IMG/VR virus record: IMGVR_UViG_3300021976_000040
Span: 1-38,332 of that record
Length of the DNA: 38,332 nucleotides
Source: a virus
Reading direction: 5' to 3' (one strand)
Shown here: positions 1-38,332 of the stretch, piece by piece
Layout: each line of letters opens with the position of its first letter
How positions within the stretch are numbered: the stretch's first letter is position 1
Notes under the pieces: generated by a model
The model's database searches: none
Seen by the model: only the letters and a program-made list of their open reading frames with translations
Told to the model about the DNA's origin: nothing
Translations under genes and position numbers: made by a program

Positions 1-126
1 TTTTTCCTGCGCTTTCTGCTTGCGCTTCGTACCGCTAGGGCGCATACTTAGTAAGTACTCAAGTCGTGGCGGACGTTAAAACGCGGGAGCTTACTAAGTG
101 AACAAACTACTAACACTGGCGCGGAA
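1..126. repeat. Left copy of 126-bp terminal direct repeat
   Basis: Bases 1-126 are identical to 38205-38330 by direct reading; position 127 is C here and A in the right copy. This either marks a circular molecule whose assembly overlaps itself or a true short terminal redundancy. A near-127-base overlap is a typical assembler k-mer length, so circular closure is the simpler reading. The repeat contains the 10-bp inverted pair ACTTAGTAAG (46-55) and CTTACTAAGT (90-99), just before the first plus-strand gene. Confidence 0.95.
46..99. promoter_or_regulatory. Inverted repeat in divergent control region
   Basis: ACTTAGTAAG at 46-55 and its exact reverse complement CTTACTAAGT at 90-99 flank 34 bp immediately upstream of, and touching, the GTG start at 98. 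Position in a divergent intergenic region between early plus genes and the minus run at 37191-38158 suggests an operator. No clear -35/-10 pair for the plus strand was found here. The assignment is inference. Confidence 0.4.
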
Positions 127-250
127 CGGGAAGACGATTCGCGTATCGGTGCGTCAAATGCCGCACGACGTGGCGGCCGTCGTGGGCAAGAAATTCAAAT
201 ACGACACGGGCGCGATGTGGCTCGTACTCGCCATCGAGGCGGTGCGCTAA
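98..250 (+). CDS. Small hypothetical protein (50 aa), first early gene
   Basis: GTG-started frame of 50 residues beginning MNKLLTLARNGK and ending EAVR, with the stop overlapping the next start as TAATG (248-252). It is small and basic at the N-terminus, with no recognised domain. The one-base overlap and shared direction place it as the first gene of the block leading to the PD-(D/E)XK nuclease. Its start lies inside the terminal repeat, so it spans the circle junction. Function unknown. Confidence 0.6.
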   Translation: MNKLLTLARNGKTIRVSVRQMPHDVAAVVGKKFKYDTGAMWLVLAIEAVR

Positions 251-849
251 TGGGCGAAACCTTAAAACTACTGCCGAACGTGCCGGAGGTGATCGCGCTC
301 GCGTTCGCGGACGGGATGCCGGTGGCGAGCAAATTCGGCGGCGATCAAATTCTTTTCACGCTGGACGACGAACGGCGATTTTACGCGGCGCCGTTTCTGG
401 CGGCAAAGATCAAGGCGGCGGGTATTCGCGCGAATCAACCGTTTACGATCTGCAAGCGTGAAATCGTGCAGGGCAACCGGCGCGTGGTCGAGTATCAAAT
501 CGAAACGGGAACCGCAGCCACGGCGCCCGTCTCTCAATCAACACAACAGACCGTACAAGTCAGTCAGTCTCATTCTATCCACGCCGTCCCGGCGCCTGTC
601 GCTGTGGCGCCCGCGTTCGTGCCGTCGGCGTCGGGTTTCCCGATCGCGCCCGCGCCGCTCGCGGCTGCTCCCGCTGACACGTCTTCGTCGGCGATCGCCT
701 TCGCCGGCCGCGCCGCCGTCGACGCGATGCTGGCGGTTGAGTCGTACGCGCAATCCAAAGGCATGACGGATTTTTGCTTTGGCGCGGATAACTTACAACG
801 CCTGTGGGTAACTCTCTACATCGACGCTCGCAAAGGCGGCCGCGCATGA
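250..849 (+). CDS. Hypothetical protein, 199 aa, early nuclease block
   Basis: Starts at ATG 250, which overlaps the stop of the upstream gene (TAATG); a longer frame from 217 would overlap that gene for no reason. Residues 1-95 form a compact mixed segment with hydrophobic and aromatic residues (ILFTLDDERRFYAAPF, PFTICKREIV), followed by an Ala/Pro/Val-rich low-complexity linker (about 96-155) and a short helical tail. The order folded N-terminus, disordered linker, C-terminal tail resembles phage accessory DNA-metabolism proteins, but I do not recognise a family. It sits two genes upstream of the RecB/Cas4-like nuclease and is probably co-translated with it. Confidence 0.75.
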   Translation: MGETLKLLPNVPEVIALAFADGMPVASKFGGDQILFTLDDERRFYAAPFLAAKIKAAGIRANQPFTICKREIVQGNRRVVEYQIETGTAATAPVSQSTQQTVQVSQSHSIHAVPAPVAVAPAFVPSASGFPIAPAPLAAAPADTSSSAIAFAGRAAVDAMLAVESYAQSKGMTDFCFGADNLQRLWVTLYIDARKGGRA

Positions 850-1010
850 GTTACGACGTGGCTGTAAGGGTGATTGTGTACTCGGTTGAGGCTGACTCGC
901 CGGAGGAAGCATCGAAGCTTGTCGAGGCCTGGATCGACTCGGCCGGCGGCGGTCTGCCGGCGCTCGCCTTTCCCTGCGCGCAAATTGACGCGGTTGAGGA
1001 AAGCGCATGA
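846..1010 (+). CDS. Small hypothetical protein, 54 aa
   Basis: ATG at 846 overlaps the previous stop as ATGA; its own stop overlaps the next gene's start the same way at 1007-1010. The product begins MSYDVAVRVIVYSVEADSPE, a beta-alpha pattern (VAVRVIVYSVEA then a helix EEASKLVEAWID) and is acidic. No domain recognised. The double ATGA overlap strongly supports translation coupled to the nuclease gene downstream. Confidence 0.75.
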   Translation: MSYDVAVRVIVYSVEADSPEEASKLVEAWIDSAGGGLPALAFPCAQIDAVEESA

Positions 1011-1954
1011 GCGCGGTTTCTCCGTTCCGTCCAAACGTGCTCGCGAAACAAAGCACGGATACGCTGATCGCGGCGCGCGATCTCGTCTCGACGATTATCG
1101 ACGAACGCGCGCGGCAGACGTCGCTGTTCGAGGCGCCTGTAAAGCTGACAACGACAGCTTTACAGCTGGTCCCGCGGCCGTCGCCGATCGCCTACGCCGA
1201 CACGGTGCCGGACGTGCTCTCACCCTCGACTGCCTCGAAATTTATGGACTGTAGCGCGCGCTGGTTCTATTCCAAGATGCTGCAGCTTCCTGATCCGCGT
1301 ACCGCGGCGCTGGCGCTCGGCTCTGCCGTGCATGAGGTCGTCGCGGTCAACATGCAAGACAAGATCGAAACGCGCCGCGATCTGGACGCGGCCGCGATCT
1401 CGTCTCTTTTCCGCGATGCGCTGCCGCGGCAACTCGAAGGCGTCGTGTTCGCGGAAGGCGAAAGCGCGGACGAGCTCGCCGGCTGCGGCGAAGCTCTGCT
1501 ATCCGTATACATGGACCAGGCGGCGCCGTCGATTCGGCCGCAAGCGGTTGAGTTAGCGGTCGAGGGTGATATCGGCGGCGTGCGCGTCCACGGGTTCGTT
1601 GACGTGCTCGACGTCGAGGGTACGGTGATTGACCTTAAAACGGCGGGCAAGAAGCCCAGCGGGGTTTCTTCCGCTCACCGGCTGCAGGTCGCAACCTACG
1701 CGATGATTACGCCGGGCGCCTCCGGCCGCGCCCGCATCGATACGATCACGAAAACCAAAACGGTGGCGCATCATTCGACCTCGTTCGACGTCACGGCCGC
1801 CGATCGCAAGCTCACCGAACGTTTGTACTCGATCACGCTCGATCAGATGCGATCGGGGCTCGTGGTCCCGAACCGTTCGAGTTTCCTCTGCTCGCGCAAA
1901 AATTGTGCTTTCTGGGAAACCTGTGAGCAAGATTATGGGGGCGCGGTCGCGTAA
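1007..1954 (+). CDS. PD-(D/E)XK nuclease, RecB/Cas4-like
   Basis: A 315-residue protein with the motif order of RecB/Cas4/AddB-type exonucleases (PD-(D/E)XK superfamily). Visible are LSPSTASKFMDC with Cys82, an alpha-helical GSAVHE with His109, GFVDVLD with Asp199, IDLKT with Asp209 and Lys211, and the following helix Gln227 (motif QxxxY: QVATY). The C-terminus has Cys295, Cys300 and Cys306, which with Cys82 form the four-cysteine arrangement that in this family binds an Fe-S cluster. Role by family: single- or double-strand exonuclease in recombination or end processing; in phages usually next to a ssDNA-annealing protein, which I could not identify here. The ATG overlaps the upstream stop (ATGA). 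Confidence 0.9.
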   Translation: MSAVSPFRPNVLAKQSTDTLIAARDLVSTIIDERARQTSLFEAPVKLTTTALQLVPRPSPIAYADTVPDVLSPSTASKFMDCSARWFYSKMLQLPDPRTAALALGSAVHEVVAVNMQDKIETRRDLDAAAISSLFRDALPRQLEGVVFAEGESADELAGCGEALLSVYMDQAAPSIRPQAVELAVEGDIGGVRVHGFVDVLDVEGTVIDLKTAGKKPSGVSSAHRLQVATYAMITPGASGRARIDTITKTKTVAHHSTSFDVTAADRKLTERLYSITLDQMRSGLVVPNRSSFLCSRKNCAFWETCEQDYGGAVA

Positions 1955-1983
1955 TCTATTAGCAATCTCCGAAGCAAACAAAA

Positions 1984-2024
1984 GCGTCCGCGCGGCTCCT
2001 AGACTGGCCGCGCGGGCGCTTTCG
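1984..2024 (+). terminator. Hairpin terminator after nuclease gene
   Basis: AGCGTCCGCGCGG (1984-1996) pairs with CCGCGCGGGCGCT (2009-2021) with one G-T pair and a 12-nt loop, followed by TTTC. This is a strong GC stem 30 nt after the nuclease stop, with a short U-run. It probably ends the early block. Confidence 0.7.
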
Positions 2025-2047
2025 GGCTTTCGCGGGTAAATTAAGTT

Positions 2048-2299
2048 ATGTCAGAAGACACTTCAGCCAACCACATCCAAACTCTTACCGTTGTCGAGCG
2101 CCAGCTGCGGCACGAGAACGAGACGCTACGCCGCATCATTTCTCTGCGCCGCGAACTACAGCGCATGGAAGAAGAGGTCGAACGCACGCGCGCCGAAGTA
2201 TTGGCGCTCGAACAGGAGATGAAGTCGAGCGATATGTCGCTGGACACTAGCTACCGCTACGGAGAGAGTTTCCGCGCGCCGCGCGCACTAACTCGGTAG
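2048..2299 (+). CDS. Coiled-coil small protein, 83 aa
   Basis: Starts ATG 2048. Residues 12-60 are rich in Glu, Arg and Leu with heptad spacing (ERQLRHENETLRRIISLRRE and following), predicting one long coiled coil; the tail from about residue 60 is polar. No enzymatic motif. It stands alone between two terminators (1984-2024 and 2324-2360), so it is probably a monocistronic gene with its own promoter. A minus-strand frame over the same bases is Ser/Arg-rich and looks like a shadow. Function unknown; coiled-coil adaptor or structural role is possible. Confidence 0.6.
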   Translation: MSEDTSANHIQTLTVVERQLRHENETLRRIISLRRELQRMEEEVERTRAEVLALEQEMKSSDMSLDTSYRYGESFRAPRALTR

Positions 2300-2323
2300 T
2301 TCATTCATATTTCCGATCCTTTC

Positions 2324-2360
2324 GCCGCCAGGTCCTAATCTCCCCTGGCGGCTTTTCTTT
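2324..2360 (+). terminator. Rho-independent terminator
   Basis: GCCGCCAGG (2324-2332) and CCTGGCGGC (2344-2352) form a perfect 9-bp stem with an 11-nt loop, followed by TTTTCTTTT. This is the best canonical intrinsic terminator in the window and isolates the coiled-coil gene from the integrase. Confidence 0.88.
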
Positions 2361-2452
2361 TGCGCGCCGATGTTTTACGCGCGCGCGCGCACGAGCGCAA
2401 GTTTGCGAACGCCTCATTACTTTGCAACTATTAGTCGAGAGGTCAAAAAAAC

Positions 2453-3064
2453 ATGGGGAAAAACGCGGTCTTTCCTGGGCGAACGCCGCACTCAAGTCAA
2501 AGTGTGGCGTTCAAAGGCGAGCCTGTTGCATACCTCGAAACTAGCGAATTGGCGGCCCTTTTTGCGGTTATTACGTCAAAACGCGATAAGGCGATTTTCC
2601 GGCTTACCTATGGGCGCGGCTTACGCGCGCATGAAGTCGGGTTGCTCCAAATATCGGACTTTAGGGATCGGGACGGGGTTTTATTCGTCCATCGCGGTAA
2701 AGGCTCGATTTCGCGTGAACACTCGCTTACCGATGAGGAATTGCGATCCTTGCGCGCCTGGCTCAAAGTCCGCGGTACGCTGCCGGGTCCGATTTTCCTG
2801 TCGCGGAACCGGCGCGCGATCTCGCGCGATCGCCTGGATGAGCTGATGAAGCAATATTGCGCGCTCGCCGGGATTCCGGCGGCGAAAGCTCACATGCACA
2901 TCCTCAAGCATTCCTGCGGGACCATGCTCGCCGATCACGACGCCTCTCCGATGGAAATTCAGGACTGGCTCGGTCATCGATCCAGCTCCTCGACCGACGT
3001 GTATTTGCATTTCACGGAACGCCGCCGGGCGGCGTTGGTTGAGAAGTTCAAGCACTGGAAGTAG
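2453..3064 (+). CDS. Tyrosine recombinase (integrase), catalytic domain only
   Basis: A 203-residue tyrosine recombinase. The catalytic set is visible: Arg58 (GLRAHE), Lys83 (HRGKG), His149-x-x-Lys152 (HILKHS), His175 (LGHRS) and nucleophile Tyr184 (DVYLHF). It breaks and rejoins DNA through a 3'-phosphotyrosine link, and by position is the phage integrase. It is much shorter than lambda-type integrases (about 350 aa) because the SAM-like core-binding domain is missing; the catalytic domain begins near residue 28. This size matches FimB/FimE-type invertases. The second catalytic Arg of the HxxR motif is Lys. A GAGAGG ribosome-binding site lies upstream of ATG 2453. The att site was not identifiable. 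Confidence 0.92.
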   Translation: MGKNAVFPGRTPHSSQSVAFKGEPVAYLETSELAALFAVITSKRDKAIFRLTYGRGLRAHEVGLLQISDFRDRDGVLFVHRGKGSISREHSLTDEELRSLRAWLKVRGTLPGPIFLSRNRRAISRDRLDELMKQYCALAGIPAAKAHMHILKHSCGTMLADHDASPMEIQDWLGHRSSSSTDVYLHFTERRRAALVEKFKHWK

Positions 3065-3235
3065 CGCAGGCCGCGTCGGCGCTCACGGCGGGCCACGCCG
3101 CTGGCCGTCCCGCGCCGCTCGCTTCAGCGCCGCGCTGGCGGCGGGGGGCGCCGTCCAAGGCGCAATAAACCACGCCTGGCGAAAGTTCCGCGAACGCTTT
3201 CGCGGGCGCGGGCGCGGCGAATCAACACGTTACGG

Positions 3236-3268
3236 CGCGAAAAGCGCGTAGAGTACGCGTTTTTCGCG
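3236..3268. promoter_or_regulatory. 33-nt dyad element, copy 1
   Basis: Near-perfect inverted repeat: 15-nt arms around GAG, core GCGCGTA-N3-TACGCG, outer arms CGCGAAAA and TTTTTCGCG, with one mismatch between arms. Similar elements occur at 12199-12231 and, more diverged, at 5950-5983. This copy lies 35 nt before the TTG start at 3304. A CATAAT -10-like hexamer at 3292-3297 follows it. It is likely a regulator-binding site. The rest of 3065-3303 is very GC-rich and shows no convincing gene. Confidence 0.6.
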
Positions 3269-3303
3269 TGCCGCGTGGGTCCGCCGGCGGGCCATAATGG
3301 TCT

Positions 3304-3516
3304 TTGGCGGAACGTTTACACGTTTTCGAGTGGGAGTCGCGTCGCGGCGAGGTTGCCTACGATGCATTCCGCGCGGCGTGCGCGGGCGTCGATCTGGCGA
3401 CGGGATTACCGTTGCCGGCGTTCGCGGATCTCTCCGATACCATGCGCGGGGTGTGGATCGATACCGCGGCGGTGGTGTGTGAACGCTTCGGCGCGCTCGG
3501 GGCCGCGATCGGCTAA
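3304..3516 (+). CDS. Small phage hypothetical protein, 70 aa
   Basis: TTG start at 3304, six nt after a CATAAT hexamer. The sequence carries AYDAFRAACAG near residue 18 and PAFADLSDTMRGVWIDTAAVV near the middle, a pattern I recognise from small uncharacterised phage and prophage proteins (Y-x-A-F...LP-x-F-x-DL...R-x-W). No function is known for these. It is the first gene of a four-gene plus-strand run that ends at 4288. The start codon is uncertain. Confidence 0.55.
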   Translation: MAERLHVFEWESRRGEVAYDAFRAACAGVDLATGLPLPAFADLSDTMRGVWIDTAAVVCERFGALGAAIG

Positions 3517-3525
3517 GCTGGCGGG

Positions 3526-3909
3526 GTGCCGAATGAGTCCGAGTACAGAATCGAATGGGTAAGTGGCGTTAATCAACGTGGCGAGCCGTTCATCCAACTA
3601 GCGAAAGTACAGAAGTCTGGTAAACGTGAGTTGATCGGACAATTTACGCCGGCTGAGGTGCGTGACTGCGCTGTCAACGGGTTGGAGGCTGCGGAGGCCG
3701 CGCAATCGGACGCGTTTATCATGCAATACCTTCAGCGTGAAATGGGGCTCGGGTTGCCTCAAACTGCGGCGTTTATTGCTGCCTTCCGCGACTACCGCGC
3801 AAAGCTCGGAACGTCTGACCCGGTACCATTGTCACACTGGAACGCGGTCATGGATGAAATGGCGCGGGAGAAGACGGGTAAACCGTTCGATCCGACAAAG
3901 AAACAATGA
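3526..3909 (+). CDS. Hypothetical protein, 127 aa
   Basis: GTG start at 3526, 9 nt after the previous stop. The N-terminal 45 residues look like beta-strands (EYRIEWVSGV, FIQLAKVQKS), followed by helices (EVRDCAVNGLEAAEAA, FIAAFRDYRAK) and a Lys-rich end DPTKKQ. Two consecutive helical segments near 45-75 could pack as a small bundle. No motif assigned. Its stop overlaps the next gene's ATG as ATGA (3906-3909), so it is co-translated with the zinc-ribbon protein. Confidence 0.65.
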   Translation: MPNESEYRIEWVSGVNQRGEPFIQLAKVQKSGKRELIGQFTPAEVRDCAVNGLEAAEAAQSDAFIMQYLQREMGLGLPQTAAFIAAFRDYRAKLGTSDPVPLSHWNAVMDEMAREKTGKPFDPTKKQ

Positions 3910-4100
3910 AAATCAATTGCTGCATCTGCGGGCGCGAGGAAGACAATCCCGAAGGGCTGCAGCCGCCGGTGGTCTGCGATCGTCCCGAATGCGGCGCGAA
4001 GGCGCGCGAAATCGGGTGGGCTCTGCTGCTCGAACAATACATCGAGGCGAAGCGCGGCGATGACGGCAAAATGATGTTTCGCATGCGGCCGCCGGCATGA
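3906..4100 (+). CDS. Zinc-ribbon-like small protein, 64 aa
   Basis: Contains CCICGRE near residues 5-9 and CDRPEC near 24-29, a four-cysteine arrangement typical of a zinc ribbon, then a helix (ALLLEQYIEAKRG). Such proteins bind nucleic acid or partner proteins; no specific role can be read. ATGA overlaps link it to genes on both sides (3906-3909 and 4097-4100). Confidence 0.65.
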   Translation: MKINCCICGREEDNPEGLQPPVVCDRPECGAKAREIGWALLLEQYIEAKRGDDGKMMFRMRPPA

Positions 4101-4288
4101 GTAATCCTGTTCCGTCGTCGGCATGGATCACCGTTCATGCGTCTTTCTCTGAGGGCGGTCAATCGTTAAAGTTAGTGTCGGAACCGATCGCGATCGAGGA
4201 AAGCGTACCGATCACGATTGAGTGGTCGATACCGTGGGATAAAAGCCTCCCTCCCGTGCTGCATTATGCCCGGCTCGGTCGGACCTAG
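4097..4288 (+). CDS. Hypothetical beta-rich protein, 63 aa
   Basis: Starts at the ATGA overlap 4097. The sequence alternates polar and hydrophobic residues (SLKLVSEPIAIEESVPITIEW), suggesting a small beta-sheet. No family recognised. It ends tail-to-tail with the minus-strand gene 4285-4503, the two stop codons interleaved in the tetramer CTAG (4285-4288), which supports both reading frames. Confidence 0.6.
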   Translation: MSNPVPSSAWITVHASFSEGGQSLKLVSEPIAIEESVPITIEWSIPWDKSLPPVLHYARLGRT

Positions 4289-4503
4289 GCGCGGCCGGCG
4301 GTGACGCGGCGGGCGAAGGCGTACAATTCCTCGCCGAGTTCGTCGAGGATCGCGGGCCGCGTGATCGCCTTCGCGGCAAGCTCGATGCCGGCGGCCACGC
4401 CGGTCGTGAACGCGCGACGCGCTTCGAGTTCGTCGGTCGGCGAGAGTTTCAAAAGCGTTCCCTCGCGGTAGTGCTTCCATTCGCGCTCGATGTGGTCACT
4501 CAT
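4285..4503 (-). CDS. Hypothetical protein, 72 aa (MSDHIERE family)
   Basis: Last gene of a minus-strand run that starts at 5929. The first eight residues, MSDHIERE, are identical to those of the upstream neighbour (4500-4847), encoded by an exact 22-bp repeat (4484-4505 and 4828-4849). The body is helical (ELEARRAFTTGVAAGIELAAKAI, ILDELGEELYAFARR). ATGA overlap with the upstream gene at 4500-4503. Function unknown. Confidence 0.7.
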   Translation of the reverse strand: MSDHIEREWKHYREGTLLKLSPTDELEARRAFTTGVAAGIELAAKAITRPAILDELGEELYAFARRVTAGRA

Positions 4504-4847
4504 TCTTCGTCTCTTTGTTCCCGCGCGGCGCGAAGGCGCTCTATCGTTTTCGTAGGGTCAAATGCATCGTACGGCCGCGGCTCGGGCATATTAAACGCGA
4601 TGCGCGCCTCGGCGACGAACGCGACGTATTTACAACCTGGCTTATGCTCGCCCGCGAAGTCGCCGCCACACGCCGGGCAGGGAAGCGGCTCGGGTGGCTT
4701 CAAGCCTGGAAACTGCTCCTCAATCAGTTTACGAATCGGGCACTCGGGCGTGTGCTCGGTCGCACCTCCCATGAGGTACGCGCCGCAGCCCGCGCAATGG
4801 GTCGGAAGCTCGATCTCGAACGGCTCCCGCTCGATGTGGTCACTCAT
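4500..4847 (-). CDS. Double zinc-motif protein, 115 aa
   Basis: Start chosen at 4847, where ATG overlaps the upstream gene's stop and gives the MSDHIERE N-terminus shared with the downstream gene; a longer frame to 4940 would overrun that gene. Two cysteine motifs are visible: CAGC followed by HTPEC, and CPAC followed by HKPGC, each resembling a C2HC or C4 zinc knuckle. A Pro-rich segment (PGLKPPEPLP) separates them. The C-terminus is charged. Likely nucleic-acid or protein binding; no assigned role. Confidence 0.7.
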   Translation of the reverse strand: MSDHIEREPFEIELPTHCAGCGAYLMGGATEHTPECPIRKLIEEQFPGLKPPEPLPCPACGGDFAGEHKPGCKYVAFVAEARIAFNMPEPRPYDAFDPTKTIERLRAAREQRDEE

Positions 4848-5017
4848 TCGGGTTTCTCGGCGATCTCGTCCCGGTTTTGCCAATAGGTCATCCAGACTCT
4901 CTCCGCAAGTTCGGGTTGTGTGAGTACGAGTTTGGCGCACTCGATATTAATCTTTCTAAGCAGGGCGGCTGATACCTTCCAGTTCTTGGGTAGCGGCTTT
5001 TTAGGATCCTCACTCAT
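4844..5017 (-). CDS. Small hypothetical protein, 57 aa
   Basis: ATG at 5017 overlaps the stop of the upstream gene (5014-5016), and its stop (4844-4846) overlaps the next ATG, so it fills the gap exactly. It begins MSEDPKKPLPKNWKVSAALL and continues as two helices (RKINIECAKLVLTQPELAERV, MTYWQNRDEI). No recognised motif. The perfect fit between neighbours is the main support. Confidence 0.65.
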   Translation of the reverse strand: MSEDPKKPLPKNWKVSAALLRKINIECAKLVLTQPELAERVWMTYWQNRDEIAEKPE

Positions 5018-5226
5018 CCCGCGAACTCCTCGGGGAGCGCGTACTGGTTGAAATGCGGGTTCGTCGCGTTGAGCTTGTTCGTAAAGGCGATGAAATGATA
5101 GAACAGCGTCTCGTTGACATCCTTGTGCGCGGCACCGGCTGCGAAACCAAGCATCATCAAGAGTTGGTCGTATTGCGCCTTCGTCATCTCAAGCGTTATC
5201 GTGTCGGCGTTTTCCGTGTACGTCAT
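5014..5226 (-). CDS. Small hypothetical protein, 70 aa
   Basis: Start taken at ATG 5226 (MTYTENADTITLEMTKAQYD), which overlaps the upstream stop at 5223-5225; the longer frame to 5313 overruns that gene. The sequence has an opening beta-strand then helices (QYDQLLMMLGFAAGAAH, LFYHFIAFTNKLN). It ends EEFAG just before ATGAG of the next gene, a junction nearly identical to that at 5393-5403. Function unknown. Confidence 0.65.
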   Translation of the reverse strand: MTYTENADTITLEMTKAQYDQLLMMLGFAAGAAHKDVNETLFYHFIAFTNKLNATNPHFNQYALPEEFAG

Positions 5227-5396
5227 GCGGTGGGCTCCGGAGGCGCGAAATGTTCCAGCAATGTGAGCAGGTTGGCTGTGGTTGGTTCTTCCATAAGACG
5301 CGCGCGTTTGCACTCGCCCAGCTCGACGTTCACCTTCGCGCCGGTCTCTTCGCTTTGCAGGATCAACGTTAGCGTAAATTTATCGTTGTCGCTCAT
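5223..5396 (-). CDS. Small hypothetical protein, 57 aa
   Basis: ATG at 5396 overlaps the stop of the helix-turn-helix gene (ATGA, 5393-5396) and its stop overlaps the next ATG. It begins MSDNDKFTLTLILQSEETGA, a two-strand pattern, then an acidic and leucine-rich helix (TANLLTLLEHF). No domain recognised. It is the second gene of the run headed by the regulator, so it is co-expressed with it. Confidence 0.65.
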   Translation of the reverse strand: MSDNDKFTLTLILQSEETGAKVNVELGECKRARLMEEPTTANLLTLLEHFAPPEPTA

Positions 5397-5929
5397 CCCG
5401 CGAACGCCTCCAAGCTGGCGCGCTGGACACGCCAGGCGCCGTGTACGCCGCCTTTCACGCCCACTATCTTACCTTCCGCGACGGCGCGCTCGATAAAGCT
5501 CTCGGCGAGTCCGCTCGCCGCGGACGCCTCCTCGATTGAGAGCCACGGTTTCGCCTCGACGCGGGCGAGAGCTCGCTCGGCGCGCGCGCCTTCGCGTTCT
5601 TCGCGAATGACTTTCAGGATTTCGAGCATCAATTGCTCTGATTTGCTGGTGTGCGTGGCAGCGGCGCGGACGAAGGGCGCCGGGGTCGTGGGCGAGTGGG
5701 GCCGCGGCTTGCGGCGCGGCGGGCCGTTGGTCTTCACCTTTTTTACGTCTTCGGCTCGATAGACGCGTTGGCGGCGGCCCGCGACCTGCTGCATTTTATA
5801 TTTGATGAATCCTTCCGACGCCCATTCTTGCAAAGTGCGGCGCGCGATCCCTAGTTCGCGCATCGTTTCGTCTGAAGTGAGCCAGTCGGCGGTTATAACC
5901 GATTGCTCTGTCTGTGTTGTGTCGTCCAT
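5393..5929 (-). CDS. Tandem helix-turn-helix regulator (excisionase/MerR-like)
   Basis: 178 residues from ATG 5929, preceded by GGGA at a suitable distance; an alternative upstream ATG at 5986 would add a basic 19-residue N-terminus and place the dyad element inside the gene. Two winged helix-turn-helix modules are visible: residues 15-65 (TSDETMRELGIARRTLQEW, then a basic wing and VYRAEDVKK), and 127-178 (LSIEEASAASGLAESFIERA, wing and WRVQRASLEAF). They are joined by a Pro-rich linker (70-90) and a helix (97-125). Each resembles the excisionase/MerR DNA-binding fold. It could be an excisionase, a lysogeny regulator or both. It heads the minus run and faces a repeat-rich control region. Confidence 0.75.
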   Translation of the reverse strand: MDDTTQTEQSVITADWLTSDETMRELGIARRTLQEWASEGFIKYKMQQVAGRRQRVYRAEDVKKVKTNGPPRRKPRPHSPTTPAPFVRAAATHTSKSEQLMLEILKVIREEREGARAERALARVEAKPWLSIEEASAASGLAESFIERAVAEGKIVGVKGGVHGAWRVQRASLEAFAG

Positions 5930-5949
5930 GAAACCATCCCGTTTTTTGG

Positions 5950-5983
5950 CGCGGCGCGCGCGTGGAATACGCGTATTTTGCGG
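5950..5983. promoter_or_regulatory. 33-nt dyad element, diverged copy 3
   Basis: Carries GCGCGT, then TACGCGTATTTTGCG (5968-5982), which matches the right arm of the copy at 12199-12231 with one difference. The left outer arm is poorly conserved. It lies 21 nt upstream of the ATG chosen for the helix-turn-helix gene. A binding site for that regulator is an attractive idea but unproven. Confidence 0.4.
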
Positions 5984-6008
5984 CATACGCGCATGTTAAG
6001 CACGCGTT

Positions 6009-6070
6009 GCTAGTACACGGTAGTACGGGCCGATTACACGGTGGGCGCGAACGTGTGCAACGGTACTAGG
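6009..6070. promoter_or_regulatory. CTAGTAC-type repeats in divergent region
   Basis: CTAGTAC at 6010-6016, TAGTACGG at 6021-6028 and the inverted form GGTACTAG at 6062-6069 cluster between the minus regulator gene and the plus gene at 6103. The same core, as CTAGTACGGT and its complement, brackets the gene-poor region at 8298-8307 and 8587-8596. This looks like an operator family. Confidence 0.4.
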
Positions 6071-6102
6071 GGCGCGTCTCCATCGCTGCGCGGGCGTGTG
6101 TA

Positions 6103-6252
6103 ATGGCGGTGAGTGACCTACCGGTGCAGTGGTGGCGGGACATCAAACCAGAAGACGCGTTCGTAACGTCCGGCGTGTCGCGTTTCTTGCGTTTCCCGCG
6201 CAAAGAAGAGCTTCTTTCACGCCGGGACACTTCCGTTACGTGCTGGTTTTAA
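6103..6252 (+). CDS. Small hypothetical protein, 49 aa
   Basis: ATG 6103 opens a 49-residue frame beginning MAVSDLPVQWWRDIKPED, with aromatic residues and then a basic stretch (SRFLRFPRKEELLSRR). Third codon positions are mostly G or C as in neighbouring genes. No SD is obvious and no family is known. It stands alone on the plus strand between two minus runs. Confidence 0.4.
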   Translation: MAVSDLPVQWWRDIKPEDAFVTSGVSRFLRFPRKEELLSRRDTSVTCWF

Positions 6253-6311
6253 GTGCTTTCGCCGTCCTCTACGTCGTCGCCGGGCTGCTCGTGTGGCTCG
6301 AGCGGGCCTAA
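6240..6311 (+). CDS. Tiny single-span membrane peptide, 23 aa
   Basis: GTG at 6240 opens a frame that is one hydrophobic segment (VLSAFAVLYVVAGLLVWLE). Its stop interleaves with that of the minus gene in CTAA (6308-6311), the same 4-nt tail-to-tail overlap used by three other convergent pairs here. It overlaps the previous gene by 13 nt. Very short, so tentative; a holin-like or regulatory membrane peptide is possible. Confidence 0.35.
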   Translation: MLVLSAFAVLYVVAGLLVWLERA

Positions 6312-6520
6312 CGTTGCGGGTCGAAACCGTCCGCGCCGGCGGTCGCGAAAAGCGTTTCCTGCGTCGGCGCTTCCGGTGGCGGCTGCAGCAATTCCGCGAG
6401 GTTGAGCGCCACGCCGGGGTACATCGTCTCGATCAGTGTCGCCACTTCGCCTCTGGTATACCCTTTTCCGCGCAGCGACAACGCGTAGTACACGGCCGCC
6501 TCGCGTCTGGGGTCTTTCAT
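6308..6520 (-). CDS. Small hypothetical protein, 70 aa
   Basis: Start ATG 6520 gives MKDPRREAAVYYALSLRGKG and overlaps the upstream stop as ATGA (6517-6520); the longer frame to 6928 overruns two genes. The N-terminal half reads like a small helix-turn-helix (AAVYYALSLRGKGYTRGEVATLIETM), with YTRGEVATLI as a possible turn; the C-terminal half is Pro/Ala-rich. Last gene of the minus run from 8287. DNA binding is only a suggestion. Confidence 0.6.
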   Translation of the reverse strand: MKDPRREAAVYYALSLRGKGYTRGEVATLIETMYPGVALNLAELLQPPPEAPTQETLFATAGADGFDPQR

Positions 6521-6825
6521 CGAACGCCGCCGTAGAGGTCGTCTGTGATCGCGCGCAGGCCGGCGTCGCGTAAGTCCTGGGTGTGCTGTTCCCGCTCGCG
6601 CACATAAGCGGCCGCGAAGCCGCGCCACTCCGTAATCGACCACTCTTTCCCCGGCGCGCGGGTGTGGATCCAGTCGAACAACCGCTCGAGCGGGATGCGG
6701 CGCGCCTCCGCGATCGCCACGAAGGCGAAGGCGCGGTCTTCGAGCTCCACGGCTTCGGCGCCGGGGAACTCGGCGCGGAGCGCCGCGATTACCGTGCGGT
6801 GCGCGTACTCGGCTAAATCGATCAC
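6517..6825 (-). CDS. Hypothetical helical protein, 102 aa
   Basis: Begins MIDLAEYAHRTVIAALRAEF and is helical throughout, with a tryptophan-containing middle (RLFDWIHTRAPGKEWSITEWR) and a polar helical end. ATGA overlaps connect it to both neighbours (6517-6520, 6822-6825), so it is translated with the zinc-motif gene upstream. No family recognised. Confidence 0.7.
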   Translation of the reverse strand: MIDLAEYAHRTVIAALRAEFPGAEAVELEDRAFAFVAIAEARRIPLERLFDWIHTRAPGKEWSITEWRGFAAAYVREREQHTQDLRDAGLRAITDDLYGGVR

Positions 6826-7097
6826 TGTAAGCCGGCCCTTCGCTTTGCGCGTAACGCTCGGACGTGATCGAGGTACTGTCTGGTGATTTCCCGTAGCTTG
6901 GCTGTGGCTTCTTTGCGTCTCGGTTCAATGTCGGGGTTGTCTGCGAGGAATTGGGCGTAATCTTCTTCCTTCGCTAATGGGCTTTCGCGAAGAAAGGCGC
7001 ATTCCTCACATCCGGGGCATGGTTTGTCTTCGAGGCACAACTCGCAAATGAGATATTCGACCGATTCACAATCGGAAGGCCACTTGTGCGGGCACAT
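6822..7097 (-). CDS. Cysteine-rich zinc-binding protein, 91 aa
   Basis: Start ATG 7097 (MCPHKWPSDCESVEYLICEL) overlaps the stop of the upstream large gene (TAATG). The first 35 residues hold a run of metal ligands: C2, H4, C10, C18, C21, C27, C30 and C33, enough for one or two zinc sites. The rest is a charged helix (RRKEATAKLREITRQYLDHV). It directly follows the probable replication protein, so a nucleic-acid-linked role is plausible but not shown. An overlong frame reaching 7886 is spurious. Confidence 0.7.
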   Translation of the reverse strand: MCPHKWPSDCESVEYLICELCLEDKPCPGCEECAFLRESPLAKEEDYAQFLADNPDIEPRRKEATAKLREITRQYLDHVRALRAKRRAGLQ

Positions 7098-8287
7098 TAC
7101 GCCATCGCCTCCAGCGCGCGCCGGGCGATCGACTTCTCTTCCTCCGAGGTTTTGTCGTCGGCGAGCACGTCCTCGTAGCGGCGAGGGTCGTCGGGGGTCG
7201 TCTCCTCGATTATTGGTGCTGCGGCAGGGGCTGGGCGGGAGCTTGGAAACATGCCGGGCACGAAGAGATAGAAGAAAGCTAAGCCGGGACCTTTCCAGCG
7301 TTTCCCTTTCTCGTGGATAGCTACGGTGATCTCGGCTGCGGTTACGTTGGGGTCTACATACCGGCAATCTGCAATTACCTTGATAACGTCCTGGCGCTCT
7401 GGTGTTTCGTAAACAGAAAGGGCCTGCGTGACGGTTTTGATTTGCTGCTCGGGGAAAGGATAGAAACGCGTTGGAGTCGGCGGCGGCGGCTCGGCTAAAG
7501 AAGAAAACGCCGCCGCCGACGCGACACGTTGCTCTATATATTCTTCTTCTACTTCTCTTATAAGGATGGGGGGCGGGAGCGTCCGGAGAGTACGTGACTG
7601 TGACGAGGGGGAGTCGCGGACGGGTGGAGGGGGGAGTTCCGGACAATCTTCGTCGGTTTCCGACGCGTTTGTCCGGGGAGTTTGTGACTTTTCCCAAGCT
7701 TTGAAACGGGCAAGTTTTCGCTGGTTGATCTCTGCTTTGCGCAGCCGGATCTCTTGGTCGAGGCGAAGAATTTCTTCTTCTTCCTTGGCGTCGTCGCTCG
7801 AAAGCCAGTCGCTTTCTTCCCAAGCGCGCCACCGAACCCCTCTCTCTTCGCCTTTTCTTCTGAGTTTGTCCGGGGAGTCCGGACAAAAAAGAGGAAACGG
7901 GATAGATGGGTCGTCCACAGGGTACAGTTTTCTCCCGATCAAATGCAATCGGTTTTTACTGGATAGCCTACTCACGTATTCGCTTACGCGTTGCTTCGCG
8001 ATATCCAAGGCGCGAGCGACGTCCGTAACTCCTAGCGCGTTCCCGTTGTCGTCTACAGCGTAATCCCACGGCTCGTTAATGATTCCCCAGCTCCGGATAA
8101 CAACATACGCCCAAACGCGCTCCTCCTGTGCGTCCGGATCATCGACCATCGCGCGTAAGGCGGCGTCAAACGTGGGCGTGTATTTGCGGCGGGCGTGCGC
8201 CTGGTGCCATGAGCCAAACTTCGTGCTGCTCGTCGGCGCATACGTGGTGTCGGCTACTGGATAGGTTCGGAGGTTGGCGGAAGACAA
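7097..8287 (-). CDS. Probable replication initiator-like DNA-binding protein, 396 aa
   Basis: TTG start at 8287 (MSSANLRTYPVADTTY). Residues 35-125 look like a winged helix: a helix with the motif VWAYVVIRSWG, then VTDVARALDIAKQRVSEYVSRLSS, a convincing helix-turn-helix, followed by a basic wing (NRLHLIGRKLYPVDD). The middle is a charged coil (EEEILRLDQEIRLRKAEINQRK) and Pro-rich linker; the C-terminus (from about 290) is helical with WKGPGLAFFYLF. This architecture, N-terminal winged helix plus variable C-terminus, is common in phage replication proteins of the DnaD/RepA type. It heads the minus run and abuts the gene-poor region that may hold the origin. The name is inference from architecture and position. 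Confidence 0.65.
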   Translation of the reverse strand: MSSANLRTYPVADTTYAPTSSTKFGSWHQAHARRKYTPTFDAALRAMVDDPDAQEERVWAYVVIRSWGIINEPWDYAVDDNGNALGVTDVARALDIAKQRVSEYVSRLSSKNRLHLIGRKLYPVDDPSIPFPLFCPDSPDKLRRKGEERGVRWRAWEESDWLSSDDAKEEEEILRLDQEIRLRKAEINQRKLARFKAWEKSQTPRTNASETDEDCPELPPPPVRDSPSSQSRTLRTLPPPILIREVEEEYIEQRVASAAAFSSLAEPPPPTPTRFYPFPEQQIKTVTQALSVYETPERQDVIKVIADCRYVDPNVTAAEITVAIHEKGKRWKGPGLAFFYLFVPGMFPSSRPAPAAAPIIEETTPDDPRRYEDVLADDKTSEEEKSIARRALEAMA

Positions 8288-8983
8288 GGGACTAGTCCTA
8301 GTACGGTTGAGTCAAAAGCAGAACCGTAAAAACACGGTTGCCCTTGAAGTTGCGCACCAGAATTAGCCATAATGAGGCTGGCTTTTCTGACGCTGTGGAA
8401 GGTGCTAGAAAGCAATTCTAGGGGGCCGCGCTGGCGAGTACGGCTCCCAAAACTCCCAAAAACCATTGGAAATCTGAGCCGCACACGTATAGCGGCTGCT
8501 CGATCCTCAACGGCGAATGGGTGCAAGAAATTCAACACAATTTCACAAACATTCTCCTATAGGTAATCTGCGCGCGCGTATCGCGTACCGTACTAGTGGG
8601 TGTACCCAAGTTGGCTCCAATGAGGGGTCGGATCGGCTGCGGCCATTGCCGCGCCGGGTAAAACTAAAATCTTTCTATTACTGGGAGGGGCGGGATCTGG
8701 GCGCGAGTCCCATTGCGGTCGAGCGGCCGCCGGTCTCGGGTGCGTCCGGCGCGGCGGCCGACGTACTCGTCTGTTTGCGTTTTTTTCGCCCTGCGGGCGT
8801 TGGGCGCGGCGCGCCGCGTGTTTTCCCCATGAATCTGATACTACGCCTCCGTGATAGGCGCATACTAGAAAAAATCACAGATTTTTAACGTGGCGCGCTG
8901 GCCACGCCGCGCGTGAGACGCTGCAAACGCTCGCGTCCGCGCTATTACGGTGGAACAGTTGGCGAAACAGCTGGCGAAAGAAA
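8288..8983. other. Gene-poor divergent region, possible origin/control locus
   Basis: About 700 bp without a convincing gene between the replication-like gene (minus) and the plus run from 8984. Visible elements: ACTAG-TC-CTAGT palindrome (8291-8302); the 10-bp pair CTAGTACGGT (8298-8307) and ACCGTACTAG (8587-8596); a small hairpin CTAGAA-N5-TTCTAG (8405-8421); and AT-richer patches near 8530-8560 and 8865-8885 against a GC-rich background. Several frames cross it but are Arg/Ser-rich and read as non-coding. An origin or operator array fits the position. Confidence 0.45.
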
Positions 8984-9394
8984 ATGACGAAGAAAGAAAA
9001 CGCGGTCGCTGCCCTGGCGTCATTGACGGACGAATTGGGCGATTTGGAACAGGAGCTCGCGCCGTGGCGTCAGAAATTCGCCCGCGTCGAGGTCCTGCGG
9101 GCGGCGCTGCGGGCCGCGTTCGCGTCCGGCGACGCCGGAAAGAGCTTCAAAACGGAGGGCGAGCGGTGGGCGGCGCTCATCGGGCCGATGGGCGGTGTGT
9201 CGGTCGTCGATCGTCCGGCGCTGTGGAAACTGATCGGGTCGCGCAAGTTCGTCGAAATCGCGGCGGTGAGTATTAAGGCGATCACGGACGCGTGCGGCGC
9301 TGGCGTCGTGGGCGCGGTCGTGAGCGTGAAACCGACGGGGCCGCGGTCGCTGGCGCTCGTGCCGGCGCCGCCGGCCGCGAAAGAGGTCGCGTGA
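8984..9394 (+). CDS. Hypothetical protein, 136 aa
   Basis: ATG 8984, preceded by GCGAAAGAAA. Begins MTKKENAVAALASLTDELGD with a coiled-coil-like helix to about residue 45 (ELEQELAPWRQKFARVEVL pattern), then a globular part with GERWAALIGPMGGVSVVDRP and a helix, ending PAAKEVA. The final codons contain AAAGAGG, serving as the ribosome-binding site of the next gene, a junction repeated almost exactly at 10168-10185. No family recognised. Head of the 8984-11042 plus run. Confidence 0.65.
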   Translation: MTKKENAVAALASLTDELGDLEQELAPWRQKFARVEVLRAALRAAFASGDAGKSFKTEGERWAALIGPMGGVSVVDRPALWKLIGSRKFVEIAAVSIKAITDACGAGVVGAVVSVKPTGPRSLALVPAPPAAKEVA

Positions 9395-9395
9395 A

Positions 9396-9692
9396 ATGAA
9401 ACGTCTCTGGTGGTCTTTTACCTGGTGGCTCGATCGGAAGCGCCGGGCTCTTTTCCTCTGGTTTGTCTGGAAGCTGCCGCGCCGCTTGGCGGAAAAGGTG
9501 ATGGACTGGCTTGACGCTGTGTGCGGCTACGACCGCGATGTGAAGCAAGGTCGCACCGCCACACTCAAGCAGATTCGGGGCTTACCCTGCAATCGGCCAA
9601 TGGAGCTACTCACACTCCCCATTTCCAGTAAGCTCACACGACATCTCAACGGCAGGGTTAAGGTTTTAGTGCGGGATGGCCAGCATGTCTGA
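9396..9692 (+). CDS. Basic tryptophan-rich small protein, 98 aa
   Basis: ATG 9396, two nt past the previous stop, with AAAGAGG upstream. The N-terminus is rich in Trp and Arg (RLWWSFTWWLDRKRRALFLW), followed by KLPRRLAEKVMDWLDAVCGY, a pattern I associate with small phage proteins of unknown function containing LPRRL. It may be an amphipathic or membrane-peripheral peptide. The C-terminal half is basic and unstructured. It overlaps the next gene by 17 nt. Confidence 0.55.
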   Translation: MKRLWWSFTWWLDRKRRALFLWFVWKLPRRLAEKVMDWLDAVCGYDRDVKQGRTATLKQIRGLPCNRPMELLTLPISSKLTRHLNGRVKVLVRDGQHV

Positions 9693-9996
9693 AGAGCAAG
9701 GTTTCTCGGTTCGGTATAACCCCGATAATCCGCCCCCGAACACGCGCTATGAGGTAATCTCCATCCTTCCTGAGAGAAAGCTTCCACCGATTCAATTACG
9801 GCTTACGGTTACCTGTCCTCAGTGCGGGTTCAATTACACCATTGACAACTCAGGCGCACAGGTTCACCCGACACTCAAAGGCTTAATGATCCTGGGTAGT
9901 GTCGGCTCGGAACCACATTGTGAGCACGAAGGCGTAAGGATTTCCATTGTAGTTGCCGCTGAGTGCTCTGTAAGATTCGGATTTCCCGATGTTTAG
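9676..9996 (+). CDS. Zinc-ribbon-like hypothetical protein, 106 aa
   Basis: ATG at 9676 or 9685; both give nearly the same product. It contains CPQCGFNY near residue 47 and a later CEH, a partial zinc-ribbon pattern, set in a beta-rich background (LRLTVTCPQ, VRISIVVAAECSV). Codon use is less GC-biased than that of neighbours (for example ATT, GTA and TTA codons), hinting at separate origin. Function unknown. Confidence 0.6.
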   Translation: MASMSEEQGFSVRYNPDNPPPNTRYEVISILPERKLPPIQLRLTVTCPQCGFNYTIDNSGAQVHPTLKGLMILGSVGSEPHCEHEGVRISIVVAAECSVRFGFPDV

Positions 9997-10005
9997 CGGC
10001 GTCGA

Positions 10006-10185
10006 ATGCCGCTGACAAGTATTTGCGATGTGCCGATGCGGTGCGAAAACTGCGGAACGATTACACGGCTGGAAGATTGCGAGCCGGACGTCGACGGCGA
10101 CGGGTCGCTCGGGTGTCCATTGCCGGACTGCGGCGGCGTCTGCGTCGCGGACACGCCTCCGGCGGGGGCGAAGGAGGTCGCGTGA
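10006..10185 (+). CDS. Small zinc-finger-like protein, 59 aa
   Basis: ATG 10006 starts MPLTSICDVPMRCENCGT; a second cluster follows as CPLPDCGGVC, giving at least six cysteines, so one zinc site is likely. An acidic segment DVDGDG lies between. It ends AKEVA; the codons GCG AAG GAG GTC contain AAGGAGG, which is the Shine-Dalgarno sequence for the GTG at 10182. The stop overlaps that start as GTGA. Confidence 0.65.
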   Translation: MPLTSICDVPMRCENCGTITRLEDCEPDVDGDGSLGCPLPDCGGVCVADTPPAGAKEVA

Positions 10186-10409
10186 GCATTAAGCAGTTAG
10201 CGGCTGCTGCTGATGAGATTTCGGCCTGGTTGAAATGGGATAGTGAGACGCTCGAACTCTTTCAGACCTACGCGCAACGTTTCAAGTGGCGGTCGGCTGG
10301 TGCAAACGTCTACATGCTCGTTCTGGAGGATGCGCTCTTGAGCCGGGGTGTCACTTTGGAGCAGTTCAAGTATGAAGTCGAACATAAGGCGAACGACGTA
10401 CGGGAATAA
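10182..10409 (+). CDS. Hypothetical helical protein, 75 aa
   Basis: GTG 10182 overlaps the upstream stop and has a consensus AAGGAGG four nt before it. The product (MSIKQLAAAADEISAWLKWD start) is helical with aromatic residues (ELFQTYAQRFKW) and ends in a Lys/Glu helix. No family known. A small hairpin GCTCA-N5-TGAGC lies 32 nt downstream (10441-10455) without a U-tract. Confidence 0.7.
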   Translation: MSIKQLAAAADEISAWLKWDSETLELFQTYAQRFKWRSAGANVYMLVLEDALLSRGVTLEQFKYEVEHKANDVRE

Positions 10410-10512
10410 CCATTCTCGCTAGCAATCTACAACCGAGGTAGCTCAAAAAATGAGCCACTAAACATGCTTATACTGCACGTTCGCGCACAACCGTGGGAAG
10501 TAAGGAAATTTG

Positions 10513-10884
10513 ATGCTTCGTGATTTCCCTCTCCATGAAGCGATTCCGCGCGTTCTTCCCGATGGCTGGCGCATACTCAAACCTTTCGGTGACGGGAACG
10601 CTTACCAGTACCGTAATGGACTACGCGTGATTATCTCGACCGCGCCTTTTGACGACGGGCGCGAATGGATGCACGTTTCCGTGTCGCGCGAGGACAGGCT
10701 TCCATCGTGGGACGATTTGAAGTTCGTCAAAGCGACGTTCGTGGCCGCTGACCGCGCGGCATACCAGGTGCTACCGCCGACAGCGAAGCATATCAATATC
10801 CACCCATTCTGCCTCCATCTCTGGGTCGCGCTTACGGGCAGCGAGCCGTTACCCGACTTCACGGGCGGCGGCGACTCGATATGA
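10513..10884 (+). CDS. DUF7694-like phage protein, 123 aa
   Basis: ATG 10513 is preceded by TAAGGA at 10501-10506, a good ribosome-binding site. The sequence contains WMHVSVSREDRLPSWDDLKF, FVAADRAAYQVLPP, NIHPFCLHLW and a final LPDFTGGG, a run of motifs I recognise from a widespread phage family annotated as DUF7694. Its biochemical role is unknown. A TATACT hexamer at 10470-10475 could be a -10 element. The stop overlaps the next ATG. Confidence 0.75.
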   Translation: MLRDFPLHEAIPRVLPDGWRILKPFGDGNAYQYRNGLRVIISTAPFDDGREWMHVSVSREDRLPSWDDLKFVKATFVAADRAAYQVLPPTAKHINIHPFCLHLWVALTGSEPLPDFTGGGDSI

Positions 10885-11042
10885 CGTTAATCCTAATCGT
10901 GTTACTCGTCCTGCTGCTCGGCGGTGGCGGCGGCTGGTACGGCTATCAACGCTCGGGGCCGTACGGCGGCGCGTCCGCGCTCGGCGTGCTCGTTCTCGTG
11001 CTCGCGTTACTCTACGTGCTCGGGTTCCTGCGCCTTCACTGA
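10881..11042 (+). CDS. Two-span small membrane protein (DUF3309-like), 53 aa
   Basis: ATG 10881 overlaps the upstream stop as ATGA. Two hydrophobic spans: residues 2-14 (leucine and isoleucine) and 34-50 (ALGVLVLVLALLYVLGF), joined by Gly-rich WYGYQRSGPYGG. This resembles the DUF3309 group of tiny membrane proteins. A holin-like role is conceivable but the endolysin lies 10 kb away. It overlaps the tail of the minus gene at 11007 by 36 nt. Confidence 0.65.
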   Translation: MTLILIVLLVLLLGGGGGWYGYQRSGPYGGASALGVLVLVLALLYVLGFLRLH

Positions 11043-11365
11043 CGCGTCTTTCGCTGCACGCCAGGCGCGCCACTCGTCCATTGTCATCGTGGGCGGGATT
11101 ACCAAGCGTTCAAGTAACGCAATGTGGGGGAGGTCTCTATCGAGCGACTTTTGAAGCGCAACGTATACAACGCGCCATCCATCCATCGAAAACCGATTGA
11201 GTCGTTCGAGGTTTCCCCAGTCGAAGTAGAGTTCGATGTATTCGTAGGCGGGCGGCGGCACGCGTTCAGCGTATCGCGCCGGCGCTGGTACACGCCCGCG
11301 AGCGTGAATATCTCGCCGGGTTTGAGCGTGCTGGCGGGGTTTTCGGGCGGCCATGCGGTAATCAT
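11007..11365 (-). pseudogene. Frame-disrupted gene with duplicated N-terminal module
   Basis: ATG 11365 starts MITAWPPENPASTLKPGE, nearly identical to the start of the gene at 12106. After about residue 30 (GVYQRR) that frame degenerates into Ser/Thr/Asn-rich text, while the frame one base away becomes clearly protein-like: AYEYIELYFDWGNLERLNRF, then RVVYVALQKSLDRDLPHIAL and TMDEWRAWRAAKDAS, to the stop at 11007. One inserted base near 11280 would restore a single protein of about 120 residues. Alternatives are a separate GTG start near 11256 for the second part, programmed frameshifting, or a sequencing error. Function unknown. Confidence 0.55.
11284..11365 (-). repeat. 82-bp gene-start module, copy A
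   Basis: Aligns without gaps to 12025-12106 with 74 of 82 bases identical by my count. It encodes the first 27 residues of both minus-strand genes, including the start codon and WPPENPASTLKPGE. Confidence 0.85.
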
Positions 11366-11375
11366 AAAATTCATC

Positions 11376-11648
11376 ATGCACAACGTCGCGGTGTGGCTCG
11401 TCGGGTTCCTGCTCTCGGTGGGGTTGAATCTGATCCTCACTCGGATGGCCGCGCGGAAGGCGTTTAACTCGGTAGCAGACGAAAGGCGTGCGCTGGTGCG
11501 TAGGGTCACGATGGCGGAAGCGTCGCTGCTGGTGGCGCGGCTCGCGACCACATACACGGAAACGGGTTGCTCCCTCGAAACCTCTCTCGCGCTCATCGAT
11601 GCGAGCGAAGAATTGAACGCGCTTTCAGATGTCCCGCACCGTCTTTAA
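11376..11648 (+). CDS. Single-span membrane protein with helical tail, 90 aa
   Basis: ATG 11376 starts MHNVAVWLVGFLLSVGLNLI, one transmembrane span at residues 4-23, followed by a basic helix and an alpha-helical cytoplasmic tail (RRALVRRVTMAEASLLVARL, LETSLALIDASEELNALS). Topology suggests N-out/C-in. It begins 10 nt from the divergent minus gene, leaving no room for a conventional promoter pair. Its stop interleaves with the minus gene's stop in TTAA (11645-11648). Function unknown. Confidence 0.55.
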   Translation: MHNVAVWLVGFLLSVGLNLILTRMAARKAFNSVADERRALVRRVTMAEASLLVARLATTYTETGCSLETSLALIDASEELNALSDVPHRL

Positions 11649-11866
11649 TCGGCTGACGCGGCCGCCTTCCGCGTTTCAAGCCGCGCCAGGCGCCGGCGTA
11701 AATCGTCGCGCAGCGTATCCAAACGCAGCGTATAGCCGGGGTACAGACGCGGCCACGGAAACGCCTCGATCGATTCGAGGATGCGGCGCGTAAGCGTTGG
11801 GTCCTGGACGCTCGCCGTGCTGTCGCGAATACGCTCAAAAGCGCGCAGTGTTCCCGCAATATCCAA
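11645..11866 (-). CDS. Hypothetical protein, 73 aa, TTG start
   Basis: TTG 11866 opens MDIAGTLRAFERIRDSTASV; helical with basic C-terminal half (LRLDTLRDDLRRRLARLETR). It is in the same frame as the upstream gene 11870-12106, separated only by TGA TCT, so it could be reached by stop-codon readthrough or by reinitiation, or the two may once have been one gene. No family recognised. Confidence 0.5.
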   Translation of the reverse strand: MDIAGTLRAFERIRDSTASVQDPTLTRRILESIEAFPWPRLYPGYTLRLDTLRDDLRRRLARLETRKAAASAD

Positions 11867-11869
11867 AGA

Positions 11870-12106
11870 TCAGGGTATCCCCGGCTCCGGCGTTTCCTCG
11901 TACTCGATGTACGCGCCGGTTTCAATCGCTGCAGCGGAACCGGTGACGCGGAATGTTTGCAACCGGTCGGTGTAACGCTCCCATCCGAACACGCCCACGA
12001 ATCGCGAAAACCAATCGCGGCGCCGCTGGTACACGCCTTTGAGCGTGAACGTCTCGCCGGGTTTGAGCGTGCTGGCGGGATTTTCGGGCGGCCACGAGGT
12101 AATCAT
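11870..12106 (-). CDS. Hypothetical protein, 78 aa, shared N-terminal module
   Basis: ATG 12106 gives MITSWPPENPASTLKPGETF, continuing GVYQRRRDWFSRFVGVFGWE and a beta-rich end (TFRVTGSAAAIETGAYIEYEE). The first 27 residues are shared with the disrupted gene at 11365. The segment preceding the start, CTCAAACCTGGCGAA, also resembles an internal part of the module, so repeated duplication is likely. No family known. Confidence 0.6.
   Translation of the reverse strand: MITSWPPENPASTLKPGETFTLKGVYQRRRDWFSRFVGVFGWERYTDRLQTFRVTGSAAAIETGAYIEYEETPEPGIP
12025..12106 (-). repeat. 82-bp gene-start module, copy B
   Basis: Partner of 11284-11365 (74/82 identical). Differences are spread over the module and mostly in codon third positions or small blocks, consistent with an older duplication or two acquisitions of a shared gene-start module. 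Confidence 0.85.
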
Positions 12107-12198
12107 TTCGCCAGGTTTGAGTGAGCGGCCTCTCACCGCTCTGGGATGGGTTTATGCTGCCATCTGGCACTTCCAGGGTATCCCTTACCACGTCTGCA

Positions 12199-12231
12199 CG
12201 CAAAAAGCGCGTACATTACGCGTATTTCGCG
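12199..12231. promoter_or_regulatory. 33-nt dyad element, copy 2, upstream of NusG-like gene
   Basis: Same layout as 3236-3268: 15-nt arms around CAT, core GCGCGTA-N3-TACGCG, A-rich left and T-rich right outer arms; three mismatches between arms. It ends 22 nt before the GTG of the NusG-like gene. A TACTAT -10-like hexamer is at 12243-12248. Likely a control site for late transcription. Confidence 0.6.
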
Positions 12232-12253
12232 CCGTGAATGACTACTATAGATT

Positions 12254-12799
12254 GTGTTCGCTAGTTCGCCAGTAGCGATATCTGGGACTGAGAGCGCCTA
12301 TGGCGCGTGTTTTGGGTGGTACGCGATCCGCACTCGACCGCGCTTCGAACGCGCCGTCTGCCACGCGTTAGACCTCGCCGGACTCGATAGCTACGCGCCG
12401 ATCTACTCGGAACGCGTGCGCTGGTCCGATCGCGTCAAAATCGTCGATCGGCCGTTGTTTCCCGGCTACATCTTCTCTCGTTTCGACGCCTCGATCGGTC
12501 TCGACTGCCTCGATATCTACGGCGTCGTCCACGTCCTCCCGAACAATCTGCGGCCGCTCGCGATTCCCGACGACGAAATCCGCAGCATTCAAATCGTGTG
12601 CGACTCCGCGATGCCGTTATCTGAGGCGGAATGGCAACCGGGCGAAGTGCTCACGGTGGAACGCGGGCCGCTCAAGGGCGCGCGCGGCGTGGTCGTGCGG
12701 AACCGCGAGAAGGCCACGCTCACGGTTCAAATCGAAATGCTCGGCCGCGCGGTCTCGGTCACGCTGCCGGTGCAGGACGTATGGAAGTCGAAACACTGA
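12254..12799 (+). CDS. NusG/RfaH-family transcription elongation factor
   Basis: 181 residues from GTG 12254. Residues 21-115 match an NGN domain: GWYAIRTRPRFERAVCHAL, then YAPIYSERVRWSDR and the hallmark RPLFPGYIFSRFD, which contacts the RNA polymerase clamp. Residues 126-181 match a KOW domain (WQPGEVLTVERGPLKGARGV, VVVRNREKATLTVQ). Length and order are those of NusG paralogues of the RfaH/UpxY type. It would bind host polymerase and suppress pausing or termination. It is the first gene of the late plus-strand unit, 3 nt ahead of the methyltransferase gene, so it probably lets polymerase read through 24 kb of late genes. The exact start is uncertain in the first 20 residues. Confidence 0.88.
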   Translation: MFASSPVAISGTESAYGACFGWYAIRTRPRFERAVCHALDLAGLDSYAPIYSERVRWSDRVKIVDRPLFPGYIFSRFDASIGLDCLDIYGVVHVLPNNLRPLAIPDDEIRSIQIVCDSAMPLSEAEWQPGEVLTVERGPLKGARGVVVRNREKATLTVQIEMLGRAVSVTLPVQDVWKSKH

Positions 12800-12802
12800 A
12801 CC

Positions 12803-14143
12803 ATGGCAACGCTAACGAAGCGCGCGCCGCGCAAGCCGCCGGCGCAGTCTTCCGCGAAAAGCGGACAACTGCCGTCGCCGCTCGCGGTCGAGTCCTGGCC
12901 GCTCGATCGCTTCGTGCCGTACCTCGGAAACGCGCGCCGTCTCTCCGATCGCGCCGTCGCGGTGCTCGCCTCTAGCCTGAAAGAGTTTGGCTGGCAGCAG
13001 CCGATCGTCGTCGATAAGAAAGACGTCATCATCGCGGGGCATACGCGGCTCCTGGCGGCGCAGTCGCTCGGGCTGACGCACGCGCCCGCGCACGTCGCGA
13101 AGAACCTCACGGCGGCGCAGTGTGACGCGTACCGCATCATGGACAACCGGTCGTCTGAAGAGACCGACTGGATCAATGAATTACTCTGGCCGCAACTCCT
13201 CAAGCTCGAAAAGGCGGGAATCGATCTCGCGTTAACCGGCTTCACGCAGGAAGAGTTGAACGCGCTCTTGAAAGCCGCGTCGCTCGCGGCGGGGCAATGC
13301 GACGAGGACGAGGCGCCGGAACCGCCGGCGAATCCGGTCTCGGTACTCGGTGATGTGTGGACGCTCGGCGATCATCGCGTCATGTGCGGCGATTCGACGG
13401 ACGCGGAAACCACGCAGGCTCTGTTTGCGGGCGCGGTGCCGGAGGTCGTGTTCACCGATCCGCCGTACGGCATCGACATCGTCAAGGGCTCCAAAGTAGG
13501 AGGCGGCGGCAAGCTGAAATTTGGGAAAGTTGGGGGGAAAAATTGGGTGAACTCCTCAACATACGCGGCCATCGAAGGCGACTCGGACACGGCGGCGGCA
13601 CGCGGCTTCTATCTGGCGTCCAGCGCGGCTGGCGTTAAGCAGTTCGTGATCTGGGGCGGCAACTACTTTACCGACTTCCTGCCTCCGTCCTCGTGCTGGC
13701 TGATCTGGGATAAGCAGAATACGGGCAACTTCGCGGACGTCGAAATGGCGTGGTCGACGCTCCTCAAGGGCGCGGCACGCGACGCCGAAATGGCGTGGGC
13801 GTCGTATCCCAAGGGCGCGAAACTCTACTCCTATATGTGGAACGGTCTCGCCCGCGAAGGCGATCGCAAAGGCGAGCTCGTCTCGCGCGTGCATCCCACC
13901 CAGAAGCCGGTCGGACTCTTCGAGCGCATCTTCGGCGACTTCCCGTTCATGTCGTGTTACGACGGCTTTCTCGGCTCGGGCTCGACGCTGATCGCATGCG
14001 AAAAGACGGGGCGGCGCTGCTACGGCATGGAGCTCGCGCCCGCGTACGTCGACGTCGCGGTGCTCCGCTGGCAATCGTTCACGGGCCGCGAGGCGCTGCT
14101 CAACGGGGCCACGTTCGCGGAAGTGAAGGCGGCGCGTGAATAA
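12803..14143 (+). CDS. ParB-like domain plus DNA methyltransferase (N6/N4)
   Basis: 446 residues. Residues 30-130 form a ParB/Srx-like N-terminal domain (VIIAGHTRLLAAQSLG, MDNRSSEETDW). From about 180 it is a class-beta amino methyltransferase: VLGDVWTLGDHRVMCGDS, catalytic DPPYG at 219-223, HPTQKP at 364-369 and the S-adenosylmethionine motif FLGSGST at 389-395. It would methylate adenine or cytosine amino groups in phage DNA, probably for protection from restriction. Residues 314-332 show a local duplication: EMAW...KGA occurs twice, from a 45-nt tandem repeat near 13736-13825, where relatives usually have one copy. No partner restriction enzyme is present. Confidence 0.93.
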   Translation: MATLTKRAPRKPPAQSSAKSGQLPSPLAVESWPLDRFVPYLGNARRLSDRAVAVLASSLKEFGWQQPIVVDKKDVIIAGHTRLLAAQSLGLTHAPAHVAKNLTAAQCDAYRIMDNRSSEETDWINELLWPQLLKLEKAGIDLALTGFTQEELNALLKAASLAAGQCDEDEAPEPPANPVSVLGDVWTLGDHRVMCGDSTDAETTQALFAGAVPEVVFTDPPYGIDIVKGSKVGGGGKLKFGKVGGKNWVNSSTYAAIEGDSDTAAARGFYLASSAAGVKQFVIWGGNYFTDFLPPSSCWLIWDKQNTGNFADVEMAWSTLLKGAARDAEMAWASYPKGAKLYSYMWNGLAREGDRKGELVSRVHPTQKPVGLFERIFGDFPFMSCYDGFLGSGSTLIACEKTGRRCYGMELAPAYVDVAVLRWQSFTGREALLNGATFAEVKAARE

Positions 14144-14603
14144 GCGGAACAAGGCGAAGCAATCGGCGTTCATCGCCGCGTACTGCGTCACGGCATCGAT
14201 TACAAAGGCCGCGGAGGCGAGTAAGGTCAACCGCTACGCACATTACGACTGGCTCGAACGCGATCCGGCGTATCCGGCACGCTTTGAGCGCGCCAAGCTC
14301 GAGGCCGGCGAAACGCTCGAAGCGGAAGCGGTACGCCGCGCCCACGAGGGCGTGCTCGAGCCGGTGTACTACAAGGGCAAGCCGGTGGGCGTCATGCGTG
14401 TCTACTCGGACGCGCTCATGCAGACGCTGCTCAAGGGTTTTCTGCCGGACAAATACCGCGATCGCGGCTCGGTCGAGGTTTCCGCGCCGGGCGGCGGGCC
14501 GATATTACTCGAGGATTCACGGCTCGTGGCGCTCAACGATTCCGAGTTGGAAACGCTCATTGTTCTGGCGCAGAAGCTCACGCCGGAACCGGTCGCGCCG
14601 TAA
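14136..14603 (+). CDS. Terminase small subunit
   Basis: 155 residues from GTG 14136, overlapping the methyltransferase stop by 8 nt. The N-terminus has a helix-turn-helix pattern (AFIAAYCVTASITKAAEASK, HYDWLERDPAYPARFERAK) and the centre carries EAVRRAHEGV and DALMQTLLKGFLPDKYRDR, typical of phage small terminases that recognise the packaging site and stimulate the large subunit. Position at the start of the packaging module supports this. The C-terminus is acidic. The large subunit follows after four intervening genes, which is unusual. Confidence 0.8.
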   Translation: MNKRNKAKQSAFIAAYCVTASITKAAEASKVNRYAHYDWLERDPAYPARFERAKLEAGETLEAEAVRRAHEGVLEPVYYKGKPVGVMRVYSDALMQTLLKGFLPDKYRDRGSVEVSAPGGGPILLEDSRLVALNDSELETLIVLAQKLTPEPVAP

Positions 14604-14609
14604 CACACC

Positions 14610-15695
14610 ATGAAAGTCCTCGGGGTCGCGCTGCTCTTCGTCGCGCCGCTCATCGCCGCGTCGAAAGCGGAACTCGCGCTGAAGGCCGAAATCGCGCGTT
14701 TGCAAACCGCGCTCGCGGTGCAAGCCAAGGCCACGCAAATCGCGCAAACCGCGGCCACGCAAGCGGCGCAAGGGCAAGCGGCGCAAACCGGGCTCGCGAA
14801 GGCGGCCGCCTCCGACGCCGCGCGGGCACGCGAGGCGCTGGCCGATCAGGCGTCGAAATCGCAGGAATCCCTCGCGCTGCTCGCCATTCAGAATCAGAAC
14901 ACGCTCGCGCAGGTCACGAAAACCGTGGCGCGCGAAAAGGCATCGGCGGCGGCGGCCACGGCGAAAACACTCTCGACGCTGGACACGAACACGAAAACGG
15001 CGGCGCAGAAGGCGGACGAGGTGCGGCAAGCGCAAAACGATAACGCCGGTGCCGCGGCGGTCGCGGTTGAGGATGCGAAAGCGGCGGCGGCGGAACAGGC
15101 CGCGGCGACCGAACGCCTGGCGCAAGCGGCCGCGGCCGCGAAGCGCGCCGACGACGCCATGCTGCAATCCGCGAAAACCTCGCAACTCAATCAATACGGG
15201 ACCATGCTCGCGCTGGTCATCGGGTTTGCGACGCTGCTCTGGAAGGGCTACACGGATTCACGTACGCACGATTGGGAACGCGAGGCGACGAAAGCGGAAG
15301 TCAAAGCCGTGATCGTGAGCGAGATCAAGACCTCGACGGCTGAACGCGACGCGGATAACGCGGTCCAGGAAACAGGCATCATGGCGCGGCTCGCCTCGAT
15401 GACGGCGCAGTACCTTATCACGCGCACGCGGGAATTGTCGGCGATGCGTAAGGCGCTCAACGATGGCGACTTCGAAACGCTCGCCTGGCTGGCGCATAAT
15501 CTCGCGGGCACGGGTACGTCGTTCGGGTATCCCGAAGTGTCGCGGCTCGGCAAACTCATGGAAAACGCTGCGCGGGGCAAGGATCAATTGTCGTTTGAGG
15601 ATCTGCTCGAAACGTTCACGAATTACGTGCACTCGGTCCCGTCGCCGGATCTCACGACGCTCGCGGCTCCCGCTTCAGCGCCGCGTGCCGCATGA
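14610..15695 (+). CDS. Membrane coiled-coil protein with C-terminal HPt domain
   Basis: 361 residues. Residues 1-17 resemble a signal peptide or short span (LGVALLFVAPLIAAS). Residues 20-185 are an Ala/Gln/Lys-rich coiled coil with repeated AAAKA-type heptads. Residues 196-214 form a transmembrane span (YGTMLALVIGFATLLWKGY). Residues 278-340 match the histidine phosphotransfer (HPt) fold: GDFETLAWLAHNLAGTGTSF, with His296 as phosphoacceptor, the small-residue turn after it, and then EVSRLGKLMENAARG. HPt domains shuttle phosphate between response-regulator receiver domains. No kinase or receiver is encoded nearby, so host partners are implied. It lies between the terminase genes. A structural role with a chance similarity is the alternative. 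Confidence 0.72.
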   Translation: MKVLGVALLFVAPLIAASKAELALKAEIARLQTALAVQAKATQIAQTAATQAAQGQAAQTGLAKAAASDAARAREALADQASKSQESLALLAIQNQNTLAQVTKTVAREKASAAAATAKTLSTLDTNTKTAAQKADEVRQAQNDNAGAAAVAVEDAKAAAAEQAAATERLAQAAAAAKRADDAMLQSAKTSQLNQYGTMLALVIGFATLLWKGYTDSRTHDWEREATKAEVKAVIVSEIKTSTAERDADNAVQETGIMARLASMTAQYLITRTRELSAMRKALNDGDFETLAWLAHNLAGTGTSFGYPEVSRLGKLMENAARGKDQLSFEDLLETFTNYVHSVPSPDLTTLAAPASAPRAA

Positions 15696-16120
15696 ATCTC
15701 TTTACCTGGGGGCGGCGCGCCTTGTCTGGCGCGCTCGTCTGCGTGCTGCGTTCGCAGCTCCGAATGAATCAAAGGATTAATATACTCGTGTCTACTGTTC
15801 AAGATTTGCAGGACCTTCAAGCGCGGCTTGCCGCGGACGTCGCCACGCAAAGCGCGGATATCGCGGTCATCCAGAACAATCTAACGGTGCAACTCAAAGA
15901 TTTGTCGGACGAGATTCAACGGCTGCAGGACGCGCAGCCTACGCTCGATCTCACGAATATCACCATGAGCATTAACCAAATCGAGTCGAACCATCTCGCC
16001 CTACTCGCGCTCGCGAAACAAGCGGCCGGCGTCGAAACGATTCCGCCTCCTCCTCCGCTGATCCCGACCGCGCCGTCGAGCGATCAACCAAAGCCGCCGA
16101 CGGTCGACGAACCGCTCTAA
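15692..16120 (+). CDS. Coiled-coil protein with Pro-rich tail, 142 aa
   Basis: ATG 15692 overlaps the HPt gene's stop (ATGA). An internal ATG at 15764 could also be used. Residues 25-110 are a long amphipathic helix (NILVSTVQDLQDLQARLAAD, LKDLSDEIQRLQDA) predicting a coiled coil; the last 30 residues are Pro-rich (IPPPPPLIPTAPSS). Layout resembles small phage coiled-coil proteins of the needle or packaging accessory kind; no family assigned. Coupled to the HPt protein, so an interaction between them is worth considering. Confidence 0.65.
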   Translation: MNLFTWGRRALSGALVCVLRSQLRMNQRINILVSTVQDLQDLQARLAADVATQSADIAVIQNNLTVQLKDLSDEIQRLQDAQPTLDLTNITMSINQIESNHLALLALAKQAAGVETIPPPPPLIPTAPSSDQPKPPTVDEPL

Positions 16121-16124
16121 AGCG

Positions 16125-16319
16125 ATGGCGACTCCTGCGCGGAACGTGGAAGCGATCGCGGACGTGTACGCGGTCGCGCTGCTCGAGCTCGCGCTGCTGC
16201 CCTTCGCGGCGTGGCTCGACGCGCATCCAGGGCGCGCCGTGAATGAGTACGACGCTTGGCGCAATCCGCCGGCGCTCAAACCGCTCACTTCAGGGGCGGC
16301 CGGCGGGGGCGGCAAATGA
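16125..16319 (+). CDS. Hypothetical protein, 64 aa
   Basis: ATG 16125, 5 nt after the previous stop. Helical hydrophobic centre (VYAVALLELALLPFAAWLDA) may be a membrane-associated helix; the end is Gly-rich. ATGA overlap with the next gene (16316-16319). Unknown function, located in the packaging block. Confidence 0.6.
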   Translation: MATPARNVEAIADVYAVALLELALLPFAAWLDAHPGRAVNEYDAWRNPPALKPLTSGAAGGGGK

Positions 16320-16513
16320 GACGCAAGCGGAAACCGGCGTCGGGCGTGCCGCGCAAACCGGCGTTCACGATCGAGCGCGATCTCGACGGCTACGTGCATA
16401 CCGCGCTCGGGTTCATGAGCGAGGCCGCGTACCGTGTCGCGCAGCAACGCGATACGCTGCTGCTGCCGGCATATGAAGATATTCCCGTGATGGCGTTCTC
16501 CGTCTCTAAGTAA
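16316..16513 (+). CDS. Hypothetical protein, 65 aa
   Basis: Start ATG 16316 within ATGA; a longer frame to 16256 overruns the upstream gene. Basic N-terminus (MRRKRKPASG) followed by a helix (DGYVHTALGFMSEAAYRVAQ). Its stop TAA shares a base with the terminase ATPase ATG at 16513. Possibly DNA-binding given the basic start; otherwise unknown. Confidence 0.6.
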   Translation: MRRKRKPASGVPRKPAFTIERDLDGYVHTALGFMSEAAYRVAQQRDTLLLPAYEDIPVMAFSVSK

Positions 16514-17247
16514 TGTCCACTCTCGCGCTGCCACGCGCGTTACCGCCGACGCTGCCGGCGTTGGCGGATCTGCTCGCCGAACAACGCCGGCGCTCGCGGC
16601 GCAAGATCGATCGCATGTTTCCCGATACGGGGCCATACCGGCGAGAGCTCTACAAGAAACATATGGACGTGATCGCGGCCACGGCGATCTCGAATCAAGT
16701 AGCGTTTATCGCCGCGAACAAGATCGGTAAGTCGGAACTCGGTTGTTACTGCGTGAGTGTGTGGCTTACCGGCGAATACCCTCACTGGTGGAACGGACGG
16801 CGGTTTCCCCGTCCTACCACGATCTGGGCCACGGGTGAAAAAAACTCGGTCGTGCGCGATAGCTTGCAATTGAAGTTACTCGGGCCGCTCTCGGATATCG
16901 GCACGGGATTGATACCGGGCGATAGCATCGTGCGGGTCACGAGGAAGTCTGGGCTCTCGGACGCCATCGACACGTTGAGCGTGCGGCACGTCTCGGGCGG
17001 GCTCTCGTCGCTGCGGTTCAAAAGTTACGAGGAAGGTCGTACGGCGTTCCAGGCTACGGATCTCGACGCCGTGCTCATGGACGAAGAACCGGACTTGCCG
17101 TTGTATGTCGAGGCATTGATGCGAACTATGGTGCGGGTAGGCATAATGCTTTGCACTTTCACGCCATTAAGCGGCTGGAGTGAAGTGGTCGAGCAGTTTC
17201 TCGGCGCGGTTGGATCGACTGAATTACCAAGCGATGAGTTAGGGTGA
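16513..17247 (+). CDS. Terminase large subunit, ATPase part (split gene)
   Basis: 244 residues corresponding only to the N-terminal motor domain of P22 gp2-type large terminases. Walker A is seen at 67-74 (AANKIGKS) and Walker B with catalytic Glu at 185-191 (DAVLMDEE); the coupling segment TFTPLSGWSEV is at 215-225. It hydrolyses ATP to drive DNA into the prohead. In relatives this domain is fused to the nuclease; here a TGA ends it and the nuclease starts at an overlapping GTG (17244-17247). The two products together (488 aa) match the normal full length. Confidence 0.88.
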   Translation: MSTLALPRALPPTLPALADLLAEQRRRSRRKIDRMFPDTGPYRRELYKKHMDVIAATAISNQVAFIAANKIGKSELGCYCVSVWLTGEYPHWWNGRRFPRPTTIWATGEKNSVVRDSLQLKLLGPLSDIGTGLIPGDSIVRVTRKSGLSDAIDTLSVRHVSGGLSSLRFKSYEEGRTAFQATDLDAVLMDEEPDLPLYVEALMRTMVRVGIMLCTFTPLSGWSEVVEQFLGAVGSTELPSDELG

Positions 17248-17978
17248 GCGGAAAAATAACGATACAGGGCGGGTGGGATGACGTGCCGCATCTTGAGGAA
17301 GCAGCCAAGATCGAAATGCTGGCGGCAATACTTCCCTACCAACGCGACGCGCGCTCGAAGGGTATTCCTGACCTTGGCGCGGGCGCCGTGTATCCAATGA
17401 CTCAAGAGGACTACATTACCGATCGCAAGCCCGATCCGTCGTGGAAGCGCGCGTACGGGCTCGACGTCGGGCGAACCGAAACCGCGGCGGTGTGGATAGC
17501 GTTCGACCCGGAGCAATCCTTCGCGATCGCATATGAGGAGTACTGGCGCGGCGACGCAGAACCATCGATACACGCGGCCGCGATACGGGCGAAGGGCGAA
17601 TGGATACCGGGCGCGGTCGATCCCGCCTCGATCGCTGGCTCGCAGATTGACGGCCGCCAACTGATCGAACTCTATCGCGATCTCGGTCTCGATTTGACGC
17701 CCGCGGATAACGCGGTTACGGCCGGGACCGGAAAGGTCTGGAATCTGTTCAGTACCGGGCAACTCAAGATCGCGCGGCATTTGACGCACTTACTACGGCA
17801 ACTCAAGATTTACAGGCACGATGAAAAACACCGTATCGTGAAGGTGAACGATCACGGTCCTGACGCATTACGTTACTGCGTGATGACGGGGCCGGATATC
17901 ATGCGCGCGCGGCCGGCGTCGCTCTCGCTCGACTCGTGGCTGCGGCCGACGATCACGGGCAGCGGCTGGATGGGTTAG
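17244..17978 (+). CDS. Terminase large subunit, nuclease part (split gene)
   Basis: 244 residues from GTG 17244. It begins at the usual interdomain point (TIQGGWDDVPHLEEAAKIE) and contains the RNase H-like acidic residues Asp74 (GLDVGRTETAAVW), Asp126 (GAVDPAS) and Asp207 (VNDHGPDALRY), which bind metal and cut concatemers during packaging. The GTGA overlap keeps equal synthesis with the ATPase part. Reinitiation at GTG is the simplest mechanism; -1 frameshifting to a fusion is possible but no obvious slippery heptamer is seen. Confidence 0.88.
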   Translation: MSGKITIQGGWDDVPHLEEAAKIEMLAAILPYQRDARSKGIPDLGAGAVYPMTQEDYITDRKPDPSWKRAYGLDVGRTETAAVWIAFDPEQSFAIAYEEYWRGDAEPSIHAAAIRAKGEWIPGAVDPASIAGSQIDGRQLIELYRDLGLDLTPADNAVTAGTGKVWNLFSTGQLKIARHLTHLLRQLKIYRHDEKHRIVKVNDHGPDALRYCVMTGPDIMRARPASLSLDSWLRPTITGSGWMG

Positions 17979-17999
17979 GCGCGGAAGCGAATACGGCTG

Positions 18000-18128
18000 G
18001 TGGTCGTTCGATCGCAACCGCCGGACGGGCAACCGGCGCAAATTCTCGAACGGCTTTTTCCTCTTATTGTGCGGCTGCTCGCGCCGCTGGCGCGTCATGT
18101 GAGCGCGGCTTACAGCGCGTCGCCTTGA
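18000..18128 (+). CDS. Possible small peptide, 42 aa
   Basis: GTG 18000 frame reads MVVRSQPPDGQPAQILERLF and continues as an amphipathic helix (PLIVRLLAPLARHVS). It lies after the terminase and overlaps the end of the minus gene 18110-18304. No SD seen. Weakly supported; the region may instead be a 3' untranslated spacer. Confidence 0.25.
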   Translation: MVVRSQPPDGQPAQILERLFPLIVRLLAPLARHVSAAYSASP

Positions 18129-18304
18129 ATCCGCTCCGTCCACCATTTCTCGATCCACTCGCGGCGCTCCGCGTCGGGTAACTCGGCGAGTAACCAGCTT
18201 CCCCAGACGCCGCGTAACTCGGTCCGCACGAAAATACGCGTCGCGTCGGTCTCGCACGCACGAAAAAATAAGTCCCTCTTAACCTCGGTGTCCGCTATGA
18301 GCAT
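18110..18304 (-). CDS. Lone minus-strand small protein, 64 aa
   Basis: ATG 18304. Sequence includes VRTELRGVWGSWLLAELPDA then ERREWIEKWWTERIQG, a tryptophan-rich helical pattern that looks genuinely coding. It is opposite to the late genes and sits between the terminase nuclease and portal, which is typical of a moron. A TTGACA-like hexamer lies just upstream of the start (18310-18315), but no -10 fits it. Function unknown. Confidence 0.6.
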   Translation of the reverse strand: MLIADTEVKRDLFFRACETDATRIFVRTELRGVWGSWLLAELPDAERREWIEKWWTERIQGDAL

Positions 18305-18398
18305 TGTTCGATTCTGTCAAAATTCTCCGCGCCCCGTGCGTGCGCTGCTGCTCGTGGGCGTGCTCGCGCGCGCCGTGCTCGGTGGAGGCGCGCTCTAA
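18297..18398 (+). CDS. Possible small hydrophobic peptide before portal, 33 aa
   Basis: ATG 18297 gives MSIVRFCQNSPRPVRALLLV with a hydrophobic C-terminal half (LLLVGVLARAVLGG). Its stop TAA directly abuts the portal ATG at 18399, so it may couple translation into the portal gene. It overlaps the minus gene's start by 8 nt. Tentative. Confidence 0.35.
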   Translation: MSIVRFCQNSPRPVRALLLVGVLARAVLGGGAL

Positions 18399-20495
18399 AT
18401 GGCGAAGAAAGACGAACTCGACGAGCTCGACGCCATCGCTTTAATGCGCGAGAGGTTTCACGCCGCAGAAGAGGCTGAAATGCTCAACCGCGTCGCGGCG
18501 CTCGAAGCCATCGAATTCTATTACGGCGCGCAGTGGGCCGCGGACGTGAAGGCGGCGCGCCTGGCGGACGGCCGTCCTGCCTTTACCTTGAACCGTCTTC
18601 CGGCGATCGTGCGCCAGGTGCTCAACGAAGAACGCGCCGATCCGCCGGCTATCGAAATTCAACCGGAGGGCAACGGCGCGGACGATGACGGCGCGGAAGC
18701 GGCGCAGGGGCTGGCGCGGCACGTCGAAACGCACTCCGCGGCGCGCGACGCGTACGAAAACGCCTTCGAATACATGGTCATTGGCGGCTTCGGTAGCTGG
18801 CGCGTCACGCATGACTACCTGCCGCGGTCGATGGACCAGGAGTTATACGTCGAGCCCATCATTAATCCGTTTTCGGTCTACTGGGATCCTGCCTCGAAGA
18901 AGCTCGATAAATCCGATGCGCGTTTCGCGTTTACGGTGCTCGATCTGTCCTGCGACGAACACAACGACGCGTATCCTGACTCGGAGCTCGCCTCGGCGAC
19001 GGATTTCGCGGGCATGGGAAACCTCGCGCCCGGCTGGCTCAACAAAGACGGCGCGCGCGTCGTCGAATACTTCCACGTCGAAACGGAAGACGCGACGCTC
19101 GTGCAGTTGGTCGGCGGCGGGCCGATGGTCTATGACGATCAGATACCGGAGGGCGGTCTCGTCGCGCTCGGTCCTGATGGCGAGCCGATCTCGCGGCCGG
19201 ACAAGCGGCGTACCGTGTACGTCGCGCACTCGAACGGTATCGAGTGGTTGAAGAAACCGAAGAAACTCCCGACGCCTTCGATCCCGCTCGTGTCGGTGTT
19301 TGGCGAGCGCCTGATCGTCAATGGCGAAATGCGTATTAAGGGCATGGTCGAGGATCTGATGGAACCGGCGCGTATGTTCAACTACAACTCGTCGGCGGTC
19401 GCGGAAACGACATCGAACGCGTCGAAGGATTCCTGGGTCGCTACGGCTGAACAGGTCGAGCCGTACCAAAACATCTGGGCGGCGTCTTCCACGCGGAGAG
19501 TGACGGTCCTGCCTTACAAAAATATGCAGGGCGTGGCGCCTCCGTATAAGCCTTCGACGGAACCGCCGATCCAGGCCATCTCGGCGGCGCGGCAGCAATC
19601 GGCCGACGATCTGCGCGCCATCTCGGGCGTGTACGATGCCACGCAATCGCCGAACGGCGGCGAGGAGTCGGGCCGCGCGATCCTGGCGCGGCGGCACCAG
19701 GCGCGGACGGGCAACAATCACTTTTCGCAAAATCTGCGCGCCGGCGTCAAACGCACGGCCGAAATTCTGCTCGAGTATTTCCCGATCATCTATGACGCGG
19801 GCCGCGTGATGCGGATTATCGGGAAGGACCAGAACGAAAAGCAAATCATGGTACACGGTGGCCGGCCGGAAACCGTGCCGGCGGAACTACCCGAAAACGT
19901 AAAAGCCGTCATCGATCTGTCGCGCGGCAATTACGCGGTCACGATCGGGCGCGCGTACGACACGATGCGCGAGGAAACCGTCGAAATGATGCTTTCCCTC
20001 GTCGCCGCCGAACCGGCGCTCGCGCCGATCCTCGCCGATCTCATCGTCAACGAAATGAGTTTCCCCGGTAAGTCCGCGTTCGTCGAACGGCTCAAGCGCG
20101 CGCTGCCGGCGAACCTGCAGGATAACGATAATCCGACCGATCCTCAACAACTCCAGGCGCATAACGGGATGCTGATGCAGCAAAATCAGAAGCTCATCGC
20201 GCAAATCCAACAACTCGCGACGATGGTCAAAAACCAGACCGTCCAGGCGCAAAGCCGCGAAAAGATCGAAGCCATGAAGCTACGGGCGACGGCGATCAAC
20301 GCGCAGGTTAAGCTCGACGCAGAACGCCTCAAGGCGCGCTCCGCGATCCTGCTCAAGAAGGCCGACGCGGAATTTACCATTGCTCACGATCACGCGCTCG
20401 CGGATAAAAAGCACGTACACGACGTCATGCATGCTTCGCACGCCGCGAAGCTGAAGCCGGTCAAGCCGCAGCCGGGCGAGGGGTTCACGCAATGA
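18399..20495 (+). CDS. Portal protein (P22 gp1-like)
   Basis: 698 residues, close to P22 gp1 (725). N-terminal features include EFYYGAQWAAD and RPAFTLNRLPAIVRQVLNEE, both typical of the family; the middle has EYMVIGGFGSWRV, NPFSVYWDPASKK and ISGVYDATQSPNGGEESGRA. The C-terminal 150 residues are a long helical, Gln/Lys-rich barrel-like region (QQNQKLIAQIQQLATMVKNQ). The dodecameric portal forms the DNA gateway at one vertex and joins head to tail. It is followed at 1 nt by the minus-strand zinc protein. Confidence 0.93.
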   Translation: MAKKDELDELDAIALMRERFHAAEEAEMLNRVAALEAIEFYYGAQWAADVKAARLADGRPAFTLNRLPAIVRQVLNEERADPPAIEIQPEGNGADDDGAEAAQGLARHVETHSAARDAYENAFEYMVIGGFGSWRVTHDYLPRSMDQELYVEPIINPFSVYWDPASKKLDKSDARFAFTVLDLSCDEHNDAYPDSELASATDFAGMGNLAPGWLNKDGARVVEYFHVETEDATLVQLVGGGPMVYDDQIPEGGLVALGPDGEPISRPDKRRTVYVAHSNGIEWLKKPKKLPTPSIPLVSVFGERLIVNGEMRIKGMVEDLMEPARMFNYNSSAVAETTSNASKDSWVATAEQVEPYQNIWAASSTRRVTVLPYKNMQGVAPPYKPSTEPPIQAISAARQQSADDLRAISGVYDATQSPNGGEESGRAILARRHQARTGNNHFSQNLRAGVKRTAEILLEYFPIIYDAGRVMRIIGKDQNEKQIMVHGGRPETVPAELPENVKAVIDLSRGNYAVTIGRAYDTMREETVEMMLSLVAAEPALAPILADLIVNEMSFPGKSAFVERLKRALPANLQDNDNPTDPQQLQAHNGMLMQQNQKLIAQIQQLATMVKNQTVQAQSREKIEAMKLRATAINAQVKLDAERLKARSAILLKKADAEFTIAHDHALADKKHVHDVMHASHAAKLKPVKPQPGEGFTQ

Positions 20496-20496
20496 T

Positions 20497-20895
20497 TCAC
20501 GCCGGCTTTAAGTCGCGCGCGATCTCGCTCGGGACCATGCCGAACACGCAACCGCACACTGAGCAGAATGTCAGGGCCATCGGTGATTCGTTGCGCCATA
20601 CTCCAAGCTGCTCGATGGTGGAGCGGCACTCGGGGCAATGCGGCTGCTTCGGCGCGACGAGTGAACGTTCATCGACCGCAACCTCAGCCTCGCTAGATAG
20701 CTTCTTGGCTGTAGCGAGCGGCGTTTCGTCAAAGTCGATAACCAACTCCAGACGGCGCGGTATCCCGTCTGGAAACATATCCTCTACGCGTAGACTGATC
20801 GGCTGCTTAAGTTTGAGTCGGTGCAGGTTTCCAGGCTCAAGGATGAGTACGAGTAACGGCGTACCGTCCGGCTTCTTCCCAACTGCTTTATTCAC
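20497..20895 (-). CDS. Minus-strand zinc-ribbon protein, 132 aa
   Basis: GTG 20895 begins MNKAVGKKPDGTPLLVLILE. The C-terminal third contains CPECRSTIEQ and CSVCGCVFGM, a four-cysteine zinc ribbon; the N-terminal part is beta-rich. TATAAT at 20903-20908 (minus strand) is only 7 nt upstream, so the mRNA would be leaderless or nearly so. It is in antisense orientation between portal and endolysin, so it is probably a moron expressed independently, perhaps in the lysogen. Function unknown. The plus-strand frame over it is Ser/Arg-rich and rejected. Confidence 0.72.
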   Translation of the reverse strand: MNKAVGKKPDGTPLLVLILEPGNLHRLKLKQPISLRVEDMFPDGIPRRLELVIDFDETPLATAKKLSSEAEVAVDERSLVAPKQPHCPECRSTIEQLGVWRNESPMALTFCSVCGCVFGMVPSEIARDLKPA

Positions 20896-20902
20896 AGAAA
20901 GA

Positions 20903-20908
20903 ATTATA
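20903..20908 (-). promoter_or_regulatory. -10 element of minus-strand zinc protein
   Basis: Perfect TATAAT on the minus strand, 7 nt before the GTG at 20895. No good -35 was found at 16-18 bp. The spacing would place the transcription start at about the initiation codon. Confidence 0.5.
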
Positions 20909-20913
20909 AGCGC

Positions 20914-21447
20914 GTGCTGAACCTCGAAAGCGTGAAGACGCGCCTCGAACGCTACGAAGGGCGCACAAACTATATGTATCTCGACACGGCGGGCGTGGTC
21001 ACGGTCGGCGTGGGCCACGCGCTCACGTCGCCGGCGCTCGCGTATGCGCTGCCGTGGCACGATCACGCGGACGTGGTGACGGGATATCTCGCGGTCCTGA
21101 CAGCGAAACGTCCAATGCCGGCCGCCTTCTATAAGCATTTCACGCTGGCGCGTCTCGCGCCGGCGTCTATCGATACCATGCGCGATCAGGACGTCACGCT
21201 CAAACTAGGACAAATCACGCGCGCGCTGCCGGAGTGGAAAGCCTGGCCGGACGAAGTACGCGAGGCCATTGTCGATATCGCGTTCAATTGCGGTATCGCC
21301 GGGCTGTTGAAATTTCCGAAAATGCTCGCTGCGATCCACGCGCGCGACTGGGAACGCGCCGCGCTCGAATCGCATCGGCCGCAGATCTCGAAAGAGCGTA
21401 ACGCCGACGTCGCCGCGCTCCTCGCGGGCGTGGGCGTCGGCGCCTGA
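20914..21447 (+). CDS. Endolysin, T4-lysozyme-like (GH24)
   Basis: 177 residues from GTG 20914. The catalytic triad spacing of T4 lysozyme (Glu11, Asp20, Thr26) is reproduced as Glu15, Asp24 and Thr30 in RYEGRTNYMYLDTAGVVTVG followed by VGH. The later helix FNCGIAGLLKFPKMLAAI and QISKERNADVAALL are also family features. It cleaves the MurNAc-GlcNAc bond of peptidoglycan. No signal sequence, so it needs a holin; small membrane proteins at 6240, 10881, 11376 or 37737 are candidates, none adjacent. Its position between portal and scaffold is unlike P22, where lysis genes precede packaging, and could be a virion or moron insertion. Confidence 0.85.
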   Translation: MLNLESVKTRLERYEGRTNYMYLDTAGVVTVGVGHALTSPALAYALPWHDHADVVTGYLAVLTAKRPMPAAFYKHFTLARLAPASIDTMRDQDVTLKLGQITRALPEWKAWPDEVREAIVDIAFNCGIAGLLKFPKMLAAIHARDWERAALESHRPQISKERNADVAALLAGVGVGA

Positions 21448-21657
21448 GCCCGTTCTAACGTGTCGCCAGTCTAAAGGGCTCGCGCTCTCGGGCGCGCTCT
21501 AACGTGTCGCCGGTCTTCCCCTCGCGCCGCGTGTAGCGGTCGCAGTAGGGGCCGTCCGCATTTATCAGTTTTGAGGGGTCGGAACTATACACCTCTCAAG
21601 TTTGTAGCACTCGCCCACCGGTGGGCGTTGTACGCCGGGTCAATCACGCCTTCACTT
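21448..21657. other. Intergenic repeats before scaffold gene
   Basis: Two direct 19-bp repeats, TCTAACGTGTCGCC(A/G)GTCT, at 21454-21472 and 21498-21516 with one difference, and a perfect 16-bp palindrome CGCCCACCGGTGGGCG at 21612-21627, 30 nt before the scaffold ATG. These could be operator, processing or termination elements. No gene is convincing in this stretch. Confidence 0.6.
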
Positions 21658-22590
21658 ATGGCAGACGAAACCAACGCACTCAACAATCCCGAACAATCGC
21701 TGGCGGAATATCGCGCGGCGCGTGACGGAAAACCACTCCCCGAAAAAACAGTAACGTCCGACGCGGCGCCGGTTGATAAACCCGAAGTCGCGGAAAGTGC
21801 TGCGGCGCCGGAGTCCGCGGAAGATACCAACGAGGAACAACCAGAAACTACCGAACAACCGAAATCGAAACCGAAGCGCGGGCTCGTCAGCGAGGTAATC
21901 TCGCTGCGGACCAAGGCGCGCGAACTCGAGGCGCGGCTCGCCGCGGCTACGTCGAGGCCGGAACCTCCGCCGGCTGACACGCGGGCCGCGCAACCGTCCG
22001 CGCCTCCTGTGGCGCCTGGTGGTGATCCTGAACCGGAACCGGAAAAGTATGCCGATTACGTCGAATGGCAGAAATCCTGGTCGCGCTGGGATCGTCGCCA
22101 AGCGCAGCGCGAGGAAGCGCAGAACGCGGCGCGTGAGCGCGTCATGGTTGAATCGCGGACGCGTGAGCAGACCTGGGCCGAACGGCTCGAAAGCGCGCAA
22201 GCCGATCACGAAGACTTCGTGACGGTCGCGCTGAATGTCGATTTGCCTGTGTCGCTGCTCGCGGGCGATGCGATCAAAGACGCGCCGAACGGGCCGCAGA
22301 TTCTGTACTATCTCGGCCAGAATCCCGAAGAGGCGAAGCGTATTAACAAGCTGTCGCCGCACGCGCAGGTTCGCGAAATCGGAAAAATCGAGTTACGTCT
22401 CACGCCGGCGGAAGCCGACGCGGACGCGGAAGTTCCTCCTCACCACACTCCACCCGTAGTTAGCAAGGCGCCCACGCCCGCGCCGCGGCTTACCGGCGGC
22501 TCTCTCTCAAAACCGAATCCCGTCCGCAATCTCGAGGGGATGACGAACGCAGAGTACCGCGCGTACCGCGAAGCTGGAAAAATCCGCTGA
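21658..22590 (+). CDS. Scaffolding protein (P22 gp8-like)
   Basis: 310 residues from ATG 21658; an upstream extension to 21571 adds an unrelated N-terminus over the palindrome and is rejected. Very charged and low-complexity: Glu/Pro/Ala-rich 20-85, a coiled-coil segment (SEVISLRTKARELEARLAAA), a second disordered Pro-rich region, and a helical C-terminal half with ADYVEWQKSWSRWDRRQAQR and AERLESAQADHEDFVTVALN. The features and position directly before the coat gene match P22-type scaffolds, which guide prohead assembly and then exit. The basic C-terminal end (NPVRNLEGMTNAEYRAYREA) is as expected for coat binding. Confidence 0.82.
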   Translation: MADETNALNNPEQSLAEYRAARDGKPLPEKTVTSDAAPVDKPEVAESAAAPESAEDTNEEQPETTEQPKSKPKRGLVSEVISLRTKARELEARLAAATSRPEPPPADTRAAQPSAPPVAPGGDPEPEPEKYADYVEWQKSWSRWDRRQAQREEAQNAARERVMVESRTREQTWAERLESAQADHEDFVTVALNVDLPVSLLAGDAIKDAPNGPQILYYLGQNPEEAKRINKLSPHAQVREIGKIELRLTPAEADADAEVPPHHTPPVVSKAPTPAPRLTGGSLSKPNPVRNLEGMTNAEYRAYREAGKIR

Positions 22591-22635
22591 CCTGACACTT
22601 ACCGCGCCGGCGCTGTCCGGCGATAGGTGCTCGCT

Positions 22636-23859
22636 TTGGCAAACACAATTCTTACGCCTCTCATGATTACTCGTGAGGCGATGATGTTACTCGAAAACTC
22701 GCTGACTTTTACCAAACAAGTTACGCGAAAATATGACAATCTCTACGCGCAATCCGGCGCGAAAGTCGGCGCAACCGTTAACCTGCGGCTGCCGGCACAG
22801 TTCACGGTCTCGAACGGGCCAAACTTGGCCGTTCAGGATTACACGGAGACGTTTTATCCGCTCACCATCAATCAACAGAAGCATATTGATGTGTCGTTCT
22901 CGTCTCTCGAACTAACGCTCTCGATTCAAGATTTCTCGGAGCGCGTGCTCGCTCCGCAAATCGCGCAACTCGCGAATCAAATCGATATGGACGGGCTCGC
23001 GCAGTATACAAACGTCTATAACTCGGTCGGCGTGATGGGCACGCCGAATACGACGCTCGCGCCGTTCCTCGCGGCTGGCGTCGCGCTCGATAACACGGCT
23101 ACGCCGCGCGATATCGATAAGCGCAATATCGTCCTCTCGGCGCAGGGCCAGGCGGATATCGTCGGCGGCTCGCCGCTCACGTATTTCAACGATCAAGACA
23201 CACTCGCGAAGCAGTACAAGAACGGCACAATGGGCCGCGCGATCGGCTTCAAGTGGTCGATGGATCAGAACGTCGGGACCATGATTAACGGGCCGATGGG
23301 CGGTACGCCAGCGGTTAATGGCGCGTCGCAAGTCGGCGCCTCGCTCATCACGAACGCTTGGACGGCGGCGGCCGCGTCGCGGCTGCTCGGCGGCGAAAGC
23401 TTTACGCTGCCGCTCGTCTACGCGGTCAATCCGCTCTCCAAGGTCTCAACCGGTAAGCTGCAGCAGTTCCGGGCCGCCGCGGTCTCGTCCGACGGCGCCG
23501 GGAATGCCACGCTGACCATCTCGCCGCCTATCGTCACAACGGGCGCGGCGCAGAACGTCTCGAACTCGCCCGCATCGGGCGCGGTGCTTACGTTTGTCGG
23601 GGCCGCGAACGTGCAATGTCCCGTCGGACTGGCGTTCCATAGCCAGGCATTCGCGTTCGTGTCGGTCGATTTGGAAGACGTATCCCGCTATGGTGCCTGG
23701 GGGGCCAGGGTAAGTGATGACCAGTTGGGGATATCCATGCGTGTAGCCAGACAGTACGCTATAGGCACAGATACAGTACCCTGCCGCATAGACGTAGCTT
23801 ATGGTTGGGGTACGCCTAGGCCACAGATGGCCGCTAGGATATACGGAAGTAATACATAA
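22636..23859 (+). CDS. Major capsid (coat) protein, P22 gp5-like
   Basis: 407 residues from TTG 22636, chosen because relatives begin MANTILTP; GTG 22627 would add three residues. Family features include ANTILTPLMITREAMMLLEN, a beta-rich segment (SGAKVGATVNLRLPAQFTVS) and SIQDFSERVLAPQIAQLANQ. It is the HK97-fold coat with the P22 insertion domain, assembling around the scaffold. The last 60 codons (23680-23859) switch to ATA, AGG and AGA codons and low CpG, unlike the rest of the gene, yet the protein still fits the family, pointing to a recombined 3' end. Confidence 0.9.
   Translation: MANTILTPLMITREAMMLLENSLTFTKQVTRKYDNLYAQSGAKVGATVNLRLPAQFTVSNGPNLAVQDYTETFYPLTINQQKHIDVSFSSLELTLSIQDFSERVLAPQIAQLANQIDMDGLAQYTNVYNSVGVMGTPNTTLAPFLAAGVALDNTATPRDIDKRNIVLSAQGQADIVGGSPLTYFNDQDTLAKQYKNGTMGRAIGFKWSMDQNVGTMINGPMGGTPAVNGASQVGASLITNAWTAAAASRLLGGESFTLPLVYAVNPLSKVSTGKLQQFRAAAVSSDGAGNATLTISPPIVTTGAAQNVSNSPASGAVLTFVGAANVQCPVGLAFHSQAFAFVSVDLEDVSRYGAWGARVSDDQLGISMRVARQYAIGTDTVPCRIDVAYGWGTPRPQMAARIYGSNT
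23680..23859 (+). other. Compositionally foreign 3' end of coat gene
   Basis: In this 180-nt stretch all four Ile codons are ATA and four of seven Arg codons are AGG or AGA, codons that are rare in the rest of the gene; I count about 8 CpG, well below neighbouring segments of equal length. The change begins near the codons for EDVSRYGAW and stops at TAA. The protein remains family-like, so a homologous exchange with a phage of different codon bias is likely. Confidence 0.75.
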
Positions 23860-23960
23860 CCACTAGGCGGCGTCTTCGGACGCCGCGTTCCACGCGATGC
23901 TCTGTAAAACGCCTCGAGTGGCTTGTCTAAGCCGCATTGAGTGCATTTGTAAGTCGCCAT
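23799..23960 (-). pseudogene. Truncated zinc-ribbon gene remnant
   Basis: ATG 23960 opens MATYKCTQCGLDKPLEAFYR, the usual start of a Cys-x2-Cys zinc-ribbon/HNH-associated protein, but the second cysteine pair never comes and the frame runs into the antisense of the coat gene end. In another frame the DNA ends NAASEDAA-stop at 23864, paralleling NTAPVDAA-stop of the intact neighbour at 24010. An internal deletion with frameshift is the likely explanation. Confidence 0.5.
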
Positions 23961-24009
23961 CTACAACTCTTATCGGCCAAACGCGGCGCGCGCGCGAGGT
24001 CGTGAAGTA

Positions 24010-24273
24010 CTAGGCGGCGTCTACGGGCGCCGTGTTCGCTTTTGGAAGCGTCACTGCGTAGTAGTAATCGCGGCCGCGGGCGGGGTGTTTCGCCTCGTAC
24101 CGCAGCGCGATCGTTTTATATTTGTCGGGGTTCGCGGCGCGCCATTCAACAAGGGCGGCGCGAATCGCGGCGGGGTGCTCCGCTCTCCACTGTCTCGAAC
24201 GGGCGGCGCCGCAGGGTTTGCAAAGCCGTTTCGCGCCGGTGGCGCCGCATACCGTGCACGTTGTTTCATTCAT
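24010..24273 (-). CDS. Zinc-finger/HNH-associated protein, 87 aa
   Basis: ATG 24273. N-terminus has CTVCGATG and CKPCGAARSRQWR, a four-cysteine zinc ribbon followed by arginine-rich helices with repeating W and NP (EHPAAIRAALVEWRAANPDK), the module commonly found ahead of HNH endonuclease domains in phages. No HNH catalytic residues follow (the protein ends shortly after YYYAV), so it is either an orphan DNA-binding module or a truncated homing endonuclease. Minus strand between coat and gp4-like genes, hence moron-like. Confidence 0.65.
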   Translation of the reverse strand: MNETTCTVCGATGAKRLCKPCGAARSRQWRAEHPAAIRAALVEWRAANPDKYKTIALRYEAKHPARGRDYYYAVTLPKANTAPVDAA

Positions 24274-24337
24274 CGCTATTACTCTTATCGCGCATTTACC
24301 AGAAAGTTCTATCCGTATCTCTCAAAAAAGGAACCTC

Positions 24338-24787
24338 ATGCCATATCAACATCAAGAATTTCCGAAGGCGAAGTATCACGCGACCGAGGGCGTAAGAAGT
24401 GTTCGCTCGGCGGAAGCGGAAGCGGATCTGGGGCCGGGGTGGGTTGACTCGCCCGCGCAGTTGCCGCAGAAGGACGCGCTCGAGGAAGAGCGTAAATCGG
24501 CGGAAGGAAAGCTCGGCGACTTTCAGCGGGCGCTTGCCGACGAACGCGCCACGTTTGAAAAAGAGAAGGCGCAATTAACCGATGATCGGCTGGCGCTCGA
24601 CGCGGAGAAAAGCCGACTGGCGGACGAACGCGCCGGGATCGACGCGGAACAACAGCAACTCATCGCGGCGCGCGACGCGTTCGCGAAAGAGCAGGAGCGG
24701 CTCGTTGAAGAGCGCCAAGAGTTCGCGAAAGAAAAGCAAGCGGCTACGGCTGACGAATCCGACACGCCGCGCAAAGGGCGCAAGTAA
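24338..24787 (+). CDS. Coiled-coil protein, 149 aa, head-tail region
   Basis: ATG 24338 has AAAAAAGGA 6 nt upstream, a good ribosome-binding site; the longer frame to 24122 is antisense to the zinc-finger gene. After a short start (MPYQHQEFPKAKYHATEGVR) residues 55-135 are a continuous charged coiled coil (EEERKSAEGKLGDFQRALAD, REAFAKEQERL-type heptads) and the tail is basic (TPRKGRK). Position between coat and adaptor genes suggests a head-tail or decoration role; not assigned. Confidence 0.72.
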   Translation: MPYQHQEFPKAKYHATEGVRSVRSAEAEADLGPGWVDSPAQLPQKDALEEERKSAEGKLGDFQRALADERATFEKEKAQLTDDRLALDAEKSRLADERAGIDAEQQQLIAARDAFAKEQERLVEERQEFAKEKQAATADESDTPRKGRK

Positions 24788-25492
24788 GTGGCTGTTCTCG
24801 TCTCGGATATCGCCGTCGAGGTGCTTTCGATCCTCGGCGTGTACGCGCCGGGGGAACCGGTGGCGACGGCCGATTCCGCCTCACTGCTATTCACCCTAAA
24901 CGGCATCGTTGACGGGTTCGCGGCGGAACGTCTGATGATTTTCGAGACGGCCATTCTGCCGTTCTCGACGGTCATCGCAAAGCAATCCTACAAGCTCGGG
25001 CCGGACGGTACGAACGACTGGGTAACTACGTTTTTGCCGGGCGCGGTGACGTCCATCGGTCTGCTGACGGTGGGCGGCACGCTCGAAATACCGCTCGCGC
25101 TCTACACGCTCGCGCAGTGGCAGGCGATCGCGCTCAAGGCTACGGCGGGCGTTCCGACGGCGTGCTGGCCACAATACGGGGCCGTGTTTCACACGCTGAA
25201 TTTCTGGCCGGTGCCGAACGTGGTCTCGCCGGTGCTGCTCTATGTGCAAAAGCAAATCCCGCTATTCACGTCGGTAACGAACACGGTGTTACTGCCTCCC
25301 GGTTATCAGGAGTTATTGACTTACGAGCTCGCGCTGAAGTCCGTCGGTAAGTTCGGCCGCGAGGTACCGGCGTGGCTGCCGGCCGCCTGGCGCGCTGCGC
25401 GAACACGGGTGGAGGATCGCGCCGCGCTCGCATCGCGGGGGAATCGCGTAGGCGCGGATTCGTCGGTCTCGCCGGCGACAAAGGGGGTCTAG
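24788..25492 (+). CDS. Head-to-tail adaptor, P22 gp4-like, copy 1
   Basis: 234 residues from GTG 24788, directly after the previous stop. Family features: LSILGVYAPGEPVATADSAS, LNGIVDGFAAERLMIF, YKLGPDGTNDWVTTFLPGAV and PPGYQELLTYELALKSVGKF. These match the P22 gp4 tail accessory (gatekeeper/adaptor) group that closes the head after packaging. C-terminal extension is basic and Ala-rich. The next gene is a clear paralogue. Confidence 0.82.
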   Translation: MAVLVSDIAVEVLSILGVYAPGEPVATADSASLLFTLNGIVDGFAAERLMIFETAILPFSTVIAKQSYKLGPDGTNDWVTTFLPGAVTSIGLLTVGGTLEIPLALYTLAQWQAIALKATAGVPTACWPQYGAVFHTLNFWPVPNVVSPVLLYVQKQIPLFTSVTNTVLLPPGYQELLTYELALKSVGKFGREVPAWLPAAWRAARTRVEDRAALASRGNRVGADSSVSPATKGV

Positions 25493-26313
25493 TGGCGGTT
25501 CTCGTCCTCGACGTCTTGAACGAGGTGCTTTCCATTCTGGGCGTGTACGCGCCGGGTGAAAACATCACGGCGGCGGATTCGCAGAGCATGCTGTTCACAC
25601 TGAACGGCATTCTAGACGGGCTCGGCGCCGAAATATTCGCGATCGTCGATCATCCGGTGTACGCGTTTCCGGTGGTCGGCTCGAAGCAAGCCTACACGCT
25701 CGGGCCGGACGCGAGTAACGACTGGGTAACGCCCACGCTGCCCGCGTCGATCGTCGCGGTAAGCGTGCTGGTGGGCGCGCTCGAGGTCTCGCTCGCGCCG
25801 CTCAATACCGACGAGTGGCAAGCCATCGGAATCAAGTCGTTTTCGGGCGGCGTGTTTCCGAGTGGCTACTGGCTACAGTACGGCGCGGCGTTTCATACGC
25901 TCAATTTCTTTCCTATGCCGTCGAGCACGAACGCGGTGCGGTTGTACTGCGATTCTCCGCTCACGTCGTTTACCGCGGTCACGAATACAGTCGCCATGCC
26001 GGCGGGGTATCAGGAATTTCTAACCTACGACCTCGCCATCAAAAGCGCGGGAAAGTTCGGAAAGAGTTTACCGGGCTGGCTGCCGGAGGCGCGGCGCGAT
26101 GCGCGCTCGCGGATCAAAGAAGCAAATTACACGCCGATCTACTCGCGCTGCGACGACGCGTTGCTCGCGGGCGGCGGCGGGCTCGGCGGCGGTTCGATGC
26201 TGTTCGCCTCGGGCGGCGGCGCGACGGCCGGCGGCGCGGGTACGTGGGGGCCGTCGACGTCGGTGTACGTGTGGGGGCCGTCGTCGTCTGATTCGCTCAT
26301 TAACTGGGCATAA
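25492..26313 (+). CDS. Head-to-tail adaptor, P22 gp4-like, copy 2
   Basis: GTG 25492 shares one base with the upstream stop (TAGTG) and gives MAVLVLDVLNEVLSILGVYA, nearly the same start as copy 1. The domain matches copy 1 throughout (LNGILDGLGAEIFAIVDHPV, YTLGPDASNDWVTPTLPASI, PAGYQEFLTYDLAIKSAGKF). It adds a Gly/Ser-rich 50-residue C-terminal tail with YVWGPSSS. Tandem duplication, followed by divergence and tail gain. It may form a second ring or a mixed adaptor. Confidence 0.82.
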   Translation: MAVLVLDVLNEVLSILGVYAPGENITAADSQSMLFTLNGILDGLGAEIFAIVDHPVYAFPVVGSKQAYTLGPDASNDWVTPTLPASIVAVSVLVGALEVSLAPLNTDEWQAIGIKSFSGGVFPSGYWLQYGAAFHTLNFFPMPSSTNAVRLYCDSPLTSFTAVTNTVAMPAGYQEFLTYDLAIKSAGKFGKSLPGWLPEARRDARSRIKEANYTPIYSRCDDALLAGGGGLGGGSMLFASGGGATAGGAGTWGPSTSVYVWGPSSSDSLINWA

Positions 26314-26328
26314 AGGGGATTTTGAAAT

Positions 26329-26862
26329 ATGGCTTGGCCTTCTGCTGTGCTCGCGGGAACGCAAATACTCGCGGCGCAAATCAACTCAATTATCGCGGGG
26401 CTCGCGACGTGGGCGGGTGCTGTCAACGGAAACGGGAACGCGCTCTCGAACGTGGGCTCGCTCCAGGTCGCGGGCGCGGCGACGTTCACGGCGCCCGATC
26501 AAATCGCGCTCGGCGCGGGGTGGACGGCATGGACGCCGGTACTCACGCCAAGCGGCGCTATGACGCTCACCAGTTACTCCATCGTCTCGGCGAAATACTT
26601 GCGCGTGGGGCCGATGGTCTTCCTGCAAGTGGTCGTAGGTTACACGCTCGGCGGTACGCTCGGAAACTCACTGGTGCTCACGGGTGTCCCGTTCCCATTA
26701 GTCGATAGCGGCAACGGTATTACTTGCTGGAATATCTCATCCACGTCGGCGCTCAGTGCGCAGTTCACAACGAACGTATCGATCACGTTGCAAAACAGTA
26801 ACGCTACCAGTTTCCTCGGCGGCGCGCAATTCCTGACGCTCGGCGGTTTCTACCATTGCTAG
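26329..26862 (+). CDS. Fibre-like tail protein, paralogue 1, 177 aa
   Basis: ATG 26329 with AAAGGGG upstream. Residues 1-60 form an N-terminal repeat-poor helical/turn segment; residues 62-177 are a beta-rich domain: GWTAWTPVLTPSGAMTLTSY, YLRVGPMVFLQVVVGYTLGG and GGAQFLTLGGFYHC. The W-T-P-x-x-x-x-x-G start and a Gly-rich end are common in trimeric tail-fibre tip domains. The same domain ends the gene at 28410-28985. Possible receptor-binding or needle-knob protein. Confidence 0.7.
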   Translation: MAWPSAVLAGTQILAAQINSIIAGLATWAGAVNGNGNALSNVGSLQVAGAATFTAPDQIALGAGWTAWTPVLTPSGAMTLTSYSIVSAKYLRVGPMVFLQVVVGYTLGGTLGNSLVLTGVPFPLVDSGNGITCWNISSTSALSAQFTTNVSITLQNSNATSFLGGAQFLTLGGFYHC

Positions 26863-26886
26863 CGCGGCGCTGGTGATCGGCTAAAC

Positions 26887-28413
26887 ATGAGATTTGAGTC
26901 TTTCATCGATGGGCCGTACGCGCTCACGGCGCCGCAAGCCGCAGCCGAAAAACTGATAAATATGTATTGGGAACCGGTCGCCGCGGCCGGCGGCAATCCG
27001 GCGCAGCGTGCAATCTTAGTGCGTACGCCGGGGACGCTGCAAAAGGTCGTTCTTCCGGCGGCGGGGCTCACGTCGCCGTACTCGGGCGGTCGCGGCATGA
27101 TAACGGTACTCGGGCGCTGTTTCTGTGTCGCGGGCGGCGGGTTTTACGAGCTCACTTACTCATTAGGGATCACGTACACGCTTCGGGGTAGCTTGGTCGC
27201 GGCCGGCTTTGGTCCGATCGCTGAGCCGGCGGCGATGTGTACGACGGGCCGGGAGATTTTGATTTGCGCGCGCGGGTGGGGTTACGTCTTTAATCTCGCG
27301 ACGAACGTATTTACGCAGATCACGGCGCCGGGTTTTCCTGCATATCCGGCCGCGGTGACGTGTTGCGCGATCGACACGTTTTTTATCGCGGTGCAGGGGC
27401 TGTCGCCTGGCGCTCCGGCCGGAACGGGTAACTTCTCGATTTCCTCGCCCTATAACGGTCTCGCCTGGGCGGTGCTCGATTTCGGCAACTCGCCGGAACC
27501 GAATCCGACGACGGCGGTGGCGGCGTCGCATAACTATCTCTGGCTGTTCTCGGATAATACGACGGTCGTATTTCAGAACACAGGGGCCGCGGCTTTCCCG
27601 TTTCAACGGGTGCCGGGCTCGCAAATCGAGATGGGCTGCCGGTCCATATTCACAATCCTGAATTGTGATAACACGCTGTTTTGGATCGGGTCGTCCGATC
27701 GCGGGCCGGCGGTCGTGTATCGCGCCGACGGGTTCATTCCGCGGCCGATCTCGAACTATGCGCTTGAGGCGGCCATGCAGCAATACAATTCGATTGCAAC
27801 CGCGGTTGCGTCGACGTATGAGGAGTACGGACACTTATTTTACCGGCTCGATTTTCCCACTAGCGCGGCGCCGCAAAGTCTTGGCGGTGGGACGACTCTA
27901 AGCTCAACGTGGGTCTATGACTGCACCACGAAAGAGTGGCATCAGCGCGGTCTCTGGGATACGGTATTGCTCCGCTATACCGCGGATCTGGCACAGTTTC
28001 ACGCCTTCGCATTTGGTCTCCATCTGGTGCAAAGCCCGAACGATAGCTCGATCTCGTATCAGTCGCTTGCGTACGCGGATACGAACGGCGCTCCGCTCCG
28101 CTGGTTGCGGGCGTCGCCGCATATCGCGGACGGGCAGGACTGGATGTTTTACTCTGGCTTCGAGCTTGATATGCAACGCGGCGGCGGGCCGGGTACGCCT
28201 CTCGTGTATCTGCGTTGGTCGGACGATGGCGGTATGACGTGGAGCGCCTCTTACGCTGCCACAAGCGGCGCGGCGGGCGCCTATGCAACGCGGGTACGCT
28301 GGCTGCGGCTCGGCCGCGGGCGTAATCGCGTTTTTGAGGTCTCGGGCTCCGATCCAGTGCCGAATCTGGCAATTATGGGCGCGGAGCTCGACGTCACAAA
28401 GGGTAATCCGTGA
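26887..28413 (+). CDS. Tail hub/DNA stabilisation protein, P22 gp10-like
   Basis: 508 residues from ATG 26887, close to P22 gp10 (472). N-terminal FESFIDGPYALTAPQAAAEK, then INMYWEPV and repeated beta-rich blocks (VAASHNYLWLFSDNTTVVFQ, GSQIEMGCRSIFTILNCDNT, WVYDCTTKEWHQRGLW), consistent with a beta-propeller-like hub. It closes the portal after packaging with gp4 and forms the tail hub. The stop overlaps the next GTG (28410-28413). Confidence 0.85.
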   Translation: MRFESFIDGPYALTAPQAAAEKLINMYWEPVAAAGGNPAQRAILVRTPGTLQKVVLPAAGLTSPYSGGRGMITVLGRCFCVAGGGFYELTYSLGITYTLRGSLVAAGFGPIAEPAAMCTTGREILICARGWGYVFNLATNVFTQITAPGFPAYPAAVTCCAIDTFFIAVQGLSPGAPAGTGNFSISSPYNGLAWAVLDFGNSPEPNPTTAVAASHNYLWLFSDNTTVVFQNTGAAAFPFQRVPGSQIEMGCRSIFTILNCDNTLFWIGSSDRGPAVVYRADGFIPRPISNYALEAAMQQYNSIATAVASTYEEYGHLFYRLDFPTSAAPQSLGGGTTLSSTWVYDCTTKEWHQRGLWDTVLLRYTADLAQFHAFAFGLHLVQSPNDSSISYQSLAYADTNGAPLRWLRASPHIADGQDWMFYSGFELDMQRGGGPGTPLVYLRWSDDGGMTWSASYAATSGAAGAYATRVRWLRLGRGRNRVFEVSGSDPVPNLAIMGAELDVTKGNP

Positions 28414-28985
28414 CGATCAGCTCGCCGCCGCTGACAACGCCGTTTCAGGATGCGGCCGGGTATATCACGATGCCGTGGGTGGCGTGGCTCGGCATGGTCA
28501 CGACGGCGCTCGGGCCGGGCGGCATCCTGTTCAATACCGCGCTCACGGGCAACACAACCATCGCGGCGCTTACGGCGGCGATCGCGACAATCACGGGCGC
28601 GGCGACGTTCTCGACGCCGGCCGCGATCGTGTTCGGCGCCGGCTGGACAGTGTGGACGCCGGTATTCACGCCAAGCGGCGCGATGACGGTTACGGGCGTG
28701 TCGGTCGTGACGGCGAAATACTTGCGCGTCGGGCCGGTCGTTTATCTACAGATGGTTTTCGGGTTGACGCTCGGCGGCACGCTGAGTAACACGCTGACGA
28801 TTAGCGGTCTGCCGGTCGCGCTCGCCGATAGCGGCAACGGGCTAACCTGCTGGAATGCTTCGTCTGTGCAACCGCTGTCGGTCCAGTTCGGCACGTCGAC
28901 GAGTCTGACGATTCAACCGGCCGGCGCCGCGACGTTCTCGGGCGGCGCGCAATTCCTGACGCTCGGCGGCGTGTATCACTGTTAA
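28410..28985 (+). CDS. Fibre-like tail protein, paralogue 2, 191 aa
   Basis: GTG 28410 overlaps the hub stop. The N-terminus has a different helix-containing segment (TTPFQDAAGYITMPWVAWLG), then the same C-terminal domain as 26329-26862 (GWTVWTPVFTPSGAMTVTGV, YLRVGPVVYLQMVFGLTLGG, GGAQFLTLGGVYHC). It occupies the slot of the P22 gp26 tail needle in gene order. Could be a needle with a knob domain or a receptor-binding protein. Confidence 0.7.
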   Translation: MTISSPPLTTPFQDAAGYITMPWVAWLGMVTTALGPGGILFNTALTGNTTIAALTAAIATITGAATFSTPAAIVFGAGWTVWTPVFTPSGAMTVTGVSVVTAKYLRVGPVVYLQMVFGLTLGGTLSNTLTISGLPVALADSGNGLTCWNASSVQPLSVQFGTSTSLTIQPAGAATFSGGAQFLTLGGVYHC

Positions 28986-28988
28986 GTT

Positions 28989-29306
28989 ATGTCTTTCGAC
29001 GTTCTCAAACACACGTACGCGGTGGCGTGTCCTACGCTCGCGCCCGAAGCCATCGAGGCGGTAGTCGAGGCGGCGCTCGTCCGCGCGCAGGAAAAACATC
29101 CCGATTTCGAGCGGTTCGCGCCGGCGATGGAATTTCTCGCGACGGTGTTCTTTACCGATCACACGCATATGCCGCTCGACGACTATCTCGAAACGCTGTA
29201 TTGCGGGGTCAAGCACGGCGATTACTCGAAGGGCTGGCGGGCCGATCTGCGGCGCGCGAAGGCCACGCCCGCGCCGGTCGTTGAGGCGGCCGCGCTCGTG
29301 CATTGA
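28989..29306 (+). CDS. Hypothetical protein, 105 aa
   Basis: ATG 28989, 4 nt after the previous stop. Helical: LAPEAIEAVVEAALVRAQEK then FAPAMEFLATVFFTDH and PLDDYLETLYCGVKHGD. Similar short helical proteins lie between the needle and acetyltransferase genes in P22-like phages; no assigned role. Directly abuts the GTG of the next gene. Confidence 0.7.
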   Translation: MSFDVLKHTYAVACPTLAPEAIEAVVEAALVRAQEKHPDFERFAPAMEFLATVFFTDHTHMPLDDYLETLYCGVKHGDYSKGWRADLRRAKATPAPVVEAAALVH

Positions 29307-29756
29307 GTGATCTCATTCGAGCGTACGGCGAATGTCGCGCTGGTGCGCGCGATCTTCCTCGAATCGTTTCCCACGCTCGAGGCGGAACGCGACGCGGAGA
29401 TTTTCGACCATTTCACGCGGGCGAATCACTGCATCTTGGCGCGGGTCGACGGCGATCTCGCCGGGCTCTATATGGTCGTGGAACTCAATCCAGTACTCGC
29501 CGAGGTCCATTTCGCGCTGCTGCGCTGGACGTGGGGCGCGGTGGCGCTCGAAGTCGCGCGGGCGATGTACGCGTGGTTCTGGGCGAACACTTCGTACATG
29601 CGGGTGATTGGCGGTATCGCGGCGGATAATCCGCTGGCGCTCTGTCATGCGAAAAAGATCGGTTTCGCCGTGTGGGGCCGGAACGAGTGCGCCATGCGGA
29701 AACGGGGCAAATTGACGGATTTAATCATGGTTGGAATGACGAGGGGTGCTCAATGA
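29307..29756 (+). CDS. GNAT-fold protein, P22 gp14-like
   Basis: 149 residues from GTG 29307. GNAT acetyltransferase features: ANHCILARVDGDLAGLYMVV, a central EVHFALLRWTWG strand, YMRVIGGIAADNPLALCHAK and KIGFAVWGRN. In P22 the gene between needle and gp7 encodes gp14 of the same fold and is needed for infectivity. Acetyl-CoA site is not fully evident. The start GTG follows the previous stop without overlap. Confidence 0.8.
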   Translation: MISFERTANVALVRAIFLESFPTLEAERDAEIFDHFTRANHCILARVDGDLAGLYMVVELNPVLAEVHFALLRWTWGAVALEVARAMYAWFWANTSYMRVIGGIAADNPLALCHAKKIGFAVWGRNECAMRKRGKLTDLIMVGMTRGAQ

Positions 29757-30901
29757 TTTGGGAACACATGACGCGGTGCGTGTTGTGCGACGCCTTCGGG
29801 GCCGGTAGTGCGGTGAGCGGTGTGGCGCAGGCGGCGGGTAACGTCGCCTCCGCTGGCATCCAGGCGGGCGCAATTCTGTCGGCGGCGGGCACGGCGGCGG
29901 ACGCGACGCGGTACGGCGTCGACGCCACGAAAGACGCGGCCGCGAATAGTCTCGCGTTCAACTCGAACGTTTACAAAGACACGCAGGCGAACGAGGCGCC
30001 GTATCGCGCCGCCGGAGCGCAAGCCGCGAACTCGCTCGCGACGGGCCTTTCCGATGGCACGCTCACGGCGGGCTATGGGAAGGAGTTCGCGGCGCCGGCT
30101 CCGTTCACGTACGCGGATAACCCAAACGCTACCGCGGCGCCGTTCACGTACGGCGCAAATCCGAACGCTACCGCGGCGCCGTTCTCCTTCACGGGCGCGG
30201 ATCTCGAGAACGATCCGGCGTATCGGTTCCGGTTACAGCAGGGGCTGCAGGCGCAAGAGCGATCCGCGGCCGCGGCCGGTGGTCTTGTCTCGGGCGGGCA
30301 ATTGAAGGCGGCGTCCGATTACGCGCAGGGCTCGGCGTCGCAGCAGTACCAGACCTCGCTCGGGAACGCGCGCGACACGTACCAACAGAATTTCGCGAAC
30401 ACGGGAACGACTTATGAAGCGGGCCGCGCCGATGCGCTGCAAAGCTATCAACAGAATTACGCGAACACGGGGAATACGTACCAACAGGGCTACTCGAACT
30501 CGGCCGGAAATTATCAACAGTCGTACGCGAACTCGCTCGCGGCATATCAACAAGCGTACGGCCAATTTGAATCGCAGCAAGGCAACGAGTACGCGGTGAC
30601 GGGTACGGCGACGAGCGGAAACGCGGCGGCGGGCAATAACGCGAACGTCAACATGGGCGCGGCGAACTCGATCGCGGCGCAAACGGCGGCCGGGTCGGCG
30701 AACTCGACGGCGGCCACGGGGCAACTGGCGAACGCGGTCACGGGCGGCATTGGGGGTGTGGTGAACTCGCTGGCACGGCCGGCAACGAACTACGTCGGGA
30801 GTTACAACGCGGCGCCCACAACGTCGCAGTGGAGCTCGTACGACGCGACGGGCACGAACGCCGGGTATCGTTCTTACGACGCGTACGGAAATTTGGTCTA
30901 A
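29753..30901 (+). CDS. Ejection/DNA transfer protein, P22 gp7-like
   Basis: 382 residues from ATG 29753 (MIWEHMTRCVLCDAFGAG), overlapping the previous stop. The N-terminus has a small-residue helical region (VAQAAGNVASAGIQAGAILS); residues 110-150 hold three 13-residue units (PFTYADNPNATAA, PFTYGANPNATAA, PFSFTGADLENDP), the second ending in the gp7-like DPAYRFRLQQGLQAQERSAA. Residues 195-275 hold tandem YQQxYANTxxT repeats. It enters the host with the DNA and helps build the translocation path. Gly/Ala/Asn-rich C-terminus. Confidence 0.85.
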   Translation: MIWEHMTRCVLCDAFGAGSAVSGVAQAAGNVASAGIQAGAILSAAGTAADATRYGVDATKDAAANSLAFNSNVYKDTQANEAPYRAAGAQAANSLATGLSDGTLTAGYGKEFAAPAPFTYADNPNATAAPFTYGANPNATAAPFSFTGADLENDPAYRFRLQQGLQAQERSAAAAGGLVSGGQLKAASDYAQGSASQQYQTSLGNARDTYQQNFANTGTTYEAGRADALQSYQQNYANTGNTYQQGYSNSAGNYQQSYANSLAAYQQAYGQFESQQGNEYAVTGTATSGNAAAGNNANVNMGAANSIAAQTAAGSANSTAATGQLANAVTGGIGGVVNSLARPATNYVGSYNAAPTTSQWSSYDATGTNAGYRSYDAYGNLV

Positions 30902-30910
30902 GGGGTTTCT

Positions 30911-32581
30911 ATGGCTGCGTTCGGCATATTCAATCAACCAACTACCGCAATTCTGAATCCGCTCGATCTCGAGGCGAAACGCATCCTCATACGTAACGCG
31001 CTCGCGGCGGGCACGCTGCAGCAGCAGCAAATCCAGGGCGGGCAAATGTCGCTCGATCAGGAGCGGCGCGCGGTTGCCGATCAACAAGCGGCGCGCGCCG
31101 CGCAAATCAATTACTACAGCGGGGCGCCTCCGGCGAACGCGCTCGCGCCGCCTGGCGGGTCTCCTCAATCCGGGCCGCCTGACCCATCGGCGGCGCCTCC
31201 TGGCGCGGGTCCTGCTCCGGCGCCTCCGCAACGGGTGGCGCGGCCGCCGGTGCCGACGATCGGGGAATTGATACGGCGCGGTATGCCTCCGGCTGCTGCA
31301 ACCGGATTCCTAGAATCACTCCAGAAGATAGAGAAGACCTCGGCGGAAATTGACGCGTCACACGCCACGGCCGCGAAAGCAACCGCTGATGCGCAGGGCG
31401 CGATTGCGTCGCAGCGGTCGGATATGGCGAACATGCTCGTGCAGACGGGTATGAATCCCGAAGTGCTGGCGTGGAACCTGGACCATTACGCGTCGCTTGG
31501 GCCGCAACAGGCGGCGGAAGCGCAACAACTCAAACAACGGCTCGGGTCGCTCGCGCCGGGCGATCAACTCGCGCTCATGAAATCGATGGCGAGCGCGCCG
31601 GCCACGCTCAACGCGAACACGGCCGCGTCAACCGCGGCGAATACGGCGGCACGTTTCGAGGCGGAGGCGCCGGGTATCGCGTCACGCAATCTCACGGCGG
31701 CGCAACAAGCCGCGGGTACGGCGCCGATTCAACCAACGGATAAAGCGCGGCTCGAGCGCGAGGCGGCGGTCGCCGCGGAAACGCGGCGCCACAATCGCGT
31801 CGACGAATCGAACGCGGCCGCGGCTCGTGAATCACTGGCGCTCACGCCCGAAGCTCGGGACCAAATGGCGGATCTTTTCCATTCAACCGGACAATTGCCG
31901 AATCTCGGCATGGGCGCCGCGGTAGCAAAGACGCGCTCCGACATTATCAACCGTACGGCGGCGAAATATCCGTCAGGCGATATGGCGCTTAACGCGGCGG
32001 AATACAAAGCTAATACGTCCTCGCTGCGCAATGTGCAGGGGACGCTCGATACGCTCACGGCGTTTGAGTCGGCGGGGCTCAAAAATTTGAAGATGTTCAC
32101 GGACGCGGCCGCGAAGATTCCCGATACAGGTATCCCGTGGCTGAATCTGCCGGTGCGGATGCTTGATGAAAAGCTCGTCGGGTCGACCAATATGACAGTG
32201 GTCAACGCGGCGCGCGAAATCGGGCTGCGTGAAATCGCTCGCGTCACGAACGATCCGAAGCTCTCGGGCGTACTCTCCGATAGCGCGCGGCATGAGGTGC
32301 AAGGGTTCGCGCCGGCGAACGCCACGCTCCCTCAAATTATGGCGGTGGTGAAGACGCTGCAGAAGGATATGGCGAACGTCCATAGTTCACTCACCGAACA
32401 ACGCGACGCGATACAAACGCGGATTAAGAATCCGATGGGCGGCGGCGATGCTTCGACGGGCGGCAGCGCCGCAAAGATTCCCGCCGGGGCTGTCTCGGTG
32501 ACTGATCCGGCGGGCGGCGTGCATACCTTCCCTGACGCGGCGGCGGCCGATCAATTCCGCAAACTGGCAAACATCAAATAA
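30911..32581 (+). CDS. Ejection/DNA transfer protein, P22 gp20-like
   Basis: 556 residues. ATG 30911 follows TAAGGGG. N-terminus FNQPTTAILNPLDLEAKRIL, a Gln-rich stretch, then a Pro-rich disordered segment (PPANALAPPGG to VARPPVP, 75-125) and a long alpha-helical C-terminal two thirds (AEAQQLKQRLGSLAPGDQLA, MLDEKLVGSTNMTVVNAARE). Position between gp7- and gp16-like genes matches P22 gp20. It ends in IPAGAVSVTDPAGGVHTFPD, a short beta-hairpin repeat motif seen in many phage ejection proteins. TAATG couples it to the next gene. Confidence 0.8.
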   Translation: MAAFGIFNQPTTAILNPLDLEAKRILIRNALAAGTLQQQQIQGGQMSLDQERRAVADQQAARAAQINYYSGAPPANALAPPGGSPQSGPPDPSAAPPGAGPAPAPPQRVARPPVPTIGELIRRGMPPAAATGFLESLQKIEKTSAEIDASHATAAKATADAQGAIASQRSDMANMLVQTGMNPEVLAWNLDHYASLGPQQAAEAQQLKQRLGSLAPGDQLALMKSMASAPATLNANTAASTAANTAARFEAEAPGIASRNLTAAQQAAGTAPIQPTDKARLEREAAVAAETRRHNRVDESNAAAARESLALTPEARDQMADLFHSTGQLPNLGMGAAVAKTRSDIINRTAAKYPSGDMALNAAEYKANTSSLRNVQGTLDTLTAFESAGLKNLKMFTDAAAKIPDTGIPWLNLPVRMLDEKLVGSTNMTVVNAAREIGLREIARVTNDPKLSGVLSDSARHEVQGFAPANATLPQIMAVVKTLQKDMANVHSSLTEQRDAIQTRIKNPMGGGDASTGGSAAKIPAGAVSVTDPAGGVHTFPDAAAADQFRKLANIK

Positions 32582-35500
32582 TGGCTACGTCCACAATCGA
32601 TTACGCGGCGCTCGCCAAACAAGCGGGCGCGATCACGTCGGCGCCGGCCGGAGTTGATTACACAGAGTTAGCGAAGAAAGCCGGGGCGATCGCAAGTAAG
32701 CCGGCTGCGGACATACCGGACGCGGGCAAGCAGATGAGTGAATCCGTGAAGGCCGCGGCGCTCGATCGCATGAAACTCGACAATCCCTACAATTTCGAGG
32801 ACACCTCCGGCGGCGGCTTCCTCGAATCCGCGGGCCAGTCCTTCATGGGCGCGGTGAAGGGTCTCGCGCACCTTCCCAGTTTTAACGATACGAGTCCTAC
32901 AGCGTCGGGCGACGCGATCAAGGATGTTCCGGCGCAACCGCTCCAACGTGTAACCGATCAGGCGCTCGCGGGCAACCTGGCGGGCGCGGCCGGTACGGTC
33001 GTCGGCACGGCGGGCGCGATTGCCGCGCCGGCGCTGGTCGCGAAGGGTGTCGCGATGGTGCCGGGGGCGGCTCGTGCGGTCGCTGGTGGCGTGAAACTGC
33101 CTCGCTCAGGCACGCCGGTACAGCGTGCCGCTGTTGACTACGCGCTCGAACACGGCGCGCCGCTCGATGCGGCCGCGGCTACTCTTAACCCTCTCGTGCG
33201 TGGAACGCAGGAACTCGCCCAAACCACGGTAGGCGCCAGCAGCATGGCGCAGCGCGCCATCCTGGAGCGCAACGAGTGGTACGCGCAACACGGGCGTAAA
33301 CTCGCGGACGAAGTACACCCTACCTCCGCAACGCCCGAAACCGCGGCGCGGTCTGTCGCCGAACAAGGCGTTAAAACTATCAAGGCGTCCGACGCGGGCG
33401 CCTCCGATGCTTACGCCGCGCTGCGTGAACGGGAACTCGATCCAAAGAACATTGTCGAAGTTCAAACGGGCACGAAAAAGGAGACGCGGCGACTACAAAC
33501 GGGCAAGGAAACCGTGCCGTACGGCGATGATATGGTCGACGAACACGGCAACCTCGCCACGTATGAGAAACCGGTCTTCGAGGATGTAACGCGGGATGTG
33601 CCTGTCACGGAAAAGATTGCGTTTCCGGTCGACCAGGGCGAACTTCAGGCACGGTTTAAGCCGGTGCTCGCGCAACTCGAACGGCAAACACGCCTCGGAC
33701 AAAGCCAGTACGCGCCCGCGCAATTAGCGGTTGAGGATCTGACGAACGGGCCGCGCTTTGTGTCGGCGTCGATTGCCGAAAAGAATCTCGGCGCGCTGAA
33801 ACGGGTCGTCGATAACAATACGCTGACAGGTGGAGTCCGTAACGAGGCGGGCGGGCTCGCGTCTGCGGCCGTGGGTGAACTACAAAACGCGATCGATTCA
33901 GCGGTGAAGCAACACGGCGGCGTCGAGGCGCTGAACGATCTTCATACCGGGCGCCTCAAAACCGCGGGTAAGTACGCGGCTATCGATCTTGTCGACCAGT
34001 TCAAGGCTGAACCGGTAAAGTTGTTCGAGCAACTGACACAAGCGCGCGACGGCGGCATCGAATTATTGAACAAGGTGCAGGAACTTGCGCCTCAACAAAT
34101 GCCGCAGCTCGGGCGCGCCTGGCTCGATGGCGCGCTCGACAAGGCCACGGAAAGCGGCGGCTTTGGGCATGCTGACAGGCTGTTTACGCAGTGGCAGAAT
34201 CTCGGCGACAAAACCAAGAGTATTCTTTTTAAGAATCCGACGCTCATCTCGGATCTCGGCAAGTTCTTTCAGAGCGCGAAGGACTCGGCGACGGTCGAGG
34301 GCGTCTCAAAAACCGCTAAGGTCGGACATATCACGGCACAGGGCGCGCTCGTGTGGTCCAATCCGATCGCGGGCGGCGGCTACATCGTCGCTGGCAACGT
34401 CATATCGCGGTTGCTTTATAACCCGCGCTTCGTGCGGGCCGCCATAGGCGCTATGAAGGCGGACGCGACGAATCCAAACATGTTCGCGTTCGCTGCCAAA
34501 CGCCTCACGGAAGCGGCGGGCGTGGAAGCTGTGCCTCTATCCACGCAAAGCGCGGACGGGGTATCGACAATTGGGGCCGATGTAGCGCCACAATTGAAGG
34601 GAGTCAATGCAACATCCGAAGGAATTAGAGGACAAGGGCAAGCGGTACCGGGTGAGGCTGGAGGAAGCGCGACTGCTGGCGCTGGAGCGCGCGCGGGCGG
34701 CGGATCAACCGACACAACAATCAGTATCCCTGGAAGCTCTGGCGGCGGCTACAAAGCCCAATACAGCCTCAAAGAATTAGGGGACCTTAACGCCTCCCAT
34801 AGCGGGCGGACGTTCTCGAAAAATCCTGCATACAAACTCACGAATGAACGCGATTACGCGAACGCGGTCAATCAAGGGAAAGTGGTCGAAGGCGCGTCGC
34901 GTTCTAAGTTCGACCCGTCGCTCCACATTACCGACAATCCCGATATGGCGAACGGGCCGCTCGCGATCGATCCGGCGGGGAACGTCATCGGCGGCAACGG
35001 GCGAAAAATGATCCTCGATCGCGTCTACGCGGGCAATCCCAAGGGCGCGGCCGCGTATCGCGCGGCGCTTGAAGCGAAGGCGGCGCAGTTCGGGCTCGAT
35101 CCTGCCGCCGTCAAGGGCATGAAGCAGCCGGTACTCGTGCGCGAAATTCCCGAATCGGAGTTCGCCGGGCCGAATGCCAAGCAGGACGCGATTACCGATT
35201 TCAACAAGAAGGGCACGGCGGAACTCACGCCGGGCGAGCGCGCGATCTCGGACTCGCGGCGCGTCTCCGCGGCCACGCTCGAACACGTCGCCGCTCGCCT
35301 CGATAGCGTGGGCGCAAACGCCACAGTCGCGGACGTGCTGCAGGGCAAGGGCGGCGGCGACGTGCTCGCGAAGTTGGTCGGCGATGGCGTGGTCTCGCCG
35401 CAGGAACAGGCCGCGTTCGTCACGTCCGAAGGCGAGCTCACGCCGGCGGGTAAGTCGCGCATCTCGGCTCTCATGGTCGGGCGCTTCTTCCGCGATCCGG

Positions 35501-35964
35501 CGCAACTCGACGCGATCGCGCCGTCGGTACGTAACCAGGTGGAACGCATCGCGGCGCCGCTGGCGCAAGTCGAATCGCTCCCAGACTGGAACCTCACGCC
35601 CACGATAAAAAAGGCGCTCGTGCTCATTCGCGAGGCGGAGAAACTCGGCGTTAAGAATCTGGACGATTACATAACGCAGCAGGGCATGTTCGGCAAGGAG
35701 AATCTGGGCGCGGATGTGATCGATATGGCGCACGCGCTGAAGAGTGGCGGGGCGGAGTCGGTGAAAGCCGGCGCGCGTCAGTACGCGGAAGAAGCGGTCC
35801 ACGCGTCGAAGTCGGGCGGCAGTGGTATGTTCGGCGATCTTCCGACGCCGGCGCAATCGTTCCAGGACGCGTTCTCCGCGGAAGCCATCGCGGCGCGGAC
35901 GGCGGCGATCAAAGCAGCACGGGCAAAGCCCAACGCGAACGCGCTCGCGCCTAAGAAAAACTAG
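32581..35964 (+). CDS. Large ejection protein (gp16-like) with ddrB-ParB-like domain
   Basis: 1127 residues, larger than P22 gp16 (609). Start ATG 32581 with two copies of the short motif IDYAALAKQAGA / VDYTELAKKAGA at residues 5-30. Then a Gly/Ala hydrophobic region (GAAGTVVGTAGAIAAPALVA), helical mid-part, and a Gly/Ala/Ser-rich linker (676-735). From about 738 a ddrB-like ParB domain follows: DLNASHSGRTF, NGPLAIDPAGNVIGGNGR and PVLVREIPESEF, known from phage DarB-type injected proteins that act on incoming DNA. The linker coincides with a nested out-of-frame ORF (34607-34780). It is the last late gene. Confidence 0.82.
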   Translation: MATSTIDYAALAKQAGAITSAPAGVDYTELAKKAGAIASKPAADIPDAGKQMSESVKAAALDRMKLDNPYNFEDTSGGGFLESAGQSFMGAVKGLAHLPSFNDTSPTASGDAIKDVPAQPLQRVTDQALAGNLAGAAGTVVGTAGAIAAPALVAKGVAMVPGAARAVAGGVKLPRSGTPVQRAAVDYALEHGAPLDAAAATLNPLVRGTQELAQTTVGASSMAQRAILERNEWYAQHGRKLADEVHPTSATPETAARSVAEQGVKTIKASDAGASDAYAALRERELDPKNIVEVQTGTKKETRRLQTGKETVPYGDDMVDEHGNLATYEKPVFEDVTRDVPVTEKIAFPVDQGELQARFKPVLAQLERQTRLGQSQYAPAQLAVEDLTNGPRFVSASIAEKNLGALKRVVDNNTLTGGVRNEAGGLASAAVGELQNAIDSAVKQHGGVEALNDLHTGRLKTAGKYAAIDLVDQFKAEPVKLFEQLTQARDGGIELLNKVQELAPQQMPQLGRAWLDGALDKATESGGFGHADRLFTQWQNLGDKTKSILFKNPTLISDLGKFFQSAKDSATVEGVSKTAKVGHITAQGALVWSNPIAGGGYIVAGNVISRLLYNPRFVRAAIGAMKADATNPNMFAFAAKRLTEAAGVEAVPLSTQSADGVSTIGADVAPQLKGVNATSEGIRGQGQAVPGEAGGSATAGAGARAGGGSTDTTISIPGSSGGGYKAQYSLKELGDLNASHSGRTFSKNPAYKLTNERDYANAVNQGKVVEGASRSKFDPSLHITDNPDMANGPLAIDPAGNVIGGNGRKMILDRVYAGNPKGAAAYRAALEAKAAQFGLDPAAVKGMKQPVLVREIPESEFAGPNAKQDAITDFNKKGTAELTPGERAISDSRRVSAATLEHVAARLDSVGANATVADVLQGKGGGDVLAKLVGDGVVSPQEQAAFVTSEGELTPAGKSRISALMVGRFFRDPAQLDAIAPSVRNQVERIAAPLAQVESLPDWNLTPTIKKALVLIREAEKLGVKNLDDYITQQGMFGKENLGADVIDMAHALKSGGAESVKAGARQYAEEAVHASKSGGSGMFGDLPTPAQSFQDAFSAEAIAARTAAIKAARAKPNANALAPKKN
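34607..34780 (+). CDS. Possible nested overlapping gene, 57 aa
   Basis: ATG 34607 is preceded by GAAGGGAG, an excellent Shine-Dalgarno at 3-4 nt, inside the 1127-aa gene but out of frame. The product starts MQHPKELEDKGKRYRVRLEE and continues as a charged helix (ARLLALERARAADQ), a typical compact protein. In the host frame this DNA encodes only a low-complexity Gly/Ala/Ser linker. Translation is plausible; function unknown. A relic of a formerly separate gene is the alternative. Confidence 0.5.
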   Translation: MQHPKELEDKGKRYRVRLEEARLLALERARAADQPTQQSVSLEALAAATKPNTASKN

Positions 35965-36299
35965 GCGCGCCGCGGCCGTGAGGTTTCGCGCGCCATCGTT
36001 TCGCGAAGCGCGGCGTTTAGGTGCTGTTGATACTTTCCCGGCTTGCTCTTGAGCCATGCGACGATATCGGCGTCAATACGCACGGTAACGGGGGCTTTCT
36101 TGACTCGGTACATCGCGGCGAGCTCGGCGTCGGTGAGCTCTGGTATCTCTTTCAGATCGGCTTCGGTCGGGTCTGGGCCTTTCGCCTTGAGACGTGCCAC
36201 GGTCGCCCGAAATGCTGCTGATTTAGCGTACGCTCTGATATCGCTTTCGCTCCTTACGATGAGCTTTTCGCGCCGTGATGATCCTGCAGACTTTTTCAT
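35961..36299 (-). CDS. brnA: BrnA-like antitoxin
   Basis: 112 residues from ATG 36299. Middle and C-terminus match BrnA: PELTDAELAAMYRVKKAPVT, then VTVRIDADIVAWLKSKPGKY and QHLNAALRETMARE, the ribbon-helix-helix DNA-binding end. It neutralises BrnT and autoregulates the operon. The N-terminal basic part overlaps the 3' end of brnT by 77 nt. Its stop interleaves with the large ejection gene's stop in CTAG (35961-35964). Minus strand, after the late genes. Confidence 0.88.
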   Translation of the reverse strand: MKKSAGSSRREKLIVRSESDIRAYAKSAAFRATVARLKAKGPDPTEADLKEIPELTDAELAAMYRVKKAPVTVRIDADIVAWLKSKPGKYQQHLNAALRETMARETSRPRRA

Positions 36300-36507
36300 T
36301 GTTTTCTAACTCTCTCCATGTGTAGACAACGAATAAAACAAACCCGCCAACATCTCCGATAAGGGTATGCCGTTCCTCGCCTTTTACGACTCGGCTCGGT
36401 CCTGGGATGGCGTGCGTGTCTGAAAACGCGAGCGAAACGAAGCTGAAATCGAAACCGCGCTCGGCTACGATTTTCGCCTCTTTGTTTTCGTCCCAAGTGA
36501 ACCGCAT
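36223..36507 (-). CDS. brnT: BrnT-like ribonuclease toxin
   Basis: 94 residues from ATG 36507. Starts MRFTWDENKEAKIVAERGFD, then FVSLAFSDTHAI, EERHTLIGDVGGFVLFVVYT and RIITARKAHRKERKRY: all core BrnT motifs, including the conserved Arg-Ala-rich end. BrnT is a RelE-fold ribonuclease that arrests translation. Upstream lies a promoter with repeated TGTACGTA sites. In a prophage the pair could stabilise lysogeny or limit superinfecting phages. Confidence 0.9.
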   Translation of the reverse strand: MRFTWDENKEAKIVAERGFDFSFVSLAFSDTHAIPGPSRVVKGEERHTLIGDVGGFVLFVVYTWRELENNEKVCRIITARKAHRKERKRYQSVR

Positions 36508-36516
36508 CTACTCTTC

Positions 36517-36545
36517 TATTGTACGTATCTTTATGTACGTACACA
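36517..36545 (-). promoter_or_regulatory. brnTA promoter and operator
   Basis: Minus strand: TTGTGT (36540-36545) and TACAAT (36517-36522) are separated by 17 bp, a good sigma70-type promoter. Between and over them lie TGTACGTA (36520-36527) and the perfect palindrome TGTACGTACA (36534-36543), with a 14-nt pitch, in the position expected for BrnA autoregulation. AGAAGAG precedes the ATG. Confidence 0.7.
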
Positions 36546-36565
36546 ACTAGGGAGTTTCCTACACT

Positions 36566-36724
36566 ATGAACTACGCAGACGCTGAAATCGTCGCCGTCTC
36601 GGGCGCGGTCGTGACGCTCGCCCACGCGCCTACGCCGCCCGCGTCCCTGCAACTCTTCCGTAACGGGCTGCTCATGACGAAGGGCGCCGATTACGCGAAG
36701 TATTTCTCTTGGCGGCGGCGCTGA
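36566..36724 (+). pseudogene. Truncated tail-fibre head-binding fragment, 52 aa
   Basis: ATG 36566, with AGGGAG upstream. The frame reads VSGAVVTLAHAPTPPASLQL then FRNGLLMTKGADY, a sequence common at the start of phage tail fibres and spikes (PPxSLQLFxNGxLMxxGxDY...TITF). It then stops at SWRRR; the next frame continues with LLAAALIYAISYRV, the usual continuation, so a frameshift or deletion is likely. Only about 70 residues of a fibre protein survive. Confidence 0.55.
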
Positions 36725-36727
36725 TCT

Positions 36728-36910
36728 ATGCGATTTCTTACCGTGTTTGTAATCCCGAACGTGCCGGACGCGGAGCTCGCCGTGCTCGTGGCGCGGCTCG
36801 AGGCGTCGCTGCCCGCGTCTACCGTGGTTACGCAGCCGCTCGTCGGCGTGCCGGGGGTGTTCGACGTCACAATCTACGGGCACGAGCCCGTCGCGCCGGC
36901 GGCCGCGTAG
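36728..36910 (+). CDS. Small hypothetical protein, 60 aa
   Basis: ATG 36728, 4 nt after the fibre fragment. Begins MRFLTVFVIPNVPDAELAVL, with a ferredoxin-like beta-alpha pattern (VLVARLEASLPASTVV then FDVTIYGHE), ending EPVAPAAA. The first segment overlaps, in another frame, the leftover of the fibre reading. Its 3' end forms the left arm of a 19-bp inverted repeat. No family recognised. Confidence 0.55.
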   Translation: MRFLTVFVIPNVPDAELAVLVARLEASLPASTVVTQPLVGVPGVFDVTIYGHEPVAPAAA

Positions 36911-36947
36911 CGGTCTCCTCGATTATTTCGCCGGCGCGACGGGCTCG
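36883..36947. terminator. Perfect 19-bp inverted repeat, bidirectional terminator candidate
   Basis: Left arm 36883-36901 (CGAGCCCGTCGCGCCGGCG) and right arm 36929-36947 are perfect complements with a 27-nt loop containing both stop codons. It is between converging genes; each arm encodes EPVAPA at the end of the gene on its own strand. The U-tract is short on both sides, so it may be a termination hairpin or an RNA-stabilising one. Confidence 0.6.
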
Positions 36948-37024
36948 CTTTCGATTCCGAGGAGCTCGGCGAGCCAGTCGCATACCGACAAAGGACAAGC
37001 GGTGCTCCGCCTCGGCATCAGCAC
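36923..37024 (-). CDS. Possible small protein, 33 aa
   Basis: GTG 37024 has AAGGA five nt upstream. The peptide MLMPRRSTACPLSVCDWLAE continues LLGIESEPVAPAK. It converges on 36728-36910 and has the same EPVAPA ending because of the inverted repeat. Too short for certainty. The remaining spacer 37025-37190 shows no convincing gene. Confidence 0.35.
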   Translation of the reverse strand: MLMPRRSTACPLSVCDWLAELLGIESEPVAPAK

Positions 37025-37190
37025 AGCAATCCTTATTGAGGAGAAGACACGAAACGGAATTTAAAGCACGCTAACGATCAAGGGTGGTGTGTGGAATTCC
37101 ATGAGGGACTACTTGTGCCTGCTGAACACGCAGATCCGCGCCAGCGCTACAGCGCAGATTAAACCACCACGGACTAAACCATAAGATCGT

Positions 37191-37466
37191 TCACGCGTCA
37201 GCCTCCGGCTTCCCGGTGTCGTATGGGTCGCAAGCGCAGTCCTTACGTAAGTGCTTGCCGCCGTAATCGCACATTGACGACTCGACCGCATTGCGCAATA
37301 TGCCCTTAACCCGGCGCGATGTTTCGGATGGGTTACGGCCATCTTCTTTTGCACGCTCCAGAATTTCCTCATCGGAGGCCGCGAGAATATCGTCTCCAAG
37401 GGAGTCCAAAAGCGTGTCCCAGCCAGTCTTTGGCTCTTTGATATAGGGATGCTTTCTGATGCACAT
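37191..37466 (-). CDS. Acidic small protein, 91 aa
   Basis: ATG 37466 is preceded by GGAGGG, a strong ribosome-binding site. Central WDTLLDSLGDDILAASDEEI then LERAKEDGRNPSETSRRVKG is a charged helix typical of small prophage regulator/antitoxin-like proteins; C-terminus has CDYGGKH and CACDPYD with several cysteines. A TATATA hexamer lies upstream at about 37494-37499. I do not recognise a named family. It may be expressed separately from the 38158 run. Confidence 0.65.
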   Translation of the reverse strand: MCIRKHPYIKEPKTGWDTLLDSLGDDILAASDEEILERAKEDGRNPSETSRRVKGILRNAVESSMCDYGGKHLRKDCACDPYDTGKPEADA

Positions 37467-37563
37467 TTAACCCTCCACCTCAACTGTACTCACGTATATA
37501 ATTCCCTTATAAAAAACATGGGGGTGGGGTCTGCACTCTCACCAGATTGAGCGCAAGCGCAGA

Positions 37564-37785
37564 CTAAACCATGCGACCCTTCACCCTCGCCTTCTTCACC
37601 CTCCGCCAAGCCTTGTTCTTCCCATCGCCCATCTGCGCGCCGTGCTTTGCGGCGTCGCTGAGGCCGGGCGCGGCCATCGCGGCGCGGCATGCCTCGATCT
37701 CGGCGCGGCATCGCTCGATGCGTGTGGCTCGGTCGTCTAATCGAGTTTGATGTGCGCCTTGATTTTGAATATCTGCTCCGACCAC
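37564..37785 (-). CDS. Basic helical small protein, 73 aa
   Basis: GTG 37785 overlaps the upstream gene by 49 nt. The sequence RLDDRATRIERCRAEIEACR then AAMAAPGLSDAAKHGAQMGD is a helix with regular Cys/Glu/Arg spacing, followed by a very basic tail (AWRRVKKARVKGRMV). Nucleic-acid binding is possible. A downstream start near residue 36 cannot be excluded. Confidence 0.5.
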   Translation of the reverse strand: MVGADIQNQGAHQTRLDDRATRIERCRAEIEACRAAMAAPGLSDAAKHGAQMGDGKNKAWRRVKKARVKGRMV

Positions 37786-37943
37786 TTCACCAGGTCCGAC
37801 TGGATGAGTTCCAGGGTTCGCTCGATCTTGTCCAGCCGCTTGTTATTGGCGCTGAACGCAAAGATCGCGCCGCCCAACACGCAGATCGCGGATATCACCA
37901 CGCCGGACGCCGCGATAATCGCGATTAAAACGTTGTCGCTCAT
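37737..37943 (-). CDS. Single-span membrane protein, 68 aa
   Basis: ATG 37943 overlaps the upstream stop (ATGA). Residues 5-30 form one transmembrane span (VLIAIIAASGVVISAICVLG GAIF), followed by a heptad-like helix (NKRLDKIERTLELIQSDLVK). Size and topology resemble class III holins or small phage superinfection-exclusion proteins; either is inference. Minus strand, away from the endolysin. Confidence 0.65.
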   Translation of the reverse strand: MSDNVLIAIIAASGVVISAICVLGGAIFAFSANNKRLDKIERTLELIQSDLVKWSEQIFKIKAHIKLD

Positions 37944-38158
37944 TTCTTCTTCCCCGTTGTAACTCCCGCCTTCTTCTTCTTCCGTTCCTCATCCCATCGC
38001 GCCGCGGCCGCCTTCTTGGCGCTGGCTGTTCTCTGCGCCGGCGTCGTCGCCGTCGATCGCGCCTCGTTCATCATGAGCGCGTGAGTGGTCTTCTCCTCCT
38101 CCGTTTTTCCCTTCCATCGTTTCTTCCCTAGCTGCACTGCTGCGCGATCTTTTGCCAT
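37940..38158 (-). CDS. Lysine-rich small protein, 72 aa
   Basis: ATG 38158; TATAAT 10 nt upstream. Very basic at both ends (GKKRWKGKTEEEKTTHALMM; RKKKKAGVTTGKKK) with AARWDEERKK. The A-K-K-A-A-A-A-R-W element is frequent in small DNA-associated phage proteins. First gene of a three-gene minus run divergent from the early plus block. Probable nucleic-acid binding, unproven. Confidence 0.6.
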   Translation of the reverse strand: MAKDRAAVQLGKKRWKGKTEEEKTTHALMMNEARSTATTPAQRTASAKKAAAARWDEERKKKKAGVTTGKKK

Positions 38159-38168
38159 CGTTGCAAGT

Positions 38169-38174
38169 ATTATA
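38169..38174 (-). promoter_or_regulatory. -10 element for minus run at 38158
   Basis: Perfect TATAAT on the minus strand, 10 nt before ATG 38158, leaving a leader of only a few nucleotides. No consensus -35 at 17 bp. It lies in the divergent region next to the terminal repeat. Confidence 0.5.
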
Positions 38175-38204
38175 GCGTCTTAGCGGTTTTTCGCTACTAT
38201 CGCG

Positions 38205-38330
38205 TTTTTCCTGCGCTTTCTGCTTGCGCTTCGTACCGCTAGGGCGCATACTTAGTAAGTACTCAAGTCGTGGCGGACGTTAAAACGCGGGAGCTTACTA
38301 AGTGAACAAACTACTAACACTGGCGCGGAA
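38205..38330. repeat. Right copy of 126-bp terminal direct repeat
   Basis: Exact copy of bases 1-126. Joining the two copies makes the gene at 98-250 continuous with the region downstream of 38158, giving a divergent intergenic region of about 143 bp between a minus-strand run ending at 38158 and the plus-strand early block. Confidence 0.95.
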
Positions 38331-38332
38331 AG

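Follow-up and report, generated by a model that had tools for sequence, protein, structure and literature searches.

The late operon of a P22-like phage is headed by a NusG paralogue for which late antitermination is the best reading: it is probable that this protein acts as a processivity (antitermination) factor for the phage late genes, and that it has a middle-promoter switch-on of its own. The window, that is, the whole stretch of DNA that was analysed, corresponds to an IMG/VR virus record (38,332 bases), and between 12254 and 35964 its main genes are all encoded on the + strand in the order NusG, ParB-methylase, TerS, split TerL, P22 portal, scaffold, P22 coat and tail genes; the original prediction was thus right in placing the NusG gene first in a 24-kb late unit. 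Judged by position, as is done for UpxY, the gene is the first of its operon, its regulation being a separate matter, and it lies between the replication and the terminase/late genes, which is the position of the Q class. The main genes are:

8984..9394, + strand: conserved gene with no assigned function, preceded by the same upstream element as NusG in most relatives
12254..12799, + strand: NusG-family paralogue (UpxY-type), 181 aa (Pfam, PHROG, NCBIfam, AF2 model and fold matches)
12803..14143, + strand: ParB-N6/N4 DNA methylase (Pfam, PHROG)
14136..14603, + strand: terminase small subunit (PHROG)
16513..17978, + strand: terminase large subunit, in two ORFs (16513-17247 and 17244-17978)
18399..20495, + strand: P22-type portal (Pfam)
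22627..23859, + strand: P22-type coat protein (Pfam, PHROG)

To the left of NusG there are small minus-strand ORFs up to 12136, and duplicated small minus-strand frames that have MIT.WPPENPASTLKPGE.FTL.GVYQRRRD in common (11007-12136) adjoin it on that side. At the other end of the operon, a minus-strand gene pair (35961-36507) has, by eye, a likeness to BrnT/BrnA-type toxin-antitoxin systems. A homologue of the gene at 8984-9394, which has no PHROG match, precedes NusG in all P22-type NusG phages. The two TerL halves of the window overlap by 4 nt; in a truncated related record (L006), the split TerL region (3851-6088) has a minus-strand HNH endonuclease-like gene exactly between its halves, and L110 and G056 have a gap there, so that a homing endonuclease seems to have left the TerL gene in two pieces. 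A terminator scan of the late operon found no excess.

The ORF at 12254-12799 belongs to the NusG/Spt5 superfamily, with an NGN domain (WYAIRTRPRFE..RPLFPGYIFSRFD) followed by a KOW domain (VERGPLKGARGVV). It starts with GTG, a TAG lies in frame at 12248, and no Shine-Dalgarno sequence was seen at this start. The protein matches Pfam NusG (PF02357; 54.9 bits, E 1e-14), phrog_6386 'transcription antiterminator' (78.4 bits, E 1e-21) and, only just above the cut-off of 100, the NCBIfam UpxY model NF033644 (103.7 bits). The cut-offs of the RfaH equivalog (57.1 bits against 144.5) and LoaP (51 bits against 125) models were not reached, and the score with the NCBIfam NusG model was far under its own cut-off. 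An AlphaFold2 model built with 11 phage relatives (mean pLDDT 84) consists of an NGN fold and a C-terminal KOW beta-barrel; its top structural matches are solved NusG and RfaH, and PrfaH (9ik0) is among the fold matches. A NusG paralogue with clear NGN and KOW motifs, as had been predicted, is borne out by Pfam, PHROG, NCBIfam and AF2. The description as RfaH-like is not supported in the narrow sense, given the score with the RfaH model and a C-terminal domain predicted as a beta-barrel with no alpha-hairpin (in one AF2 model, fold switching being possible). Comparison with L006 over the 79 C-terminal codons rendered 16 synonymous-only and 11 non-synonymous codon changes, and the differences by codon position (10/7/22) fall mostly at the third, which argues that the protein is under constraint; the TerS proteins of both records are 76% identical.

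Single-protein scans returned near-identical copies only, so that profiles were needed to find relatives, and a profile scan of viral contigs rendered 24 loci. The NusG proteins of ten distinct IMG/VR relatives (L099, L109-L116 and L100) show 32-44% overall identity to that of the window. In all ten, NusG precedes TerS/terminase and is encoded on the same strand, as is also the case in the truncated L006 record; the linkage in L116 (an 87.8-kb record), whose NusG falls outside the clade described below, is by a TerS-like match only. Other genes are found between NusG and the terminase in L112-L116 and L100, and two small + genes come before NusG in L100. A P22-type portal follows NusG in eight of the ten (part read), L111 having its portal elsewhere in the record. 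Every close relative hence has the gene ahead of the terminase, and homologues scattered with no link to late genes, which would speak against the prediction, were not what was found.

A tree of 66 NusGs grouped the window protein and nine of its relatives in one clade (support 99/98), and the same ten-protein phage clade appeared in a rebuilt tree (support 98). The phage origin proposed for the gene is supported, as regards its phage character, by this clade apart from the bacterial NusGs. The portals of these phages are not one clade, with at least two placements forced and four changes by parsimony, and since the NusGs are, NusG appears to keep its slot across capsid lineages. Pfam NusG (PF02357) had no match in 47 other P22-portal records, many of which are fragments. 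The genomes searched for a host rendered no prophage with both NusG and a P22 portal; one of 396 genomes around an Acidobacteriaceae centre has a 34% portal match, but not on the contig that carries its NusG hit.

Gibbs sampling of the regions from -150 to +40 of ten NusG genes rendered the element TGGYGACTA, with 16.25 bits as compared to at most 13.67 in shuffles. Counted from the first base of the element, the start codon follows after 14-21 nt, in most cases 18; L110 and L111 have their annotated NusG start at a greater distance (64 and 81 nt, respectively), and the annotated start overlaps with the element in L100 and L115. TGGYGACTA is also present before homologues of the window gene at 8984 and before the second sigma gene of L114, and on the opposite strand, before a divergent gene, in L099, L110 and L111. 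Variant bases agree within each genome, with TGGT in L112 and L113, TGCC in L114 and L115, and TGGCTACT in L099. For the strict element, the frequency per 100 kb is 9.5 in NusG+ P22 loci, a figure that takes in the sites that defined the motif, 0.12 in NusG- P22 loci and 0.10 in bacterial loci. A looser version has 16 occurrences in seven near-complete genomes and 0-5 in shuffles. The sites of L109 and L100 show no more than a loose fit to the element. In the window, the corresponding feature is:

12236..12253, + strand: degenerate shared element, GAATGACTACTATAGATT and then GTG, with the 18-nt spacing kept (Gibbs sampling, contexts)

This window element fits TGGYGACTA only in GACTA and in the 18-nt spacing, and no sigma-70 promoter was found for the window NusG. 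No clear conserved -35 box was found 5' of TGGYGACTA, so that its designation as a promoter stays a proposal. FliA-type -10 boxes have the sequence GCCGATAA, which is similar to GCCGACTA. A reading of TGGYGACTA as an ops or pause site was rejected, because it has no consistent Y-1 G+1 and precedes other genes too.

A sigma-70 region 4 was found above cut-off in six of the ten NusG+ relatives (G007, G054, G056, G059, where it occurs twice, G008 and G060); 28 NusG- P22 records had no match above cut-off, two of them giving weak matches. BLAST added one more sigma, in L112. The best NCBIfam models for these phage sigmas are FliA/WhiG, under their cut-offs. No sigma was detected in the window by tblastn or profile. 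L114 has two FliA/WhiG-like sigma genes (1414-2040 and 3080-3814), of which the second starts directly after the element TGCCGACTA, so that one sigma may drive the other.

No ops-like recruitment site or pause could be assigned to NusG, the conserved element TGGYGACTA being found instead. This result, as well as the open beta-barrel predicted for the C-terminal domain, from which no autoinhibition is predicted, unlike in RfaH, would suit a global take-over of the host, in which the paralogue would replace host NusG on most RNA polymerases and free all phage DNA from silencing by Rho, recruitment to a specific operon playing no part. We consider this unlikely, since the gene invariably heads the late genes and is not among the early ones, and since the specialised paralogues studied to date act on few operons (PMC7819879).

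The original prediction had also pointed to a dyad 22 nt upstream of NusG as the site that recruits the protein. The dyad is indeed located there, and the related features in the window are:

3236..3268, no strand assigned: dyad copy 2, 29/33 identical, with perfect 15-nt arms, where G007 has its sigma gene
5393..5986, - strand: HTH_17/MerR-type regulator, candidate dyad binder (Pfam)
5950..5982, no strand assigned: dyad copy 3, 24/33, before the HTH regulator
12199..12231, no strand assigned: 33-nt dyad copy 1, upstream of NusG, probable operator

Copy 1 has 15-nt arms, complementary at 12 of 15 positions, with a 3-nt gap, and ends 22 nt before the GTG; alone it is marginal, being equalled in 12 of 200 shuffles. 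In 20 shuffled windows, no match was better than 22/33, a value that the other two copies exceed, so that the dyad is a real repeated element. Copy 2 is at the position where the sigma gene sits in the collinear genome G007, and copy 3 precedes, by about 20-35 nt, the probable actual start (MDDTTQTEQ) of the minus-strand HTH regulator, which is a candidate for the protein that binds the dyad. Recruitment of NusG by an RNA hairpin or a DNA site, in a LoaP- or ops-like manner, would agree with the location of copy 1 and with its folding as a hairpin, and LoaP requires a leader hairpin (PMC12691694). The RNA fold of copy 1 is, however, no better than that of shuffles (z = -0.5), neither of the two further copies is at the late operon, and the dyad was not found in relatives of the window phage, where the upstream hairpins of L099, L110 and L111, once candidates for the LoaP type, are actually paired divergent start elements back to back. 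Recruitment by the dyad is therefore judged distinctly unlikely, and its two further copies, one of them before a regulator gene, make it probably a palindrome of the operator type.

Late antitermination, the preferred reading, would be the outcome of a cascade from a sigma or operator switch to NusG and from NusG to the late genes. NusG would be made from a dedicated middle promoter, which in the relatives would be located at TGGYGACTA and tied to the phage FliA/WhiG-like sigma; in the window phage, its synthesis is apparently under the dyad operators. The NGN domain would bind the elongating host RNA polymerase on its passage through the start of the late operon, and the polymerase would then withstand pausing as well as stops due to Rho or terminators throughout the 24-kb packaging-head-tail unit, the KOW domain coupling it to ribosomes. 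Both role and genome slot would be those of lambda Q and P22 gp23.

The slot formed by a replication gene, NusG, in some cases HNH, and TerS/TerL is also present in L121, L124, L127, L128 and Sinorhizobium phage phi3LM21, the terminases of the four L records being of the TerL_ATPase/TerL_nuclease type. Labrenzia phage vB_LagS-V1 and Bradyrhizobium phage ppBjS10J-1 have like NusG placements, with early/replication genes on one side and the HNH/TerS/TerL region on the other, although in ppBjS10J-1 the neighbours of NusG are annotated as hypothetical only. A tree with all phage NusGs forced into one clade was rejected (AU test, p 4e-6), which indicates that the slot has been filled at least twice and that, as judged from these sequences, the alphaproteobacterial phages have a NusG of separate origin in the same slot; long branches in this set limit finer statements. 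In Microcystis phage vB_MweS-yong2 (L132, 6779-7444), an annotated NusG closes the replication block near the record end.

Antitermination of long operons is the function of UpxY, LoaP and RfaH (PMC7819879, PMC12691694), and plasmids as well as chromosomes are known to carry NusG paralogues dedicated to such operons (PMC7593976, PMC7819879). Like UpxY of the Bacteroides capsule operons, whose model cut-off it passes, the window protein is encoded first in the operon that it is thought to read through; in contrast, this operon is for phage packaging and head and not for capsule, no UpxZ partner was seen in the window, and the phage members are a clade of their own. RfaH and the plasmid proteins ActX and PrfaH are, like it, NGN-KOW NusG paralogues for long xenogeneic operons, but the window protein differs from RfaH in the model score and the predicted C-terminal domain, and no ops was found. 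LoaP is also a NusG paralogue beside its operon, its model score again setting it apart, and no UNCG hairpin was identified. The nearest bacterial NusGs are from Acidobacteriota and other phyla, many of them UpxY-like and adjoining Wza/Wzc polysaccharide-export genes, and because these best-related proteins serve capsule/EPS operons, the function in the phage is read from position alone. Such relatives, many in Acidobacteriota, might suggest a moron, that is, a bacterial UpxY gene acquired by the phage that alters capsule expression of the lysogen, but this is highly improbable given the separate phage clade, the constant location ahead of the terminase and the lack of any EPS gene or moron-like insertion around NusG.

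Lambda Q, P22 gp23 and PBR31 Q share with the window NusG the slot between replication and terminase genes and a presumed late-switch role, whereas the proteins are unrelated. The late promoter at which Q acts lies downstream of the Q gene itself; the window NusG gene, on the other hand, lies inside its operon. None of 38 records, among them PBR31, had a match to the Pfam Q family, which is uninformative for the NusG- relatives, so that the comparison with Q rests on position and annotation. Among phage-borne proteins, that of phi3LM21 is annotated 'transcription antitermination protein NusG', and a NusG-like protein of a Helicobacter pylori prophage has been suggested to be an antiterminator (PMC11321410), both being single annotations. 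The searchable literature rendered no description of the slot, its recurrence or the clade of phage NusGs. A search for papers on phage NusG paralogues as late switches, in literature largely without subscription journals, found only the H. pylori prophage suggestion and database annotations.

Phages are known to control late genes by antitermination through Q-type proteins, p7 of Xp10 and put RNA, and the NusG copies are probably a second, undescribed phage way to switch on late genes, beside Q proteins. More tentatively, NusG paralogues could represent a recurrent, independently evolved class of late switch that replaces Q. In the P22-like clade, a sigma would then act on TGGYGACTA middle promoters, with leaderless or nearly leaderless starts, to produce NusG as the last step of the cascade, and element and reader would co-evolve, as suggested by the agreement of variant bases within each genome. 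If this is true, a universal cellular elongation factor would have been repeatedly turned into a phage late switch, in the same slot of unrelated phages, and phi3LM21, vB_LagS-V1 and ppBjS10J-1 would be defined phages for RfaH/UpxY-type recruitment on one long operon.
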